A DNA stretch of 64,000 nt from an uncultured SAR86 cluster bacterium (lineage in GTDB: Bacteria; Pseudomonadota; Gammaproteobacteria; Magnimaribacterales; AG-339-G14), in assembly GCA_902594855.1 (NCBI GenBank), contig CACJNS010000001.1, positions 168,696 to 232,695 of the forward strand, given 5' to 3'. Made by a program: the position numbers and the translations under genes. Position 1 is the first letter of the stretch. Each line of letters opens with the position of its first letter. Shown here one piece after another: positions 1-64,000 of this stretch. The notes under the pieces were generated by a model. The model searched no databases. It was given only the letters and a program-made list of their open reading frames with translations, and was not told where the DNA came from.

Positions 1-898
1 TTAGGATGTAAAAAGAATGATAATTGGATGAAAGCTCAGCAGGTAAATCAGGAAAATAAAGCTTACCATCTGTCTTTAAATCTCTCAAAAACTCATTATA
101 TTTTTCATATAATTTTTTTCTATAGGATATATTTTCTCTGACAAAATTTAATTGGCTATCCAAAAAACTTGCTTGAAGTTCAGAGGGATAATAACTTCCA
201 CCAATTTCCCTCCAGGTGTATTTATCAGTAAGGCCTTTCAAGAGTTCTTGCCTGTTTGTTCCTCTCTCCCAAATCATCTGACATTTTTTAAAATAATTAT
301 TCTTCTTTATATAGAGAGCACCCGATAAACCAGCATGCAGGTTTTTTGTTTCATGAAAAGAGAAACAACCAAAGTCACCAAATGTTCCAGCTGAATGGCC
401 ATTAAGTTTTGATCCAAATGCCTGAGCGGCATCTTCTATTAAAATTATTTTCTTTTTTGAGCATATTTCTTTTAATTTCAGAATATCACCTAAGAATGAT
501 CCGTAATGAACCATAACAATGGCTCTAGTATTTCTATTAATTCTTTTTAGTACATCCTCAATCGATATTGTCATATTAGTATTTTGAATTTCTGCAAAGA
601 CAATTTTAATTCCAACTTTTGCAAATGCATTGGCTGTAGATGGAAAAGTATACGATGGCATAATTACTTCCCCAGAACCTATTTCATCCCTAATACAAAG
701 AGCGACAATATCAAGAGCAGAGCTACAGCTGTCGGTCAAAAGTATATTTTTTTTGCCAAGTATTTCAGTTATTTTTTGATGACAATTTTTTGTAAAGACT
801 CCATCTCCATAGAATTTATTTTCCTTAAATACTCTTTTTATATTTTCTAACTCATTACCAGTAATGTAAGGCTCATTAAAATTTATCTTATTTTTCAT
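1..898 (-). CDS. wecE: dTDP-4-amino-4,6-dideoxygalactose transaminase (WecE/RffA-like), 3' end cut by window
   Basis: PLP-dependent DegT/DnrJ/EryC1/StrS-family sugar aminotransferase. The start is the ATG at 898-896 (begins MKNKINFNEPYITGNELE) and the frame stays open to base 1, giving about 299 of an expected ~375 residues. Motifs resemble E. coli WecE closely: CGDG-type loop (FYGDGVFTKNC), EVIMPSYTFPSTANAFA, LIEDAAQAFGS, and the PLP-lysine segment CFSFHETKNLHAG near residue 185. WecE turns dTDP-4-keto-6-deoxyglucose into dTDP-Fuc4N using glutamate; RfbA and RfbB, which make the substrate, are encoded upstream in the same array. Its start overlaps the glycosyltransferase stop by 11 nt. The family call is firm; exact product stereochemistry is inferred. 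Confidence 0.88.
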   Translation of the reverse strand, partial: MKNKINFNEPYITGNELENIKRVFKENKFYGDGVFTKNCHQKITEILGKKNILLTDSCSSALDIVALCIRDEIGSGEVIMPSYTFPSTANAFAKVGIKIVFAEIQNTNMTISIEDVLKRINRNTRAIVMVHYGSFLGDILKLKEICSKKKIILIEDAAQAFGSKLNGHSAGTFGDFGCFSFHETKNLHAGLSGALYIKKNNYFKKCQMIWERGTNRQELLKGLTDKYTWREIGGSYYPSELQASFLDSQLNFVRENISYRKKLYEKYNEFLRDLKTDGKLYFPDLPAELSSNYHSFYIL

Positions 899-2132
899 AA
901 ACCCTCCGAACAGAAGTTGTATTTCGACCCAAAATAAAATTTATTGAATCTGATAAAAAAGATAAAAAAAGCCAAATATATAGATTGCTATATGAGCTTT
1001 TGGAAAATTTTATTTTCTTGAGATCATGAGATTCTAGAAATTCTTTAGAAACCAAATTAATATCTAATTTTTCTACCATCCTATAATTATTTTTAAAAGA
1101 TAAATTGTTCACTTTTTCTGGATCATTATAAAATTCATTTATTAAGTTCTTAATGCCAACTAATTTGAAGTTTTCAGGGAAACTAGACTCTGAAAAGTTA
1201 TAATCTTCTAAATCATGTAAGAACCCAGGAGATAGAAATTTATGTTCTTCTAATGCGATAATGCTGGGAATTCCTGATGACGATAAATAAGTTAGAGATG
1301 TTCCTGATGAAACTATGATATCTGAATCTTGAATTAGAAGTAGAAGATCTTTTTTTTCCACATTACCTAAGAAACTAACTCTTTCTTCCAAAGAAAGATT
1401 TTTGCATTTTTGTTCTAAAGTTTTTCTGTAGGCACCATCTCCTATGACATCTATTTTGAGATTTTTATTGCAAAGATCTTTAAGTATTTCAATTGTTCCA
1501 AGTATGAACTTTTTGTATTTCTCTAATCTTCCAACTATCACAATTTTATTATTAATATTTTTTTTTCTCAGCGGCTCAAGTAGTTCTATTCCTGTAGGAA
1601 CGCATATAAATTTTTCTGTATTTTTGATCTTATTAAATGTTACAGCATCCTTTCTAGTTTTCTCCGGGCCGAAAAATATCAAAACCTCATCATTAAATAA
1701 TTTTTTTCTAAAAAAGGTCTCAGGCAAAGTAAGATTTCCATCTCTTCCCCAACTTAGAAAGTTAGCATGGTAAACGCCATAAGAAATTTTATTGAGATTT
1801 TTCTTTGGTAGTAAATTTTTTAAAACGAAATAAGTAAAGGGGCATGTAACATGAATCTTTTGATTTGATAAAAAGTCTTTTATTTTTGATCTATTGATCC
1901 CGAAAAAAGGAAAAGAAGAACTAATAATTCTAGGGATAAAGAAATTACCGAAATCCGATAAAAAATTGATTTCGCAATGAATTGAATATTCTCTTAACAT
2001 CTTGTGATCAAGATCTTTTTTTCTCATGACTAAAACTTTCGAGTTTATGGACTGTTTTTTTAGAGCTTTAACTAGGGAGAGAATATAATATTGTGTTCCT
2101 CCAGTATTCAATCTAGACAATAGAAAAATCAT
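888..2132 (-). CDS. GT-B fold glycosyltransferase (group 1/GT4-like)
   Basis: 414 aa. The N-terminus carries the Gly-rich donor-fold motif RLNTGGTQYYILSLVKAL (about residues 7-24), and the C-terminal half has IVIVGRLEKYKK near 200, then VIGDGAYRKTLEQ and VSFLGNVEKKDLLLLI, as in GT4-type nucleotide-sugar transferases. The usual E-x7-E segment is replaced by SSGTSLTYLSSSGIPSIIAL, so it is a divergent member and the sugar cannot be predicted. It starts with an ATG that overlaps the flippase stop by 4 nt (ATGA), implying translational coupling. It probably adds one sugar of the O-antigen-like repeat in the cytoplasm. It is the only clear glycosyltransferase in the window, so others must lie beyond the left edge or elsewhere. 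Confidence 0.82.
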   Translation of the reverse strand: MIFLLSRLNTGGTQYYILSLVKALKKQSINSKVLVMRKKDLDHKMLREYSIHCEINFLSDFGNFFIPRIISSSFPFFGINRSKIKDFLSNQKIHVTCPFTYFVLKNLLPKKNLNKISYGVYHANFLSWGRDGNLTLPETFFRKKLFNDEVLIFFGPEKTRKDAVTFNKIKNTEKFICVPTGIELLEPLRKKNINNKIVIVGRLEKYKKFILGTIEILKDLCNKNLKIDVIGDGAYRKTLEQKCKNLSLEERVSFLGNVEKKDLLLLIQDSDIIVSSGTSLTYLSSSGIPSIIALEEHKFLSPGFLHDLEDYNFSESSFPENFKLVGIKNLINEFYNDPEKVNNLSFKNNYRMVEKLDINLVSKEFLESHDLKKIKFSKSSYSNLYIWLFLSFLSDSINFILGRNTTSVRRVYEK

Positions 2133-3367
2133 TTTTTTATTAACTTAGTAAATATGATTAACATTAAAAATGAGTAAAGAACATATGAAATTGAATAAGC
2201 TCTATATACAGAAACTAGAGATGCATCATTGGATATAAAAAGTGTGGTTATACAAATTAGTAAAAAAAACTGAATCAACTCTAGGGGTAAAATATACCAA
2301 ATAAGTGCTCTTGAAACAGCTACCATTCCTAGGGAGTAAGCTATGACTTTCATAAAATCTCCAAAAAATTGATAGGGAAGAAAATCAGCTATAAACAAAA
2401 ACTTATCTGATAATAAAATTGGAATAAAAAAGTTAGAAAAATAGTAAAATCCAGAACTTAAAATCACAAAAATTGGAAGAATAAGCTTGAAATATTCCAG
2501 ATATAGCAACTTAATTTGAGCTTCTCTTGAAACTTCCTTTAACCTAGGTAATAAATAGAAAGTAAAAAAACTCACATAAAAAGAGAAATGAGCAACTGAA
2601 ATCCTATTTACTGCTTGCCAATATCCTGCATCTGCATATCCTAAAATCCTTATTATGATTTCTCTAATTATAAATTCTATTAATGGAACAGATAATGCAC
2701 CCATCAGGAATATAAAAGAATATTTAAATGAACTCCCTAAAATATCTTTTTTTAAAGAAATCTTTCTAAATATTACTGGCTTGCGATAACAATAGTGAAT
2801 AAGGATCGGAAAAATTAATGAAAGAAATCCAAAAATAAAAGCAATTAGAACTCCATTAAATCCATAAGAGTTAATTAATATTATTGAAATTATTATGGAA
2901 AGAAAGTTTCCAAAAATTTGAATTAACGAGAAATCATATGTCTTTAACAATCCATTAAGAAAAGATTGATAAAAATTAATATATGAAAAAAATAGAACAG
3001 CAGATGCAAGTATATTTATAGACCAGAAGTATTCTTCGCTTTTAAATAGTAACAAGGATATATTCTTTGAAAAAATAAAAATAAGAAGTGAAATAAACAA
3101 TGAACAAAAAAGGCTAATACTTTGAAAATTATCTGAAAGATCTTGCAGTAAAGTTTCATCATTCTTATTTTTGCTTGTAAGTGTGATTATTCCATTAGAA
3201 ATTCCCCCGCCTGAAAAGGCAAAAATCAAAGAAACAAAAGAAATAAAATGTCCTATCAAACCTATTCCCTCCGGACCAAGATTTGAAGCACTTACTTTTA
3301 TAAAAACTAAAGAAGATAATAACTTAGAAAAATTAGCTGCAGAAATTAAAAGGAATTTTGTTGTCAC
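2129..3367 (-). CDS. wzx: Wzx/WzxE-like lipid-linked oligosaccharide flippase
   Basis: 412 aa, strongly hydrophobic, with about 10-12 predicted membrane segments. The N-terminus (SASNLGPEGIGLIGHFISF, then GGGISNGII) matches the start of WzxE-type O-antigen/ECA translocases, which have FGPxGLG followed by GAGIFNG. It would flip undecaprenyl-pyrophosphate-linked repeat units to the periplasmic face of the inner membrane. A GTG at 3367 is the chosen start, 3 nt after the rfbA stop; no upstream ATG in frame fits. Neighbours RfbA/RfbB/WecE resemble the enterobacterial common antigen set, consistent with a WzxE-like flippase handling a Fuc4N-containing unit. Substrate is inference. Confidence 0.85.
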   Translation of the reverse strand: MTTKFLLISAANFSKLLSSLVFIKVSASNLGPEGIGLIGHFISFVSLIFAFSGGGISNGIITLTSKNKNDETLLQDLSDNFQSISLFCSLFISLLIFIFSKNISLLLFKSEEYFWSINILASAVLFFSYINFYQSFLNGLLKTYDFSLIQIFGNFLSIIISIILINSYGFNGVLIAFIFGFLSLIFPILIHYCYRKPVIFRKISLKKDILGSSFKYSFIFLMGALSVPLIEFIIREIIIRILGYADAGYWQAVNRISVAHFSFYVSFFTFYLLPRLKEVSREAQIKLLYLEYFKLILPIFVILSSGFYYFSNFFIPILLSDKFLFIADFLPYQFFGDFMKVIAYSLGMVAVSRALIWYILPLELIQFFLLICITTLFISNDASLVSVYRAYSISYVLYSFLMLIIFTKLIKK

Positions 3368-3370
3368 AAT

Positions 3371-4243
3371 TTATCTTAGTATATTTTTAAGATATGAGTG
3401 ATAGTCCGAACCTTTAAATTTTTGAGAATTTTTCAAAATTGTGTCTTTATCTAACCAACCATGATTGAAGGAAATTTCTTCGAGACATGCTATTTTAAAT
3501 TTCTGTTTATCTTCAATATTTTGAATGAAATTTGAAGCATCATTGAATGCATCAAAAGTTCCAACATCAAACCAAACGAATCCTCGATTTAAAGTTACTG
3601 CACTCAATCTACCTTCTTTCAAATAAAGTTTATTTAAATCAGTTATTTCTAACTCTCCCCTTGAAGAAGGAGACAACTTTTTAACTAAATTAACAACATC
3701 GCTTTTATAAATGTATAAACCAGTTGCAACTTGATTAGATATAGGATTTTTAGGTTTTTCTGTTAACTTCTTTACTTGACCTTTTTGATCATATTCAATA
3801 ACACCAAATCTCTCAGGATCTTGAACGTCATAACCAAAAATAGTTGCTCCTTTGTTATTTTTAACCGCTTTCTCTACTACTTGATATAAGTTGTTGCCAT
3901 AAAAAAAGTTATCTCCCAAAATAAGAGCAACGTTATCTTCAGAAATAAACTCTTTTCCAATTAAAAAAGCTTCCGATATACCTTTTGGACTATCTTGGAT
4001 TTTAAAAGAAATAGAAATCCCAAAATTACTACCATCACCTAATAATGATCTAAAAGAATTTAAATCTTTTTCATTACAAATGATTAGTATGTCTCTTATT
4101 CCAAGCAGCATTAAAATCGACAATGGATAATAAATCATTGGTTTATTGTAAATAGGAAGAAAATGTTTATTTATTACGCTACTTACAGGAAAGAGTCTTG
4201 AACCTGTTCCACCTGCGAGAATTATCCCTTTATTTAAATTCAT
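3371..4243 (-). CDS. rfbA: Glucose-1-phosphate thymidylyltransferase
   Basis: 290 aa, the usual length for RfbA/RffH. It makes dTDP-glucose from dTTP and glucose-1-phosphate. The N-terminal nucleotide-binding signature is GGTGSRLFPVSSVINKHFLP followed by KPMIYYPLSILM; ALILGDNFFYG holds the metal-binding Asp, and EKPKNPISNQVATGLYIY and LSPSSRGELEITDLNKLYL are family hallmarks. It overlaps the rfbB stop by 14 nt. No RfbC or RfbD follows, so the dTDP-4-keto-6-deoxyglucose made here is more likely routed to WecE than to rhamnose, unless those genes lie elsewhere. Confidence 0.96.
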   Translation of the reverse strand: MNLNKGIILAGGTGSRLFPVSSVINKHFLPIYNKPMIYYPLSILMLLGIRDILIICNEKDLNSFRSLLGDGSNFGISISFKIQDSPKGISEAFLIGKEFISEDNVALILGDNFFYGNNLYQVVEKAVKNNKGATIFGYDVQDPERFGVIEYDQKGQVKKLTEKPKNPISNQVATGLYIYKSDVVNLVKKLSPSSRGELEITDLNKLYLKEGRLSAVTLNRGFVWFDVGTFDAFNDASNFIQNIEDKQKFKIACLEEISFNHGWLDKDTILKNSQKFKGSDYHSYLKNILR

Positions 4244-5195
4244 TTAGATACCAATCAACTGTGGTTTCAAGCCCAGAAATAAGATTAAATTTTGGCTCCC
4301 ATCCCAAAACTTTTTTTGCTTTATCACTATTAATAGAATATCTGAAGTCATGTGCTGCCCTATCTTTTACATATTTTATTTTAGCAGAGATACTTTTTTT
4401 AATTTTTTTAGAAAAGATATCTTGAATTAGATTTATTATTTCGATGTTAGAACATTCTTGATTACCACCAATGTTATATGTATTACCAACCTCTCCCTTT
4501 TCAGAAATTTGGATTAAAGCATCAACATGATCTTCAACGTAAAGCCAATCTCTAATTTGATTTCCAGAGCCATAAACAGGTATTTCTTTTCCATGTTGTA
4601 AATTAAAAATTATTTTTGGTATAAATTTTTCTTTATCTTGGTTGGGGCCAAAATTATTTGAACAATTTGAGATAAAAGTTTTGATTCCAAATGTCTTATT
4701 CCAAGCCCTTACCAAATGATCTGATGAAGCCTTTGATGCCGAGTAAGGAGAGTTTGGAAAAAACTTTGAATTTTCAGTAAATGATTTATCACTTATTTCT
4801 AAATCACCATAAACTTCGTCAGTAGAAATATGCTGGAAAGTAACTTTATTTTCTAAGTTATTTTTTCTTATTGATTCTAGAAGATTAAATGTGCCAATAA
4901 TATTTGAATCAATAAACTCTCTAGGGGAAGCTATTGATCTATCAACGTGCGATTCTGCTGCTAGATGATATATGTGATCAGGATTAAAATCTTTAATAAC
5001 TTCGTGTACTAAATCATGATTTTTTAAATCAATCTTTGAAAAAAAATAATTGTCATATTTTTTTATAAATTTCCTATTTGAAGCATAGTTCAGTTTGTCA
5101 ATATTCATAATTATTGATGAATCGTTATCGATAAGCTTATTAATCAAATTCGATCCAATAAAACCTGCGCCTCCAGTTACAATGATTTTTTTCAT
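4230..5195 (-). CDS. rfbB: dTDP-glucose 4,6-dehydratase
   Basis: 321 aa extended short-chain dehydrogenase. The Rossmann motif is TGGAGFIGSNLINKL (residues 7-21). The active site has HISTDEVYGDL (Thr-Asp-Glu) and the Tyr-Lys pair in SPYSASKASSDHLV; SHVDRSI and NCSNNFGPNQDKEKFIPK are RmlB signatures. It converts dTDP-glucose to dTDP-4-keto-6-deoxyglucose, the shared precursor of Fuc4N, rhamnose and related sugars. It is slightly shorter than E. coli RmlB (361 aa) but keeps all motifs. Its start overlaps the wzy stop by 4 nt and its end overlaps rfbA by 14 nt, so it is clearly in the polysaccharide operon. Confidence 0.96.
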   Translation of the reverse strand: MKKIIVTGGAGFIGSNLINKLIDNDSSIIMNIDKLNYASNRKFIKKYDNYFFSKIDLKNHDLVHEVIKDFNPDHIYHLAAESHVDRSIASPREFIDSNIIGTFNLLESIRKNNLENKVTFQHISTDEVYGDLEISDKSFTENSKFFPNSPYSASKASSDHLVRAWNKTFGIKTFISNCSNNFGPNQDKEKFIPKIIFNLQHGKEIPVYGSGNQIRDWLYVEDHVDALIQISEKGEVGNTYNIGGNQECSNIEIINLIQDIFSKKIKKSISAKIKYVKDRAAHDFRYSINSDKAKKVLGWEPKFNLISGLETTVDWYLNEFK

Positions 5196-6178
5196 AACAA
5201 AAAATTTATAGTTGATGGATTAAATATAGTAGGCAAAGCCAGCATAAAACTAACTATGAAATAAGACATTATTCTAGAAGGAGAATGCTTGATATTACTT
5301 ATTATCACCAGGATAAATGGGGTAAGTATCATTAAACTAAATAAGGAAATCCTTTCTGAGAGGACAGAAGGCAAATAAGTTGAATTAAAACTTATTATTA
5401 GACAATAAATACCAAAGCTTAAAATGGGCCTTTCATAATTAAAAAGAACCTGAGATAAAAGAAAAAATAGAGTAATCATTAAAATAAGAAATACATAGTA
5501 CTGACTGTAATCTGCTCCAACTGTAAGTTGTATATCTGAATATTCCGTATAGTTCTGAAAATAAAAAACGAAAAAAAACGAAGATAAACCAGCTATAAAA
5601 AGACTTGTAATCTTTAAAAGACTATTTGCTCTGCTATTAGAAAAGAAAAGTAAAGGCAAGAAAATAATTGATGAATTATGAATTAAGATGGGTATTAAAG
5701 ATAATAATAATTTTTTCAAGAAACCTTGATTGTAAAATCTCAGTAGAATGTATGTAAAAACCACTGCAGCAAATAAACTTCTATAAATATTTTCAAACCC
5801 AAGAAAAAAGGGGAAAAATATTGTTATTGGAATTAGGAAATAAATTGGCAATTTTAATATTTTAAAATTTTGATAAAAGAGAAATAAAATAATGTAATCA
5901 AGGATTATTAATGAAAAAGGTGGCGGAATTAAAGAAGAAATAATATTAAGTGAAAACCAAAATAAACCTTCTCTCAAATAGTAAAGCTCAAAAAGATCTG
6001 AAAAGGAAAGATTGTTTATACCTGTATAAACCAACATATCTACTTGGACAGGACCGAACCTCAAAAAAAAAGGCAACGAAATTAAGTAAAGACTAGATAT
6101 GAAGAAAGAAAGTCTTCTATCAAAAGGAGCAAGGTAAATAGCTGCAATTAAGAAGAATAAAATGAAATATAGTTGCAT
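5192..6178 (-). CDS. wzy: Wzy/EpsG-like polysaccharide polymerase
   Basis: 328 aa and almost entirely hydrophobic, with about 9-10 membrane spans. FENIYRSLFAAVVFTYILL, HNSSIIFLPLLFF and SERISLFSLMILTPF resemble the EpsG/Wzy polymerase family, which joins undecaprenyl-linked repeat units in the periplasm. Such proteins diverge quickly, so the call rests on topology, these short motifs and position between Wzz and the dTDP-sugar genes. The start is ATG 6178, 9 nt after the wzz stop. An O-antigen ligase (WaaL-like) is an alternative, but ligases usually have a larger periplasmic loop. Confidence 0.7.
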   Translation of the reverse strand: MQLYFILFFLIAAIYLAPFDRRLSFFISSLYLISLPFFLRFGPVQVDMLVYTGINNLSFSDLFELYYLREGLFWFSLNIISSLIPPPFSLIILDYIILFLFYQNFKILKLPIYFLIPITIFFPFFLGFENIYRSLFAAVVFTYILLRFYNQGFLKKLLLSLIPILIHNSSIIFLPLLFFSNSRANSLLKITSLFIAGLSSFFFVFYFQNYTEYSDIQLTVGADYSQYYVFLILMITLFFLLSQVLFNYERPILSFGIYCLIISFNSTYLPSVLSERISLFSLMILTPFILVIISNIKHSPSRIMSYFIVSFMLALPTIFNPSTINFLL

Positions 6179-6187
6179 CAGCTGATA

Positions 6188-7042
6188 CTATTGATCAATT
6201 ATCCTAAAAAAAAGCGTGTATAAAAAAACTACAGTGTTGAAAATTAGAAGAGAAATCAATATAAATAAAAAGAATCCTATTTTTTGTGACAAAGGATTAA
6301 AATATGGTTTCTGTATGGTCTTTAGGTAATATTCTTCTCTAGATTCTGCAAGTGCAATTACTCCGTAAGATTCTGCTGCTAAAGAAGAGAGAACCTCTTT
6401 AATTTGAGAAAGATTTTCTGTGCTTAGCTTTGCTTTAACAAATTCCAACTTTTTACGAGCTTCTTCTAAATCCTTTTCTCTTATTTTGGAATTTGCTTTA
6501 TCAATGATTTTTTGAAGAGTGCTCTGAGACAGTCCAGGTGATGAAGATGTGATTTCTAGATCAAATGTATTGAAATCCTCATCAAAATCAACATGAAACC
6601 TTTTTTTAAATCTATCATGAGCCAAAAAAATATTTTTAGAATTCAAATTATCTTCTAAATTACTCCATATGGATTTAGCTTTCCTAGCTCCAATCAGATC
6701 ACTGAGTAAATCGGGTTCAAGCACTTCGATGAAAAAATCAATTGAATCGAATAGTTTAAGACAATATGAAGCCTGATTATCCATTTGAGATAGATTTAAA
6801 TTGAATCCTCCTAAGTCAGCCAATCTATCAAACGAAGATGAATTCATTGATGAGGATTCAGAATTAGTGGTATACAAAACAGAAGAGGATTCATAAAAGT
6901 CATCATAAAAAAAATAAGAAACAGAACTTAATATTAAAGAAATAATGGATGTGAAAAAGAATAACCTTTTGTTTTCAATTAAAGAAGAAACAACTGACTT
7001 AATATCTATTTCGTCACTTTTTATATCCTCTGAAGACATCAT
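6188..7042 (-). CDS. wzz: Wzz-type polysaccharide chain-length determinant
   Basis: 284 aa. One membrane helix near residues 28-46 and a second near 253-275 flank a periplasmic domain rich in predicted helix (AREKDLEEARKKLEFVKAKL region near 190-210, likely coiled coil). The segment just before the last helix is Pro-containing (KPYFNPLSQKIGFF), as in Wzz proteins. It would set the modal length of the Wzy-made chain at the inner membrane. The start has two adjacent Met codons (7042 and 7039); 7042 lies 2 nt after the transaldolase stop. There is no tyrosine-kinase domain, so it is the short O-antigen type rather than Wzc. Confidence 0.8.
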   Translation of the reverse strand: MMSSEDIKSDEIDIKSVVSSLIENKRLFFFTSIISLILSSVSYFFYDDFYESSSVLYTTNSESSSMNSSSFDRLADLGGFNLNLSQMDNQASYCLKLFDSIDFFIEVLEPDLLSDLIGARKAKSIWSNLEDNLNSKNIFLAHDRFKKRFHVDFDEDFNTFDLEITSSSPGLSQSTLQKIIDKANSKIREKDLEEARKKLEFVKAKLSTENLSQIKEVLSSLAAESYGVIALAESREEYYLKTIQKPYFNPLSQKIGFFLFILISLLIFNTVVFLYTLFFRIIDQ

Positions 7043-7044
7043 TA

Positions 7045-7743
7045 TTAAATATCAAATCCTGCGGAAACCGCATCGTCGTAAAACATTTTTACTGTTTCAA
7101 GAGAAAACTCCTCAAGATCTTTATTGAAAGTTTTCATTGCACTTAATATGTCCGGAGTGACTGTAATTATGTCACATCCACAATCTTCAGCTTGGATTAT
7201 ATTCAGAGCTTCTCTAGGACTTGCCCATAATATTTCTTTCTCTGGATTATCTTTGGAAAGGTCAACTGCATATTTCATAAATGGAATTGGATCTAAACCA
7301 GTATTTGCAATCCTGCCAGCAAATATCGAAATTACTGCAGGAGTTTGATCAACCACAGAATCGATGACCGTTTTAATTTGTTCTTTTGTAAAGATAGCAG
7401 TTATATTGGTTTTTATTTTTGATGAAGACAGCTTTTTTACAAGCTCAGAAGTACTTTGACCAAGTGTATTAGTTACTGGAATTTTTACATAAACATTCTC
7501 TCCTAAACTAGCCAATATTTCTGCCTGTCTTCTCATATCTTCAATGTCGTCTGAAAATACCTCAAAAGATATTGGTAAATCTTTAATTTCTAATAAAACA
7601 TCTTTAGCAAACTGAAGGTAATCTTTTATGCCAGATTTTTTCATTAAGGTTGGATTAGTTGTGAATCCTGAAACAGAGCCTGATTCGTAGGCTTTTATCA
7701 TTTCGTCAATATCTGCTCCATCGGCAAAGACTTTAATTTTCAC
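7045..7743 (-). CDS. Transaldolase / fructose-6-phosphate aldolase family protein
   Basis: 232 aa TIM-barrel class I aldolase of the short transaldolase family. Signatures are KVFADGADIDEM, GFTTNPTLMKKSG, the Schiff-base lysine in VYVKIPVTN (about residue 85), TAIFTKEQI and VSIFAGRIANTGLDP. It begins with GTG at 7743, overlapping the upstream SIS gene stop by 4 nt (GTGA). Located with a sedoheptulose-phosphate-isomerase-like protein, a GmhB-like phosphatase and a sugar nucleotidyltransferase, it may supply or consume a 7-carbon ketose phosphate for a heptose-type nucleotide sugar. A housekeeping pentose-phosphate role is also possible. Confidence 0.85.
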   Translation of the reverse strand: MKIKVFADGADIDEMIKAYESGSVSGFTTNPTLMKKSGIKDYLQFAKDVLLEIKDLPISFEVFSDDIEDMRRQAEILASLGENVYVKIPVTNTLGQSTSELVKKLSSSKIKTNITAIFTKEQIKTVIDSVVDQTPAVISIFAGRIANTGLDPIPFMKYAVDLSKDNPEKEILWASPREALNIIQAEDCGCDIITVTPDILSAMKTFNKDLEEFSLETVKMFYDDAVSAGFDI

Positions 7744-8336
7744 TTAGTTGACTCCCATTTCATTTGATTTTCTAGTATTTTCGGATGAGAAACTAATAAG
7801 TGCCATATCACAGCTTGCCACCCTTCAGTATGCGGAGTGACCAAAGTTTCTTCTAAAGTTGGAATGACTATAACTAGATCACTTGATTGTTTTGTGAAGC
7901 CTCCGTCTCTTCCAACAACGCCTAATATTGGCGAGCCATTCTCACGAGCTAATTCGATACATCTAACAAGATTTGGGCTAATATTTTTTTCTAAATTTCC
8001 GCCTCCCACTGAGAAAATAAAAAGTCCATCATTTGAGGAAAACTTACTTACTTTCAGCCAGTTAGAGTAAGAAGTATCCCACCCGTCATCATTAACTCTA
8101 GCTGTTAATTCAGAAACATTATCAGAAGGCGTATAGCATTCTAAATTTGATATTTTCCTAAAATCGCAAACTGCATGACTAGCATGGCCCGCGCCTCCTC
8201 CAGATCCAACAAAAAAAAGCCTTCCTCCAGATGACTTTATTTCACTAATTGAATCAGCCATTTTTTCTATGATGTTATCATCCAAATATTCAGCTATTTG
8301 GATAGTTTGTTTCAGGTATTGAGTGGAAAAATTCAT
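7740..8336 (-). CDS. SIS-domain sugar-phosphate isomerase, GmhA-like
   Basis: 198 aa with one SIS domain: FFVGSGGGAGHASHAVCDFRK (about 42-62), IFSVGGGNLEKNIS and a C-terminal TPHTEGWQAVIWHLLV that carries the His expected in phosphoheptose isomerases. GmhA converts sedoheptulose 7-phosphate to D-glycero-D-manno-heptose 7-phosphate. It is divergent from the more canonical GmhA at 21888-22451 in this window: GSGGGAGHASH replaces GNGGSAAEAQH, so the substrate may differ. An AGGAGG ribosome-binding site precedes ATG 8336. The HAD phosphatase, nucleotidyltransferase and transaldolase genes beside it support a sugar-nucleotide role. Confidence 0.8.
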   Translation of the reverse strand: MNFSTQYLKQTIQIAEYLDDNIIEKMADSISEIKSSGGRLFFVGSGGGAGHASHAVCDFRKISNLECYTPSDNVSELTARVNDDGWDTSYSNWLKVSKFSSNDGLFIFSVGGGNLEKNISPNLVRCIELARENGSPILGVVGRDGGFTKQSSDLVIVIPTLEETLVTPHTEGWQAVIWHLLVSHPKILENQMKWESTK

Positions 8337-8339
8337 GGG

Positions 8340-8345
8340 CCTCCT
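8340..8345 (-). promoter_or_regulatory. Shine-Dalgarno site of the GmhA-like gene
   Basis: AGGAGG on the minus strand, 3 nt before ATG 8336. A full match is unusual here, since most starts in the window lack any recognisable site, and it fixes this start. The 26-nt gap to the upstream gene and this site suggest the isomerase is independently well translated. Confidence 0.65.
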
Positions 8346-8362
8346 ATTTTTAAGGTGTAATT

Positions 8363-8875
8363 CTAAACTAATTCAGTCAAAGAATTTACAGAAAATTTAG
8401 AAGTGACCTCCTGATTGTATTTTGTTCTTAACAAAATAAATTCAACGTTAGCTCTTTCTGCAGCAACTAAATCTTTGATGGAGTCTCCAATAAAAATTGA
8501 TTCACTTCTTGATAAATTATATTTTTCAATTAATTTGTTGATCATTCCAGGTTTAGGTTTTCTACAGTCACAATTATGATTATCATCATGAGGACAAACA
8601 GCAATCTCTTTCAGCTTTATAAAAGAGATAATTTTACTATGCATTTCTTTTAAAATTTCTATATTGAGAAGTTTTCTGGAAATATCAGGTTGATTAGTGA
8701 CTAAAAAAATATTTTTTTCATTAGGAATTTTTTTTGTGAAATCTAAAAAATCTTCTCTTAAAAAAAATTCTTCAATAACTCTTGGAGAGCTGATTACTCC
8801 CTCTCTTTCTATTACCTGATTCACTATACCATCTCTATCTAAGAAGATATTTTTAAATTCATTTAAATTGATCAT
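8363..8875 (-). CDS. gmhB: HAD-superfamily heptose-bisphosphate phosphatase (GmhB-like)
   Basis: 170 aa. HAD motif I is NIFLDRDGIVNQ (residues 10-21), motif II is FLVTNQPDISR and motif IV is FIGDSIKDLVAAERA. The insertion CPHDDNHNCDCRKPKPGM holds the Cys/His zinc loop and the RKPKP motif diagnostic of GmhB/histidinol-phosphatase-type enzymes. GmhB removes the 7-phosphate from D-glycero-D-manno-heptose 1,7-bisphosphate. It overlaps the hddC-like gene by 17 nt. No HldE-type kinase is visible here, so the phosphorylating step must be elsewhere, or the substrate is another sugar bisphosphate. Confidence 0.88.
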   Translation of the reverse strand: MINLNEFKNIFLDRDGIVNQVIEREGVISSPRVIEEFFLREDFLDFTKKIPNEKNIFLVTNQPDISRKLLNIEILKEMHSKIISFIKLKEIAVCPHDDNHNCDCRKPKPGMINKLIEKYNLSRSESIFIGDSIKDLVAAERANVEFILLRTKYNQEVTSKFSVNSLTELV

Positions 8876-9557
8876 TACTCATAATAAAACTTTTAAATTC
8901 TTCAATCCCAATTATGCTTCCTATTTCATAGAATCTTTTTTTAACCAAAAAATAAGATAATTGTTTTTCATTGCTAAATTTTTCTTGCGCAAGAGATAGA
9001 TCAAATTTATCTGGAAAAGAATCTAGGTTTTCTTTAGAAAAGATTGATAAACCATAATCAATATACCTTGCCTTATCACACAGTTTATTTTTTGAATAAC
9101 TAAAGGAACCTAAGCAATCACATACATTACTTTGGTCATAGTAATTTTCGTTTTTAAAAATTGTCATTAAAGGATTTTTTGATTCTAGATAATGCGCATA
9201 AATTTTTGAATAATCAACTCTCAAATATGAATCTCCATACATGACAAAAAAAGGTTCGTTTTGATCTTCATTTTTTAAAGCGTGCTTGATTGCTCCTCCA
9301 GTTCCTAATGGATCATTTCCATCGAAGGAGAAGGATACTTTGATCTTTCCCTTGTATTCATGATTTATATAGTTAACTATGTCTTCAGATAAATGCCCTA
9401 GACATAGTTTAATTTCTTCAAAATTAAACTTTTCTAAATTTTTTAAAACATATGACAAAAATGGTTTTCCATTAATATTTATCATTGATTTGGCTTTATT
9501 TTTTGATAAATGTCCAAGTCTTGTTGCCCTACCACCTGCAAGAATCAGTATTTTCAT
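8859..9557 (-). CDS. hddC: Sugar-1-phosphate nucleotidyltransferase, HddC-like
   Basis: 232 aa single-domain NTP transferase. The N-terminus LILAGGRATRLGHLSKNKAK, KPFLSYVLKNL and GTGGAIKHAL are typical; FFVMYGDSYLRVDY carries the metal-binding Asp, and EIGSIIGIEEFKSF closes the fold. In the family, HddC transfers GMP to heptose 1-phosphate, and close relatives use mannose 1-phosphate. With the adjacent GmhB-like, GmhA-like and transaldolase genes, a GDP-heptose-like product is the best inference. The nucleotide and sugar cannot be read from sequence alone. Confidence 0.8.
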   Translation of the reverse strand: MKILILAGGRATRLGHLSKNKAKSMININGKPFLSYVLKNLEKFNFEEIKLCLGHLSEDIVNYINHEYKGKIKVSFSFDGNDPLGTGGAIKHALKNEDQNEPFFVMYGDSYLRVDYSKIYAHYLESKNPLMTIFKNENYYDQSNVCDCLGSFSYSKNKLCDKARYIDYGLSIFSKENLDSFPDKFDLSLAQEKFSNEKQLSYFLVKKRFYEIGSIIGIEEFKSFIMSNDQFK

Positions 9558-9572
9558 CTTTGTTTTAATAAA

Positions 9573-9779
9573 TTATTTCTGGATGATAAAAAAGCCATTC
9601 ATTTTAGATGGAAAACAACCATATAAAAGCAGCAGAAGATTAAGAAAAATTAAATAAATGGAAATTTTTTTGGATAGAAATCCGCTGACTAATCTATTAA
9701 TTACTATAAAAGAAGCTAGTTTGAAAAATCTAGACAATAATAAATCGTAAATGAATGATATCTTGTAGACTATTTTCAT
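9573..9779 (-). CDS. Small hypothetical membrane protein, possibly a remnant
   Basis: 68 aa reading frame filling an otherwise unexplained 226-nt gap (9558-9783) between two sugar-nucleotide genes. It has a hydrophobic stretch near residues 40-55 (IYLIFLNLLLLLYG) and basic flanks, and no recognised domain. An AGAGGA sequence lies about 12 nt before ATG 9779, which is long for a ribosome-binding site. It could be a real small membrane protein, or debris left by replacement of a gene in the polysaccharide locus. Confidence 0.35.
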   Translation of the reverse strand: MKIVYKISFIYDLLLSRFFKLASFIVINRLVSGFLSKKISIYLIFLNLLLLLYGCFPSKMNGFFIIQK

Positions 9780-9783
9780 GATT

Positions 9784-10542
9784 TTATATGATCCTCTCTA
9801 TATCTTCTTCAGATGTAGCTTCTCCGTACTGAATTTCTATAATTTTACAAATTGAATTTGAATCATTAATAATTTGGTGCCATTTTTTTTTGGGTACTTC
9901 GAATGAGTCATGTAAATTTAAAGCTAATTCTTTGCAATTATCATCTGGATGATCAGCATATTTAACTTTGCATTCTCCTTCGGAGATAAACCATGTCTCA
10001 CTTCTTAAAAAATGTCTCTGAAAACTCATTTTTTTCCCAGGATTTATGACTAATTCTTTAAGTTTTACCCCTTTAGATTCAGAAAGATTATAAAAAAACC
10101 CCCATTCTCTCTCTTCTCTATAATTTAACCAATTCTTAAGTATTACTGAGCTTGAGTTTTCTTTAACTGAAGATCCAACTGAAAAAAGAAATTTAATATT
10201 TTTTAGTTTTAACTCTGGAATATTAGAATTAGTTCTATCACCACCATTGCAGAAAATTATTTCATCTTTGGGATATTTTTTTGATACCTTTTCAATACCG
10301 TTTATACAACTTCCTAATTCATCATCTTTAAATGAAATCACTTCATCAACGTATTTTATACTTTCCAAAATACACTTTCTCTCAGCGAAGGGCAGAAAAG
10401 GTTTTCCCTTCTTTTTAGCAAGCCAAACATCGCTATTAAGACAAACAACTAGTTTGTTTGAAATTTCTGAAGCCTCCTTTAGATAAGAAATATGTCCAGA
10501 GTGAATTGGATCAAAACCGCCACTAACAACTGAAATTTTCAT
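9784..10542 (-). CDS. Cytidylyltransferase-like domain fused to a C-terminal cupin
   Basis: 252 aa with two parts. Residues 1-135 are a HIGH-superfamily nucleotidyltransferase like the C-terminal half of RfaE/HldE or TagD: GGFDPIHSGHISYLKEA, VCLNSDVWLAKKKGKPFLPF and the RKCILESIKYVDEV helix. Residues 145-250 form a cupin like the C-terminus of type II phosphomannose isomerase/GMP: REWGFFYNL, VINPGKKMSFQRHFLRSETW and SFEVPKKKWHQIIN. It may form a nucleotide-activated sugar or alditol and bind or isomerise the sugar with the cupin. Its ATG lies 7 nt after the 3' end of tRNA-Leu, with no ribosome-binding site. Confidence 0.78.
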   Translation of the reverse strand: MKISVVSGGFDPIHSGHISYLKEASEISNKLVVCLNSDVWLAKKKGKPFLPFAERKCILESIKYVDEVISFKDDELGSCINGIEKVSKKYPKDEIIFCNGGDRTNSNIPELKLKNIKFLFSVGSSVKENSSSVILKNWLNYREEREWGFFYNLSESKGVKLKELVINPGKKMSFQRHFLRSETWFISEGECKVKYADHPDDNCKELALNLHDSFEVPKKKWHQIINDSNSICKIIEIQYGEATSEEDIERII

Positions 10543-10549
10543 ATTAACT

Positions 10550-10636
10550 TGGTACCCAGGGCCGGACTTGAACCGGCACGAAGTTGCCTTCGAGGGATTT
10601 TAAGTCCCTTGTGTCTACCAATTCCACCACCTGGGC
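10550..10636 (-). tRNA. tRNA-Leu (UAA anticodon)
   Basis: 87 nt class II tRNA with encoded CCA. The acceptor GCCCAGG pairs with CCTGGGT (a G-U type closing), the D arm is TGGTGGAATTGGTAGACA, the anticodon stem-loop is AGGGACTTAAAATCCCT with anticodon TAA, there is a long variable arm, and the T arm is GCCGGTTCAAGTCCGGC. It sits 15 nt after the epimerase stop and 7 nt before the next start codon on the same strand, so it probably matures from a message shared with protein genes. It corresponds to E. coli leuZ. Confidence 0.97.
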
Positions 10637-10651
10637 ACGATTGTTGAATGA

Positions 10652-11602
10652 TTATATAGAAACATAAGAAATGTACCATGACACAAACTCTTCTAAACCC
10701 TCGTCTAAGTTAACAGATGGATGATAATTTATCTCTTTTTCTGCCTTTTCCAGATTTGCATGTGTATAGAAAGATTCAGTCTTTGATGAAACTTCATTTA
10801 TTGTTGCTTTTTTGCTAAGTTTAAATTCAATTTTTCTCAATAAATCAATTGTTTTTATGGGGTCATTATTTCCTAGATTATAAATTCGGTAACCAAGATT
10901 GTTTGTTTCAATCAAGTTTATAGATGAAACTATGCCCTTAACAATATCAGAGATATGAGTCATATCTCTTGCCATCTTTCCTTTGTTAAAGAGAGTAATT
11001 TCTTTCCCTTTGAAAATATTATCCGTAAATAAATAATAGGCCATATCTGGCCTGCCCCAGCTACCGTATACAGTAAAAAATCTCAATCCGATAATATCTG
11101 TATCAAAACTATTAGAGAAAACTTCAGCTAAATTTTCATTATATAACTTGGTTGCTGCGTATAAAGATCTTGGAGATAATTTTTGATTTTCTTTAAAAGA
11201 TTTATTGCTTCCATCTCCATAAACAGAACTGCTAGATGCAAATATTATTTTTTTAATATTTTTGAATTTACAAAAATCTAAGAAATTGTGGAAGCCCGTT
11301 ATATTTGAATCAAGATATCTAAAATTTTCTTTCCAATCGAGCCTTACTCCTGGCTGAGCAGCCAAATTAATTGCTAAATCAAATTGCACGTTTTCTAATG
11401 AGCTTATTTTAGATAAATCAAGTTGTTCAAAAGCGAAGTTTTTATATTCTTTTTTAATTTTTTTTAACCTGGCTTCTTTTAATTTTGTTGAATAATAATT
11501 GTTAATGTTATCAATACCATAAACTTCATGTTTTTGTTCAAGCAAGGCTTTTGTTAGGTGATAGCCTATAAATCCGCAGCAACCTGAGATAAGAATTTTC
11601 AT
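10652..11602 (-). CDS. NAD-dependent nucleotide-sugar epimerase, UDP-glucuronate 4-epimerase-like
   Basis: 316 aa extended SDR. The Rossmann motif is ISGCCGFIGYHLTKALL (residues 4-20). Catalytic residues are in FASSSSVYGDG and the Tyr-x3-Lys SLYAATKLYNE. The segment LRFFTVYGSWGRPDMAYY is the hallmark of UDP-glucuronate 4-epimerases (CapI/LpsL), although the usual YGPWGRPDM Pro is Ser here. It would give UDP-galacturonate for the polysaccharide. It is the first gene of the minus-strand locus, divergent from the LuxE-like gene across a 105-nt intergenic region, and runs into tRNA-Leu 15 nt downstream. Confidence 0.85.
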   Translation of the reverse strand: MKILISGCCGFIGYHLTKALLEQKHEVYGIDNINNYYSTKLKEARLKKIKKEYKNFAFEQLDLSKISSLENVQFDLAINLAAQPGVRLDWKENFRYLDSNITGFHNFLDFCKFKNIKKIIFASSSSVYGDGSNKSFKENQKLSPRSLYAATKLYNENLAEVFSNSFDTDIIGLRFFTVYGSWGRPDMAYYLFTDNIFKGKEITLFNKGKMARDMTHISDIVKGIVSSINLIETNNLGYRIYNLGNNDPIKTIDLLRKIEFKLSKKATINEVSSKTESFYTHANLEKAEKEINYHPSVNLDEGLEEFVSWYISYVSI

Positions 11603-11687
11603 GAGCTACTTTCTCGAAAAATTAAATAAAACTTCATTAATTATTTCTTGATCTAAAACTTAAGTGAGTAAATTTAAAAATGCTTTT

Positions 11688-11696
11688 TGATATAAT
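11688..11696 (+). promoter_or_regulatory. Extended -10 promoter of the acyl cassette
   Basis: TG-A-TATAAT, an exact extended -10 element, ends 11 nt before the LuxE-like ATG at 11708. No good -35 hexamer is visible at 16-18 nt spacing. Transcription would be expected to start near 11703-11704, leaving a 4-5 nt leader, so the first message of the cassette should be essentially leaderless. The same decamer TTGATATAAT recurs upstream of the RND efflux genes at 47983-47992. Confidence 0.6.
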
Positions 11697-11707
11697 ACAT
11701 TACACTT

Positions 11708-12781
11708 ATGTCATATTCCGAAAATTTAGATCTTCATCCAGTAGATATTAATAAAATTGAAAAGAAGAAGATTCTTCTCAAAACCTTACGTGATCTTACC
11801 TTCCATCATCATGAAAATTGTATGGAATATAAGAAAATTTTAGATTCTTTTTCAATCGATCTTTCGTTAATAAAAAATTCTTCTGATTATCCTTTTTTGC
11901 CTGCAAGAATATTTAAAGAATACTCCTTATCAAGCGTCAATAAAGAGGATCTAATAAAAACTATGATGTCCTCTGGTACAACAGGTAATAATCCTTCAAA
12001 AATTATGTTGGATAAGAAAACTTCAGCTAGACAGACTAAAGTTTTGGCTAAAATAATCAATCAATATATAGGTTCTAAGCGCCTACCAATGATCATAATT
12101 GATAATGAGTCGACAATAAAAAATAGAAATAAATTTTCAGCCAGGTCTGCTGGAATTTTTGGCTTTTCAATGTTTGGAAAAGATAAATTATTTGCACTTG
12201 ATGACCAAATGAATTTGAGGGTAGATGAAGTAGAAAAATTTATAAAAAAACATAAAGATTCTCAGATTCTTATCTTCGGCTTTACTTACATTGTTTGGAA
12301 ATATTTTCTTGAATATATCTTTGTGAATAAGATTTCATTTGACTTGAACAATGGGATTCTTTTCCATGGAGGAGGTTGGAAAAAAATTGAATCTGAAAAA
12401 GTTTCAAACCAAAAATTTAAATCAATTGCAAAAACTTTACTTAATTTAAATCAAGTACATGACTATTATGGAATGGTTGAACAGACTGGATCAATTTACG
12501 TGGAATGCTCTGAAGGATTCCTACACACTAATCTATATAACGATATTTTCATAAGAAGACCACAAGATTTTTCCATTTGTGAAATTGGAGAAAAAGGGAT
12601 GATTCAATCAATATCTTTGATTCAAGAGTCTTATCCTGGCCATTCTATTTTAACTGAAGACGAAGGAATTCTTTATGGGGAGGATGATTGTAAATGCGGT
12701 CAAAATGGAAAATATTTCAAGGTTCTTGGAAGAATAGAACAAGCCGAAATAAGAGGATGTAGTGATACCTTCTCTGCCTAA
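11708..12781 (+). CDS. luxE: LuxE-like acyl-protein synthetase
   Basis: 357 aa of the LuxE/PaaK acyl-adenylating family. Signs are YPFLPARIFKEYSL, the phosphate-binding SSGTTGNNPSKIMLD (about 89-103), NGILFHGGGWKKIE, DYYGMVEQTGSIYVEC and the C-terminal DDCKCGQNGKYFKVLGRIEQ-AEIRGC block. LuxE activates a fatty acid with ATP and passes the acyl group to the reductase LuxC; LuxC is the next gene, overlapping by 20 nt. No luxA, luxB or luxD is present, so this is not a luminescence operon. It is the first gene after a strong promoter. The acid it uses is unknown; a short or hydroxylated acyl chain made on the adjacent ACP is one possibility. Confidence 0.88.
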   Translation: MSYSENLDLHPVDINKIEKKKILLKTLRDLTFHHHENCMEYKKILDSFSIDLSLIKNSSDYPFLPARIFKEYSLSSVNKEDLIKTMMSSGTTGNNPSKIMLDKKTSARQTKVLAKIINQYIGSKRLPMIIIDNESTIKNRNKFSARSAGIFGFSMFGKDKLFALDDQMNLRVDEVEKFIKKHKDSQILIFGFTYIVWKYFLEYIFVNKISFDLNNGILFHGGGWKKIESEKVSNQKFKSIAKTLLNLNQVHDYYGMVEQTGSIYVECSEGFLHTNLYNDIFIRRPQDFSICEIGEKGMIQSISLIQESYPGHSILTEDEGILYGEDDCKCGQNGKYFKVLGRIEQAEIRGCSDTFSA

Positions 12782-13973
12782 AAAGCTTCCAAAGGTCTTC
12801 TCTGGAACAAGGGACTTTGAATCCTTGAAAAATGAGAGAGCATTTCAAGCTTTTGATCCTATGATATTAGATTTTTTAGATTATTTATCTAAAAAATTAC
12901 TAACGAAGAAGTATAAAGATTTTTCTGATATTGCAACTTTTGCTTTTTTTATCAGAAAAGCTAATCTCTCAAGAATAAAAAAAGGTTATGGATCATCATT
13001 AAATAGTTTAATTGGTAGAGGGTTATCTTTTCATATTGCCCCGTCCAATGTACCAATCAATTTTGCTTATAGTCTTATTACAGGATTATGTTCTGGAAAT
13101 AATTGTATTGTAAGACTTTCCTCAAAAGACTTCATTCAAAATAAAATAATAACGGAAGAAATTAATGGTCTTTTAGAATTAAAAAAATTTAAAACCCTAA
13201 ATGAAAAAATTTCAATTGTTCAATATGAAAAAGATGAAGAGATTAATAGGTATTTTTCAATAATTACTGACGTAAGAATCATTTGGGGTGGAGACGATAC
13301 CATCAATGAGTTGAGAAAATTTCCTATAAAACCAAAAGCAACTGAAGTATGTTTTCCTGATAGATATTCAATCTGCATCATAAATAGCCATGAATATCTT
13401 AAAGAAAATATTACATTCAAAAAAATAGCTCATAATTTTTTTAATGATACTTACTTCTTTGATCAAAATGCATGCAGTTCCCCAAGATTAATTTTTTGGT
13501 ATGGAAACGATAAAGATACAAAAAAATCTAAGGAAATTTTTTGGAGTCATCTTGAAAGCTTTTTAGTAGAAAAGAAATATGAAATTTCCTCCTTCATTTC
13601 ATCATCAAAATTGTTGTCGAAATGTATGGCTTCTATAGATTTAGATAACATCCAAATATCAAAAGATTCGTCTAATCTAATTGAAAGAATCCAAATTGAT
13701 TCTCTACATAAAGGATTAGAAAAATATAATGTCCCAGGAGGATTATTTTTTGAGTTTATCTCTGAAGAAATGTTAGATCTTAAAAGCTTCGTTGATGAAA
13801 GATTACAGACTATTACAACTATTGGTATGGATAAAAACTTAATAAAAAATTTTGTTATTGACCATGGATTAAAAGGCATAGATAGAGTTGTCGAAAACGG
13901 TAGAGCTGCTGAGTACAGCTTTAATTGGGATGGGTATGATTTAATTTTTCAGCTTACTAGAAAATTAGACTAA
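12762..13973 (+). CDS. luxC: LuxC-like acyl reductase
   Basis: 403 aa of the aldehyde-dehydrogenase-like LuxC family. The nucleophile is the Cys of DQNACSSPRLIFW (about residue 241). LSFHIAPSNVPINFAYSLI, NNCIVRLSSKD and VRIIWGGDDTINELRKF are family blocks for NADPH binding. It reduces an enzyme-bound acyl thioester to an aldehyde. The GTG at 12762 is the chosen start, overlapping the LuxE-like gene by 20 nt and preserving coupling. At 403 aa it is shorter than luminous LuxC (~480 aa). Without luciferase, the aldehyde is probably a biosynthetic intermediate; the neighbouring ThDP and NeuB-family enzymes both accept aldehydes. Confidence 0.86.
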   Translation: MIPSLPKKLPKVFSGTRDFESLKNERAFQAFDPMILDFLDYLSKKLLTKKYKDFSDIATFAFFIRKANLSRIKKGYGSSLNSLIGRGLSFHIAPSNVPINFAYSLITGLCSGNNCIVRLSSKDFIQNKIITEEINGLLELKKFKTLNEKISIVQYEKDEEINRYFSIITDVRIIWGGDDTINELRKFPIKPKATEVCFPDRYSICIINSHEYLKENITFKKIAHNFFNDTYFFDQNACSSPRLIFWYGNDKDTKKSKEIFWSHLESFLVEKKYEISSFISSSKLLSKCMASIDLDNIQISKDSSNLIERIQIDSLHKGLEKYNVPGGLFFEFISEEMLDLKSFVDERLQTITTIGMDKNLIKNFVIDHGLKGIDRVVENGRAAEYSFNWDGYDLIFQLTRKLD

Positions 13974-13980
13974 GTAAAAA

Positions 13981-14712
13981 ATGGAGATCAAAGAAGCTTT
14001 TTGGGAAAAAAGAAATCTAGGAATAGATGTATGTGAAATTATTATTTCAAAAAGTGATACAGAAGAAAAAATTTCTAACAACCTTGATAAGCTCAAATCA
14101 AATTTTAAGTATTTAGTTGCAAAAGTCCCAATAAATAACATTGACTCTTTGTTCCTTTTACAAAGGAAAAATTTTAAATTTATTGAGCAGATTTTTATTT
14201 GCTCTCACAATTTAAATGAGCCTAATTTTTCTTCTCTTCAAAAAAGAGTCTTGGATCATGTTGGACATGAAATAATGAAAAAATCTGAGAAGAAAGAACT
14301 ACAAAATTTTATACTCGATGGACTATTTAAAGAGGATAGGATTTCCTTAGATTCACACTTTAAAAAAGATTTATCAAATAAAAGATATCTAGGTCTAATT
14401 GAAGATGAAATTTCGCAAGGGGCTGAAATTTATTCTTTAACATTTAAAGGGAAAACATCAGGCTTTTTTGTTGCTAGGGAGCTAGAGAATAGGATTTTAT
14501 TTGCCTCGATCGGAGGAATTTATCCAAAATTTCAAGGCTTTGGTCTTGGATTGGGTTTGAATTATCAAGAAATAATCTTAGCAAGAAATCATAATTTAAG
14601 AAAAGTTAGAACTATTTATTCGTCAAATAATATAGGCGCTTCCTCTGTTCATCACCAACTTGCTTATGATATTGAGAATCAGTATTATGTACTCATAAAA
14701 CATGTCCCTTGA
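13981..14712 (+). CDS. GNAT-family N-acyltransferase, WecD-like
   Basis: 243 aa. The C-terminal half has the GNAT acyl-CoA binding motif ASIGGIYPKFQGFGLGLGLN (Q-x2-G-x-G) followed by KVRTIYSSNNIGASSVHHQL-type motif B. The N-terminal part starts IKEAFWEKRNLGIDVCEI and has LLQRKNFKFIEQIF, which parallels WecD (WENAFFGV and LQQLGFSLVEG). WecD acetylates dTDP-Fuc4N at N4, and the Fuc4N genes are in this window. Because it is embedded with an ACP, ligase and dehydratase, it may transfer a non-acetyl group. It follows luxC by 7 nt. The WecD parallel is by eye and moderate. Confidence 0.72.
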   Translation: MEIKEAFWEKRNLGIDVCEIIISKSDTEEKISNNLDKLKSNFKYLVAKVPINNIDSLFLLQRKNFKFIEQIFICSHNLNEPNFSSLQKRVLDHVGHEIMKKSEKKELQNFILDGLFKEDRISLDSHFKKDLSNKRYLGLIEDEISQGAEIYSLTFKGKTSGFFVARELENRILFASIGGIYPKFQGFGLGLGLNYQEIILARNHNLRKVRTIYSSNNIGASSVHHQLAYDIENQYYVLIKHVP

Positions 14713-14724
14713 ATAACCTTGTCT

Positions 14725-14728
14725 GGAG
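14725..14728 (+). promoter_or_regulatory. Ribosome-binding site that supports the TTG start of the ACP
   Basis: GGAG lies 6 nt before the TTG at 14735, within TCTGGAGAAAGTTTTG. It is one of few recognisable sites in the window and supports the rare TTG start; no in-frame ATG gives a full-length carrier protein. Confidence 0.55.
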
Positions 14729-14734
14729 AAAGTT

Positions 14735-14974
14735 TTGTCCAAATTAGAAACTTATGTCAAATGCTTTATAGAAAGCTTTCTCGTAGAAGAATCAGAATTA
14801 GAAGACCTTAAATATCAAGACATTGAGGAGTGGGATAGTGTTGGTCATATGAACTTAATGTCCCTATTAGAAGATGAATTTGAAATTGAACTTGATATCG
14901 ATGACATAATTGATTTTTCAAGCTTTGAAGTTGGTAAAGATATATTAAAAAAATATAAAGTAGATATTAAGTAA
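14735..14974 (+). CDS. Acyl carrier protein
   Basis: 79 aa, acidic, four-helix ACP. The phosphopantetheine Ser is in EEWDSVGHMNLMSLLEDEF (near residue 35), the standard D-S-[LVM] context, followed by IELDIDDIIDFSSFEVGKDI. The TTG start is supported by a GGAG site 6 nt upstream. It is a specialised carrier, distinct from FabF-linked AcpP (no fab operon here). It lies between a GNAT acyltransferase and a FabZ-like dehydratase, with an adenylating ligase and a phosphopantetheinyl transferase further along. It probably carries the acyl group processed by this cassette. Confidence 0.9.
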   Translation: MSKLETYVKCFIESFLVEESELEDLKYQDIEEWDSVGHMNLMSLLEDEFEIELDIDDIIDFSSFEVGKDILKKYKVDIK

Positions 14975-14976
14975 TA

Positions 14977-15450
14977 ATGGCTAATGATAAAACTCTTACA
15001 TTTGACTTGCCTCAAATTAAAGACTCCCAACAAAATAGATACCCTCTTTTATTCATTGATAAAATATTAGAAGCCGTTCCTGGAGAAAGAGCTACTGGAT
15101 TAAAATGTTGGACCTATAATGAATGGTTTTTTCCAGCTCATTATGAAGACGAACCAAACGTACCCGGATTTATTCAAGTTGAGTCTCTTGTTCAAACTTT
15201 TATTATGACCTTCCTTTCATTTGAGGAACACAAAGGCAATAAAACAAATTTTGTAAGTATGGATAAAGTGAAATTTAAGAAAAAAATCGTGCCAGGCGAT
15301 GTAATGTTAATCGAAGCAATATTAGATTCCTTCAAAAGAGGAATCGCAAAAGGTTCTGCAAAAGGAACGGTGGATGGTGAGCTAGCATGCTATGCAGAAT
15401 TTGTTGTTGCTCTTCCGAGTGTTTTTGAGAATTTTAAACCCAAAGGATAA
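14977..15450 (+). CDS. FabZ/FabA-like hotdog 3-hydroxyacyl-ACP dehydratase
   Basis: 157 aa hotdog-fold protein. RYPLLFIDKI matches the FabZ HRYPFLLVD block (His replaced). The catalytic His is in EWFFPAHYEDEPNVPGFIQV and the Glu in PGFIQVESLVQTF, both conserved; FVSMDKVKFKKKIVPGDVM is the substrate-tunnel strand. It would dehydrate or bind a 3-hydroxyacyl group on the adjacent ACP, 2 nt upstream. The missing first His and odd AHYED in place of GHFP suggest a specialised substrate rather than housekeeping fatty-acid synthesis. Confidence 0.82.
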   Translation: MANDKTLTFDLPQIKDSQQNRYPLLFIDKILEAVPGERATGLKCWTYNEWFFPAHYEDEPNVPGFIQVESLVQTFIMTFLSFEEHKGNKTNFVSMDKVKFKKKIVPGDVMLIEAILDSFKRGIAKGSAKGTVDGELACYAEFVVALPSVFENFKPKG

Positions 15451-15467
15451 TTTTTTAATTTCTCACT

Positions 15468-17255
15468 ATGAGGGTTAGTGACTACATTGCAGATTTTTTA
15501 TCTTCCAAGGGCATAGAGCAAGTATATTTAATAACCGGCAGAGGATCACTTTTTCTCACAGATGGAATTGCGAGAAATAAAGACTTAGAACCTATCTGTC
15601 TTCATCATGAACAAGCTGCTGCTTTTGCTGCTATTGCAAATTCTGAAATTTCTGAAAAGCCTTCTGCTTGCATGGTTTCTACTGGTTGTGCATCAACTAA
15701 TGTGCTTACAGCAGTGTTATCTGCATGGCAGGATGGAATTCCCTGCATATTTATTTCAGGCCAGAATGTCCTCAATGAAACAACAAGATATACAAAAAGT
15801 GATATTAGAACATTTGGTCAACAAGAGGCTGACATTGTAGAAATCGTAAGATCGATAACAAAATACTCTAAAATGATAGAAGATCCTAAATCTATAAAAT
15901 TTGAGATGGAGAAAGCTTACGACATCTCTATGCAAGGAAAAAAAGGACCTGTTTGGATAGATGTACCTTTAGATATTCAAAGCACAAACATAGATGTAAA
16001 AAATTTATCTTCTTATAAAAAGGTTTCAAAAAATCCTTTGAATGAAGTTAAAAAAAATAAAAAAAATGCAGGGATAATTAAAAATCTTATTAATAAATCA
16101 TCCAGACCAGTCCTTTTGGTGGGAGCAGGAGTCAGATCTAGTAATGCTATAACAGAGCTAAAAAAACTTTCTGAAGATAACAATATTCCTGTTACCTTTA
16201 CGAGTTCGGGAGCAGATATTTATGGATCTAAAAATAAACTATCAATTGGGTCTGTTGGATCCCAAGGATGTAGTAGGTCTGGTAACTTCACAGTACAAAA
16301 CTCTGATCTACTTATCGTCATTGGCTCTAGAATGACATCCTTAAATACAGGGATCGACTACTGTAAGTTTGCAAGAAATTCAAAAGTCATTCTAATTGAT
16401 CAAGACCTTAAAGAACACGACAAAGAAGGTATTAAATACACTAAAAAAATTGAGACAAATATTAAAGATTTATTGCAAGAAATTAATAAACTTAAAATCA
16501 GAAAAACAAATCAAAACTGGGTTAAAACTTGCCTAAGGTGGAAAAGGAAATTTAAAAAATTAAACAACTTTTCGTTAAGTAAACAAATAGATCTTTATGA
16601 ATTGGCAGATACATTTTCGAAAACTTTGCCGGCAAAATCCTGTTTTGTTTGTGATTCAGGATTTATTGATGTGATCATGCCAACAAATATAAATTTTAAA
16701 AATGGACAAAGGTGTGTTCATCCAGTATCCCAGGGTGCTATGGGATTTGCTTTGCCTGCAGCTATTGGATGCAGCCATGCATTTAGAGGTCCTATTATTG
16801 CAGTAATAGGTGATGGTTCAATTATGATGAATTTACAAGAATTGCAAACAGTGGCTCATCACAATATTCCTTTGAAGATCTTTGTGATCAACAATAATGC
16901 CTATGCAATAATAAATAGAAGGCAAAAAGAATTATTCAGAAAGAGAACTATTGGAACGAATCCAAGTGATGGACTATCAATTCCTGATTTTAAAAAAGTA
17001 GCTGATGCATTTAACATTAAATATCAATCAATTAGAACTAAGAATAATTTAGAATCAAAAGTTAAGAAAGTATTACAAAAAAATGGTCCGATTCTTTGCG
17101 AGGTTTTTGCAAGAGAGGACCAGTCATATATTGAAATATCTCATGCCAGAGATTCAAATAAAAAATTTGTAAGAAGACCTCTCGAGGACCAAGCACCTTT
17201 CATGGATAGAAAGATATTTTTAGAGGAAATGATCATTAAGCCTATAGACCAATGA
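15468..17255 (+). CDS. Thiamine-diphosphate enzyme, acetolactate-synthase-like
   Basis: 595 aa with the three-domain acetohydroxyacid synthase layout. The N-terminal PYR domain holds the catalytic Glu in CLHHEQAAAFAAIA (about residue 50), the central domain spans about 190-340, and the C-terminal PP domain has VIGDGSIMMNLQELQTVAHH and NNNAYAIINRRQ for ThDP/Mg binding. Such enzymes decarboxylate a 2-keto acid and add the resulting acyl anion to an aldehyde or ketone. Relatives occur in surface-polysaccharide loci. No IlvN-type regulatory subunit is adjacent and the neighbours are not branched-chain amino-acid genes, so a specialised C-C ligation is likelier. It ends with ATGA overlap to the NeuB-like gene. 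Confidence 0.88.
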   Translation: MRVSDYIADFLSSKGIEQVYLITGRGSLFLTDGIARNKDLEPICLHHEQAAAFAAIANSEISEKPSACMVSTGCASTNVLTAVLSAWQDGIPCIFISGQNVLNETTRYTKSDIRTFGQQEADIVEIVRSITKYSKMIEDPKSIKFEMEKAYDISMQGKKGPVWIDVPLDIQSTNIDVKNLSSYKKVSKNPLNEVKKNKKNAGIIKNLINKSSRPVLLVGAGVRSSNAITELKKLSEDNNIPVTFTSSGADIYGSKNKLSIGSVGSQGCSRSGNFTVQNSDLLIVIGSRMTSLNTGIDYCKFARNSKVILIDQDLKEHDKEGIKYTKKIETNIKDLLQEINKLKIRKTNQNWVKTCLRWKRKFKKLNNFSLSKQIDLYELADTFSKTLPAKSCFVCDSGFIDVIMPTNINFKNGQRCVHPVSQGAMGFALPAAIGCSHAFRGPIIAVIGDGSIMMNLQELQTVAHHNIPLKIFVINNNAYAIINRRQKELFRKRTIGTNPSDGLSIPDFKKVADAFNIKYQSIRTKNNLESKVKKVLQKNGPILCEVFAREDQSYIEISHARDSNKKFVRRPLEDQAPFMDRKIFLEEMIIKPIDQ

Positions 17256-18274
17256 AATTTAATGATGGCAAATTGATAGAAAATTATGGAAGACCTTACA
17301 TCATAGCTGAGGTTAACACTAGTCATTTTGGAGATATAGAAAAAGCCAAGGAAATGATCCAAGAAATTAAAAAGGCAGGTTGTGACTGTGTAAAATTTCA
17401 ATCTTGGAAGTCACATACACTTTATGCTGAGAGTTATTTTAAAGAGAATCCCATTTCAAAGAGATTCTTCGAAAAGTTTTCAATGGATGAAAGTCAGTTA
17501 GAAGAAATTTCTATTTATTGCAATTCAATAGGTATATCCTTTGCTTCTACTCCGTACTCAAATGATGAAGTAGATTTATTGGTTAAGTGTAAAGTACCTT
17601 TCATCAAAATTGCTTCGATGGATATTAACAATTTACAGTTTCTTGAATATATTGCGAATAAAAAATTACCAATAATTTTGTCTACTGGAATGTCAACTTT
17701 CGAAGAGATTGATCAGGCTGTAAAAGTAATTAAATCCACTGGGCATGAAAAATTGGCTATTCTTCACTGTGTATCAATTTATCCCACAAAAGATGAAAAT
17801 ATAAATATCAACAATATATCTGGTTTGATGAGTAGATTCCCAGATATTCCTATAGGATTCTCAGATCATACAACTTCAACACATATTCCAGCAGCTTCTG
17901 TTGCTCTTGGAGCATGCATAATTGAAAAGCACTTTACCTTAGACAATTCAAAAATTGGAATGGATAATCAGATGGCTTTGGAAAAGGATGAAATGGCGAT
18001 TTTAGTAAAATCTTGTCACTCAGTTTATAAGTCATTAGGTATTAAAAATAGAGTAGTATCTGAAGAAGAGGAAATTCAAAAAAAAGAAATGAGAAGAAGC
18101 ATAATCTCTTCAAAAGAACTGTCTTCGGGCAAAATCTTAGAGCTGGAAGATGTTTTATTGAAAAGGCCAGGTAATGGGATTCCAGCTGATAAACTTGATA
18201 CTGTATTAGGAAAAAAAATAAATAAAGATATTGGAAAAGAACACGTATTTAATGAGAAAGATTTCTTTGATTGA
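17252..18274 (+). CDS. NeuB-family PEP-dependent nonulosonate synthase-like protein
   Basis: 340 aa. The TIM-barrel NeuB domain (1-270) has IIAEVNTSHFGDIEKAKEMI, CDCVKFQSWKS, PFIKIASMDINN, LSTGMSTFEEID, LHCVSIYP and PIGFSDHTTSTHIPAASVAL with IIEKHFTLD. The C-terminal SAF domain (about 280-340) has RRSIISSKELSSGKILELED. Family enzymes condense PEP with an open-chain amino sugar to make sialic, legionaminic or pseudaminic acid. No partner genes for those acids (NeuC, NeuA, PseB/C/F/G/H) are visible in the window, so the aldehyde acceptor is open. It overlaps both neighbours by 4 nt, indicating coupling. Confidence 0.88.
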   Translation: MKFNDGKLIENYGRPYIIAEVNTSHFGDIEKAKEMIQEIKKAGCDCVKFQSWKSHTLYAESYFKENPISKRFFEKFSMDESQLEEISIYCNSIGISFASTPYSNDEVDLLVKCKVPFIKIASMDINNLQFLEYIANKKLPIILSTGMSTFEEIDQAVKVIKSTGHEKLAILHCVSIYPTKDENININNISGLMSRFPDIPIGFSDHTTSTHIPAASVALGACIIEKHFTLDNSKIGMDNQMALEKDEMAILVKSCHSVYKSLGIKNRVVSEEEEIQKKEMRRSIISSKELSSGKILELEDVLLKRPGNGIPADKLDTVLGKKINKDIGKEHVFNEKDFFD

Positions 18275-19704
18275 TTATTTATTTATTTGTGTTTGATTTA
18301 AGTCAACAAGATAGGTTTTTTCTATTATCTGAATCTCGCAATATTTCTTTTAGAGAATTGTCCTTATATTCTCAAGAACTCAAGGGAATAATAGGCGAGA
18401 GAAATATCATTATTTGCTTATCCAAAAATAATGTTAATTATCTTTGCGGATATATCTCTATGTTGTGCACAAACAATGTACCAATTTTACTCGAAGATAA
18501 TCAAGATAATGATTCTCTCAAAGAATATGAAGATACTTATAAACCTAATTATTATTGGGCTCATAAAGAAAGCCAGCAATTTGAAAACCTAAAAAAAGTT
18601 TTTTCAATTGGAGATTTTGATCTTTTTGAAGTTTCTTCTAAAAAAAGAGAGATTCATAATGACTTAGCTTTATTACTGTCAACTTCAGGCTCAACAGGAA
18701 GCAAAAAACTAGTTAGATTAAGTTATTCAAATATTTCATCAAATGCATCTTCTATAGCCAAATATCTAGAAATAAAAAAAGATGACATCTCTATATCTAG
18801 CTTACCCCTTCACTATACTTATGGATTATCAATTGTTCATTCCTTTCTTTTGAGGAATGCCAAATTTTTCGTAACTAATTTAACTTTTCTTCAAAGAGAA
18901 TTCTGGGAGATCATGAAAAAAAATAAAATAACTCACTTAAGTGGTGTTCCTTATTCATACGAAATGCTCAAGAAGTTAAAATTTTTTGATATGGATTTAC
19001 CATACTTGGAGACATTGACTCAGGCTGGCGGGAAATTAAGTAAGGAATTACATGAAGAATTTCATAATTTTTGTGTAAAGAAAAATAAAAGATTTTTCAT
19101 TATGTATGGTCAAACAGAAGCAACTTCAAGAATTTCATATCTCCCTTTTGAAAAGAAATTAAGAAAGTTGGGAAGTATTGGAATACCAATTCCAGGTGGA
19201 TCTTTAAAAATCTATGATAATAAAAATGAAGAAATTAAAAAACATAATAAGACTGGTGAAATTATTTATGAAGGAAAAAATGTAGCGCTTGGATATGCAG
19301 AAAGTATAGATTCATTAAAACTGGGCGATTGTTTTAAAGGAATACTAAATACAGGCGACTTAGGTTACTTTGACAAAGATAATTTTTTTTACATTACTGG
19401 ACGAAAAAAAAGAATAATAAAAATGCAAGGCACAAGATTAAGTCTGGATGAAATAGAATCAAATATTCAAATTAATCAGGAATTTGCAGAATTTACTTGT
19501 ATTGGTGAAGATGATCTTCTAATTGGCTTTACTACGAATCTTAATTCAGAAGAAATTTTGAAAAAAAAGCTAGTTAAAGACTTCAAAATTCCTTCAAAAT
19601 GCATAAAGCTAATTTCAGTAAAGGAAATCCCCAAAACAAGCTCAGGGAAGAAATCCTATGAAGATCTGAAAAAAATTTATATTTCTCTAAGTGCAGATAG
19701 ATAG
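18271..19704 (+). CDS. Acyl-adenylating ligase (AMP-dependent synthetase)
   Basis: 477 aa ANL-superfamily enzyme. Motif A3 is LLSTSGSTGSKKLVRLSYSN (about 131-150), A4/A5 are SLPLHYTYGL and FIMYGQTEATSR, A7/A8 are LNTGDLGYFDKD and ITGRKKRIIKMQGTRLSLDE, and the catalytic A10 lysine is in PKTSSGKKSYED. It activates a carboxylate as acyl-AMP and probably loads it on the cassette ACP or CoA. The TTG at 18271 overlaps the NeuB-like stop by 4 nt; a GTG at 18289 is an alternative. The enzyme is compact for the family. Its 3' end overlaps the convergent phosphopantetheinyl transferase by 18 nt. Confidence 0.87.
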   Translation: MIIYLFVFDLSQQDRFFLLSESRNISFRELSLYSQELKGIIGERNIIICLSKNNVNYLCGYISMLCTNNVPILLEDNQDNDSLKEYEDTYKPNYYWAHKESQQFENLKKVFSIGDFDLFEVSSKKREIHNDLALLLSTSGSTGSKKLVRLSYSNISSNASSIAKYLEIKKDDISISSLPLHYTYGLSIVHSFLLRNAKFFVTNLTFLQREFWEIMKKNKITHLSGVPYSYEMLKKLKFFDMDLPYLETLTQAGGKLSKELHEEFHNFCVKKNKRFFIMYGQTEATSRISYLPFEKKLRKLGSIGIPIPGGSLKIYDNKNEEIKKHNKTGEIIYEGKNVALGYAESIDSLKLGDCFKGILNTGDLGYFDKDNFFYITGRKKRIIKMQGTRLSLDEIESNIQINQEFAEFTCIGEDDLLIGFTTNLNSEEILKKKLVKDFKIPSKCIKLISVKEIPKTSSGKKSYEDLKKIYISLSADR

Positions 19705-20190
19705 AGAACAATACAAATTTTTTGTTTCAAAAGTCTTAGAAAAAATTTTATAACTAACATCGCTCAGAACTAACATTCCTGATTCTCTTTTAAATGAATA
19801 ACTCTGTAGATCATCCTTTTCAATTTGTTTACTCTTGAATGACGACTCAAGTAAGCACAAATACTCTAAATTTTTTAGATTTAATTTTTTTGCTTTATTT
19901 CTTATTCTTTTTGAAAGAGATTCATTAAGAAATCTTTCTTTGCTTTCTATATCTATACCCAGTTTCAAATTATCAAAAGAAAAACATATGGCGGCATCTT
20001 CTTTTGAATAGGATATGGAAGATGAACATGGCATCTTATTAAAATCTTTAGAAATTTCTTTAAAAAAAGTTTTTTTTATTTCAGCTCTTTTAGAATAAGA
20101 AAAGTTTAAAATTTCTAAGCAGGAATCAGAATCTGAAGCAAAAAGAGAAAAAAATATATCTCCTTTTAAAGAATGGACTTTATATTTCAA
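19687..20190 (-). CDS. Small Sfp-type 4'-phosphopantetheinyl transferase-like protein
   Basis: 167 aa. The signature LGIDIESKERF (residues about 99-109) matches the G-[IV]-D-[IL]-E Mg-binding motif; SSSISYSKEDAAICF precedes it as in PPTases (SISHSxG). The second motif, normally [FW]-x2-K-E-[AS]-x2-K, reads LCLLESSFK, keeping Glu and the last Lys but not the first Lys. It would attach phosphopantetheine to the ACP at 14735. The TTG at 20190 follows tRNA-Cys by 13 nt; no in-frame ATG gives the N-terminus. It is convergent with and overlaps the ligase gene by 18 nt. A catalytically altered relative cannot be excluded. Confidence 0.72.
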   Translation of the reverse strand: MKYKVHSLKGDIFFSLFASDSDSCLEILNFSYSKRAEIKKTFFKEISKDFNKMPCSSSISYSKEDAAICFSFDNLKLGIDIESKERFLNESLSKRIRNKAKKLNLKNLEYLCLLESSFKSKQIEKDDLQSYSFKRESGMLVLSDVSYKIFSKTFETKNLYCSLSICT

Positions 20191-20203
20191 AATTATATTT
20201 CAT

Positions 20204-20277
20204 TGGAGGCTGAGGTCGGAATCGAACCGGCGTACACGGATTTGCAGTCCGCTGCATAACCACTCTGCCACTCAGCC
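20204..20277 (-). tRNA. tRNA-Cys (GCA anticodon)
   Basis: 74 nt with encoded CCA. The acceptor GGCTGAG pairs with CTCAGCC, the anticodon stem-loop is GCGGACTGCAAATCCGT with anticodon GCA, and the T arm is GCCGGTTCGATTCCGAC-like. It begins 2 nt after the aminotransferase stop and ends 13 nt before the phosphopantetheinyl transferase start. It corresponds to E. coli cysT, which sits beside pgsA and next to leuZ. No tRNA-Gly is seen next to it. Confidence 0.97.
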
Positions 20278-20279
20278 CA

Positions 20280-21392
20280 TTATTCTGGAAATGATTGTAT
20301 AGCATTAGCTATGTATTCTGTATCTTTTAAGCTTAAATGAGGCCCGATAGGAAGACTTAAAATTTGATTACAAGCTATTTCAGAGTTTTTAGCATGAACT
20401 TTACTCGTTAAAACTGTGTTACTGAATGCCTTCATCTTACTTAAAGGTTTTGGATAATAAATGCCACAATTAATACCCTTTTTCTTTAAAAAGGCCATCA
20501 ATGGTTTTCTTTTTTTAAATAAAATTGGAAACTGATGAAATACAGAAAACTGATCTGATGATAATTTAAGAGTTTCAATATTTGATGATTTAATGGTATC
20601 AATTAAATGAGATGCTTGTTTAATTCTTAATTCGTTACATTTTTTTAAATTTTTAATTTTAAGATTTAGCACCGAAGCTTGAATGGCATCCAATCTAGAA
20701 TTTCTTCCTGCAAGTAAATGGTCATATGTTGCTACTCTGCCATGATTTGCTATTTTTTGAGCCTTTTCAAAAATGCTTTTTTTATTTGTAACAATTGCTC
20801 CTGAGTCTCCAAATGCACCTAAGTTTTTTGTAGGATAGAAGCTAAATGTTCCAATATCTCCAAAATTACCTACAATTTTTCCTCTAAACTTTGCTCCATG
20901 GGCTTGTGAACAATCTTCAATTATTTTGATGCCATGCTTGTCAGTAATTTTTTTGATTTCTGTCATATTGCATGGGTTTCCAAATAAATGTACAACAATT
21001 AAAGTACTAGTGTTTTTTGTTATTAACTTCTCAAGAGATTCTAATGAAATTGTAAAATCATTTAGATTGATATCTGCCAGGACTAATTTATAGCCTCCTC
21101 TAACTACAGCCTCTGCAGGAGATAAAAAAGTAAAATTTGGGACGATTACTTCAGAGTTCTTAGGAATATCTAAACTTTCTAAAGCAATCTCAAGGGCATC
21201 TGTTCCATTTGCTACTCCAAGACAATATTTACTTTCATTGAATTTTGAGAAATTCTCTTCAAATTTTTTTACCTCGTCGCCTCCAATAAAATTTTTATCT
21301 TTAATTAGTCTAGAAATATTGCTGATCGTTTTATCTAAGTCTAATTTTTTTAAACTAAGGTCGATGAAAGGAATATTTCTAACTTTTGGCAT
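20280..21392 (-). CDS. DegT/DnrJ/EryC1/StrS-family sugar aminotransferase
   Basis: 370 aa PLP enzyme. Motifs are GVANGTDALEIALESL, EVIVPNFTFLSPAEAVV, IIEDCSQAHGAKFRG, the PLP lysine in GTFSFYPTKNLGAFGDSGA (about residue 185) and GRNSRLDAIQASVLNLK. It aminates a nucleotide-linked keto sugar. It is clearly different from the WecE-like protein at 1-898, so two amino sugars may be made. It lies between pgsA (overlap 14 nt) and tRNA-Cys, an unusual place for a sugar enzyme, suggesting insertion linked to the neighbouring cassette. Exact substrate is not predictable. Confidence 0.9.
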   Translation of the reverse strand: MPKVRNIPFIDLSLKKLDLDKTISNISRLIKDKNFIGGDEVKKFEENFSKFNESKYCLGVANGTDALEIALESLDIPKNSEVIVPNFTFLSPAEAVVRGGYKLVLADINLNDFTISLESLEKLITKNTSTLIVVHLFGNPCNMTEIKKITDKHGIKIIEDCSQAHGAKFRGKIVGNFGDIGTFSFYPTKNLGAFGDSGAIVTNKKSIFEKAQKIANHGRVATYDHLLAGRNSRLDAIQASVLNLKIKNLKKCNELRIKQASHLIDTIKSSNIETLKLSSDQFSVFHQFPILFKKRKPLMAFLKKKGINCGIYYPKPLSKMKAFSNTVLTSKVHAKNSEIACNQILSLPIGPHLSLKDTEYIANAIQSFPE

Positions 21393-21891
21393 ATGAATAA
21401 TTTAAAAGTGAAAGCCAGGATAAAGCAGCTGCGATTATTACTACAATCTCAACAATCGTGGAGAATTCGGTGTCCAAAAAGATTATTGCAATACCAATAG
21501 AGCAAATTTGAAAGAAGGTTTTAAATTTCCCAAGAAAATTAACTTTGATTTTATTTTCATTATTTATCTCCAATAAGTATTGTCGGATAGTTCCTATAGA
21601 GATTTCTCTGGCAATAATTAATATTGTCATCATTAAAAAAACCAGATTATCAAAATGAAAGGAGATAAAAATTAGTAAACTGCTTACAAAAATTTTATCA
21701 GCCAAAAGATCTAAATTTGCTCCTAGAATTGATTCTTGCTCTAAATATCTTGCAAAATATCCATCTAAAAAATCAGTAAAACTTGCTATCAAAAAAAATA
21801 AAAAAGCTAATTGAATATTATTGATCATTATGCAAAAGATTATAGGGAATATGAGAAATATCCTTGATAGAGATATTAAATTTGGAATCAT
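21379..21891 (-). CDS. pgsA: CDP-diacylglycerol-glycerol-3-phosphate 3-phosphatidyltransferase
   Basis: 170 aa integral membrane enzyme that makes phosphatidylglycerophosphate, the first step to phosphatidylglycerol and cardiolipin. It has the complete CDP-alcohol phosphotransferase motif D-x2-DG-x2-AR-x8-G-x3-D-x3-D in DFLDGYFARYLEQ...GANLDLLAD (about residues 39-64) and several hydrophobic helices. The uvrC-pgsA-tRNA-Cys neighbourhood is the gammaproteobacterial standard, but gmhA is inserted between pgsA and uvrC here. It overlaps both neighbours (4 and 14 nt). Confidence 0.95.
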   Translation of the reverse strand: MIPNLISLSRIFLIFPIIFCIMINNIQLAFLFFLIASFTDFLDGYFARYLEQESILGANLDLLADKIFVSSLLIFISFHFDNLVFLMMTILIIAREISIGTIRQYLLEINNENKIKVNFLGKFKTFFQICSIGIAIIFLDTEFSTIVEIVVIIAAALSWLSLLNYSYAKS

Positions 21892-22451
21892 GAAAATTCT
21901 TTGTCAATTATGGAGCAAATTTCATGACCAACAATGGTGTGCAATTCTTGAATTATTGCAGTCTCACTCGACGGTGCTTTAAAAGTAAAAAAAGACTTTT
22001 GAGATGCTCTGGATTCTTTTATTCCCGTAAAAGAAATTGTTTTTATGTTCATAGAATTAGCATAATCAATTGCGTTAAGAATATTTTTACTTTCGCCTGA
22101 AGTTGAATATGAAATGAAACAGTCATTTTCTTTTGCCAGCGCTTGTAATTGTCTTCTAAAAATATCTTCGTATCCGTGATCATTTGACCAGGCAGTCAAA
22201 AAAGAAGTATCAACAGATAAAGCAATTGAAGGAATGGGATTTCTTTTGTTCGATGTTACTAGAGTTCCAACGTACTCTGCTGACATATGTTGAGCCTCGG
22301 CTGCGCTTCCTCCATTGCCGGCAAAAATTAGCTTTCCTCCTTTATTTATAATCTCTATAAACTCTTGTGAAATAGTTTTAACAGATTCAGTTAAATAATC
22401 CTGATTTTCTTCAAGTATTTTTGATCTCTTCAAAAAAGTGTTTTTTTTCAT
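21888..22451 (-). CDS. gmhA: Phosphoheptose isomerase (GmhA/DiaA family)
   Basis: 187 aa SIS-domain protein with canonical GmhA motifs: FAGNGGSAAEAQHMSAEYVG (about residues 43-62), SYSTSGESKNILNAI and the C-terminal ELHTIVGHEICSIID with catalytic His. It forms D-glycero-D-manno-heptose 7-phosphate from sedoheptulose 7-phosphate for the LPS core. DiaA, a DnaA-binding paralogue, shares the fold but lacks catalytic His/Glu, so GmhA is favoured. ATGA overlaps on both sides join it to uvrC and pgsA. It is the second GmhA-like gene in the window. Confidence 0.88.
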   Translation of the reverse strand: MKKNTFLKRSKILEENQDYLTESVKTISQEFIEIINKGGKLIFAGNGGSAAEAQHMSAEYVGTLVTSNKRNPIPSIALSVDTSFLTAWSNDHGYEDIFRRQLQALAKENDCFISYSTSGESKNILNAIDYANSMNIKTISFTGIKESRASQKSFFTFKAPSSETAIIQELHTIVGHEICSIIDKEFS

Positions 22452-24244
22452 TGTCCATTAAAGTGATCGTAAATTAATTTAGCTCTCATCGATCCAATGC
22501 CTTGGATAGATTTTATCTGATCTATGCTTGCTTTCCTAAGGGATTCTATGCCTCCAAAATGTCTTAACAGAACTTTTTTATTTTTACTTCCAATCCCTTG
22601 AATCTCATCGAGGGTTGAATTTGTAACATTTTTTCTCCTCTTTTTGCTCCTGGATAAAGCAAACCTATGAGATTCGTCTCTCACAAATTGAAGAAGGCGT
22701 TTGCCTTCTTGTTCAAGATCCATTGTTATAATCTTTCCATCATATAGATAAAGAACGTCATCGTATTTAGAATTTCTATCTGGACCTTTAACCAGTGAAA
22801 GTATTTTTGTGTTGCAACCTTCATACTTTTCAATTTCCTTGATTGCTGAAGAAAGTTGTCCTTTACCACCGTCTATGACGACTAAATCTGGGAAATTGTT
22901 TCCATTTTTTTCAAGCCTTTTGAATCTCCTTGATAAAACCTCCTTCATTGCGAGGTAATCATCATTTTTATTTATTTTTATATTAAAAGTTCGATATTGT
23001 TTTTTTTGTGGTCCTTCTTTATCGAATACAACGCATGAAGCTGTAACGTTATCGCCAGACAAATGACTAATATCAAAGCCTTCTATCCTGTTTATTTTTG
23101 ATAAAGTTTTATCTTCAATTAAAGAAAACGCTTCAGTTATCCAAGGATAATTATATTGGCGTTGAAGGCCATCATCTGATTGTATTGAAGCCAACTCAAA
23201 TATTTTTTTATTTTTATTATTCTTGTTCTCTAATTTTATTTTTTTATTTTTGAGCTGCGAACTTAAATTACTAAATTTAAAATCTGATAATAAAGTTAAA
23301 TTCTCTAAGTTCTTTTCTATCAAAATCTTTGAAAGAAAGCTTTCCATAAGTTGCTCTTCTGAGACGTGCTTATCTTTTTTTGAAAAATAATTCTCTGCAT
23401 TTGTAAGCCAACCATCTTTTATTTCTAAAATAGAAATACAATGAACATATTCATTAGATTTCCTAGTTATCGCAACCGCATTATCGTACATAGTAAAGAC
23501 GGATTGATCTTTTTGGATATCTCTATAGGCTTTGATCTTATCTCTATAAAGTGCTGCTCTTTCAAACTCTTTTAGTGAAGAGTATTCATCCATTTTTGAG
23601 TAGAGGATGTTCAAAAAAGATTTATCTTTTCCTTCAATAAATTTGATAGCTGCATCAACTTCTTCAAGATAGTTTTGTTGTGATATTTTTTTCACGCAAG
23701 GTGCAGAGCATTTACCAATTTGATGCTGTATGCACGGTCTTGTTCGGTTTTGGAAAACCATATCTGAACAATTTCTCACGCCGAATAATGATCTCGTCAG
23801 GTCAATTGATTGTCTTGCTGCAGTTACATTTGCATAGGGACCAAGTTTTATACCTTTAAGTTTTTTATTTCTAGTTAAATAAATTCCTGGAAAATCATGA
23901 CCAGAAGAAAAATAAATAGCAGGAAACGATTTATCATCTCTAAATTGAACATTAAAAGGTGGCTTAAGTTTTCTAATTAAGTTTTGTTCTAAAAGCAAAG
24001 CATCACTTTCAGTTTTTGTGATGAATATTTCAAGAAATTTAATCTTGTCAATTAGTTCATTTTTTTTTCTCTCTTTTGATAAAGAAAGATATGACTTAAG
24101 CCTGTTTGATAGGCTCTTTGCTTTGCCGATGTAAAGAATTTTATTATTTTCATCATAAAATTTATAGACGCCCGGAAGTTGTGGTAATTCCTTTTCTTTC
24201 GAGAAAATTTCTTTCGTCTTAGTGTACTGATATTGCTTTGCCAT
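22448..24244 (-). CDS. uvrC: UvrABC system protein C (excinuclease subunit)
   Basis: 598 aa, near the usual ~610. It makes both incisions in nucleotide excision repair. The N-terminal GIY-YIG nuclease is GVYKFYDENNKILYIGKAKS (about 24-43). A cysteine cluster follows (Cys of VRNCSDM, RPCIQHQIGKCSAPC) as in iron-sulfur UvrC proteins. The UVR interaction helix is near 205-240, the RNase-H-like domain has FDISHLSG and LVVIDGGKGQL, and the C-terminal tandem HhH region has IQGIGSKNKK and IQGIGSMRAK. It overlaps the ggt stop by 26 nt. Confidence 0.97.
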   Translation of the reverse strand: MAKQYQYTKTKEIFSKEKELPQLPGVYKFYDENNKILYIGKAKSLSNRLKSYLSLSKERKKNELIDKIKFLEIFITKTESDALLLEQNLIRKLKPPFNVQFRDDKSFPAIYFSSGHDFPGIYLTRNKKLKGIKLGPYANVTAARQSIDLTRSLFGVRNCSDMVFQNRTRPCIQHQIGKCSAPCVKKISQQNYLEEVDAAIKFIEGKDKSFLNILYSKMDEYSSLKEFERAALYRDKIKAYRDIQKDQSVFTMYDNAVAITRKSNEYVHCISILEIKDGWLTNAENYFSKKDKHVSEEQLMESFLSKILIEKNLENLTLLSDFKFSNLSSQLKNKKIKLENKNNKNKKIFELASIQSDDGLQRQYNYPWITEAFSLIEDKTLSKINRIEGFDISHLSGDNVTASCVVFDKEGPQKKQYRTFNIKINKNDDYLAMKEVLSRRFKRLEKNGNNFPDLVVIDGGKGQLSSAIKEIEKYEGCNTKILSLVKGPDRNSKYDDVLYLYDGKIITMDLEQEGKRLLQFVRDESHRFALSRSKKRRKNVTNSTLDEIQGIGSKNKKVLLRHFGGIESLRKASIDQIKSIQGIGSMRAKLIYDHFNGQ

Positions 24245-25898
24245 CTGGTCTTCTCAAGTCAGCAAAACCTTCGTATCTATTCTCATGAAAAAGTATAGAA
24301 TGTGTTTCACCAATTCTTTCTCTATAAATAGTATCAAATCCTAATTCATCAATATCTTTTAAGTATTTTTCATTCTCGATAAATAAAACATCAGGCTTCC
24401 ATTGGTGATGAATACGCTTAGCTTTAGATGCCTCATCAATTTCCATATTAAAAATTAAAACATTTAATAAAAGCTGAAGCACTGTAGATATAATTGTAGA
24501 TCCTCCAGGAGAGCCAGTAATTAAAAAGGGCTTTCCTTCTTGAAAAACGATAGTTGGCGTCATAGATGAAAGCGGAGCTTTCTTGGGTTCAACCTTATTT
24601 GCATCTGAACCTACTAGACCAAAAAAATTTGGAAATCCTGGTTTTATTGAAAAATCATCCATCTCATTATTCATTAAGATCCCAGTTCCTTTTGCAATAA
24701 TTCCCGAGCCATAAGCTGTATTTAATGTATAAGTATTTGAAACAGCATTTCCATTTGAATCTATTATTGAAAAATGAGTTGTTTCTTCACTTTCAATGAA
24801 ATATTCTCCTGGGGAATCAATATCAACTTTGCTTTTAGAGTTCTTAATTATTGATGCTAGAGTTTTTGCATACTTTTTAGAAGTTATCTTGCTTATATCA
24901 AAATTATTAAAATCTGAATCGCCTAAAAATTCTGACCTATCTGCAAATGAAAATCTCATTGCCTCAGTTAAAAGTCTGTTGTAATCAAGAGAGTCATGGT
25001 CGTAAGAAGTTAAGTCGAAATTTTCTAGAATATTTAGAGATTGTGATAAGACAATACCTCCTGAGCTTGGGAGTGACATTGAACAGATATCGTAGTCTAT
25101 GAAGGTTGAACAAAGAGCAGGCTTAAATTTGGACTGGTATTCTAAAAAATCATTAAGGGTAAAAATACCACCATTTTTTTTAAAATAACTAATAATTTTT
25201 TTTGCTGTCTCGCCTGAATAAAATTCATCTCTTCCAAACTTGGATATTCTTTTTAGGGTTTTTGCCAAGTCCCTTTGCTTAAAAAGATCACCTTTTTTCC
25301 ACATATCCTTTTTAACAAAAATTCTCTTTGTCTCAGGATTTTTTGAAAATTTATCTCTATTATTATTAAAGTAATTCGCTTGAAATTTTGATAATGTAAA
25401 TCCTTTTTCAGCAAGATCTATTGCAGGTGAGATTAATTTACTAATGGGGAATGATCCATATTTTTTATGGATCTTATACATGCCATCTACTGTTCCCGGA
25501 ATTCCAGAAGCCAGGAAAGATGACGTACTTAAACCTTTTATAACATTACCATTTTCATCAAGAAACATATTTTCTTTAGCATTAATTGGAGCTCTTTCTC
25601 TATAGTCTATGGATTCAATAGTTTTCTTATTCGCATCATAAAGTAGTGCAAATCCTCCGCCCCCAATATTTCCTGCAGAGGGATTTACAACTGCTAAAGC
25701 GAAAGCAACCGATATAGCTGCATCAAATGCGTTGCCACCATCTTGGAGTATTTTTGAACCAACTTCAGTTGCTAAATGATGTCTCGTTACAACAACCGCA
25801 TTATGTTTTGAAAGAGATAAGCTTGAAAAACTAATCAAAGAAATAAGATAAAGAAAAATTAATAAATTTCTATTAAATAAAGTAAGAATCAATTTCAT
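24219..25898 (-). CDS. ggt: Gamma-glutamyltranspeptidase
   Basis: 559 aa Ntn hydrolase, exported. A signal peptide is visible (basic MKLILTLFNRN then a hydrophobic core to about residue 29). The autocleavage nucleophile Thr is in SEETTHFSIIDSNGNAVSNT; further motifs are GSGIIAKGTGILMNNEMDDF and LSSMTPTIV with GSPGGSTIISTVLQ. It hydrolyses glutathione and gamma-glutamyl peptides in the periplasm, releasing glutamate and Cys-Gly for uptake. It overlaps pyrF and uvrC by 26 nt each, with no functional link apparent. Confidence 0.95.
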   Translation of the reverse strand: MKLILTLFNRNLLIFLYLISLISFSSLSLSKHNAVVVTRHHLATEVGSKILQDGGNAFDAAISVAFALAVVNPSAGNIGGGGFALLYDANKKTIESIDYRERAPINAKENMFLDENGNVIKGLSTSSFLASGIPGTVDGMYKIHKKYGSFPISKLISPAIDLAEKGFTLSKFQANYFNNNRDKFSKNPETKRIFVKKDMWKKGDLFKQRDLAKTLKRISKFGRDEFYSGETAKKIISYFKKNGGIFTLNDFLEYQSKFKPALCSTFIDYDICSMSLPSSGGIVLSQSLNILENFDLTSYDHDSLDYNRLLTEAMRFSFADRSEFLGDSDFNNFDISKITSKKYAKTLASIIKNSKSKVDIDSPGEYFIESEETTHFSIIDSNGNAVSNTYTLNTAYGSGIIAKGTGILMNNEMDDFSIKPGFPNFFGLVGSDANKVEPKKAPLSSMTPTIVFQEGKPFLITGSPGGSTIISTVLQLLLNVLIFNMEIDEASKAKRIHHQWKPDVLFIENEKYLKDIDELGFDTIYRERIGETHSILFHENRYEGFADLRRPDGKAISVH

Positions 25899-26574
25899 TA
25901 ATAACTCTAAGGGGATCTGAGGATGAAATTATTTCTCTCGCCACTACCAGGTAGTCTGCGCCTATATTAATGGCATCATGAATAGTTGAAGTTCTTTTTT
26001 GACCCCCGCTCTCTGCTTTAACTCTTATTCCTGGACAAACAGTTAAAAAAGAATCCATTTCTTCCTTATTTAAATATGCAAGGTCGTTGGGAGAGCAAAC
26101 GATTCCATCTATTCCTCCCTTTTTTCCTAGATTAAAAAGAGAGATAATTTGATCCCTCAGCTCGTTGCTGACTCCAATATCTAATAAATCCTTTTGATCA
26201 AGGCTTGTTAAAACAGTAACTCCAATTAAAAGAATTTCAGATGAAATTGAGTTCTTTGCATTTACTGCGGCCTCAATCATTTTCATCCCTCCTGAAAGAT
26301 GAATGTTTGTCATCCATACATTCTGTTTGCAAGCTTCTAAGATAGCTTTCTCAACTGTATTTGGTGTATCGTGATACTTTAAGTCTAAAAAAATATCAAA
26401 ACCTTGCTTTTTTAGATCTTCTAATATCTTTGGCCCACATGCTGTAAAAAGTTGGCTTCCAACCTTTACTTTGTAATTTTCGGGATTCAGAAGCTTGGTT
26501 ATTTCGAAAGCGCTTTGCGAATTATCAAAATCTAATCCGACTATTATTTGCCCCTGCTTGATAAATTTTTCCAT
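25873..26574 (-). CDS. pyrF: Orotidine 5'-phosphate decarboxylase
   Basis: 233 aa TIM barrel that makes UMP in pyrimidine synthesis. Key motifs are IIVGLDFDNSQSAF (substrate-binding Asp), VKVGSQLF (Lys), the catalytic DLKYHDTPNTVEKA (D-x-K-x2-D), VCSPNDLA and CPGIRVKAESGGQKRTSTI. It follows ihfB by 26 nt on the same strand, a gammaproteobacterial order. Confidence 0.97.
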   Translation of the reverse strand: MEKFIKQGQIIVGLDFDNSQSAFEITKLLNPENYKVKVGSQLFTACGPKILEDLKKQGFDIFLDLKYHDTPNTVEKAILEACKQNVWMTNIHLSGGMKMIEAAVNAKNSISSEILLIGVTVLTSLDQKDLLDIGVSNELRDQIISLFNLGKKGGIDGIVCSPNDLAYLNKEEMDSFLTVCPGIRVKAESGGQKRTSTIHDAINIGADYLVVAREIISSSDPLRVINEIDSYFI

Positions 26575-26600
26575 TTAAAAAATTTTAAAAATTATATCAG

Positions 26601-26888
26601 TTATGAGGTCAATTTATTTATTCTATTTTTAATCAGCCTTGAAGGTCTAAAGTAAATTAAGGATCTACTATCTAGTTCTATTGCTTTTCCTGATTTTGGG
26701 TTTCTTCCCCTTATTGGATTTCTCTCTCTGACTGAAAATGCCCCAAAACCTCTTATTTCAATTCTTTGCTTTTCAGAAAGGAGGTTTGATAGATGATCCA
26801 CTAGAGAATCAAGTGCAATTTTGGAATCGGAGGTAGAAAAAGATATATTTTGAGTAGTAAGTTTTTCAAGAAGATCTGATTTTTGCAT
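26601..26888 (-). CDS. ihfB: Integration host factor beta subunit
   Basis: 95 aa DNA-bending protein. The beta-arm is RIEIRGFGAFSVRERNPIRG with RNPKSGKAIEL; this matches IhfB rather than HU. It pairs with IhfA to bend DNA at transcription, replication and recombination sites. It is placed directly after rpsA (3 nt), as in E. coli and Pseudomonas. Confidence 0.96.
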   Translation of the reverse strand: MQKSDLLEKLTTQNISFSTSDSKIALDSLVDHLSNLLSEKQRIEIRGFGAFSVRERNPIRGRNPKSGKAIELDSRSLIYFRPSRLIKNRINKLTS

Positions 26889-26891
26889 AAA

Positions 26892-28565
26892 TCACTTATC
26901 TTCAAGCTCCTCTTTGATGAGGTCACCAATTGAAGATTTTGAACTTTCTTCAATCTCTTTATTTTTCATTTCATTTTCTTTCAAAATTTCTTTTTCTTTA
27001 CTTTTTTCAAGTGCTTTCATCGAGCCCCAAATTTTTTTCTCTTTTCTATCTATATTTGAAATCAAAAAGTTTATTTGATTGCCTTCTTCAAGTGCAGAGC
27101 TTTCGTCTTCAATAAAGTCTCTTTTTCTCATTAAAACAGAAATACTTTCTTTTACGGATAATTTTAAAATCTCATCCTCAATATTTGAGATTATTCCTGT
27201 AACAGAAGTTCCTTTTGGATGATCTTTAATAAAGTTTTCAACTGGATCATCTTGTAGTTGTTTAATACCTAAAGATATCCTCTCTTTTAACGGATCCATG
27301 GCTAGAATAAGAGCTTGAACATCTTGGCCTTTTTGAAATTTTTGAACCGCATTTTCTTCAGCTTCTGTCCAAGACAAATCTGAAAGATGAACTAATCCAT
27401 CAATATCACCATCAAGACCGACGAACATTCCGAAATCAGTTATAGATTTAACAGAACCATTGACAGTATCTCCTACAGAATTTTTTTCGGAGAAGATCAG
27501 CCAAGGATTTTCCTGACATTGCTTCATTCCTAAGGAAATTCTTCTTTTTTCTAGATCAAGTTCTAAGACCATAACATCTATCTCATCTCCTGGAGATACA
27601 ACCTTAGATGGATGAATGTTTTTGTTGGTCCAATCTATTTCAGAGACATGCACTAGACCTTCAGTATCTTTATCAAGCTCAGCAAAGAAACCATAATCTG
27701 TAAGAGTTGAAACTTTGGCTTTATGTACTGAATTTACTGGGTACATTGTTTCGATTGTCTCCCAAGGATCTGAAGACATTTGTTTCAATCCTAAAGAAAT
27801 TCTTGATTTTTCCTCATCAAAATTCGTTACCTTTAAATTAAGTTGATCTCCAATATTGAGAACCTCAGATGGGTGATTAATTCTTTTCCATGTAATGTCT
27901 GTAATGTGAAGGAGACCATCAATACCACCAAGATCAATAAAAGCTCCATAATCTGTTAGATTTTTAACGGTACCTTCTATTGTCGAACCTTCTTGGATAG
28001 TTGCAAATAGCTTCTCTCTTTCCTCGGAATTAATATCTTCCTGAACAGCTTTTCTGGACAGAACTACATTAGATTTGTCTTTGTCTAATTTGATGACCTT
28101 AAAGTCTTGAAAAGTTTTTTCTAAGTGATCAAAACTTTCAATTTGTTTTGAATCTACAAGAGAACCAGGCAGAAAAGCTCTAACTCCTGCTACGTCTACA
28201 GTCATTCCACCTCTAACTTTGCCGGTTATGTATCCTTTGACAATTGAGCCTGTTTTGAGTGATTCTTCTAAATTAAGCCAACTTTCATCGTGCATTGCAC
28301 GCAATCTTGAAACTCTGGTCTCACCATAACCATCTTCAACAGCCTCTAAAGTAACTTTTACTTCATCACCTATCTCAAGTTCCTTATCAGATTCATCTGC
28401 TAAAAATTCACTTCTAGCGAGAACCGGTTCTGATTTTAAACCTACGTGAACAGTAACCCAGTCAGGTTTCAGATCTACCACAACTCCAGTAATGATAGTT
28501 CCTATTTGAAAATCTAATGTCGATAAACTCTCGTCTAGAAGTTTTCCGAAGTTTGCTTGTTCCAT
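26892..28565 (-). CDS. rpsA: 30S ribosomal protein S1
   Basis: 557 aa, standard length, with six S1/OB repeats; typical repeat cores are LTDYGAFIDLGGIDGLLHIT, LTDYGFFAELDKDTEGLVHV and ITDFGMFVGLDGDIDGLVHL. It brings mRNA to the 30S subunit. It follows cmk by 3 nt. Its presence is notable beside the many genes here without Shine-Dalgarno sites, since S1 promotes initiation on such messages. Confidence 0.98.
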   Translation of the reverse strand: MEQANFGKLLDESLSTLDFQIGTIITGVVVDLKPDWVTVHVGLKSEPVLARSEFLADESDKELEIGDEVKVTLEAVEDGYGETRVSRLRAMHDESWLNLEESLKTGSIVKGYITGKVRGGMTVDVAGVRAFLPGSLVDSKQIESFDHLEKTFQDFKVIKLDKDKSNVVLSRKAVQEDINSEEREKLFATIQEGSTIEGTVKNLTDYGAFIDLGGIDGLLHITDITWKRINHPSEVLNIGDQLNLKVTNFDEEKSRISLGLKQMSSDPWETIETMYPVNSVHKAKVSTLTDYGFFAELDKDTEGLVHVSEIDWTNKNIHPSKVVSPGDEIDVMVLELDLEKRRISLGMKQCQENPWLIFSEKNSVGDTVNGSVKSITDFGMFVGLDGDIDGLVHLSDLSWTEAEENAVQKFQKGQDVQALILAMDPLKERISLGIKQLQDDPVENFIKDHPKGTSVTGIISNIEDEILKLSVKESISVLMRKRDFIEDESSALEEGNQINFLISNIDRKEKKIWGSMKALEKSKEKEILKENEMKNKEIEESSKSSIGDLIKEELEDK

Positions 28566-28568
28566 AAT

Positions 28569-29219
28569 TTAAATTAAATCCATTATTTTATTTACTACCT
28601 CATCTATTGATAGATTTGTGGAATCAATCACTTTTGCCCCTTTCGGAATCAAAAGAGGAGATACATCTCTATTTTTATCCTTTAAGTCTCTATCTTCTAA
28701 GCTTGAGATAAGGTTGCGCATGTTAACCTCCATACCCTTTTCTTTCAACTGAATTTGACGTCTTTTTGCTCTCTCTTCTATTGATGCATCTAAATAAATT
28801 TTTATTCCAGCTTCAGGAAAAACCACTGATCCCATATCTCTTCCATCAGCTATTAAACCTATATTTGGATCGTAAAAAGACCTTTGAGTGTCTTTAATTA
28901 GGTTTCGAATGTTTTGATTATGTGCCAAGTCTGAAGCCTTTACCCCTATTTCCTCTCTTCTAATAAAGTTTGTTACATCCTTACCGTCAAAAAAAAGATG
29001 GTATTGATCTTTTACAAGCTCAAAAAAGATACTCTTATCTTTTAATTCTTTTCCAATTGAATCTGGATCAGTTTTTTTGATATTTTCAGAAATCAGGGCA
29101 ATTAATCTATATAGAGCTCCGCTATCTAAAATATTCCATCCTAATTTTGCAGCTAATATTTTAGCTACTGTTCCTTTGCCAGAGCCTCCTGGTCCGTCAA
29201 TGGTTATTAATTTATCCAT
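28569..29219 (-). CDS. cmk: Cytidylate kinase
   Basis: 216 aa P-loop kinase that phosphorylates CMP/dCMP. The Walker motif is IDGPGGSGKGTVAKIL (residues 6-21), the substrate-binding ILDSGALYR follows, and the lid region has ADGRDMGSVVFPEA with RAKRR. It overlaps the aroA stop by 8 nt, a conserved aroA-cmk-rpsA arrangement. Confidence 0.97.
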   Translation of the reverse strand: MDKLITIDGPGGSGKGTVAKILAAKLGWNILDSGALYRLIALISENIKKTDPDSIGKELKDKSIFFELVKDQYHLFFDGKDVTNFIRREEIGVKASDLAHNQNIRNLIKDTQRSFYDPNIGLIADGRDMGSVVFPEAGIKIYLDASIEERAKRRQIQLKEKGMEVNMRNLISSLEDRDLKDKNRDVSPLLIPKGAKVIDSTNLSIDEVVNKIMDLI

Positions 29220-30522
29220 TTTTAAAATTAAACCCCAACATTTTTGCCTGATCGATGAATTCTGGAAAAGAGGTATTAATACAATCTACATTCTTCACTA
29301 AAAGGCCTTCAGAAGATCTCAGCCCTGCTACTAACATTGTCATTGCGATTCTGTGGTCTCCATGCGAATCAAATACTCCATCAGAAAAAATTCTATCCTT
29401 TTTACCACTTATTTTTAGACTATCCTTATTTAAGGAAGCTTCAACATCAAGTTCTTGCAAGTTGTTGATCATGATTGAAAGTCTGTCGCTCTCTTTATGC
29501 TTCAATTCTGATAAACCATTAAATTCTGATTCTCCTTCTATCAAGCTAGCAATCAAGAAAAATAATGGGAGCTCATCAATTAAATTAGGAACGATATCTT
29601 CCATTATTTTTGCAGGTAATAAGTCCGATGACTTTATCACTAAATCAGCTACTTCCTCGTTTCCTAGTTGTCTAATATTTGTAAGATCAATATTTGCATT
29701 CATATCTAAAAGACAATCAAGAAAAGCTTTTCTAGTCTTATTTATTCCCACATTTTTAATTTTTATTTCAGAATTTTCTGAAATTAAGCATGCACCTATA
29801 AAAAAGGCTGCTGATGAGAAATCTCCAGGAACTTCTATTTGCCCTGGAGTTTTTAAATCACTTCTTTCAATTTCAACAATCCCTTTAGAAAATGAAATGT
29901 TAGCTTCAAAAGTTTTCATCATCCTTTCTGTATGGTCTCTGGTTGGATATTTTTCTTTAACCTGAGTTTTACCTTCCGCGTTTAATCCCGCTAATAAAAT
30001 TGAGGATTTTACTTGCGCACTTGCAATTGGCATTTTGTAAGTAATACCTTTTAAACCAGTTGATGGACTAATCTTAAGAGGAGGATTTTCTTTATTAGTA
30101 GCGGAAATTTTTGCTCCCATTTTTTGCAAAGGATCAATAATTCTCATCATAGGCCGATTTGAAAGAGAGGCATCTCCAGTCAATGTGGATGAAAAGCTTA
30201 ACGAGCTCAAGAATCCTGCAAAAAGTCTCATACCTGTTCCAGAGTTACCAAAATAAAGATCTTTTGCAGGGGCAGACAATCCTTCTATACCGGGAGAATC
30301 AAGAAAAATGATAGAGCTGTTAACCTTAGTTTTGATTCCAAGAAATCTAGCTACATTAAGCGAATTAAGAACATCTTCGCTATTTTGTGAACCATGAATT
30401 TGAGTTTTTCCTCTGCTTAAAAGTCCAAATAAGATTGCTCTGTGAGAGATAGATTTATCACCTGGAATGACAATCTCTCCTGAAAGGTTTTTTTTCTTTG
30501 ATGACTTTAATGATCTAGTCAT
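29212..30522 (-). CDS. aroA: 3-phosphoshikimate 1-carboxyvinyltransferase (EPSP synthase)
   Basis: 436 aa. It joins PEP to shikimate 3-phosphate, the sixth shikimate step. Signatures are IPGDKSISHRAILFGLLSRG near the N-terminus, the PEP-site FGNSGTGMRLFAGFLS (about 91-106, Gly equivalent to E. coli Gly96 kept), ITGDASLSNRPM-like LTGDASLSNRPMMRII, and the C-terminal KESDRLSIMI and DSHGDHRIAMTMLVAGL. It abuts tyrA exactly and overlaps cmk by 8 nt. Confidence 0.97.
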   Translation of the reverse strand: MTRSLKSSKKKNLSGEIVIPGDKSISHRAILFGLLSRGKTQIHGSQNSEDVLNSLNVARFLGIKTKVNSSIIFLDSPGIEGLSAPAKDLYFGNSGTGMRLFAGFLSSLSFSSTLTGDASLSNRPMMRIIDPLQKMGAKISATNKENPPLKISPSTGLKGITYKMPIASAQVKSSILLAGLNAEGKTQVKEKYPTRDHTERMMKTFEANISFSKGIVEIERSDLKTPGQIEVPGDFSSAAFFIGACLISENSEIKIKNVGINKTRKAFLDCLLDMNANIDLTNIRQLGNEEVADLVIKSSDLLPAKIMEDIVPNLIDELPLFFLIASLIEGESEFNGLSELKHKESDRLSIMINNLQELDVEASLNKDSLKISGKKDRIFSDGVFDSHGDHRIAMTMLVAGLRSSEGLLVKNVDCINTSFPEFIDQAKMLGFNFKNG

Positions 30523-31353
30523 TCAATCAATTATTTTTTTTCTTGCCTTGTTGGATTCAGCAATTAAATTTTTAGTTTTAGAGCGACTGCTTAAGATATT
30601 TTTTTCCATCACCTCTAATTCTTTCTTAAAACCTTTTATTGAATTTAAAATTTCCTTTTTATTTAGATCAAAAATATCGCTCCACATTTCTGGATCACTT
30701 GAAGAAATTCTAGTGAAGTCTTTAAGTCCTCCTCCCATGAGGACTTTATTCTTTATATTTGAGGATTTTTCGATATATCTCATTAAACTAAAACTAATTA
30801 CATGAGGTAAGTGGCTTGTAGCTGCTAATATTTTATCGTGAGAGTTTAAATCCATTTTTATGCAATTAGAGCCTAAAGATTCCCATAATTTTTGGGCCTT
30901 TGTAATTGAATTTTTTGACGTCATTTTTAAAGGGGAAAGAATGCAGATTTTGTTTTCAAAAAGTTTAATGTCAGATGCATCTATCCCACTTCCTTCGTTC
31001 CCTGCAATTGGATGTGAAAGAATAGCATTTTCAATTTTGTTGATAAAAGCATTCTTTTTTATCTTATTTTTAGAGCTAGATGTCTCAGTAAATAGAACAG
31101 CATTTTTAATGAGATCTTTATTTTCGTTAACTAATTTATTGGTAACAATTGGAGGAGTTGAGAAAATAACTGAATAGGGTTTTGAAAGGTCTAAATCTGA
31201 GAATGTTCCTTTAATAATTTTATTTTTTATTGCATATGTGATTGTTTTTATACTCAAATCCTCTGCATAGACTCTAATTCCCTGTTTGCAAAGAGATTTG
31301 GCTATAGATCCTCCAATATGACCTAAGCCGAATATTAGTATTTGTTCTTTCAA
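30523..31353 (-). CDS. tyrA: Prephenate dehydrogenase
   Basis: 276 aa monofunctional TyrA. The N-terminal Rossmann motif is IFGLGHIGGSIAKSL (residues 6-20), followed by an Asp (YAEDLS) consistent with NAD use. HPIAGNEGSGIDAS holds the catalytic His, and LPHVISFSL and GGGLKDFTRISSSDPEMWSD are family blocks. It produces 4-hydroxyphenylpyruvate for tyrosine. The TTG at 31353 overlaps the hisC stop by 4 nt (TTGA). No chorismate mutase or ACT domain is attached. Confidence 0.94.
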   Translation of the reverse strand: MKEQILIFGLGHIGGSIAKSLCKQGIRVYAEDLSIKTITYAIKNKIIKGTFSDLDLSKPYSVIFSTPPIVTNKLVNENKDLIKNAVLFTETSSSKNKIKKNAFINKIENAILSHPIAGNEGSGIDASDIKLFENKICILSPLKMTSKNSITKAQKLWESLGSNCIKMDLNSHDKILAATSHLPHVISFSLMRYIEKSSNIKNKVLMGGGLKDFTRISSSDPEMWSDIFDLNKKEILNSIKGFKKELEVMEKNILSSRSKTKNLIAESNKARKKIID

Positions 31354-32459
31354 TTCCTTGAACCTTTAATCTTTTTTGTGGCTTCAATAAAAGCATCGTT
31401 CTCAAATTCCTGACCGATGCTTACTCTTACAAATCTATCCATATTGTATGATTTGAGAGATCTCAATATGATTCCTTCATTTAAAAAAGCTTCAAAGGCT
31501 TCATCAGAATCTGTATCCAAGCTAAAAGAAAGGAAATTACCCTGAGTTGGCAGATATTCAATATTTTCTTTATTAAAGAATTGCATTAATTTATTTTTTT
31601 CTCTTTGGTTTAAATCGACAGATTTTCTTAAATGCTCTTTATCATTTAAAGATGCAATGCCCGCTTCAAGGGCAAAAGAACTAACATTGAATGGCTGTCT
31701 AACACGATTTAAATAGTCTGCAATTTTTTGAGATGAAATGCAGTAACCAAGTCTATAAGCCGCAAGACCGTGCGCTTTTGAAAAACTCCTGGAAATTATC
31801 AAATTTTGATACTTATCTATTAAATCAAAAGGTAATTTGTATTGTTCATCTTCAATATATTCAAAGTAAGCCTGATCAAGAAAGACAATTAAATCATTCG
31901 GTAAATCATTTAACATTGCTTCAATTTCAGAGAATGTATTTGCTGATCCTGTGGGATTATTTGGCGATGCTATGAAAACTACTTTAGATTTTTTATCAAC
32001 GAAATTTATTACCGAAGTTAAGTCTTGATGATAATTTTCAGTCACAGGCAATTCTCTTAAATCTGCTCCCGTAGCTAGGATGGCAAGGGGATATATTGCA
32101 AATCCATGTTTAAAATAAAGTGCATTATCTCCATTCGTTAAAAAAGCTCTCGCTGAAAACTCAATCAAATCATTAGATCCATTTCCTAACGTAATGCAAT
32201 CAAGTGGAACTTTTTCTAACTTTGAGATTTCTCGTTTTAGTTTTGTGCCATTTCCATCAGGATATCTATGCGCTTCCTCAACAATATGACTAATTGCTTT
32301 GGTAGCTAACTTACTAGGACCTATAGGATTCTCGTTGCTTGCAAGCTTTATCAGCTTTTCTTTGCTTATGTTGAGGCTATCGGATGATTTTCCAGGTTGA
32401 TAGGGAGTTATTTTATTTACGCCGAGATTTACTCTATCTTCGGGGAAAGTCTTTTTCAT
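31350..32459 (-). CDS. hisC: Histidinol-phosphate / aromatic aminotransferase
   Basis: 369 aa fold-type I PLP enzyme. Motifs are KLASNENPIGPSKLA, YPDGNGTKLK, TLGNGSNDLIEF, ASPNNPTGSANT, FLDQAYFEY and the PLP lysine in ISRSFSKAHGLAAYRLGY (about residue 230). Sitting between pheA and tyrA, it probably serves phenylalanine/tyrosine transamination as well as histidine synthesis, as in Pseudomonas. One nt overlaps the pheA stop (TAATG). Confidence 0.94.
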   Translation of the reverse strand: MKKTFPEDRVNLGVNKITPYQPGKSSDSLNISKEKLIKLASNENPIGPSKLATKAISHIVEEAHRYPDGNGTKLKREISKLEKVPLDCITLGNGSNDLIEFSARAFLTNGDNALYFKHGFAIYPLAILATGADLRELPVTENYHQDLTSVINFVDKKSKVVFIASPNNPTGSANTFSEIEAMLNDLPNDLIVFLDQAYFEYIEDEQYKLPFDLIDKYQNLIISRSFSKAHGLAAYRLGYCISSQKIADYLNRVRQPFNVSSFALEAGIASLNDKEHLRKSVDLNQREKNKLMQFFNKENIEYLPTQGNFLSFSLDTDSDEAFEAFLNEGIILRSLKSYNMDRFVRVSIGQEFENDAFIEATKKIKGSRN

Positions 32460-33550
32460 TAAATTCCTTTGGGATAGGACCCCAAAACTTTTAAATTTAG
32501 AGAAAGTCGTGATATTTTTTTTAGGGCAATGTCTACATTCTTATCACTCTTGTGACCGTCTAATTCTATAAAAAACATATACTCCCAGTTGTTCTTTTTG
32601 GTTGGTCTCGATTGAATGTTTGTAAGGTTGATTTTTTGTTCTTTAAACTTTTCTAAGATATCTGAAAGTGCTCCAGACTTGTTTTTTGTTATTATGCTTA
32701 CGCTAGTTTTATCCTCTTTTGTAGCTGAGACATCATGATTTCCGACAATGATAAACCTTGTTTTATTATTTTTATAATCTTGAATATTTCGCTTTAAAAC
32801 TTTCATGTCGTACTTTTTTGCAGCCTCAATAGAAGCTATAGAAGCGGAATAAATTGTTCTTTTTGACTGCAATACTCCTTGAGAATTACTTGTCACATCT
32901 TTTCTTATGACTTTGGGTAAATTTTTATTCAACCAAGATTGAGACTGTGCAAAAGCCTGACTGTGCGCAAAGATAGTTTTAATACTTGTAAGAGCAATGT
33001 TTTTCTTTGATAAAAGGCTTAAATTAATTGGAATGCTTATCTCGCTGCAAATCTTAAGATTACTTTCAATGATTTCATCTAAAGTTGAATTAACAAGGCC
33101 TTCAGTTGAATTTTCAATTGGCAAAACTCCGTAATATTCTGAATTATCTTCAACTGAATCTATAATTTCTCGGATAGATCCGCAGGAAACGAAATTTGTA
33201 GAAGACCCGAAATGTTTTTTTGCAGCTTTTTCTGAAAATGAACCTTCAGGCCCCAAATATGCAACCTTAATTTCAAATGCTGTTGAAAAACAGGCCGATA
33301 TAATATCCTGAAAAATTGTTCGGATTTTATTATCCTCTAGCGACGAGTTATTCAAAGATTGTAAACGCCTAATAATTTCTTTCTCTCTATCTGGACGATA
33401 AAAAGGGCCTTTCGATGTATTTTTTTTTAAATTCTCAGCATCAATAACCAAAGAAACCCTTTCTTCAAGTAAAGAGAGCATCTGGTCATCAATTAAGTCA
33501 ATTTTTTTTCGAATTAAACCTAATGATTTTTCTAATTTTGAGTTAGCCAT
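32459..33550 (-). CDS. pheA: Bifunctional chorismate mutase / prephenate dehydratase
   Basis: 363 aa from the ATG at 33550 (begins [12 protein letters not shown]); a longer reading from 33568 would overlap serC by 26 nt and adds six unusual residues. The AroQ chorismate mutase helix bundle is residues 1-90 (IDLIDDQMLSLLEERVSLV). The dehydratase is about 98-280: YLGPEGSFSEKAAKKHFG, PIENSTEGLVNSTLD and NKTRFIIVG. The ACT domain closes the protein, with GALSDILEKF and IQSRPTKKN matching the phenylalanine-binding GAL and ESRP motifs, so feedback inhibition by Phe is expected. Confidence 0.95.
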   Translation of the reverse strand: MANSKLEKSLGLIRKKIDLIDDQMLSLLEERVSLVIDAENLKKNTSKGPFYRPDREKEIIRRLQSLNNSSLEDNKIRTIFQDIISACFSTAFEIKVAYLGPEGSFSEKAAKKHFGSSTNFVSCGSIREIIDSVEDNSEYYGVLPIENSTEGLVNSTLDEIIESNLKICSEISIPINLSLLSKKNIALTSIKTIFAHSQAFAQSQSWLNKNLPKVIRKDVTSNSQGVLQSKRTIYSASIASIEAAKKYDMKVLKRNIQDYKNNKTRFIIVGNHDVSATKEDKTSVSIITKNKSGALSDILEKFKEQKINLTNIQSRPTKKNNWEYMFFIELDGHKSDKNVDIALKKISRLSLNLKVLGSYPKGI

Positions 33551-34622
33551 ACTTATTTGCAAATACATCCATAAAAGAAACTAGAGCATCTATAGCTTCT
33601 TCTGGCACAGCATTGTATATGCTAGCTCTCATCCCTCCAACTGATCTATGACCAGCAAGATTCAGTAAACCTTCTTTTTCGCTTTCTTTGAGGAATGAAT
33701 CATTTAAGGAATCATCGTTCAATAAGAATGGAACATTCATGATAGACCTACTCTCGATAGATACATCGTTGTAGTAAAAATCACTGTTGTCTATGTAATC
33801 GTATAGCTTTTTTGCTTTTCTCAGATTAATTTCTTCAATTGATTTAAGGCCACCATTCCTTTTAAGCCAAGAAAAAACTTTACCTGAAAGATACCAAGCA
33901 AATGTTGGAGGCGTGTTGTACATTGATTCTGAATCCGCATATGTCTGGTAACTCATTAAAGCGGGAAGATCATCTCTTTTTTGAATTAAGTCTTTTCGAA
34001 TAATTACAATTGCTAACCCAGCTGGGCCAATATTTTTTTGTGCGCCTGCATAAATGAGTCCAAACTTTTTTACATCTAGTGGTTCAGAGAGTATGTTGGA
34101 AGAACAGTCTGAAACTATTACTTTTTCTGGTAAGTCATCTAACGACCTACATGCAACTCCTTCAATTGTCTCATTCATCACCATATGTATGTAGGAGGAA
34201 TCATCTGAAATATTCCAATCATTTATTGAAGGATATTTTTTGAATGAAATATCTTTTGAAGATGCGGCTATATTAACGTCATGAAATTTCTTAGCTTCAG
34301 CTATGGCTTTTTTAGACCACGATCCGACTTCTAAATAATCTAGTTTTTGGTTCTTAATTCCGAGATTCATTGGAATCATTGAAAATTGCAAACTGGCGCC
34401 TCCTTGAATAAATAAAACATCGTACTCATCAGGTATAGATAATAAATCAATAAAATCCTGTTTTGCTTTCTCCGCTATGGATACAAACTCTTTGCTTCTA
34501 TGGCTCATTTCCATAACCGCTAAACCATGATTTTTATAATCTAAAGTTTCTTCTTGTACCTCCTTCAAAACTTCTTCAGGAAGAGCAGCTGGACCTGCAC
34601 AAAAATTAAATGCCCTAGTCAT
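33543..34622 (-). CDS. serC: Phosphoserine aminotransferase
   Basis: About 359 aa from ATG 34622 ([19 protein letters not shown]), which aligns with E. coli SerC (MAQIFNFSSGPAMLP); the in-frame ATG at 34634 adds four residues and a larger gyrA overlap. The PLP lysine is in [17 protein letters not shown] (about residue 195); [10 protein letters not shown] and [12 protein letters not shown] are family blocks. It acts in serine and pyridoxal phosphate synthesis. The gyrA-serC-pheA order is gammaproteobacterial. Confidence 0.96.
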
Positions 34623-37143
34623 CTGTATCTTCAATTATAGAAGCTAGTCCCACAAGCTTTTCTGAGTCTTTAAGTTTTATAACAGTTACTCCTTGAGTAT
34701 TTCTTCCGATAACATTAATTTGATCAACTTTAGTTCTGACTAAGGTACCTTTGTTACTTATCAACATGATTTCTTGGTCTTCGATAACCTGATTTGCGCC
34801 AATAAGTAATCCATTCCTATCGGAGGTTTGCATTGCGATAACACCTTTGGCTCCTCTCCTAGTTTTTCTGAAGTCATCAACGTTTGTTCTTTTCCCATAA
34901 CCGTTTTCAGAAACAGTAAAGATTGTATTTTCTTTCTCAGGAACAAGAAGAGATATAACCTGATCATCTTTCCCCAAATTGATGCCTTTAACCCCCCTAG
35001 CAGCCCTTCCCATTGATCTAGCTTCCTTTTCATCAAAAAAAACTGCTTTACCAGATTGAGAAACTAGCATGATGAATTTTTCTCCATCAGTTAAAGTTGA
35101 GCCTACTAATTCATCATCTGAGTCAAGTTTTATAGCTCTTTTTCCAACTTTCCATTGTCTTTTAAATTCTTCTAAAGAAGTTTTCTTTACCACGCCTTTT
35201 TTTGTTGCCATGAAAACAAATCCTGGCTCTTCAAACGATTCAACGTTCAATAAACTCGTTATTCTCTCTCCTTCATCTAAATTTATTAAGTTTATTAGCG
35301 GCCTACCTTTGGCAACTCTTGATGCTGCAGGGATTTGATAAACCTTAAGCCAATATACTTTGCCTAAATTAGAAAAACATAAAAGCGTTGAATGAGTATT
35401 TGCAACTATAAGCTGCTCTACAAAATCCTCATCTTTAACAGATGCAGCCGTTTTACCTACACCTCCTCTTCGTTGAGATCTATAAACTTCAAGAGACTGA
35501 GTTTTTGCATAACCCAGGTGGGAGATAGTAACAACCATATCTTCCTGCTTGATCAAATCCTCATCAGTCAGATCCAACTTATCCTCGATAGGAGTCTTTC
35601 TAGTATCTCCATACTCTTCTTTAATCTCATTTAGCTCTTCTTTGATAACGCTTATGAGCTTATTTTTATCAGAAAGAATTTCTTGTAATTTTTTTATCTG
35701 ATCTAATATTTCTGCATACTCTTCTTTTAATGATTCTTGTTCAAGTCCAGTAAGTCTTTGAAGTCTGAGATCTAATATTGCCTGTGCCTGATGATCCGAT
35801 AGTTGGTATTTATTTCCGGACAATCCAAAATCATTTTTTTTACTTCCGGATATATCAGCACCAGATGCTTTGAGAAGCTTAACCACATTAGAGGCTTTCC
35901 ATGATTTCGATAACAATTTTTTCTTAGCTTCTTGTCCATCCTTTGATTTTTTAATCAAATCTATAACAGGATCTATGTTTTCTAAAGCTACGGTAAGTCC
36001 CTCGAGAACATGAGATCTATTTTTTGCTTTTTCTAGATCAAATTTGGTTCTTCTGGTTACTACCTCTTTCCTATGATCAATAAATACTTCAAGAATTTGT
36101 TTTAAATTTAAAAGTTTTGGGACGTTATTTATTAATGCTACGTTATTGATTCCGTAAACATTTTCCAAAGGAGTCAATGCATATAAGTTATTAAGAATAA
36201 CTTCTGGAGATTGACCAGATCTAATTTCAATTACTATTCTGACGCCATCTTTATTAGATTCGTCTCTTATTTCAGAGATTCCCTCAATTCTTTTTTCTTT
36301 GGAAAGTTCAGCAATTTTTTCTACCAATCTTGATTTATCTACTTGGTAAGGAATTTCAGAAACTATGAGTTTGCTACGGTCTTTTTTGTCTGTTTCTATA
36401 TCGGCTTTTGCTCTGAGATAGACTCTGCCCTTTCCAGTTTTTGCTGCTTCTATCAGGCCAGCTCTTCCATTAATGAACCCGCCGGTTGGAAAATCTGGAC
36501 CAGGAATAATCTCCATAAGGGAATCAATATCAGCATCCGGATTATCAATAAGCAACAAGCATGCTTCTATAGACTCAGTTAAATTATGAGGAAGCATATT
36601 TGTAGCCATGCCTACTGCAATTCCAGAAGAGCCGTTAACAAGAAGATTTGGAATTTTTGTTGGTAGAACTTCGGGCATTAACTCAGTGCCGTCATAATTT
36701 TCCACAAAATTAACTGTATCTTTTTTTAAATCTGCAAGTAATTCATGAGCAATTTTTGAAAGTCTGACTTCGGTGTATCTCATTGCTGCTGGCGGATCTC
36801 CATCCATAGATCCAAAATTTCCTTGACCATCAACTAAGGTATAGCGAAGAGCAAAGTCTTGCGCCATTCTAACAAGCGTGTGATAAACGGCAGCGTCTCC
36901 GTGAGGATGATATTTACCTATGACGTTACCAACTATTCTTGCTGACTTTTTATAAGCTCTATTCCAATCATTGCCTTCTACATTCATGGCAAATAATGTT
37001 CTTCTATGAACTGGCTTAAGACCATCTCTGGCATCAGGTAATGCTCTTCCTACAATTACGCTCATTGCGTAATCCATATAGGAAGATTTGAGCTCTTCCT
37101 CAATACTTATAGTGGAATCTTTATCGTCAAAAATGTCTGTCAT
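34615..37143 (-). CDS. gyrA: DNA gyrase subunit A
   Basis: 842 aa. The N-terminal breakage-reunion domain has the quinolone-pocket region [19 protein letters not shown] (77-95) and the catalytic Tyr in [10 protein letters not shown]; the C-terminal half is a beta-pinwheel with the GyrA box [10 protein letters not shown]. With GyrB it introduces negative supercoils. At the positions equivalent to E. coli Ser83 and Asp87 it has Ala84 and His88 (codons GCT at 36894-36892 and CAC at 36882-36880), discussed as a finding. A near-consensus -10 lies upstream. Confidence 0.98.
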
Positions 37144-37199
37144 TCAATGAAATGATACTGAGAAAAATCAATAGAAAATAAGCTCAAAATACTAAATAA

Positions 37200-37205
37200 A
37201 TTATA
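37200..37205 (-). promoter_or_regulatory. Candidate -10 element for gyrA
   Basis: TATAAT on the minus strand about 57 nt before the gyrA ATG, in the 92-nt gap after pntB. The -35 at 17-nt spacing (CTCTAA) is poor. No terminator hairpin is visible between pntB and gyrA, so read-through from the pnt genes may add to expression. Confidence 0.4.
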
Positions 37206-37235
37206 GCATTTCTGACGTATTTTTAGAGGTTTATT

Positions 37236-38666
37236 TTATGACTTAAACTCAGAAACTAAGCCACTTACAGACTCTTTTGCATCACCAAAAAGCATGCGAG
37301 TATTTTGTTTAAAAAATAAACTATTTTCTATTCCTGCAAAACCAGAAGCCATGGATCTTTTTAGGACAAAGACTGTTTTAGCTCTATCAACCTCTATGAC
37401 GGGCATGCCATATATAGGGCTTGATTCGTCCTCTCTAGCATCAGGATTCACAACATCATTTGCACCAATGACAATGCATACATCTATGGTATCCATAATA
37501 GGATTTACATCTTGAGGCTCAACAAGAACATCGTATGAAACATTTGCTTCTGCTAACAGTACATTCATATGTCCTGGCATCCTGCCAGCAACTGGATGAA
37601 TTGCATACTTAACTTCACAACCATTATCTTGAAGCAACTCTCCTAACTCCCTTACAGAGTGTTGTGCTTGAGAAACAGCCATTCCATAACCAGGAACGAT
37701 AAGAACCGATGAAGCAGCCTCTAATATGAGGTAAGAATCTGCAATGTTGATAGGCTTTACATCACCTTGAACCTTTCCTTCACCCGAAGACGAGGAGGAG
37801 TCAGTCGCACCAAAACCTCCAAAAAGAACATTAAGCAATGATCTATTCATTGCCTTACACATTATATTAGTAAGGATCAATCCGCTCGCCCCTACTAATG
37901 AACCAGCAACAATCAATACATTGTTCCCTATTACAAATCCTGCTGCACATGCAGCAAGGCCAGAATAACTGTTAAGAAGAGCAATGATTACAGGCATATC
38001 AGCACCACCTATAGGTATGGCTAATAAAATTCCTAGTAAAAGAGATAATGCTATTAGAAGAATTAATGCATATTGCGGGTTAATCCAATCAAAACCAAAA
38101 AGAATTTCAGCAAAGAAAATACCCGAACAAAACTGAAAAAGTAATAGAAGAAGTAATAAAATTACTAATCCAGTGAGGATTTTTTGACCGATAAACAAAT
38201 AAGGTTTGCCGGGCATAATTTCTGAAAGTTTCCCAAACGCTATTAAGCTTCCTGAGAAAGTTACTCCTCCGATGATAGTTGCTATTCCTATTGCAATCAT
38301 TGCAACTAGATTAGAAGTTGTTAAAGCAAATAATTCTGCAGAGGCAACCAGAAGGCTTGATGCTCCACCGAAACCATTCAATAAAGCAACTAATTCGGGC
38401 ATTGATGTCATTTTTATTCTTATTGCGGCAATTGCTCCAACTGCCCCGCCTCCAATAAGACCTATCAAGATAAATTGAAATGAAACTATTTCTTTGCTTA
38501 ATAAAGTCACAACCACAGCAAGAAGCATCCCTAAAGAAGATACAAAATTTCCTCTTTGAGCAGTATCGGGTGAGCTCAACATTTTTAGACCAAATATAAA
38601 TAAGACAGAAGCTAAGATGTAACTTAGGTTAATAAAAGTATTATTCTGAAAGGCTTCTAAAATCAT
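37236..38666 (-). CDS. pntB: NAD(P) transhydrogenase subunit beta
   Basis: 476 aa. The N-terminal 270 residues form about nine membrane helices; the C-terminal domain III binds NADP(H): VPGYGMAVSQAQHSVRELG, VKYAIHPVAGRMPGHMNVLL, VCIVIGANDVVNPDARED and PVIEVDRAKTVFVLKRSMASG-type blocks. It couples proton entry to hydride transfer from NADH to NADP+. It overlaps pntAb by 4 nt. A linker with TDSSSSSGEG joins the membrane and NADP domains. Confidence 0.97.
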   Translation of the reverse strand: MILEAFQNNTFINLSYILASVLFIFGLKMLSSPDTAQRGNFVSSLGMLLAVVVTLLSKEIVSFQFILIGLIGGGAVGAIAAIRIKMTSMPELVALLNGFGGASSLLVASAELFALTTSNLVAMIAIGIATIIGGVTFSGSLIAFGKLSEIMPGKPYLFIGQKILTGLVILLLLLLLFQFCSGIFFAEILFGFDWINPQYALILLIALSLLLGILLAIPIGGADMPVIIALLNSYSGLAACAAGFVIGNNVLIVAGSLVGASGLILTNIMCKAMNRSLLNVLFGGFGATDSSSSSGEGKVQGDVKPINIADSYLILEAASSVLIVPGYGMAVSQAQHSVRELGELLQDNGCEVKYAIHPVAGRMPGHMNVLLAEANVSYDVLVEPQDVNPIMDTIDVCIVIGANDVVNPDAREDESSPIYGMPVIEVDRAKTVFVLKRSMASGFAGIENSLFFKQNTRMLFGDAKESVSGLVSEFKS

Positions 38667-38938
38667 TTTTTCTTAAACATTCTAAGCATTCTATTTGTAA
38701 CTAGATATCCGCCAACAACATTTAGACTTGCCAAGAAAACAGCTATTGTGCCTAAGACAATAGTAATGCTTGAAGAGTCGCCCCCCGAAGATAATATTGC
38801 TCCAACAAGGGTTATTCCAGAAATTGCATTAGCACCTGACATCAAGGGAGTGTGAAGAGTAGATGGAACCTTATTAATGAGCTCAAAACCCAAAAATATT
38901 GAAAGGACAAGGACAAACAGTAGCAGCATCATTTCCAT
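38663..38938 (-). CDS. pntAb: NAD(P) transhydrogenase subunit alpha, membrane part
   Basis: 91 aa with three to four membrane helices. HTPLMSGANAISGITLVGAI is the domain II signature found at the end of E. coli PntA. Here, as in Rhodospirillum-type enzymes, the alpha subunit is split into soluble PntAa and this membrane piece. The stop overlaps the pntB start (ATGA) and it follows pntAa by 4 nt. Confidence 0.95.
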   Translation of the reverse strand: MEMMLLLFVLVLSIFLGFELINKVPSTLHTPLMSGANAISGITLVGAILSSGGDSSSITIVLGTIAVFLASLNVVGGYLVTNRMLRMFKKK

Positions 38939-38942
38939 TAAA

Positions 38943-40061
38943 TTAACTCCTTAGAATTTCTGATATGAAATTACCATCTTTTGTGACTATGCAGCTTTTT
39001 AAAATTTCATCTGATTCATCTAATTGGAGTTTTTTTGCATCTTTATCCCAAAACTCTTCAATTAAATTATAGATATTGCTTGCATATACTTGAGTGGAAT
39101 GTTCCGGAACATACCCTGGAAGATTTTCATGCCCTATTATTTTCACCCCATTTTTTTCGACAGTCTCACCTAAGACAGAACCTTCGACATTTCCACCTGA
39201 GGTGACAGCCATATCAACGATAACACTTCCTGGCTGCATGCTAGAGATCATATCTTCAGATAAAATTCTGGGAGCTGGCTTACCAAAAACTTGTGCCGTA
39301 GTTATTACAATATCTGAGTATCCACAAACCTTTTTCATTCCTTCTCTTTGTAACTCTAATTGTTTCTCTGTTAATTCTTTTGCATAGCCTTGATCAGTCT
39401 CTTCAGTTTCACCGATATCTATTTTTATAAATCTTGCTCCTAAAGACTTCACTTGTTCTTCAACTGCTGGTCTGGTATCAAATGCTTCAACGCGAGCTCC
39501 AAGTCTTTTTGCAGTTGCCATAGCTTGAAGTCCCGCAACTCCAACACCAATTACAAAAACTCTTGCGGGAGAAATTGTTCCTGCAGCTGTCATCATCATT
39601 GGCATTGCTTTATTCATTTCAGATGAGGCCAACATTACTGCTGAATACCCTGCTAAATTAGCTTGAGATGATAATGCATCCATTTTTTGGGCTCTTGTGA
39701 TTCTTGGAATTAATTCCATACTGATAGAAATGATCTTTCTTTGTTTTAGCTTCTCTAAAAATTCTTTCTCATTGAACACATCAAGAAAACTTATAGTTAA
39801 AGTATTTTCAGAAACTGAATCCAAGTCTGATAAAGGCAAATGATTTACTGAGGAAATAATTTCTGAATTAGATAAACCCTCTGACCTAGATTCGTTTTTG
39901 CATCCTATATCTTCTAAATCTTGATCTGCGATATCTATCTTTTGAGTGACTCCTGATTCAAACGAAACTTCTATTCCAAGATCGATCAACCTCTTAGCAG
40001 AAGCAAGATCCAGAGCAGATCTCGTTTCTTTTTCAGATTCCTTTGGAAAGAATATTTTCAT
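38943..40061 (-). CDS. pntAa: NAD(P) transhydrogenase subunit alpha, NAD-binding part
   Basis: 372 aa from ATG 40061 (MKIFFPKESEKETR), which matches the family N-terminus (MRIGIPRE); an in-frame ATG 39 nt further upstream adds 13 residues without homology. It is related to alanine dehydrogenase: VFVIGVGVAGLQAMATAKRLGARVEAFDTRP binds NAD(H), and LPGYVPEHSTQVYASNI closes the domain. It is the soluble domain I of the proton-pumping transhydrogenase that makes NADPH. Confidence 0.95.
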   Translation of the reverse strand: MKIFFPKESEKETRSALDLASAKRLIDLGIEVSFESGVTQKIDIADQDLEDIGCKNESRSEGLSNSEIISSVNHLPLSDLDSVSENTLTISFLDVFNEKEFLEKLKQRKIISISMELIPRITRAQKMDALSSQANLAGYSAVMLASSEMNKAMPMMMTAAGTISPARVFVIGVGVAGLQAMATAKRLGARVEAFDTRPAVEEQVKSLGARFIKIDIGETEETDQGYAKELTEKQLELQREGMKKVCGYSDIVITTAQVFGKPAPRILSEDMISSMQPGSVIVDMAVTSGGNVEGSVLGETVEKNGVKIIGHENLPGYVPEHSTQVYASNIYNLIEEFWDKDAKKLQLDESDEILKSCIVTKDGNFISEILRS

Positions 40062-40102
40062 TTCAAGTTTTAAATAAAAATAAGAATTAATTTTAAACAA
40101 AG

Positions 40103-40116
40103 TATTAAGCTTAATA
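40103..40116. promoter_or_regulatory. 14-bp perfect palindrome between pntAa and ubiG
   Basis: TATTAAGCTTAATA is a perfect 14-bp palindrome in the 119-nt divergent region. On the minus strand it overlaps TATATT, a possible -10 for pntAa. It could be an operator controlling either gene, but AT-rich DNA makes short palindromes common. A possible ubiG -10 (TATACT) lies at 40155-40160. Confidence 0.3.
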
Positions 40117-40180
40117 TAAATGAAGCTTTAACTTTTTTTTACAATGTAATTCAATATACTGAACTCAGATTGTCAGAAAT

Positions 40181-40873
40181 ATGAATATCGATCAAGCAGA
40201 AAAAGATAAGTTTAATAAAATAGCAGAAGAGTGGTGGGATCCTTCTGGAAAATTTGCACCACTACATAAAATTAATCCTCTACGTTCAAATTATATTAAT
40301 GACAAAAAAAACGTAAATAATTTAGAGGTTCTTGATGTTGCTTGTGGTGGCGGATTATTAACAGAAGCTTTGTATGATTTTGGAGCGCAAGTCACAGGAG
40401 TTGATATATCAGAAGTCGCAATAGAAACAGCGAAACTTCATGCTTCAAAAAGCAACAAAGATATAAGCTATATTCTTGGGGAAGCTGAAAGCTTGCTTGC
40501 TGAAAAGAAAGCTTTTGATATCGTTTCTTGCCTTGAAGCAATAGAACATGTTCCCGATCCTGAATTGCTCGTTAAAACTTGCTCAGATTTATGTAAACCG
40601 GGCGGCGAAGTGTTTTTTTCAACTATCAATAGAAATCCAAAATCCTTTCTTTTTGCAATTATTGGTGCTGAATACATTCTTAATTTATTACCCAAAGGCA
40701 CTCATGATTTTAATAAGTTCATAAAACCATCAGAACTTCATGGTTTTATGACAAGGTCGGGGTTGGAAGTTAAAGAAATCATAGGAATGAGCTACAACCC
40801 ACTTTCAGGCAACTATTGGTTAGGTGATGATGTTACAGTTAACTATTTAGTTCATGCTCATAAACCACAGTGA
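40181..40873 (+). CDS. ubiG: Ubiquinone biosynthesis O-methyltransferase
   Basis: 230 aa SAM-dependent methyltransferase for both O-methylations of ubiquinone synthesis. The N-terminus KFNKIAEEWWDPSGKFAPLH is typical of UbiG; SAM motif I is LEVLDVACGGGLLTEAL (about 47-63), with VVSCLEAIEHVPDP-like ILGEAESLLAE and SCLEAIEHVPDPELLV. It overlaps the phosphatase gene by 20 nt. Confidence 0.95.
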   Translation: MNIDQAEKDKFNKIAEEWWDPSGKFAPLHKINPLRSNYINDKKNVNNLEVLDVACGGGLLTEALYDFGAQVTGVDISEVAIETAKLHASKSNKDISYILGEAESLLAEKKAFDIVSCLEAIEHVPDPELLVKTCSDLCKPGGEVFFSTINRNPKSFLFAIIGAEYILNLLPKGTHDFNKFIKPSELHGFMTRSGLEVKEIIGMSYNPLSGNYWLGDDVTVNYLVHAHKPQ

Positions 40874-41513
40874 TATAGACTTGTACCTCTTTGATTTGGA
40901 TGGCACCATTCTGGATACTGCTAAAGAATTTCATGTGTCTCTTAATTTTTTGCTTCAGCAAAAGAAGTTAATTAAAAAAGAATTTTCATCTGTACGACAA
41001 ATTGTTTCTGAGGGTGCTGGAGCCTTGATTTCACTTGGATTCTTAATTTCAGATAGTGATGCCAATTTCGAAATTTTAAGGAAAGAGCTTATTGAGGAGT
41101 ACGAAAAAATATGCACTGACTCCAAAACATTTGAAGGCTTTGAAGAACTCATAAAATTCATCAAAGATAATAAAAAAAAGTGGGGCATAGTTACAAATAA
41201 ACCTAAATTCCTCACTGATAAAATCTCAAATTTTTATAAATGGGATGAAATAGCAGATATAGTTATATCTCCAGAAGATGCTGAGAACAGACGAAAACCC
41301 GATCCAAGCGGTATAAATTTAGCCATGAAGAAGTTAAATTGTTCTCCTGAAAATACTCTTTTTTTTGGAGACCATTTCAAAGATTTCGAGGCCTCCAAAC
41401 GTGCGAAAACCCCATTTATATTTGCAGAATATGGCTATCATAATAATTCCATTAAAGATAAGGATTTAAACGAGGTTATTAAAATTAAATCCCTAAGAGA
41501 GATTCTTGATTAA
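40854..41513 (+). CDS. gph: HAD phosphatase, phosphoglycolate-phosphatase-like
   Basis: 219 aa. Motif I is LYLFDLDGTILDTAKEF (residues 9-25), motif II WGIVTNKP, motif III RRKPDPSGIN, motif IV FFGDHFKDFEASKRA. It is placed after ubiG, as with the MupP/Gph-type phosphatases of Pseudomonas, so a MurNAc-6-phosphate phosphatase (MupP) role is an alternative to phosphoglycolate. It starts inside ubiG (20-nt overlap) and overlaps convergent rluB by 21 nt. Confidence 0.85.
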   Translation: MLINHSDIDLYLFDLDGTILDTAKEFHVSLNFLLQQKKLIKKEFSSVRQIVSEGAGALISLGFLISDSDANFEILRKELIEEYEKICTDSKTFEGFEELIKFIKDNKKKWGIVTNKPKFLTDKISNFYKWDEIADIVISPEDAENRRKPDPSGINLAMKKLNCSPENTLFFGDHFKDFEASKRAKTPFIFAEYGYHNNSIKDKDLNEVIKIKSLREILD

Positions 41514-42218
41514 GTTATCAATTTCTTTTTGGCTCAGTTCTTTATAGGAGCCCTGCTTTAACGTAGAGGGTAAAAAAATATTTGCGTATCTTACTCTCTT
41601 CAGGCGACTTACTTCGTAGCCCAATGCATTCCATAACTTTCTGACTTCTCTATTTTTTCCCTCTTGTATAACAAGAGCAAACCAAGAGTGGGATTTGGTT
41701 ATCCTGCCTTCAACTAAATCATTGAATTTCATTCTATTTCCATCAATTTGAATACCTTTTTTTAATTTTTCTATATCAGCTGGCTCAACTTCTCCCCTTA
41801 TACGAGCAATGTATTCTCGATCAAGCATTGATGAGGGATGCATTAGCTGATTGGCAACTTGCCCATTATTCGTAAGCAAAAGAAGGCCTGAGGTATTTAA
41901 GTCCAATCTACCTACTGATATCCATCTGAAGTTTTTTTCAGGTGGCAACAAATCAAATATTTTCTTCTTTGGGCTTTTTTCTGATCTAGTACATTCAAAC
42001 CCTTCAGGTTTATTCAAAGCTAATATTCTTAACTTATTATTAACATTTAGAGTAATTTTTTTTCCATCAAGAAAAATTTGATCTTCTCTTGAAATTTTCT
42101 CTCCAAGCTTGGCGAGTCTGTCGCCAACAAAGATTCTTTTTTCTTGAATGAACTTTTCTATCTGCCGTCGAGATGCGATGCCTGAATCGGAAAGAACCTT
42201 TTGGATTCTTTCTTTCAC
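41493..42218 (-). CDS. rluB: Ribosomal large-subunit pseudouridine synthase (RluB family)
   Basis: 241 aa. The N-terminal S4 RNA-binding domain is RIQKVLSDSGIASRRQIEKF (residues 3-22). The catalytic Asp is in WISVGRLDLNTSGLLLLTNNG (about residue 100), and REVRKLWNALGYEVSRLKRVRY is the family C-terminal block. RluB modifies U2605 of 23S rRNA; RluE/RsuA relatives are alternatives, but scpB adjacency favours RluB. GTG start, overlapping scpB by 4 nt. Confidence 0.93.
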   Translation of the reverse strand: MKERIQKVLSDSGIASRRQIEKFIQEKRIFVGDRLAKLGEKISREDQIFLDGKKITLNVNNKLRILALNKPEGFECTRSEKSPKKKIFDLLPPEKNFRWISVGRLDLNTSGLLLLTNNGQVANQLMHPSSMLDREYIARIRGEVEPADIEKLKKGIQIDGNRMKFNDLVEGRITKSHSWFALVIQEGKNREVRKLWNALGYEVSRLKRVRYANIFLPSTLKQGSYKELSQKEIDNLIKNLS

Positions 42219-42814
42219 TGGATTATCTCATTTCCCTCAATGGAATTTTGGTCTGGATCCTCCAAAGGTAATGGCATGGTAGATTCAGTAGAAATATTTA
42301 TTTCAGGTAAAGAAGGCAAATCCGATAGTTTCTTGAGCCCTAAGTCATCAAGAAACTCTTTTGTAGTCCCAAGCAAACTTGGTTTTCCAGGAACATCTCT
42401 AATACCGACAACTTTAATCCATCCCTTTTCAAATAAATTCTTAATTAAATTACTGCTTACTGAAACTCCTCTAACTTCCTCTATCTCGCTTCTTGTTATG
42501 GGTTGCTTGTAGGCTATCAAAGTTATCGTCTCCATTAACGCTCTGGAATATCTTTGATTCTTCTCTTGCCAAATTTTAGCAATGTAAGGGGCATAAGCTT
42601 GATCAACCTGAAGTCTAAATCCACTTGCAACCCTAGATAAAGTAAAAGAATTATTTTTAGAATTTTGCTCAATCAAATCTAAAGCATCTTTAAGTTCTGA
42701 ATGAGATGGTTTTTCTTCTTCGTCGAAAAGGTTAGTGATCTCTTTTTCGCTTAAAGGTCTACCAGACGATAGAAGTATCGCCTCAATAATTTTTGAAAGT
42801 GTGATCGTATTCAT
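42215..42814 (-). CDS. scpB: Segregation and condensation protein B
   Basis: 199 aa winged-helix protein of the Smc-ScpAB condensin. The N-terminus ITLSKIIEAILLSSGRPLSE and the block TLIAYKQPITRSEIEEVRGV with SVSSNLIKNLFEKGWIKVVG are diagnostic. The acidic C-terminal tail is typical. It abuts scpA exactly. Confidence 0.94.
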   Translation of the reverse strand: MNTITLSKIIEAILLSSGRPLSEKEITNLFDEEEKPSHSELKDALDLIEQNSKNNSFTLSRVASGFRLQVDQAYAPYIAKIWQEKNQRYSRALMETITLIAYKQPITRSEIEEVRGVSVSSNLIKNLFEKGWIKVVGIRDVPGKPSLLGTTKEFLDDLGLKKLSDLPSLPEINISTESTMPLPLEDPDQNSIEGNEIIQ

Positions 42815-43633
42815 TTAGTGGACGCCTGTAATTTTTTTTGAAAGATGGATTTTTCCAAAAGGTTCATTTTGAATCCCCTTTATTAGTGAATCTTTAAGTA
42901 GCTCCATAATTGCTAACAAGACAACTGCAACGCCCATCTTTCCTTCTGACTTCTTTATCAAATCATTGAAAGCTATCAAGTCACTTTGTTGGAGTAATTC
43001 AAGAATTTCAGTCATCCTTTCTCTTGTAGAAAGTTCTTCAAAATCAATAACATGACTTTTATTAAGACTTATTCTTTCTTTAAGCTCATTAAAAATAAGC
43101 ACTAAGTCTTCTCCTGTAATTTTTGGTTTTTCTTTTGATGCTTCAAATTCAGGTTTTGCTGCACTAGCGAGATAAAAATCACGGTTTACCATTGGAATAT
43201 CGTTTAAGCTTTCAGATGCTTTTTTATATCTCTCGTATTCTTGAAGTCTTCTAATTAATTCTGATCTCGGATCGTCTTCTATCTCATCATCTTCAGATAG
43301 TGAAGGTAGCAAAATCCTAGATTTTATTTCTGCAAGATAAGCAGACATGACTAGGTATTCACCAGCCAAATCAAATTGAAGTTCTTCCATGAGGTTTATG
43401 TATGAAATATATTGATCAGTAATCAAAGAAACATCTATGTTGGCAATATCAAGGTTCTGCTTTTTAATAAAATACAAAAGGAGGTCTAACGGGCCTTCAA
43501 ATGAATCTAAAAATATTCTTAGAGAATTAGGTGGGATGTATAAATCTTCGGGAAGGTCAGATATATTTTCGCCTTGCAATTTTAGAGGCAATTCTTGTTG
43601 TTCAGCTTTATTGATGTCTTTTATTATATCCAC
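42815..43633 (-). CDS. scpA: Segregation and condensation protein A (kleisin)
   Basis: 272 aa kleisin that bridges Smc heads with ScpB. Blocks are LRIFLDSFEGPLDLLLYFIKKQ, NLDIANIDVSLITDQYISYI and YLVMSAYLAEIKSRILLPS. It begins with GTG at 43633. Smc itself is not in the window. A TATAAT element lies 16 nt upstream, so the leader is very short and no ribosome-binding site is visible. Confidence 0.93.
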   Translation of the reverse strand: MDIIKDINKAEQQELPLKLQGENISDLPEDLYIPPNSLRIFLDSFEGPLDLLLYFIKKQNLDIANIDVSLITDQYISYINLMEELQFDLAGEYLVMSAYLAEIKSRILLPSLSEDDEIEDDPRSELIRRLQEYERYKKASESLNDIPMVNRDFYLASAAKPEFEASKEKPKITGEDLVLIFNELKERISLNKSHVIDFEELSTRERMTEILELLQQSDLIAFNDLIKKSEGKMGVAVVLLAIMELLKDSLIKGIQNEPFGKIHLSKKITGVH

Positions 43634-43648
43634 AGCTGTTTTGAGCGA

Positions 43649-43654
43649 ATTATA
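43649..43654 (-). promoter_or_regulatory. Candidate -10 element for scpA-scpB-rluB
   Basis: TATAAT on the minus strand, 15 nt before the scpA GTG. Predicted initiation leaves roughly a 9-nt leader. A TTGTGC at 18-nt spacing is a weak -35. It lies in the 73-nt gap after nadE. Confidence 0.45.
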
Positions 43655-43706
43655 GCTTAATTGCCTTCAAAAGCACAAAATGTAGTGATTTTTTCTTACT
43701 ATAACC

Positions 43707-45308
43707 CTATATATTGGGTTTCCATGAATTGGTGATAGGATACCTTCTACCCTTGTCAAAATTTCTGTCGGATATTTTCACTCCCAATGGAGCCTGCCTT
43801 CTTTTGTACTCATTGAAATCAATAAGTCCGATTATTTTTTCTACAGTCTTCTCATCAAAACCTTCTTGAATTATCTCTTTTACGGAAAAATCCTTTTCTA
43901 CGTAGAGCTCTATTATTGGATCCAATATTTCATAATCTGGCAGAGAATCAGAATCTTTTTGATCTGGAGCTAGTTCAGCGCTTGGGGGTCTTGTAATGAT
44001 TCTTTCTGGAATCACTTCATTTAATCCATTTCTATATTTTGATAGTTCGTAAACCAATGTCTTTGATACATCTTTTAAAACTGCAAATCCTCCCGCTGTA
44101 TCACCGTATAAGGTCGAGTAGCCAACTGCAGTTTCACTTTTATTTCCCGTTGTGAGAACTAATAAACCGTCTTTGTTTGAAATAGCCATCAGAGTCACTC
44201 CTCTGATTCTTGACTGCAAATTTTCTTCGGTTTTATCAATTTTTTTATTGTTAAAAATTTCAGAAAGCTTGCTCATGTGAGCGTCATAAACCTTCTCTAT
44301 TGGGATTTCTTGATGATTGATTTTTAAATTCTTTGCCAAAAGTGCAGCATCATTGATGCTAATGTCTGCAGTATATTTAAAAGGCATCATTATCGTTCTA
44401 ACTTTTTCTGAACCAAGAGCATCTGTTGCAATCGTTACTGTCAAAGCAGAGTCAATACCGCCGGATGAACCAATTAGTACTCCTTTGAAGTTATTTTTTT
44501 CTACGTAGTCTTTTGTAGCTAGGACTAATGAATCATAAAGATCTTTCAATCTGTTAGATGTTTTTTCGTTGATTGAACTATTATTTATTTCTTCATGATT
44601 AAATTGAATAGAGTCAGTCGCAAAGCTTTTAAGCTCAATAGTCACATCTCCTTGCTTATTGATTACTGAGGAAGTGCCATCAAAAACCAGTTCATCTTGT
44701 CCTCCTGTTTGATTTACGTATATCAGAGGTATGTTTAACTTTTCAGAGATCTTGGCAAAAACATTGCCTCTCTCTTCTTTCTTACTGGTGGTAAATGGAG
44801 AAGCACTAAGATTTATGAGAAGGTCTAGATTATTTTCTTTTTGCAAATCTATAAATCCTTCATCCCAAATGTCTTCACAAATTGAAAGTCCAATTTTGAG
44901 ATCATTTAATTGAAAGAAGTTCTTGGAGCTGCCATTAGAAAAGTATCTCTTTTCATCAAATTCAATATAGTTTGGAAGAACATGTTTATCATAGATTTGA
45001 ATGATTCCAGATTTATCGATTAAAGCAGCCGAATTGTATCTTTTGCCGTCTTTCTTTGTTGGCAGTCCAATTAAAACTTTTGATTTGTTTATTGATGATG
45101 ACAAATTTTCAACACTTTTTTGTGCAGAAATAAGAAAATCTTCTCTCAATAATAAATCTTCAGGTGGATAACCTGTAATAAATAGCTCGCTAAATACAAT
45201 GAGATCTGAACCAGATGATTCAAATTTCAAAATGTAATCTCTTGCTATAGAAGTATTCCCTTCTATATCACCAACGATGGGATTTTCCTGTACTAGAGAA
45301 ATTTTCAC
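43707..45308 (-). CDS. nadE: Glutamine-dependent NAD(+) synthetase
   Basis: 533 aa two-domain enzyme. The N-terminal nitrilase-type glutaminase (1-250) shows the triad in VFSELFITGYPPEDLLL (Glu), KHVLPNYIEFDEKRYF (Lys) and GLSICEDIWDEG (Cys). The C-terminal synthetase has the ATP pyrophosphatase loop LIGSSGGIDSALTVTIA and TTGNKSETAVGYSTLYGD. It makes NAD from deamido-NAD, ATP and glutamine. GTG start at 45308. Confidence 0.96.
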   Translation of the reverse strand: MKISLVQENPIVGDIEGNTSIARDYILKFESSGSDLIVFSELFITGYPPEDLLLREDFLISAQKSVENLSSSINKSKVLIGLPTKKDGKRYNSAALIDKSGIIQIYDKHVLPNYIEFDEKRYFSNGSSKNFFQLNDLKIGLSICEDIWDEGFIDLQKENNLDLLINLSASPFTTSKKEERGNVFAKISEKLNIPLIYVNQTGGQDELVFDGTSSVINKQGDVTIELKSFATDSIQFNHEEINNSSINEKTSNRLKDLYDSLVLATKDYVEKNNFKGVLIGSSGGIDSALTVTIATDALGSEKVRTIMMPFKYTADISINDAALLAKNLKINHQEIPIEKVYDAHMSKLSEIFNNKKIDKTEENLQSRIRGVTLMAISNKDGLLVLTTGNKSETAVGYSTLYGDTAGGFAVLKDVSKTLVYELSKYRNGLNEVIPERIITRPPSAELAPDQKDSDSLPDYEILDPIIELYVEKDFSVKEIIQEGFDEKTVEKIIGLIDFNEYKRRQAPLGVKISDRNFDKGRRYPITNSWKPNI

Positions 45309-45374
45309 TGTATATTTAGATTAAAACCTTTAAATTGAAGAGATTATATATAAAATGCTTTCACTTAAAGAATT

Positions 45375-46445
45375 ATGCAATATTTAACAGACAATACTAG
45401 GATTAAAGGTCTTTTGGAGGTCACACCTCCAATCAAGCTAATTGATAAGTTACCCCTGTCTTCAAAAGCATCAAAACTGGTTTATGAATCAAGGAATGAA
45501 CTATCCTCAATTCTTAAGCAAGAAGATGACCGTTTATTAGTTGTAGTAGGTCCCTGTTCCATTCATGACCCAAAGGCTGCCATAGAATATGCAAAAAAAT
45601 TAAAGCCGCTTGCTGATGATTTATCGAAAGAACTCAAAATAGTCATGAGGGTTTATTTTGAAAAACCTAGAACCACAATTGGATGGAAAGGTCTGATAAA
45701 TGACCCAGATATTGATAACAGCTTCAACATAAATAAAGGACTAAAAACTGCTAGAAAACTTCTTTTAGAAATAAATGAATTAGGATTGCCTGCAGGTACA
45801 GAATACCTCGATATTATCACTCCGCAATATATCTCAGATTTAATATCTTGGGGAGCAATTGGAGCTAGAACCACTGAGAGTCAGATTCATAGAGAGTTAG
45901 CTTCTGGGTTATCTTGTCCTGTTGGTTTTAAAAACAGCACTAATGGCTCAGTAAAAGTAGCCGTTGATGCTCTTAAAGCTGCTAGTCATTCACACATCTT
46001 CTTATCCATTACCAAAGAAGGTAAGTCGGCTATCTTCAACTCAGCGGGTAATGAAGATTGTCACGTGATCCTTAGAGGAGGAAGTGAGCCTAATTACAAA
46101 GATAAAGACATAAGAGAAACATCAAAAATACTTAAGGAAAATGGATTAATAGATTCTGTCATGGTTGATATGAGCCATGGTAATAGCAGCAAACAGTTCA
46201 AAAAACAGTTGATAGTAAATCAAGACCTTTGTAACCAGATATCATCTGGATCAAAAAATATCATAGGAGTCATGATTGAAAGCAATTTAATTGAGGGAAA
46301 CCAAAGCTCCGATAATAAAAATAAGCTCAAATACGGACAAAGTATCACTGACGCTTGCGTTGGCTGGGAAGATACAGAAATTATGCTGAATTTGCTTTCA
46401 AGTGCTGTCAAAAATAGAAGACAGAATATGAAGGTTTCAGCATAA
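45375..46445 (+). CDS. aroG: 3-deoxy-7-phosphoheptulonate synthase, class I (DAHP synthase)
   Basis: 356 aa. It condenses PEP and erythrose 4-phosphate, the first shikimate step. Blocks are RLLVVVGPCSIHDPKAAIEY, IVMRVYFEKPRTTIGWKG, GAIGARTTESQIHRELASGL, GFKNSTNGSVKVA, HVILRGGSEPNY and VDMSHGNSSKQF. Length and motifs fit the AroF/AroG/AroH family; which amino acid inhibits it cannot be read reliably. It is divergent from nadE (66-nt gap) and abuts the DnaT-like gene. Confidence 0.94.
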   Translation: MQYLTDNTRIKGLLEVTPPIKLIDKLPLSSKASKLVYESRNELSSILKQEDDRLLVVVGPCSIHDPKAAIEYAKKLKPLADDLSKELKIVMRVYFEKPRTTIGWKGLINDPDIDNSFNINKGLKTARKLLLEINELGLPAGTEYLDIITPQYISDLISWGAIGARTTESQIHRELASGLSCPVGFKNSTNGSVKVAVDALKAASHSHIFLSITKEGKSAIFNSAGNEDCHVILRGGSEPNYKDKDIRETSKILKENGLIDSVMVDMSHGNSSKQFKKQLIVNQDLCNQISSGSKNIIGVMIESNLIEGNQSSDNKNKLKYGQSITDACVGWEDTEIMLNLLSSAVKNRRQNMKVSA

Positions 46446-47357
46446 ATGTCAGGGAAAAAATACTCTTTCTCAAAAGAAATTGCAGAATCTCTTGGAATTA
46501 CTGAAGCAATCATCCTAGACTTTTTCCAAAACAATCGAGAAAACTTTTCCTTGAGTATTCTGAAGGATGAACTTCGGTTCTTGGATGTTTCACAAATAGA
46601 AAATTCTTATCAGAAACTTGATAATTTAGGCCTTTTCAACAATATTCCTGCTAAGGACAATGGTTCCAATCTAGATGAGTCCATGAATTTTTATCCTAGT
46701 GAAGATTTAGTTAAACAAGCTTGCAATTTAGGAATCGAAGAGGATTTCTTAGGAGATCAGATTCCAAGTTTTAATTTATTCTGGAAAGGAAAAGATTTAA
46801 AGCCGCATTTAAAGGAGTCAAAATTTCTTCAATACGCTTTGAAAAATTGGAGAGAAAAGGAAAAAATTGAATATCAAGAATCGAAGAAAGTTCTCATAGA
46901 TAATAACTGGCAGCCCTCTGAGGATGCCAGGTCAATTCTTAAAGGTTTAGAAATAGGTGATTCTTTCATTGAAAGCCTTCTGCCAGAGTTTATTTTATTT
47001 TGGAAAGAAAAAAGGATTAAATCTAATTCTTGGAATTCCATTTTTTTAAATCATGCAAAAAAACAGTGGGCTAGAAAAAACTTTAAGCTTGATAGTGATA
47101 AAGAAGATCAACCTATGTCAAAAGATTGGCTACCCAGTGAGGATTGCATAAAGGTTTTGGAGGTAACTAATATTCCAGTTGATTTCATAGAATCAAAAAT
47201 ACCTGAATTTAGACTTTATTGGATTGATGCGGGAGAAATTTCGCCAAACTGGAACAATAAATTTATAAACTTTATAAAAAATTCTTGGGAAAAGGATTCA
47301 AAAAAAAGTTCCAACATATTGGAAAGGCTTGCTAATACCGAATGGGCGAAAAAGTAA
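46446..47357 (+). CDS. Protein with three tandem DnaT-like single-strand-DNA-binding domains
   Basis: 303 aa. Residues 1-65 look like a winged-helix region (SFSKEIAESLGITEAIILDFF). Three repeats of the DnaT C-terminal domain follow at about 77-137, 152-213 and 225-290. Their shared pattern is W-x-PSED near the start, then F-I-E-x-IPEF-x2-YW and a closing W-x2-F-x3-K-x2-W, for example NWQPSEDARSILKGLEIGDS and DWLPSEDCIKVLEVTNIPVD. DnaT normally has one such domain and helps load the DnaB helicase. It starts right after the DAHP synthase stop and overlaps the lambda-P-like gene by 16 nt. Confidence 0.82.
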   Translation: MSGKKYSFSKEIAESLGITEAIILDFFQNNRENFSLSILKDELRFLDVSQIENSYQKLDNLGLFNNIPAKDNGSNLDESMNFYPSEDLVKQACNLGIEEDFLGDQIPSFNLFWKGKDLKPHLKESKFLQYALKNWREKEKIEYQESKKVLIDNNWQPSEDARSILKGLEIGDSFIESLLPEFILFWKEKRIKSNSWNSIFLNHAKKQWARKNFKLDSDKEDQPMSKDWLPSEDCIKVLEVTNIPVDFIESKIPEFRLYWIDAGEISPNWNNKFINFIKNSWEKDSKKSSNILERLANTEWAKK

Positions 47358-47929
47358 AAATTCCAAATAATCATGTAGAGTTGGTTAATCTAATTTTTGC
47401 TCAATTGGAAATTACTTATCACAATCAATTTCATAAAGCTTTTAAGGATGAAGTTAGTTTAAATTTAGCAAAGCAATTGTGGCTAAAAAAGTTAGAAATC
47501 TTCTCTTTGGATTTAATATTTGAAGCAATTGATGAATTGACTTCAAAATCAAAATTTCTTCCGTCGTTGAGTCAAACATTAGAAGAAATTAAAAGTCATT
47601 ACTTAAAAAAAGAGGGAATTCAGTCTATTGAATCTGCTTTTGCTGAGGCCTGTTTAGGGTCAGATGAACCTGAAAATTTCAAATGGTCACATCCTTTGGT
47701 ATATGAAACGGCTAAAAACTTTGGTTGGGCTGATCTCAGGCGCTCTGAAGAAAGAATAGGTTTTGAAAAGTTTCAGGCTCTGATGTCCGATTCGATAAAG
47801 GACTATCTCAGCGATGCCAGCAATTTTTATCTTCCAGAATTAAACGCAATAAAAGAAAGTAAAACTAATTTGTCTCAGGAAGAACAAATTCACCTTCTTG
47901 AAAAGTTAAAAGAAAAGCATTCAAATTAA
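47342..47929 (+). CDS. Lambda-P-like replication protein (putative helicase loader)
   Basis: 195 aa. The region around residues 14-85 parallels phage lambda P: an L-V-x-L-I-F start, L-A-K-Q-L-W-L-K-K-L (compare RRQWVLAF) and SKFLPSLSQTLEEIKSHY (compare RPFLPSPGQFVAWC). FKWSHPLVYETAKNFGWADLR follows as in Pseudomonas proteins annotated as replication protein P. Lambda P recruits DnaB to an origin. Coupling to a DnaT-like gene supports a role in helicase loading or restart. No other phage gene is nearby. The P similarity is by eye and moderate. Confidence 0.65.
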   Translation: MGEKVKIPNNHVELVNLIFAQLEITYHNQFHKAFKDEVSLNLAKQLWLKKLEIFSLDLIFEAIDELTSKSKFLPSLSQTLEEIKSHYLKKEGIQSIESAFAEACLGSDEPENFKWSHPLVYETAKNFGWADLRRSEERIGFEKFQALMSDSIKDYLSDASNFYLPELNAIKESKTNLSQEEQIHLLEKLKEKHSN

Positions 47930-47935
47930 TTATTG

Positions 47936-47968
47936 ACATGCTTACTGTCATAAGATAAAAAAGCATGT
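47936..47968. promoter_or_regulatory. Inverted repeat, candidate operator of the RND efflux operon
   Basis: ACATGCTT (47936-47943) and AAGCATGT (47961-47968) form a perfect 8-bp inverted repeat separated by 17 nt. A TTGACA hexamer (47933-47938) overlaps the left arm. There is no T-run, so it is not an intrinsic terminator. Placement upstream of an efflux pair suits a TetR- or MarR-type repressor site; no such regulator gene is adjacent. Confidence 0.35.
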
Positions 47969-47983
47969 AATACATAGCTAAGT

Positions 47984-47992
47984 TGATATAAT
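47984..47992 (+). promoter_or_regulatory. Extended -10 promoter of the RND efflux operon
   Basis: TG-A-TATAAT, identical to the element before the acyl cassette, lies 25 nt before ATG 48017. A start near 47999 would leave an 18-nt leader with no clear ribosome-binding site. Confidence 0.5.
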
Positions 47993-48016
47993 CCCTTTCG
48001 TCTCCATATTAATTAC

Positions 48017-49087
48017 ATGAAATTTTTAAGCTCAATCTTAAAATCGATATTTTCGATTTCTAACCTACAATCTGCAGGAATCTTTTTATTTTTTGCATCG
48101 ATCTGGATGATTTCAGGTTTTTTTGTGGAAAAGGAAATTCCTACCAAGCAAGTTGTCATTGAAGAAACGACTGTCAGAGTGATGAAACAGTCTGCTCAGC
48201 CTTTCGCAAGAAATATTATTTTAAAAGGTTCTGCGGAGGCAGATAAAAATGTTCAATTAAGAGCGGAGACCTCAGGTCAAGTCATTGGCCTTCCAGTTGC
48301 CCAAGGACAATTTGTCAAAAAAGGTAGTCCAATATGCCAAATTTTTGTTGGGGATAAAGACGAAGTAGCAAAGGAAGCTTCTTTGAATTACGAAACTGCA
48401 AAAAAATTATTCGATGAGGGACTTTATTCGAATAGCCAGCTACAAGCTGCGAAAGCCAGGTACGAAAGAGCCTTTCAGGATCTAGACTTCGCATCTGTAA
48501 AAGCTCCTTTTGACGGAATAGTGGACAGGATTGATCTAGATGTAGGAGACTTTCTGCCAAGACAAGGTATTTGTGCGACTGTATTAGATCTTAATCCAAT
48601 TCTTATTTCGGCGGAGATTTCTGAAAACGATATGTCAGAAATTTCTCTCGATTCAAAAGCGAAGGTTGAATTGAATAATGGAAAAGTTTTTCAAGGGGAT
48701 GTTAAATTCATTTCTTCATCAGCCAATCCAGTCACTAGAACGTTTAGAGTAGAAATTTCAGTTCCCAATCCAGAGTCTGAAATAAAAGATGGGATGACTT
48801 CTGAAGTAACTCTAAAAGGAACAGAAAGATTGGCTCATTTGGTTCCGGTTTCAGTTTTGCGTTTAGATGTTAATGGTGATTTAGGTATAAGAATAATAGA
48901 CGGAGATGGTCTAGTAGCCTTTCGATCAATTGAATTAATTGAAGACACCAGCTTTGGAGCATGGATAACTGGTCTTGATACTATTTCAACAATCATAACG
49001 GTCGGACAAGATTACGTATCCCAAGGAGAAAAAGTAGGTATAGCTTTAGATAGCAGATTTACGGATTCTAATGAAAGGATTAATTGA
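48017..49087 (+). CDS. RND efflux periplasmic adaptor (membrane fusion protein)
   Basis: 356 aa. One N-terminal membrane anchor (about residues 20-38) leads to the periplasmic part. The barrel-sandwich (lipoyl) halves are LRAETSGQVIGLPVAQGQFV and VKAPFDGIVDRIDLDVGDFL, enclosing a short helical hairpin (EASLNYETAKKLFDEGLY). The beta-barrel has VTRTFRVEISVPNPES and IKDGMTSEVTL. It links the RND pump to an outer-membrane channel, which is not encoded here. It overlaps the pump gene by 17 nt. Confidence 0.92.
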   Translation: MKFLSSILKSIFSISNLQSAGIFLFFASIWMISGFFVEKEIPTKQVVIEETTVRVMKQSAQPFARNIILKGSAEADKNVQLRAETSGQVIGLPVAQGQFVKKGSPICQIFVGDKDEVAKEASLNYETAKKLFDEGLYSNSQLQAAKARYERAFQDLDFASVKAPFDGIVDRIDLDVGDFLPRQGICATVLDLNPILISAEISENDMSEISLDSKAKVELNNGKVFQGDVKFISSSANPVTRTFRVEISVPNPESEIKDGMTSEVTLKGTERLAHLVPVSVLRLDVNGDLGIRIIDGDGLVAFRSIELIEDTSFGAWITGLDTISTIITVGQDYVSQGEKVGIALDSRFTDSNERIN

Positions 49088-52000
49088 TTTTTTTGTAGAT
49101 CGATACAGAACTACTTTAACAATGATGTTCCTCGTTTTAACGTGGGGAATTTTTTCTTATGGCCAAATTCCTAATGCCTCCGAACCAGATATAGATGTTC
49201 CCTTTGTGATGGTCAGCACCTTTTACGAAGGTGTTTCACCAGAAGATGCAGAAAGACTCATATCGAGACCACTAGAGAAAAGACTTTTAACAGTAGAAGA
49301 TGTTAAAGGAGTTCAATCTTATAGTAGATTGGATTTCTCCACTGTGATCGTTGAGTTCCCTATTGATTTTGACCCAGACATCGCAAAAACAAATGTCCGA
49401 GATGCTGTAGATGAAGTAGCTTTTAAATTACCTACTGATGCTGAAGAGCCAATGGTCAGTAACTTTAATTTTTCAAGATTCCCAATAATGCGAGTAAATC
49501 TTGTATCCAACGAATTATCAAAAAGAGAACTTAATTATATTGCTAAAGATTTAAGATCAGATGTTGAAAGTATCCCGCTCGTACTTGAAGCAAATTTGGC
49601 TGGGGTTCCGGAAGACCTTCTGGTAGTAGAAGTTGATAGAACTAGATTAGAGAGTTTTGGTATAACAGCGCAAGATTTTTATAATGCAATCTCTCAAAAC
49701 AATAGGGTAATTCCTGCTGGTTTAATAACAACAGGCACCGGCACATTTGCAGTTAAAGTTCCTTCGATTTTTGAAGATGTCAATGATGTAAGAAAAATTC
49801 CACTTATTAAAAGAGGAAACGCTGTAATAAGAATAGAAGATGTAGCTGAGATTCGAAGGTCATATAAAGATCAAGAAACTTATGCAAAGGTCAATGGCAA
49901 GAATACCGTTGCCATAGAAGTTGTAAAAAGAACGGATGCCAATGAGCTTGATGCAGTCGAGGCCATTAATAAGCTATTGGATAAGAAAAAAGAACTTTAT
50001 CCTCCTTCTCTCGAAATAGTCATCACAGAAGATAGAACTGCCTGGAATACAGTCATGTTAGAAGAACTTATGGGTAATGTTGTTACTGCTTTAGTGTTGG
50101 TAATGGCAGTTGCTTTGGCTACTATGGGTATTAGATCTTCATTAATGGTCGGCGCTGCAATTCCACTGTGTTTCTTCTTTGGAATGATAATTCTAAATGC
50201 ATACGGAACATCATTTAACTTTTTAGTCTGTTTTGGAATACTGATTTCTTTGGGAATGTTGATTGATGGAGCTGTAGTTGTAATTGAATTTGCCGATAGA
50301 AAAATGGCAGAAGGATTGGATAAAACAACAGCTTATAAACTAGCTGCGAGAAGGATGTTCTGGCCAGTAATAGCATCTAATCTGACGACTTTAGCCGCTT
50401 TTTTCCCACTCCTTTTTTGGGACTCTCTTTCTGGAAGCTTCCTGAGAACTCTTATTGTCACAGTATTTGCAGTTTTGGGTGGTTCGCTAATCTATGCTCT
50501 TCTATTTACTCCAGCCATAGGATCTTTGTTTGGCAGTATTGGAAATAGAAGCCAAGAGTCAATTCAAAACACCTCAAAGTTAGAAAACGGAGATCCTACA
50601 GAGCTTCCTGGAATAACCGGTGCTTATGCTAGATCATTGGACTTTATTCTTTCTAGGCCTATTCAAGTTTTATTCTTTGTAATCCTCCTCGTTTATACAA
50701 TTTTTCTCCTACAAGCGAGACATGGTGCCGGCTCAACTTTTTTTGCAGAGGGTGAACCCACCTTCGTCAGCGTAAATGTTGAAGCAAGAGGAAATTTAAA
50801 TGCGAATGAGAAATTAGAACTTATTGAGCAGATTGAAGATGAGCTTGTTCAAATTCCTGAAATTATAAAGTTATCAACCTTTACGGGTGGAAACTCTGCA
50901 GGAGATCCCCGAAGTAGAGGCTCGTCTGATGGCATCGGTGGATTTATGGTCGAGCTTGCATTTCTTGAAGAAGATGAAATTACTGGAGGTCTTAATGGCT
51001 ATCAAGTGCTTGATCAGATCAGAGAGATAAGCAAAGAATTTCCGGGCCTTAAATTTAATGTGAAAAGAGAAGAAGGAGGACCACCTATAGATGCTCCAAT
51101 TGAAATTGATATATCAGGACAAAATTCCAGAGTTGTTTACGAAGCAACAATAGCTCTTGAAGAATTCATGAAATCTTCAATTGATGGAGTAGATAACGTC
51201 AAAACAACAATTCCAGTTAGAAAAATTGAATGGGCAATGGATATTGATAAAGAAAAAGCTTCGTTGTTTGGGGTCTCAACTTCTGAAATTGGAGCGGCTG
51301 TTCAATTTGTCACAAATGGCCTCAGACTTGGAGAATACAGACCAGAAGACGTTGAGGATGAAGTTGAAATAAGAGTTAGATATCCTGAGTCTGAAAGAAG
51401 ACTAGATCAACTTGGAGAATTAAATATTCCTACTCGAGAAGGATTGATGCCTCTTAGTAGTTTTGTTGAAGTGGTTCCAAAACTCGATGTTCCTTCAATA
51501 AGAAGAGTTGATGGGGAAAGAGCTTATACAGTAACAGCAGATTACTTGGAAAATGCAGTTCCTTCGAACGTGATTTCTCAGATTAATACTTGGATAGATG
51601 AAAATATCGAATTTAACCAAATTAGTTTTAATTTTGGTGGAGAGCAAGAGGAAACCGAAGAAGCTACTGCTTTTTTTGCTACGGCTGGAATGATCTCAAT
51701 TTTCCTTATGGCTATGCTTCTTGTTACTCAATTAAATAGTTTTTATCAGGCTTTTGTCATTGTATTTGCCATAGTTCTATCAACTGCAGGTGTGCAGTTA
51801 GGCCTCTTAGTAACTCAATCTCTTACCAGCGTATTATTTACTGGATTATCAGTTGTGGCGTTAGCTGGAATCGTTGTTAATAACAATATTGTGCTTGTTG
51901 ATACTTATAACGTTTTAAAAAGAAACTCTATAAATTTAAAAGAGAAAGACATCCTTATTAGATCCTGTGCTCAGAGATTAAGACCTGTTTTCTTAACCTC

Positions 52001-52256
52001 ATTCACCACTATATTCGGATTATTGCCTCTAGCTAGTAGTATTGGTGTAGATTTTATTTCAAGAGAAATTGGTGTTGGCGGAAGAGTAGCTATTTACTGG
52101 CAACCCCTTGCCTTTGGTTTAGTTTGGGGCTTATCTTTTGCTACTATACTAACTCTCTTTGTGACCCCAGCATGGCTAATTTTGCCTTCGAGACTGAGGG
52201 AAATCTTTTCAAAATTTGAAATATTCAGTAAAAAAGTAAATGTCCAGCAACAATAA
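49071..52256 (+). CDS. RND-family efflux permease
   Basis: 1061 aa with the AcrB layout: twelve membrane helices and two large periplasmic loops. PNASEPDIDVPFVMVSTFYEG (near 30-50), EDVKGVQSYSRLDFSTVIVE and the second-half AGIVVNNNIVLVDTYNVL are recognisable. The proton-relay pair of AcrB TM4 (Asp407-Asp408) reads IDGAVVVIEF, so one Asp is Gly, and the TM10 Lys940 position reads Asn. It belongs to a divergent RND group with adaptor, and the substrate cannot be predicted. Its end overlaps xseB by 17 nt, an unusual neighbour. Confidence 0.93.
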   Translation: MKGLIDFFVDRYRTTLTMMFLVLTWGIFSYGQIPNASEPDIDVPFVMVSTFYEGVSPEDAERLISRPLEKRLLTVEDVKGVQSYSRLDFSTVIVEFPIDFDPDIAKTNVRDAVDEVAFKLPTDAEEPMVSNFNFSRFPIMRVNLVSNELSKRELNYIAKDLRSDVESIPLVLEANLAGVPEDLLVVEVDRTRLESFGITAQDFYNAISQNNRVIPAGLITTGTGTFAVKVPSIFEDVNDVRKIPLIKRGNAVIRIEDVAEIRRSYKDQETYAKVNGKNTVAIEVVKRTDANELDAVEAINKLLDKKKELYPPSLEIVITEDRTAWNTVMLEELMGNVVTALVLVMAVALATMGIRSSLMVGAAIPLCFFFGMIILNAYGTSFNFLVCFGILISLGMLIDGAVVVIEFADRKMAEGLDKTTAYKLAARRMFWPVIASNLTTLAAFFPLLFWDSLSGSFLRTLIVTVFAVLGGSLIYALLFTPAIGSLFGSIGNRSQESIQNTSKLENGDPTELPGITGAYARSLDFILSRPIQVLFFVILLVYTIFLLQARHGAGSTFFAEGEPTFVSVNVEARGNLNANEKLELIEQIEDELVQIPEIIKLSTFTGGNSAGDPRSRGSSDGIGGFMVELAFLEEDEITGGLNGYQVLDQIREISKEFPGLKFNVKREEGGPPIDAPIEIDISGQNSRVVYEATIALEEFMKSSIDGVDNVKTTIPVRKIEWAMDIDKEKASLFGVSTSEIGAAVQFVTNGLRLGEYRPEDVEDEVEIRVRYPESERRLDQLGELNIPTREGLMPLSSFVEVVPKLDVPSIRRVDGERAYTVTADYLENAVPSNVISQINTWIDENIEFNQISFNFGGEQEETEEATAFFATAGMISIFLMAMLLVTQLNSFYQAFVIVFAIVLSTAGVQLGLLVTQSLTSVLFTGLSVVALAGIVVNNNIVLVDTYNVLKRNSINLKEKDILIRSCAQRLRPVFLTSFTTIFGLLPLASSIGVDFISREIGVGGRVAIYWQPLAFGLVWGLSFATILTLFVTPAWLILPSRLREIFSKFEIFSKKVNVQQQ

Positions 52257-52482
52257 AAAAAAATCACTCAATTTTGAATCTACTCTCAGTGAAATAGAGA
52301 AAATTATCGAGAGCTTAGAAGAAGGAAACTTATCTTTAGAAGATTCAATAGAAGCTTATGAAAAAGGCATTTCTTTAACTAAAGCTTGTCAAAAGATGCT
52401 CTCGGATGCAGAACTGAAAATTAAAAAATTATCCTCTAAAGAAGGAGAAGATGTTTCTTTTGAGGATATATCAAATGATTGA
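52240..52482 (+). CDS. xseB: Exodeoxyribonuclease VII small subunit
   Basis: 80 aa helical protein with the XseB pattern NFESTLSEIEKIIESLEEGN followed by LSLEDSIEAYEKGISLTKAC. With XseA it degrades single-stranded DNA. The xseB-ispA-dxs order is the standard gammaproteobacterial one. It overlaps the RND gene by 17 nt and ispA by 8 nt. Confidence 0.94.
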   Translation: MSSNNKKKSLNFESTLSEIEKIIESLEEGNLSLEDSIEAYEKGISLTKACQKMLSDAELKIKKLSSKEGEDVSFEDISND

Positions 52483-53368
52483 TGATTTATCTTTTCTAGA
52501 AAGAAATCAAAAAAGAATTGAAAAAGCTCTTAACAAAGCTTTACCTGCCAGAGATTTTTCAAACATTACAGAAGCAATTCATTATTCTGTTCTGGATGGT
52601 GGAAAAAGAATAAGGCCTCAACTGATATATCTAGTAGCTGATTCCCTTAATTTGGATCTAAAAGATGAAACCATTGATGCTATGGCAGCATCTGGAGAAC
52701 TTATTCACTGTTACTCTCTGATCCATGATGATCTGCCTGCTATGGATAACGATGATTTGAGAAGAGGTAAACCTTCTTGTCATATAAAATTTGGTGAGGC
52801 CTCAGCTATTCTTGCAGGTGATGCTATCCAACCTTTAGCATTGGAGATAATTACTGACATTAATGATCCTAATTTATCTGCTGAAACCAAAATTAAAATT
52901 ATTAGTATTTTTTCGAAGGCTTGTGGACCTTTTGGAATGGTAGAAGGTCAAAATAGAGATATCAAATCTGAAAATATTGATATCTCTCTTAAAGAATTGG
53001 ATATGATTCATGTTCTAAAGACAGGCAAATTAATTTCTGCCTGCGTTCATGCCACTTGTCTTTTAAAGGAAGATTTACCTGAGCATGATATGAAATCATT
53101 CATTAGGTTTGCAGAGTGCATTGGTTTAGCTTTTCAAATAAAGGATGATATTTTAGATTGCACGTCATCAACTGAAGACTTGGGCAAACCAGCGCATTCC
53201 GACGAAAATTTAAAGAAAAATACTTACCCGAAATTAATTGGAATTGAAAAATCCCATTCAAGAGCCCAATCCTTATGCAATGAAGCAATTCAGTGTTTAA
53301 AATCTCTCCCTTACAATACTGAAAAGCTAATTAAATTATCAAAATTCATAGTTGAGAGAACAAATTAA
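52475..53368 (+). CDS. ispA: Farnesyl/geranyl diphosphate synthase
   Basis: 297 aa from ATG 52475 (MIDDLSFLERN), which places GGKR at residues 42-45 as in E. coli IspA (43-46); the ATG at 52451 adds eight residues inside xseB. The first Asp-rich motif is LIHDDLPAMDNDDLRRGKPS, the second is FQIKDDILD. It builds C15 diphosphate for undecaprenyl and quinone chains. It overlaps xseB by 8 nt and precedes dxs by 6 nt. Confidence 0.95.
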   Translation: MIDDLSFLERNQKRIEKALNKALPARDFSNITEAIHYSVLDGGKRIRPQLIYLVADSLNLDLKDETIDAMAASGELIHCYSLIHDDLPAMDNDDLRRGKPSCHIKFGEASAILAGDAIQPLALEIITDINDPNLSAETKIKIISIFSKACGPFGMVEGQNRDIKSENIDISLKELDMIHVLKTGKLISACVHATCLLKEDLPEHDMKSFIRFAECIGLAFQIKDDILDCTSSTEDLGKPAHSDENLKKNTYPKLIGIEKSHSRAQSLCNEAIQCLKSLPYNTEKLIKLSKFIVERTN

Positions 53369-53374
53369 AATAGA

Positions 53375-55243
53375 GTGAAAGTATTTGATTCCATTCCAGA
53401 TAAATGTCCTGAAACTCCTTTACTAGATAGAGTAAATTCACCTTCAGACTTAAAACAGCTAGAGGAAAATCAATTGGAAGAGTTCTGTAACGAACTAAGA
53501 GAATTTCTTTTATACACAGTTGGACAGACGGGTGGACATTTCGGAGCTGGTTTGGGTGTTGTAGAGCTTACAGTTGCTCTTCATTATGTTTTCGATTCTC
53601 CCAAAGATAAGATAGTTTGGGATGTTGGTCATCAGACCTATCCTCATAAAATTATTACCGGTAGAAAAAGCTTAATGTCATCTATGAGACAAAAAGATGG
53701 TTTGCATCCCTTCCCCTCAAGAGAAGAAAGCATCTTTGACACTTTCGGCGTGGGTCATTCAAGCACTTCTATCAGCGCAGCTCTGGGTATGACAGTTGGT
53801 TCGAATGAAAAAGCTATAGCAGTTATAGGCGATGGGGCCCTAACAGCTGGGATGGCGTTTGAAGCTTTGAGCCATTCTGGGAATCTAAATAAAGACTTGT
53901 TGGTAATCCTTAACGATAACAATATGTCAATTTCGAAAAACATTGGTGGGTTATCTAATTACCTAGCAAGAATTTGGTCGAGTCGATGGTACACACAGAT
54001 AAGAGAAGGAGGAAAAATGGCGCTAAGATTGATTCCTTCTGCAAGAAAATTTGCTAGTAAAGCTGAAGAGCACATCAAAGGCATGGTTGCACCAGGAACT
54101 TTATTCGAAGAATTTGGCTTTAATTATGTCGGCCCTATGGATGGGCATAACGTCAAGGAAATAATTAGAACTTTAAGAAATTTAAACGATACCTCAGGTC
54201 CTAAACTTCTTCATCTAATTACTAAAAAAGGAAAAGGATTTAAACCTGCAGAGGTTGATCCAATTGGATTCCATGCGATCACAAAAATGGAAAATCCAAA
54301 CGCATCAAAGAATAAAAATGTAGGTATGAAATATTCAGATGTCTTTGGTTCTTGGCTAACTTCAAAAGCAAATGTTGATCCTTCCCTTATTGCAATTACT
54401 CCTGCTATGAAAGAAGGTTCGGGGATGGTTGAATTTGCGGATAAATTCCCATCACGTTTCTACGATGTAGCAATCGCCGAACAACATGCTATGACTTTTG
54501 CTGCCGGACTTGCCTGCGAAGGGAAAAAGCCTATTCTAGCCATATACTCTACCTTCTTACAAAGAGCATATGATCAATTAATTCATGATGTAGCAATTCA
54601 AAACCTTGATCTCTTGATTGCCATAGATAGAGCTGGATTAGTTGGCGAAGATGGGGCAACGCATTCTGGCATATTTGATTTATCTTTCATGAGATGTATT
54701 CCAAACTTGATCATTATGACGCCCTCCTCTGAAGAAGAATGTTGGAGGTTATTGGAAACTGGTTATAAATTTGAAGGCCCAGCTGCAGTTAGATATCCCA
54801 AAGGCTATGGATTAGGAACAGACCTTCCAACTGAATTTGAAGAAATTGAGATTGGAAAATCTAAAGAAATTAAATTTTCTGAGACAAATAAAATTTCTAT
54901 CTTAAGTTTCGGTTCTATGTTGTCTCTCTCAGATGATATAAGTAAAGATTTGGATGCAAATTTAATTGATATGAGATTCGTCAAACCAATAGATACTTCT
55001 TGCATAATCAAGTGTGCAAATCATTCTGAGCTGATCGTGACTCTTGAAGATAATGTTGTTGCTGGGGGCGCCGGTTCAGCCATCAATGAATTTATTGCAG
55101 AAGAAAATATTAAAGTTAAAACAATTAATTTTGGAATTTCTGATCATTTCCCATCAATCGGAGGGATATCTGAACAGAGAAAAGACTATCAATTAGACAA
55201 GGATAAAATAGTAAAGAAAATTAAAGAGAGATTAAGTAAGTAA
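53375..55243 (+). CDS. dxs: 1-deoxy-D-xylulose-5-phosphate synthase
   Basis: 622 aa ThDP enzyme, first step of the MEP isoprenoid pathway. Blocks are YTVGQTGGHFGAGLGVVELT, VWDVGHQTYPHKIITGR, VIGDGALTAGMAFEALSHSG with NDNNMSIS (ThDP/Mg site), and YDVAIAEQHAMTFAAGLA. The start is GTG at 53375; no in-frame ATG sits nearby. Its 3' end overlaps convergent pgpA by 12 nt. Confidence 0.97.
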   Translation: MKVFDSIPDKCPETPLLDRVNSPSDLKQLEENQLEEFCNELREFLLYTVGQTGGHFGAGLGVVELTVALHYVFDSPKDKIVWDVGHQTYPHKIITGRKSLMSSMRQKDGLHPFPSREESIFDTFGVGHSSTSISAALGMTVGSNEKAIAVIGDGALTAGMAFEALSHSGNLNKDLLVILNDNNMSISKNIGGLSNYLARIWSSRWYTQIREGGKMALRLIPSARKFASKAEEHIKGMVAPGTLFEEFGFNYVGPMDGHNVKEIIRTLRNLNDTSGPKLLHLITKKGKGFKPAEVDPIGFHAITKMENPNASKNKNVGMKYSDVFGSWLTSKANVDPSLIAITPAMKEGSGMVEFADKFPSRFYDVAIAEQHAMTFAAGLACEGKKPILAIYSTFLQRAYDQLIHDVAIQNLDLLIAIDRAGLVGEDGATHSGIFDLSFMRCIPNLIIMTPSSEEECWRLLETGYKFEGPAAVRYPKGYGLGTDLPTEFEEIEIGKSKEIKFSETNKISILSFGSMLSLSDDISKDLDANLIDMRFVKPIDTSCIIKCANHSELIVTLEDNVVAGGAGSAINEFIAEENIKVKTINFGISDHFPSIGGISEQRKDYQLDKDKIVKKIKERLSK

Positions 55244-55723
55244 TAAATAAAAACAAACAAACACAAGAAAACTCAAAAATCCTGCAATTAGATCATCAAA
55301 AAAAACTCCAAATCCATTTTTTAAATTTTGGTCTACGTAAGAAATAGGCCAGGGCTTGGCTATGTCAAAAGCTCTAAAAAGTGCAAAACCTATAAGATAA
55401 AAAAAGATTCCATCTGAAATCATACTCACCATGAATAAGGTGAGCAGCATTCCGCCCATTTCATCAGAAACTATTCTTGAGTCATCCTTTATATCTGCAT
55501 CTCTAGAAGCAACTATGCATGAAATCAAAAATATTATTAACAAGGAAGTAATGAAAAAAAATAGATGCAAGAGATCATCGATAAAAGTCTCTGCAACAAT
55601 AAATAAAATTAAGGCGAGAGTGGATCCCCAAGTTCCTGGAGCAATTCTAATTAGTCCTGAACCAAAACCTATAGCAATTAAGTGGAAAATGTTCTTTGTA
55701 TTAGGAAAATTATTTTTTTCCAT
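55232..55723 (-). CDS. pgpA: Phosphatidylglycerophosphatase A
   Basis: 163 aa from ATG 55723 (MEKNNFPNTKNIFHLIAIGF), overlapping thiL by 14 nt; the longer reading from 55807 would overlap by 98 nt and adds non-homologous sequence. Blocks are IGFGSGLIRIAPGTWGS, IVSDEMGGMLLTLF, FALFRAFDIAKPWPISYVDQ and FGVFFDDLIAGF. It dephosphorylates phosphatidylglycerophosphate to phosphatidylglycerol, completing the step begun by PgsA. thiL-pgpA pairing is conserved. Confidence 0.93.
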   Translation of the reverse strand: MEKNNFPNTKNIFHLIAIGFGSGLIRIAPGTWGSTLALILFIVAETFIDDLLHLFFFITSLLIIFLISCIVASRDADIKDDSRIVSDEMGGMLLTLFMVSMISDGIFFYLIGFALFRAFDIAKPWPISYVDQNLKNGFGVFFDDLIAGFLSFLVFVCFYLLLT

Positions 55724-56657
55724 GGTTCCAACCCTTCTTTCTTGGAAATAGTACTTCGTCATTATCGAGAAGATATCTAATTCGACTATTTTTTTTAGTT
55801 TGTCCAAGCAAGGAAATGTTAATTCCGGAGTTATCAGAAAGTTTCATAATTTTCTTATGATATTTTTTATCAGCAGTGAAAATTAATTCGAGGTCATCAC
55901 CAAATGTAAAATCTTCGAGAGATGACTTGTCAATTCTAGGAATCTTATCTAGATTGATTACTGCTCCTTGATTGCTGGGAATTAGAATTTTCTCCAAATC
56001 TGCAATAAATCCATCTGAAACATCAATGCATGATGAAGCAAACTGTGAAATGGAATTGGAAATTTCTAATCTCAGCTTAGGAAAAATAAATCTTTTGACA
56101 TTTTTCTTTCTGTAAATATTTTTATTACAATTTTCTTTAATTTCCTCTAAACCTTTTCTGGCAAGTCCCAATTCTCCGGTTAGATAAATATATTGATTAT
56201 GTTTGGCGCCAGATCTCGAAAGATGACTGTTTTTCTTTGTTTCTCCAGATACCGAGACAGTAACGGACTTCTGACTTGTTTTTATTAAATCGCCACCAAT
56301 TAAAGGAACCCTTAATAAGTTTGATACTTTATTTAAGCCCCTTGAGAAGTCATTTATGAATTTCTCATCAAAATCACATGCCAGAGCAACACTAAACCAA
56401 AGAGGTCTAGCTCCCATAGCCGATATGTCGCTAAAAGAACGAAGCACTGATCTTGTTGCTATAAATTCGGGAGGTAAAGTTTTAGGAAAATGAATTCCTT
56501 CATAATTTTGATCAACCGAGTAACAAAGATTATTTGTGCTCTTGAAAATAGCTGAATCATCACCGGAACCTAGAATAAAATTTTTTTTAGATAAAAATTC
56601 TGATCCAATATTTTTAAAATATTTTTCAATTAAAAAAAATTCGTCTATCTGTGACAT
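55710..56657 (-). CDS. thiL: Thiamine-monophosphate kinase
   Basis: 315 aa. It phosphorylates thiamine phosphate to ThDP, needed by Dxs and the ThDP enzyme here. FILGSGDDSAIF, SDISAMGARPLWFSVALA, PLIGGDLIKTS and CIDVSDGFIADL are family motifs. The start MSQIDEFFLIEKYF lines up with E. coli ThiL (MACGEFSLIARYF), so ATG 56657 is well supported. That ATG lies in the loop of the thiolase terminator, and codons 3-9 form the hairpin arm and T-tract. No ribosome-binding site is visible. Confidence 0.95.
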   Translation of the reverse strand: MSQIDEFFLIEKYFKNIGSEFLSKKNFILGSGDDSAIFKSTNNLCYSVDQNYEGIHFPKTLPPEFIATRSVLRSFSDISAMGARPLWFSVALACDFDEKFINDFSRGLNKVSNLLRVPLIGGDLIKTSQKSVTVSVSGETKKNSHLSRSGAKHNQYIYLTGELGLARKGLEEIKENCNKNIYRKKNVKRFIFPKLRLEISNSISQFASSCIDVSDGFIADLEKILIPSNQGAVINLDKIPRIDKSSLEDFTFGDDLELIFTADKKYHKKIMKLSDNSGINISLLGQTKKNSRIRYLLDNDEVLFPRKKGWNHGKK

Positions 56658-56675
56658 TTACAGATAGACGAATTT
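56632..56675 (-). terminator. Intrinsic terminator of the thiolase gene, overlapping thiL start
   Basis: A perfect 16-bp inverted repeat (arms 56660-56675 and 56637-56652, 7-nt loop 56653-56659) begins 11 nt after the thiolase stop at 56686. On the minus strand it is followed by an unbroken run of eight T (56639-56632). The stem holds five G-C pairs. The thiL ATG (56657-56655) is inside the loop. On the plus strand the repeat is followed by a broken T-rich stretch, so weak termination that way is possible. Confidence 0.85.
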
Positions 56676-56685
56676 AACTTTTTTA

Positions 56686-57879
56686 TTAAGAATTGTAGGC
56701 TTCAAATAGACCAGTAGCACCCATTCCGCCACCAACACACATAGTGACAATACCGTATTTGCCGCCTCGTCTGTTTAATTCCCTAGCGACATGTCCTACC
56801 TGTCTAGAACCAGTCATTCCAAAGGGGTGACCAATAGAGATAGAACCACCATTTACGTTGAGCTTTTCAGTAGGTAATCCAAGTGTATCTCTTATATATA
56901 CTACTTGAGAGGCAAAAGCTTCATTAAGTTCCCATAAGTCAATATCATCGATAGATAGATTGGCTGATTTCAACAGCTTAGGTATTGAATAAACTGGGCC
57001 AATTCCCATTTCATCTGGTTGACAACCTACAACGGTAAACCCTCTGAAATAAAGTTTAGGTTCCAATCCAAGTTCCTTAGCCTTATCTTCGCTCATGACT
57101 AAAGTAACAGATGCGCCATCAGATAACTGAGATGAATTACCAGCTGTAACAGAGCCGTTTTCAGGATCAAAAACGGGCTTTAAAGATGAAAGACCTTCAA
57201 TAGTAGTTTCTGGTCTATTGCAATCGTCCCTGTCTACAGTAACTTCTACATCTTTCTCTTCACCAGTTTCCTTGTTGACGAGTTTCATCACTGTATCCAT
57301 TGGAATAATTTCATCATCATAAAAACCGGCTTCCTGAGCTGCAGCAGTTCTTTGCTGGCTGGATAAAGCATACTCATCTTGAGCTTCCCTAGTAACATTG
57401 TATCTTTTTGCTACGCACTCAGCTGTCTGACCCATGGCATGATAAATCCCTGGCACGTCCTCAGCTAACTGCTCGTTTACATACATATGCATGTTAGTTT
57501 GGCCTTGAGTAGTACTTATTGATTCTACTCCTCCTGCCATGATGCAGTCTGAAAAACCACTGGCAACCTGGTTAGCAGCCATTGCAACAGTTTGTAAACC
57601 TGATGAACAGTATCTGTTAACTGTTGTTCCACCAACTTCAATTGGAAGATTTGATAATACTGCGACATTCCTTGCTATGTTATGACCTTGGGCACCTTCA
57701 GGCGCTCCGCATCCTAAAATCATATCTTCTACCATTTCAGGTTTCAGTGATGGATTTCTTTCTAAAAGCGCATTCACTAAGTGAGCAGTCATATTGTCAG
57801 CTCTTGTTTGGTTGAACCCCCCTCTGAAGGACTTTGCTAAACCAGTCCTTACACTATCAACGATTACTACGTTTCTCAT
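56686..57879 (-). CDS. Thiolase (acetyl-CoA acetyltransferase / acyl-CoA thiolase)
   Basis: 397 aa. The acyl-accepting Cys is in VNRYCSSGLQTVAMAANQVA (about residue 89), the His in GGSISIGHPFGMTGSRQVGH and the second Cys in VTMCVGGGMGATGLFEA. It acts in fatty-acid beta-oxidation or makes acetoacetyl-CoA; length fits either. It stands alone between nth (divergent) and a terminator. It has a canonical AAGGAG ribosome-binding site, suggesting strong expression. FadA-type and AtoB/PhaA-type functions cannot be separated here. Confidence 0.93.
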   Translation of the reverse strand: MRNVVIVDSVRTGLAKSFRGGFNQTRADNMTAHLVNALLERNPSLKPEMVEDMILGCGAPEGAQGHNIARNVAVLSNLPIEVGGTTVNRYCSSGLQTVAMAANQVASGFSDCIMAGGVESISTTQGQTNMHMYVNEQLAEDVPGIYHAMGQTAECVAKRYNVTREAQDEYALSSQQRTAAAQEAGFYDDEIIPMDTVMKLVNKETGEEKDVEVTVDRDDCNRPETTIEGLSSLKPVFDPENGSVTAGNSSQLSDGASVTLVMSEDKAKELGLEPKLYFRGFTVVGCQPDEMGIGPVYSIPKLLKSANLSIDDIDLWELNEAFASQVVYIRDTLGLPTEKLNVNGGSISIGHPFGMTGSRQVGHVARELNRRGGKYGIVTMCVGGGMGATGLFEAYNS

Positions 57880-57884
57880 AAATT

Positions 57885-57890
57885 CTCCTT
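57885..57890 (-). promoter_or_regulatory. Strong Shine-Dalgarno site of the thiolase gene
   Basis: AAGGAG lies 5 nt before ATG 57879 on the minus strand. It is the best-formed ribosome-binding site in the window and marks the thiolase as an efficiently translated single gene. Confidence 0.75.
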
Positions 57891-58003
57891 AAATTAATTG
57901 AACCGTAAAATAAAACAAATATAAATTTTACTTATTTTTATTTGACGAAAGCATATACTAATCTAGTTTTTAAGAAAGTATAAGTAATTCTTCCTGCAAA
58001 TTT

Positions 58004-58657
58004 ATGAATAGAAAACAAAGGGCTGTTTTTATTGCTAATAGGTTGCAAGAAATGTATCCCAATCCAAAAGTACCTTTAAATCATAAAAATTCATTTACTC
58101 TTCTGATAGCCGTCTTATTAAGCGCTCAATGCACTGATGAAAGGGTCAATATCGTAACTAAAGAACTTTTTAATGTTGCTTCTTCCCCCGAAGAGATGCT
58201 CTCTCTTGGTCATGACAAGATATACAGCTACATAAAAAGTTGCGGGCTTGCACCTAAAAAAACTAAGGCGATAGTTGAAACCTCAGAAATATTAATAGAT
58301 CAACACAACTCTAAAGTTCCAAAAGATATAAAGGCATTAGAAGATCTACCAGGGGTTGGGCACAAGACTGCATCTGTGGTCTTAAATCAAGCTTTTGGAA
58401 TAGAAACATTTCCAGTAGATACTCACATTCATAGATTGGCGCAAAGGTGGGGTCTAACAAATGGAAAATCCGTAGTCCAAACTGAAAAAGATTTGAAAAA
58501 TCTCTTTGATAAATCACTTTGGGGAAAATTGCATATACAAATTATTTTGTATGGAAGACAATTCTGCACTGCCAGAGGGTGCGATGGAACCATATGTTTC
58601 ATGTGTACCGAATTATTTCCAAAAAGAAAGAAGAAGGTTATAACCAATAAAGCTTAG
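58004..58657 (+). CDS. nth: Endonuclease III
   Basis: 217 aa base-excision glycosylase/AP lyase for oxidised pyrimidines. The HhH motif and catalytic Lys are in LEDLPGVGHKTASVVLNQAF and the Asp in FPVDTHIHRLAQRWGLTN. LIAVLLSAQCTDERVN is the family N-terminal block. The C-terminal iron-sulfur loop is atypical: cysteines occur as FCTARGCDGTICFMC (spacing 4, 4, 2) and the last position is not Cys, unlike the usual C-x6-C-x2-C-x5-C. A 124-nt divergent gap separates it from the thiolase. Confidence 0.94.
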   Translation: MNRKQRAVFIANRLQEMYPNPKVPLNHKNSFTLLIAVLLSAQCTDERVNIVTKELFNVASSPEEMLSLGHDKIYSYIKSCGLAPKKTKAIVETSEILIDQHNSKVPKDIKALEDLPGVGHKTASVVLNQAFGIETFPVDTHIHRLAQRWGLTNGKSVVQTEKDLKNLFDKSLWGKLHIQIILYGRQFCTARGCDGTICFMCTELFPKRKKKVITNKA

Positions 58658-58687
58658 AAAATATGCTGTAGAAGTTATAATTCCCTC

Positions 58688-59956
58688 ATGTATACAGAAA
58701 ATTTGTCTATTCAATCTTTTGATGAAGAACTTTGGAGTTCTTTGGAAAATGAAAAAAAACGTCAAGAAGAACACATAGAACTTATAGCCTCTGAAAATTA
58801 TACTTCGCCAAGAGTCTTAGAAGCCCAAGGTTCAGTTCTTACGAATAAATATGCTGAAGGATATCCTGGGAAAAGATACTACGGAGGATGTGAATTTGTT
58901 GATGTAGCAGAACAGCTTGCTATTGATAGAGCAAAAGAATTATTTGGAGCTGATTATGCCAATGTACAACCTCATTCAGGGGCAAGTGCTAATGCAGCAG
59001 TTTTCTTAGCTTTATGTGACGCAGGAGATAAAGTGCTAGGAATGAGTCTTGATCAAGGAGGTCATTTAACGCATGGAGCTAAAGTAAATTTTTCTGGAAA
59101 AATTTATGAGTCATTCAGCTATGGTTTGGATGAAAGTGGAGACATCAATTACGATGAGGTGCAAGCTTTAGCTGAGGAACATAAACCCAAAGTTATTATC
59201 TCTGGGTTTAGTGCATTTTCTGGAATTATTAAATGGGATAGGTTCAGGGAAATAGCTGATTCGGTTGGAGCTTATTTACTGGCAGATATGTCACATGTAT
59301 CTGGATTAGTGGCTGCAGGTATTTATCCCTCGCCAGTACCTTATGCAGATGTTGTTACAACCACAACTCATAAGACGCTTGTAGGCCCTAGAGGTGGACT
59401 TATCCTTGCGAAAGAAAATGAGGATATTCACAAAAAATTAAATTCAGCGCTCTTTCCCGGTTCACAAGGAGGGCCTTTAATGCATGTCATCGCGGCAAAG
59501 GCAGTATGTTTCAAAGAAGCAATGGAGCCTGAATTCAAAGAGTATCAAAATCAAGTTCTTAAAAATGCGCAACACTTAAGCAAGAAAATAATAGATAAAG
59601 GGATAGATATTGTCTCAAATGGAACAAACAATCATATGTTTCTTGTCAATCTTGTTAGTAAAGATCTTACAGGAAAAGAAGTTGACAATGCGTTAGGTAG
59701 AGCGAACATAACTGTTAATAAGAATGCAGTACCAAATGATCCAAAATCTCCTTTTGTTACCTCGGGAATAAGAATAGGAACTCCAGCTGTTACAAGAAGA
59801 GGCTTTAAAGAAGATGAAATGGATATTCTTTCAGATTGGATTTCTAATATAATTTTAGATGTGAAAAACGATAATTTAATAGAAAGCACAAAATCAGAGG
59901 TTAAGGATCTTTGTGCTGCCTTTCCCGTTTATGAATCATCTAAAATTAATCCATGA
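58688..59956 (+). CDS. glyA: Serine hydroxymethyltransferase
   Basis: 422 aa PLP enzyme interconverting serine and glycine with tetrahydrofolate. Blocks are [69 protein letters not shown] and the PLP lysine in [19 protein letters not shown] (about residue 228). glyA-nrdR overlap (ATGA) is a common arrangement. Confidence 0.98.
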
Positions 59957-60405
59957 AGTGCCCTTTTTGCTCATACGAAGAAAGCAAAGTGATTGATTCA
60001 AGGCTGGTTGCAGACAGCAGTCAAATCAGAAGACGAAGGGAATGTAATAAGTGTAATGAAAGGTGGACTACTTTTGAGCTAGCAGAACTCCTTATGCCCA
60101 AAATCGTTAAACAAGATAAGTCGAGAGTCCCTTTTGATGAAATTAAACTTAAAGAGGGTATTTCGCGTTCCTTAGAAAAAAGACCAGTAAGTGAAGAAGA
60201 CTTTGAAACGCTAATTGAGCAAATTAAAAGGGATATTAGAGGATTCGGTGAAAGAGAAGTTTCATCAAGAGTTATTGGCGAAACTGTTATGAAGCATTTA
60301 AGAAAAATTGATGAAGTAGCCTTTGTCAGATTTGCCTCTGTATACAGAAGCTTCCAAGATCCGCTTGAGTTTAGTGAGGAAGTAAAAAAACTTTCTAACG
60401 ATTAA
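59953..60405 (+). CDS. nrdR: Transcriptional repressor NrdR
   Basis: 150 aa. The zinc ribbon is [17 protein letters not shown] with [13 protein letters not shown], and the ATP-cone follows ([20 protein letters not shown]). It represses ribonucleotide reductase genes in response to ATP/dATP. It is joined to ribD by a TAATG overlap. Confidence 0.97.
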
Positions 60406-61511
60406 TGAATAAATCAGCTTTGATGGAAAGAGCTGTCCATTTGGCCTTAAAAGGAAGTTTTACAACGAGAGAAAATCCTAACGTGGGATGTCTTATTTAT
60501 AAAAACGGCATGATACTCTCAGAAGGATGGCATGTTGTCCCAGGCTCAAACCATGCCGAAGTAAATGCAATTCTCAACGCAGAGTCAAAATTTAAGGATT
60601 CGACAAAAGATGTCCTTAATGGTAGTTCTTTATTTGTAACTCTTGAACCATGTTCTACAGAAAAAAGAACACCGCCTTGCACAGATCTAATTCAAAAATA
60701 TTCTTTTAAAGAAATTATCTATATGCAAAGCGATCCATCCCAAAAGGGATCAGATATTTTAAAAGAAAAAGGTTTTGGAATTGAAAAATTAAGTCTAAAT
60801 AACTCAGTTCTAAATAACGGTTTTTTTAAACATTTAGCGGAAGGAAAGCCCTATGTTAGAGCTAAGATAGCTTGCTCTATGGACGGGAAAATTGCTTTTA
60901 AAAAAAATAATGAACAATGGATAACAACTCAAGCATCAAGGAAAGATGGTTATTTTTATAGAGCCATATCAGGTGCAATTATTACTGGATCAGGAACTCT
61001 AGAGACAGACAACCCTCTTCTAAATGTAAGGCTTGAAGAGGCAGTTAATGATCAAGACTTTAAGCAGCCTCTCAAAGCTTTGTTAACAACAAAATCATAC
61101 ATTGATAGCAATAAAAAGTTCTTTCAAGATAATTCCGGAAAAATTATTTTTACTAATAATGAAAATTTAGAAATGCAAATCTGCGAAACTTTAAATACAG
61201 AGATAGTTAAGGTTGAATCTGATGCTAATCAAATATCTATTCCTTCGGTGCTCAACTACCTTGGCTCTATAAATATTAAAGATGTTCTTCTAGAAGCGGG
61301 TCCCAGATTGATCTCAAGTTTTATTGATTTAAACCTTATTGATGAATATATTTTTTATATTGCGCCTAAAGTTTTAGGGAATAAAGCAAATAGTTTTTAT
61401 ACAAATAAAAATTTAGAAGGTATATTAAATTCTCCTGATTTAGAAATCGTTGAAGAAAAATCCATTGGAAGAGACCTTAAATTAGTGCTTAGAAAGAAAA
61501 ATGCCTATTAA
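60405..61511 (+). CDS. ribD: Riboflavin biosynthesis deaminase/reductase RibD
   Basis: 368 aa. The N-terminal deaminase (1-145) has the zinc motif SNHAEVNAILNAE and FVTLEPCSTEKRTPPCTDLI. The C-terminal reductase (about 150-368) has VRAKIACSMDGKIAFK, AIITGSGTLETDNPLLNVR and VLLEAGPRLISSFIDLNLID. It performs steps two and three from GTP. It overlaps ribBA by 11 nt; the ribE gene usually found between them in relatives is absent. Confidence 0.96.
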   Translation: MNKSALMERAVHLALKGSFTTRENPNVGCLIYKNGMILSEGWHVVPGSNHAEVNAILNAESKFKDSTKDVLNGSSLFVTLEPCSTEKRTPPCTDLIQKYSFKEIIYMQSDPSQKGSDILKEKGFGIEKLSLNNSVLNNGFFKHLAEGKPYVRAKIACSMDGKIAFKKNNEQWITTQASRKDGYFYRAISGAIITGSGTLETDNPLLNVRLEEAVNDQDFKQPLKALLTTKSYIDSNKKFFQDNSGKIIFTNNENLEMQICETLNTEIVKVESDANQISIPSVLNYLGSINIKDVLLEAGPRLISSFIDLNLIDEYIFYIAPKVLGNKANSFYTNKNLEGILNSPDLEIVEEKSIGRDLKLVLRKKNAY

Positions 61512-62574
61512 TACTACAAATGAATTACTGTCTGACCTTAAAAAAGGAAAGATGGTTGTCTTAATGGATGATGAAGATAGAGAAAATGAAGGTGATTTAA
61601 TTTTACCTGCAGAAAATGTCTCTCCTGAGGCCATCAATTTTATGGCAATGCATGGAAGAGGCCTCATTTGTCTTGCATTAACAGAAGAACATTGTGACAG
61701 ACTAAAACTTGATCAAATGGTTAAGACTAATAAGAGCAAGCATGAAACTGCTTTTACAGTTTCTATAGAAGCCGCAAGTGGAATAACAACAGGCATATCT
61801 GCCAAGGATAGATCAAAAACAATTGAAGTCGCTTCAAACCCTCAAGCTCTCAGTACAGACATAGTTCAACCAGGGCATATCTTTCCACTTAAAGCAGAAG
61901 ATGGGGGAGTTTTGAATAGATCTGGACATACAGAAGCTAGTATTGATCTATCAAGATTATCAGGATTCCATCCTGCCGCAGTAATTTGCGAGATAATGAA
62001 TGAAGACGGCTCAATGTCCAGAAGACCTGATTTAGAGAAATTCTGCGAAAAACATGATCTTAAAATTGGGACAATCGCGGACTTGATTAACTACAGATTG
62101 ACGAATGAAAAGTCTATTGAATTAATCAGTGAATCATCTATAAGAAATAAATATGGAGAATTCAATTTTTTTGTTTACAAAGATTCTCTTTTAAATGAAG
62201 TTCACTATGCTTTAAAAATGGGAGAAATAAAGTCATCTCAACCAACCCTTGTTAGAGTCCAACAAATTAATATTAAGCATGATATTTTTAAATCTAATGA
62301 TTTTGGTGATAGATGGTCCCTTGAGGATGCGATGGAAAAAATATCTGCTTCTGAAAATGGTTTAATCGTATTAATTAGTTCAGATTTAACTCAGCCTGAC
62401 GATGATATCGAAGAAAAAAATGATTCTTCAGATTCAGATAAAAGAAGGATAGGTGTTGGTTCACAAATACTTAAAGAGTTTGGCGTATCAAAAATTAGAC
62501 TCCTTGGCGCAGAAGCTAAATACCCATCGCTATCTGGATTTGATTTAGAAGTTATTGAATTTATTTCAAATTAA
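61501..62574 (+). CDS. ribBA: DHBP synthase with degenerate GTP cyclohydrolase II domain
   Basis: 357 aa. Residues 1-205 are 3,4-dihydroxy-2-butanone-4-phosphate synthase: MVVLMDDEDRENEGDLILPA, INFMAMHGRGLICLAL, GHTEASIDLSRLSGFHPAAV and ICEIMNEDGSM. The rest resembles RibA in layout but lacks the zinc-binding Cys cluster and the SLRCDCG-type block, so cyclohydrolase activity is unlikely. This matches the RibB proteins with inactive RibA-like tails known in other gammaproteobacteria. A true RibA must be elsewhere. Confidence 0.92.
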   Translation: MPINTTNELLSDLKKGKMVVLMDDEDRENEGDLILPAENVSPEAINFMAMHGRGLICLALTEEHCDRLKLDQMVKTNKSKHETAFTVSIEAASGITTGISAKDRSKTIEVASNPQALSTDIVQPGHIFPLKAEDGGVLNRSGHTEASIDLSRLSGFHPAAVICEIMNEDGSMSRRPDLEKFCEKHDLKIGTIADLINYRLTNEKSIELISESSIRNKYGEFNFFVYKDSLLNEVHYALKMGEIKSSQPTLVRVQQINIKHDIFKSNDFGDRWSLEDAMEKISASENGLIVLISSDLTQPDDDIEEKNDSSDSDKRRIGVGSQILKEFGVSKIRLLGAEAKYPSLSGFDLEVIEFISN

Positions 62575-62576
62575 TC

Positions 62577-63041
62577 ATGACTGATTTTAGTAAAACGGAA
62601 ATTAACATCGATGAAAAAGATTATTCTAACTATCGCATTTTAATAGTCTCAACCTCTTGGAATCGAGAGATCATAGATGTCATGCAAAAGGATGCAATTT
62701 CTGAACTAAAAGGGTTCAACGTCAATCATATTGATAGTGTTGAGGTGCCAGGGGCGTTTGAGTTATCGCAAGCAGCGGAAAAGTTTATTAGTTCATACGA
62801 TGCAATTTTAGCTTTAGGCACCATCATCAAAGGAGAAACTTATCACTTTGAGGTGCTTGCTCATGAAACTGCAAGGTCCTTATCTCAGGTAAGTATTTCA
62901 AACAAGAAACCAGTGATATTTGGAGTATTAACTACCGATAACGAATTGCAGGCAAAGCAAAGAGCAGAAGTCAAAGGATCTGAGTATGCGAAAAGTCTTC
63001 TTATGATGATTGACTTATTTTCTAAAGATGCCGCTGGTTAA
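62577..63041 (+). CDS. ribH: 6,7-dimethyl-8-ribityllumazine synthase
   Basis: 154 aa. It condenses the RibB and RibD products to lumazine. Blocks are ILIVSTSWNREIIDVM, VEVPGAFELSQAAEKFI, ILALGTIIKGETYHFEVLAH and VIFGVLTTDNELQAKQRA. It follows ribBA by 2 nt and overlaps nusB. Confidence 0.96.
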   Translation: MTDFSKTEINIDEKDYSNYRILIVSTSWNREIIDVMQKDAISELKGFNVNHIDSVEVPGAFELSQAAEKFISSYDAILALGTIIKGETYHFEVLAHETARSLSQVSISNKKPVIFGVLTTDNELQAKQRAEVKGSEYAKSLLMMIDLFSKDAAG

Positions 63042-63435
63042 AAAAAAGCTCTCCCCCACAAAGACAAGAGAGATTCTTTTACAGGCTCTTTACCAAAAAG
63101 AAATATCAGATATTTCTAATACTAATTTAATCAATCAATTCAAGAAAGCGTATAGAGAATTTGATATTTCCAACGTTGCCGAAAAATTAAAGGGAATAAA
63201 TAAAAATAATGATTCATTAAATAAAAATATTGCTGATAATTCGAGCATTGAAATTAAGTCAATCGGTGAAATAGAAATTTCAATTCTTCGGCAATCTATC
63301 TTTGAAATTGAAAATTCAGATATTGACTATCCAATAGTCATTAATGAGGCTGTAAAGTTAGCCAAAAAATTTGGTCAAGAGGATAGTTATAGATTTATAA
63401 ATGGAGTTCTAGACTCTTATATTGCTGCTAGATAA
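63028..63435 (+). CDS. nusB: Transcription antitermination protein NusB
   Basis: 135 aa from ATG 63028 (MPLVKKKLSPTKTREILLQA), overlapping ribH by 14 nt; a TTG at 63010 is less likely. KTREILLQALYQKEI, EISILRQSIFEIE and PIVINEAVKLAKKFGQEDSY followed by RFINGVLDS are family blocks. With NusE it forms rRNA antitermination complexes. Its stop overlaps convergent purA by 8 nt; thiL, which usually follows nusB, is located elsewhere. Confidence 0.94.
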   Translation: MPLVKKKLSPTKTREILLQALYQKEISDISNTNLINQFKKAYREFDISNVAEKLKGINKNNDSLNKNIADNSSIEIKSIGEIEISILRQSIFEIENSDIDYPIVINEAVKLAKKFGQEDSYRFINGVLDSYIAAR

Positions 63436-64000
63436 TGTCGTTTTTAAATATGGTACTTTCTCTTTCTGGTCCAGTTGAAATGATATCAACAGATACGCCG
63501 CAAACCTCTTCGATTTTAGAAATAAATTCTATAGCTTCTTTTGGAAAATCATCCAAAGTCTTTAAACCATAAATGGGTTTTTTCCAACCTGATAACTCAA
63601 TGTATTGAGGCTTTACGTGATCTAGATTAAGAGATTCCTCAAAGAATTCATCTGAATGATCATAGCTTTCGCAAATTTTAATACTTTCCATTCCATCAAA
63701 AACATCAAGTTTTGTAATACAAAGGCTTTTAACGCTATTAGATTGAATAACCTTTTTCATAGCAACAGCATCAAACCATCCACATCTTCTTGGCCTTCCT
63801 GTGGTCGCCCCTACCTCGCCACCTTTATTTGCAATATGAATACCAATGTCATCAAACAATTCTGTAGGCATTGGCCCCTCTCCGACCCTGGTAGTATAGG
63901 CTTTCGCAATACCTAAAATATTACTTACCGATAGCGGTCCTAAACCGGAACCAGAAGCAATACCAGCTGCAGATGAGTTACTTGAAGTAACATAAGGATA
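63428..64000 (-). CDS. purA: Adenylosuccinate synthetase, 5' part beyond the window
   Basis: C-terminal 190 residues; the frame is open to base 64000, which begins YPYVTSSNSSAAGIASGSGL. GIAKAYTTRVGEGPMPTELF, GEVGATTGRPRRCGWFDAVA, CITKLDVFDGMESIKIC and VDIISTGPERESTIF match PurA closely. It joins aspartate to IMP using GTP for AMP synthesis. The Met at 63871 is internal and not the start. It overlaps convergent nusB by 8 nt. Confidence 0.97.
   Translation of the reverse strand, partial: YPYVTSSNSSAAGIASGSGLGPLSVSNILGIAKAYTTRVGEGPMPTELFDDIGIHIANKGGEVGATTGRPRRCGWFDAVAMKKVIQSNSVKSLCITKLDVFDGMESIKICESYDHSDEFFEESLNLDHVKPQYIELSGWKKPIYGLKTLDDFPKEAIEFISKIEEVCGVSVDIISTGPERESTIFKNDII

Follow-up and report, generated by a model that had tools for sequence, protein, structure and literature searches.

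What product would call for lux-like acyl-activating genes, an acyl carrier protein, a ThDP enzyme and a NeuB-family enzyme side by side in the surface-polysaccharide locus of an uncultured SAR86 cluster bacterium? We analyzed this locus in a window of 64,000 nucleotides (the whole stretch of DNA considered, to which the coordinates in the table refer), starting from an original prediction that the genes make an unusual acyl or branched-chain sugar decorating the neighboring glycan. Our best explanation, which we consider about evenly balanced, is that the block is a horizontally acquired R-group cassette, in which an unusual ACP-bound acyl group would be built and placed on the 4-amino group of dTDP-Fuc4N for the surface polysaccharide.

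Table 1. Features of the cassette and of the flanking locus, in window coordinates.
Feature	Coordinates	Strand	Basis or remark
WecE, dTDP-4-amino-4,6-dideoxygalactose transaminase, cut by window edge	2..898	-	NF008687
RmlA, glucose-1-phosphate thymidylyltransferase	3371..4243	-	TIGR01207 399 bits, cut-off 361
RmlB, dTDP-glucose 4,6-dehydratase	4230..5195	-	TIGR01181 405 bits, cut-off 365
GalE-like epimerase gene, resident, outside cassette	10652..11602	-	other insertion edge
LuxE-type acyl-protein synthetase (acid to acyl-AMP to enzyme thioester)	11708..12781	+	Pfam LuxE 3.3e-55
LuxC-type acyl-thioester reductase (aldehyde maker)	12762..13973	+	Pfam LuxC 4.4e-30
WecD-like GNAT N-acyltransferase, predicted acceptor dTDP-4-amino-4,6-dideoxyhexose	13981..14712	+	fold match
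Dedicated acyl carrier protein (ACP), TTG start	14735..14974	+	WDSVGHM motif; phmmer to relatives' annotated ACPs
FabZ-like hot-dog dehydratase	14977..15450	+	Pfam FabA/FabZ 1.3e-17; conserved H + E
YerE/JanthE-like ThDP carboligase	15468..17255	+	Pfam TPP enzyme 6e-35; JanthE match
NeuB-superfamily PEP-condensing enzyme, cassette-specific clade	17252..18274	+	Pfam NeuB 5.9e-76
ANL acyl ligase, predicted acid loading on ACP	18271..19704	+	Pfam AMP-binding 3.3e-38
Possible small Sfp-type phosphopantetheinyl transferase	19687..20190	-	motifs only
tRNA-Cys	20204..20277	-	ARAGORN; 3' end = one insertion edge

The co-directional cassette lies where it had been predicted: eight plus-strand genes (11708–19704), all intact and with their catalytic motifs present, as seen from ORFs, Pfam and alignments, are followed by a small facing ORF on the minus strand. 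Neighboring genes among the eight either overlap (by 20, 4, and 4 bp) or lie 2 to 22 bp apart, as would suit a single operon. The block contains no ketosynthase, LuxE/LuxC, NeuB, and ThDP enzymes being present instead, and neither an exporter nor a regulator. The reading of the facing ORF as an Sfp-type phosphopantetheinyl transferase stands on its motifs, SISYS...GIDIE...ESSFK in order, and not on a family match: no credible match was found in Pfam, NCBIfam, or the PDB, nor one to PF01648 in the search of its own genome even at E 10. The spacing of these motifs is probably shorter than in Sfp, and a single-sequence structure model was useless (pLDDT 40).

The whole block, including the putative phosphopantetheinyl transferase, forms one 8.6-kb insertion between the tRNA-Cys and epimerase genes of a compact, AT-rich genome. 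The site is empty in all eight same-genus genomes compared, with the epimerase gene directly behind tRNA-Cys in 8/8 siblings. A DegT gene next to the insertion (20280–21392) was considered as the cassette aminotransferase and rejected, because 5/8 siblings, too, have it as a resident gene at this site. Viral contigs searched for NeuB and LuxE relatives yielded none, and phages a single distant LuxE relative; in plasmids, no ThDP relative at 1e-60 was found and NeuB relatives reach only about 36% identity.

The acyl-handling proteins of the cassette retain their active-site residues. In LuxE, Cys351 of the RGCSDT motif is invariant in seven relatives, and in LuxC, which matches a PDB LuxC at 9.7e-9, the active-site Cys of QNAC[ST][SA]P is kept in all 15 alignment rows; the two are fused into one ORF in six relatives. 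Both score far below the NCBIfam bioluminescence cut-offs (63.6 of 550 bits for LuxE and 57.9 of 750 for LuxC). The ACP falls below the Pfam cut-off and carries an attachment-serine motif, WDSVGHM, that is identical in 14 rows. The FabZ-like protein reaches 3e-32 with the NCBIfam FabZ model, just under the cut-off, and the H and E of HYEDEPNVPGFIQVE are conserved. The ANL ligase keeps the A3, A8, and catalytic Lys motifs; its annotated start is TTG and the true start may be a few codons downstream.

That these genes travel together had been set as a test of the original prediction, and a conserved set was indeed found in five phyla. In a neighborhood scan of LuxE relatives, from which the 80 best loci were taken, the FabZ-ThDP-NeuB-ACP-ANL-LuxE-LuxC set occurs in 13/80 (a contig end truncates one of these), with representatives among Bacillota, Spirochaetota, Melainabacteria, Thermodesulfobacteriota, and further Pseudomonadota. 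In a Smithella locus (L137), the genes read ACP-GNAT-FabZ-ThDP-NeuB-ANL-LuxE-LuxC, together with WecE. Vibrio tapetis is a cultured carrier of the cassette. Within the same 80 loci, with p-values that treat loci as independent, cassette-type NeuB is present in 13/16 ThDP loci versus 3/64 others (p 9e-10), FabZ in 12/16 versus 5/64, and split transketolase in 0/16 versus 35/64 (p 3e-5), these 35 loci carrying split transketolase and FabG in place of ThDP-NeuB-FabZ. An independent-contrast test had low power, the LuxE tree being poorly resolved, with only two supported pairs. A thioesterase or metallo-β-lactamase gene accompanies 8/16 ThDP loci, once fused to ANL; the window does not contain the thioesterase that half of the relatives carry.

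The ThDP enzyme, described originally as acetolactate-synthase-like, is closer to the YerE-like carboligase JanthE (PDB 8rph, 6.5e-94) than to any other PDB entry (next 1.3e-67) and matches acetolactate synthase at 1e-67 or weaker. A plain acetolactate synthase can be rejected, since the tree, too, splits the protein from five ALS-type enzymes, with a support of 98. The catalytic Glu and GDG...NN motifs are kept, and the protein groups with other cassette enzymes in a clade of 13 members (SH-aLRT 100), which is nested among DmpF/DmpG-linked enzymes. One locus (L157) encodes an acetaldehyde dehydrogenase and a 4-hydroxy-2-oxovalerate aldolase, both over cut-off, and the RfbFGH-linked ThDP cousins are accompanied either by DmpFG or by a NeuB of another clade, recruited independently. 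A maker of 4-hydroxy-2-oxo acids thus recurs beside this enzyme family, and 4-hydroxy-2-oxo acids serve as donors for ErwE, a characterized relative (PMC12247030).

These affinities also leave some room for the branched-chain half of the original prediction. In such a pathway, RmlA/RmlB would provide dTDP-4-keto-6-deoxyglucose, and the ThDP enzyme would attach an acyl carbanion derived from NeuB at its C4 (or C3), in the manner of YerE and ErwE with CDP-3,6-dideoxy-4-ketoglucose; ACP, ANL, FabZ, and GNAT would work independently. Among characterized ThDP enzymes, the nearest are of the YerE type and take keto-sugars as acceptors (PMC12247030), 15/23 JanthE-like loci sit among RfbF/G/H-type genes, and RmlB is present in the flanking locus. 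However, searches of this genome found neither RfbG, a CDP-glucose dehydratase, nor RfbH, and loci with both LuxE/LuxC and RfbFGH are very rare: LuxE/LuxC occur in 0/23 RfbFGH-type ThDP loci and RfbG/RfbH in 3/80 best LuxE loci. This avoidance suggests that LuxE/LuxC have taken the place of the genes supplying the keto-sugar. Moreover, the module that replaces ThDP-NeuB-FabZ elsewhere is a transketolase, and nothing would remain for the ACP, ANL ligase, and GNAT to do. We therefore regard a branched-chain sugar as unlikely.

The NeuB-family enzyme retains the PEP and metal residues E25, K53, Q55, K129, S132, S213, H215, H236, and R314 (Nm numbering) and a SAF domain (5.8e-5). These intact residues, Arg314 included, together with the occurrence of lux-type genes beside pse genes in Aeromonas and enterobacterial islands (PMC7874193, PMC4875605), would suit two unrelated adjoining pathways: NeuB would make a nonulosonic (sialic-like) acid, and LuxE, LuxC, ACP, ANL, and FabZ would form a liposugar acyl module of the kind suggested for flagellin glycosylation islands. 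We judge this improbable. The protein scores below the curated NeuB and PseI cut-offs (300 of 399.65 and 268 of 340.25 bits), as do its counterparts in L137 and L128, whereas the true NeuB of L128 is above; besides the cassette-type gene, L100, L128, and L172 carry other NeuB genes. The cassette enzyme belongs to a clade of 16 (SH-aLRT 99) with clade-specific acceptor-side alignment columns, and is tied to the ThDP gene as described above. A sialic-type role is disfavored by this separate clade and the sub-cut-off scores. In addition, PF03102 has a single match in the genome, and neither a CMP-sugar synthetase nor a nonulosonate epimerase was noticed in the locus. Three loci (L114, L123, and L161) carry cassette-type NeuB with no ThDP gene in the DNA examined, so NeuB may have another consumer; a substitute enzyme was sought beside it, and the Pfam-matched neighbors are glycosyltransferases and polymerases.

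The predicted destination of the acyl group rests on the GNAT and on the flanking locus. The AlphaFold model of the GNAT (pLDDT 92.8) has WecD (2fs5) as its top Foldseek match among 350,542 PDB chains (E 3.9e-15, TMt 0.79), while the NCBIfam WecD model gives 1.5e-5 and 24.9 of 219 bits. The fold thus bears out the predicted WecD likeness and the sequence scores are weak; being below the cut-off, the protein is called WecD-like rather than WecD. Judged by sequence, the flanking Wzx/Wzy-type locus encodes RmlA, RmlB, and WecE, i.e., the dTDP-Fuc4N pathway, 7 to 11 kb from the cassette and on the other strand; the full WecE gene (L179:1477-2622) scores 427.5 bits with NF008687 (cut-off 375). The GNAT occurs with a WecE-type DegT in 10/13 loci versus 1/45 (p 6e-8), and across LuxE loci it is mutually exclusive with a hexapeptide acyltransferase. 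On these three points, fold, pathway genes, and co-occurrence, the acyl part of the original prediction is well supported. By gene content, the locus combines a dedicated ACP, an N-acyltransferase, chain-building genes, and an amino-sugar pathway, as in ACP-linked R-group systems.

The same neighborhoods bear on a product that would leave the cell. ThDP enzymes give acyloins with fatty aldehydes, and the block is a discrete insertion with possibly its own phosphopantetheinyl transferase, both consistent with a cluster for a diffusible α-hydroxy ketone or aldehyde-derived metabolite that merely landed in a polysaccharide locus. We find little reason to expect this, as the relatives, in one phylum after another, have glycosyltransferase, WecE, FkbM, or Wzy genes as neighbors, the block has no exporter or regulator, and the GNAT has a WecD fold and relatives that go with WecE.

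For the R-group cassette, we propose the following route. LuxE would activate a short carboxylic acid, which LuxC would reduce to an aldehyde. The NeuB-family enzyme would condense PEP with an aldehyde into a 4-hydroxy-2-oxo acid, and the YerE/JanthE-like enzyme would decarboxylate this acid and pass the acyl carbanion on to a carbonyl compound, for which the LuxC aldehyde is the likeliest candidate. FabZ could then dehydrate the β-hydroxy carbonyl originating from the NeuB step. The ANL ligase would attach the free carboxylate to the ACP, for whose priming either the putative phosphopantetheinyl transferase of the cassette or the AcpS of the genome could serve, and the GNAT would move the acyl group to dTDP-Fuc4N, which would join the polysaccharide. 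All of this chemistry is inferred, from the individual steps and the sequence in which they follow one another to the substrates and the structure of the finished acyl group, and the route would require on the carboligation product a free carboxylate that no step clearly supplies.

More tentatively, and with the balance somewhat against it, ThDP-NeuB-FabZ may represent a ketosynthase-free chain builder for ACP-bound sugar acyls, with PEP carbon, a 4-hydroxy-2-oxo acid from NeuB, ThDP joining to the LuxC aldehyde, and FabZ dehydration; transketolase-FabG and ThDP-DmpFG would be interchangeable versions of one slot, and surface-glycan side chains would come from a combinatorial system of wide distribution. 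Acyl side chains of amino sugars are among the chief sources of antigenic diversity in the coats and flagella of bacteria, and the published gene bases for such acyl chains use, among the papers examined, ketosynthases. If true, several phyla would share a plug-in system making side chains by carboligation, with a new NeuB subfamily using an aldehyde substrate and new C–C bond-forming enzymes, and the lux-like genes of flagellin islands, hitherto called only 'liposugar', would gain a function.

Within the searchable open-access literature, no described pathway has exactly this gene set, as had been surmised. From Dickeya, the module has been reported in its transketolase version (PMC7575072), and loci of this type are already described as flagellin-glycan islands (PMC7575072, PMC4522980). 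They resemble the present locus in grouping LuxE, LuxC, ACP, and acyl ligase with a ThDP enzyme, an aminotransferase, and an acyltransferase within a single block, but have a split transketolase and FabG instead of the YerE-like ThDP enzyme, NeuB, and FabZ, a hexapeptide transferase instead of the WecD-like GNAT, and a location at flagellin genes. In the Aeromonas group II and enterobacterial flagellin glycosylation islands, ACP, AMP ligase, LuxE, and LuxC adjoin surface-sugar genes, as here, and the function is given only as putative liposugar (PMC7874193, PMC4875605); FabG takes the place of FabZ, a ThDP enzyme is not described, and NeuB there serves pseudaminic acid synthesis. The bioluminescent LuxC-LuxE fatty-acid reductase (PDB 7xc6) belongs to the same families with the same Cys relay logic, in contrast to our block, which lacks luciferase genes and scores far below the bioluminescence models. 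YerE, ErwE, and JanthE (PMC12247030, PMC12188165) share the sequence family of the cassette ThDP enzyme, and their relatives resemble the cassette in having DmpFG- or NeuB-type neighbors. YerE and ErwE act on CDP-keto-sugars, unlike the aldehyde acceptor route proposed here, and none of the 23 RfbFGH-type YerE-like loci has the cassette NeuB clade. The precedent for ACP-built N-acyl groups is the O-antigen R-group gene set wfpC-wfpG of Flavobacterium psychrophilum (PMC6519341): it resembles the proposed cassette in its dedicated ACP, its unusual acyl group (3,5-dihydroxyhexanoyl), and the N-acyltransferase directed to a 4-amino sugar, and differs from it in building the chain with ketosynthases and FabG.

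The eight forward-strand genes of the cassette are spaced by overlaps of 4–20 bp or gaps of 2–22 bp and are faced by a small ORF; ORF calling placed all of them at the positions of the original prediction. The host genome comprises 1.23 Mb in 15 contigs, with about 30% GC; its size, base composition, and gene context suggest SAR86 (Gammaproteobacteria). LuxE Cys351, the QNAC motif of LuxC, the WDSVGHM motif of the ACP, the catalytic His/Glu of the FabZ-like enzyme, the Glu and GDG motifs of the ThDP enzyme, the A3, A8, and Lys motifs of the ANL ligase, and the PEP and metal residues of NeuB are intact.

Features of the cassette, its surroundings, and comparison loci (L-numbers, other genomes)
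Feature	Position	Strand	Score
LuxE		+	Pfam 3e-55
LuxC		+	Pfam 4e-30
GNAT, ACP, FabZ-like dehydratase		+	
ThDP enzyme, three domains		+	
NeuB-family enzyme with SAF domain		+	
ANL ligase		+	
Small facing ORF, putative PPTase	19687-20190	-	
RmlA			399 bits (cut-off 361)
RmlB			405 bits (cut-off 365)
WecE			427.5 bits (cut-off 375)
Transaldolase-to-cupin cluster	7045-10542	-	
tRNA-Cys	20204-20277		
DegT aminotransferase	20280-21392	-	under every NCBIfam cut-off
L076, LuxE/LuxC and transketolase set (NZ_CP098804.1)	5179-17362		
L114, cassette-type NeuB with FabG	4566-5612		
L123, cassette-type NeuB with FabG	6436-7464		
L161, cassette-type NeuB with FabG	7223-8287		

The enzyme described earlier as acetolactate-synthase-like keeps its ThDP assignment but loses that likeness: its best solved relative is the YerE-like carboligase JanthE (8rph, 6.5e-94), far ahead of the acetolactate synthases. 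The GNAT scores below threshold for WecD, and its model (pLDDT 92.8, built with 15 relatives) has WecD (2fs5) as top match among 350,542 PDB chains, which upholds its description as WecD-like. As for the supposed Sfp-type PPTase, the motifs SISYS, GIDIE, and ESSFK at 58, 78, and 115 of the small facing ORF make this identity plausible only; family searches including PF01648 lent it no support and its model was unusable. One ordinary AcpS is encoded elsewhere in the genome.

A LuxE profile scan of one genome per species gave at least 576 confirmed places, and the best 80 loci were read. ThDP genes occur in 16 of them and a split transketolase, mostly with FabG, in 35, never together with a ThDP gene. 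With loci taken as independent, cassette-type NeuB is present in 13/16 ThDP loci versus 3/64 others (p 9e-10), and FabZ in 12/16 versus 5/64 (p 1e-7). Cassettes in the strict sense, whose ThDP and NeuB enzymes belong to clades of their own, are found on the Bacillota side in Lachnospiraceae, other Clostridia, and Selenomonas, and also in Treponema, another spirochaete, Gastranaerophilales, Smithella, Vibrio tapetis, and Symbiopectobacterium; the Smithella locus (L137) contains all eight enzymes, GNAT included, and a WecE over cut-off. The genes thus travel together, NeuB and FabZ being tied to ThDP among the best 80 LuxE loci and the same set recurring in distant groups. The LuxE tree is weakly resolved and supports no more than two independent contrasts; in its best form, 22 switches between cassette versions are required, so modules seem to have been swapped frequently. 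In L114, L123, and L161, neither a ThDP nor a transketolase gene lies within the DNA examined around the cassette-type NeuB, whose product may have another consumer there.

The 16 cassette NeuB sequences form a single clade (SH-aLRT 99) that excludes both the other NeuB/PseI sequences and those NeuB found in RfbFGH-type loci, where RfbF/G/H-type genes surround JanthE-like ThDP genes. Those scanned fall under both curated cut-offs (NeuB and PseI); L128 has a true NeuB in addition (498 bits, cut-off 400), and L100 and L172 carry extra NeuB genes from outside the cassette clade. PEP and metal positions are conserved in the cassette alignment, and several of its roughly 23 cassette-specific columns adjoin acceptor-side positions, so that, judged from sequence, the known nonulosonate precursors are unlikely acceptors. 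Likewise, the cassette ThDP enzymes, 13 in number, group in a single clade (100) that lies within a set of DmpF/DmpG-linked enzymes; L157 encodes an acetaldehyde dehydrogenase and a 4-hydroxy-2-oxovalerate aldolase, both over cut-off.

Another 23 JanthE-like loci, which lie outside the cassette, were examined. RfbF/G/H-type genes surround at least 15 (RfbF and RfbG verified over cut-off in L037), a NeuB-family gene is present in nine, and a DmpF–DmpG pair in five, L038 being counted by synteny with L037. DmpG condenses pyruvate, and NeuB PEP, with an aldehyde, either product being a 4-hydroxy-2-oxo acid. Such acids are the donors of ErwE, a characterised relative of the ThDP enzyme (PMC12247030), and the NeuB tree implies that NeuB was recruited at least twice beside the JanthE-like family. 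From these neighbours, the ErwE donors, and the repeated recruitment, we infer that the donor of the ThDP enzyme is a 4-hydroxy-2-oxo acid. In L037, L081, L089, and L094, the JanthE-like gene adjoins DmpF/DmpG and RfbFGH-type genes; the predicted physiological donor of this YerE-like group is 4-hydroxy-2-oxopentanoate. In L040, L082, L085, L086, L091, and L092, it adjoins, mostly near RfbFGH-type genes, a NeuB-family enzyme roughly 500 aa long that is devoid of Arg314 and Asp247 of NeuB, has a C-terminal cupin at least in L040, and probably supplies donors for branched sugars.

LuxE/LuxC occur in none of the 23 RfbFGH-type ThDP loci read, and RfbG/RfbH in 3 of the best 80 LuxE loci. Six loci (L101, L116, L121, L130, L151, and L175) encode LuxE and LuxC as a single ORF of 772–859 aa, which fits an acyl group passing between the two enzymes. 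Since the transketolase donor derives from sugar phosphates, co-occurrence suggests most simply that the LuxC aldehyde is the transketolase acceptor; by analogy, in the window it would be the ThDP acceptor, or else the NeuB substrate. The pairings also fit the expected chemistry, FabZ with NeuB suiting a beta-hydroxy carbonyl and FabG with transketolase a ketol. Half of the ThDP loci have a thioesterase or metallo-beta-lactamase gene, fused once to the ANL gene; the window has neither. A Rhizobium plasmid (pRA_T24_2, L076) combines LuxE/LuxC, split transketolase, ACP, and ligase with an LpxA-like transferase, DegT, FabZ, and a GMC oxidoreductase; we know of no recorded glycan role for this set on Rhizobium plasmids.

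RmlA, RmlB, and WecE, encoded 7–11 kb from the cassette, would together yield dTDP-Fuc4N; Wzx-, Wzz-, and Wzy-like proteins are encoded around them, the latter two under Pfam cut-offs. Across relatives, the WecD-like GNAT co-occurs with WecE-type genes (10/13 versus 1/45), hexapeptide acyltransferases accompany a different aminotransferase type (p 7e-4), the two acyltransferases are mutually exclusive (p 0.005), and the GNAT shows no preference for the ThDP or transketolase version. The last step of the pathway is therefore most likely the N-acylation of an amino sugar, with chain-building modules that can substitute for one another. Clustered at 7045-10542 are genes for a small transaldolase/FSA, a SIS isomerase, a HAD phosphatase, a nucleotidyltransferase, and a fusion of a cytidylyltransferase with a mannose-6-P isomerase-type cupin; together they resemble a pathway to a sugar of the NDP-heptose type or a similar one, with some unusual members.

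In all eight sibling genomes of the genus, a GalE-like gene follows tRNA-Cys within about 0.1 kb; the window has 8.6 kb between the two, spanning the PPTase through LuxE. NeuB relatives in the family's other genomes reach only 34–37% identity at best, and no convincing counterpart of the small ORF was seen in those genomes, so the nine genes, PPTase among them, were most likely acquired together. No copy of the tRNA end was detected at the far edge of the insertion. The siblings (L200–L207) differ in the length and content of the stretch that starts at tRNA-Cys and runs through the epimerase gene past tRNA-Leu, as expected of a hypervariable region for surface polysaccharides with two tRNA genes as its anchors; the DegT aminotransferase is kept at the site in five of the eight.

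Related systems are known. In F. psychrophilum, a 3,5-dihydroxyhexanoyl group is thought to be built by ketosynthases on a dedicated ACP and then moved to Qui2NAc4N (PMC6519341), and the transketolase version lies at the flagellin gene of Dickeya zeae (PMC7575072, PMC4522980). The ACP-FabG-ligase-LuxE-LuxC set of Aeromonas and enterobacterial islands, read as liposugar (PMC7874193, PMC4875605), contains FabG, whereas the window cassette has FabZ. The open-access literature, which was the literature searched, yielded no description of the ThDP-NeuB-FabZ version. We file the window cassette as a variant of the R-group cassettes, which build an ACP-bound acyl group for transfer to an amino sugar, with the ThDP-NeuB-FabZ version as its new part.
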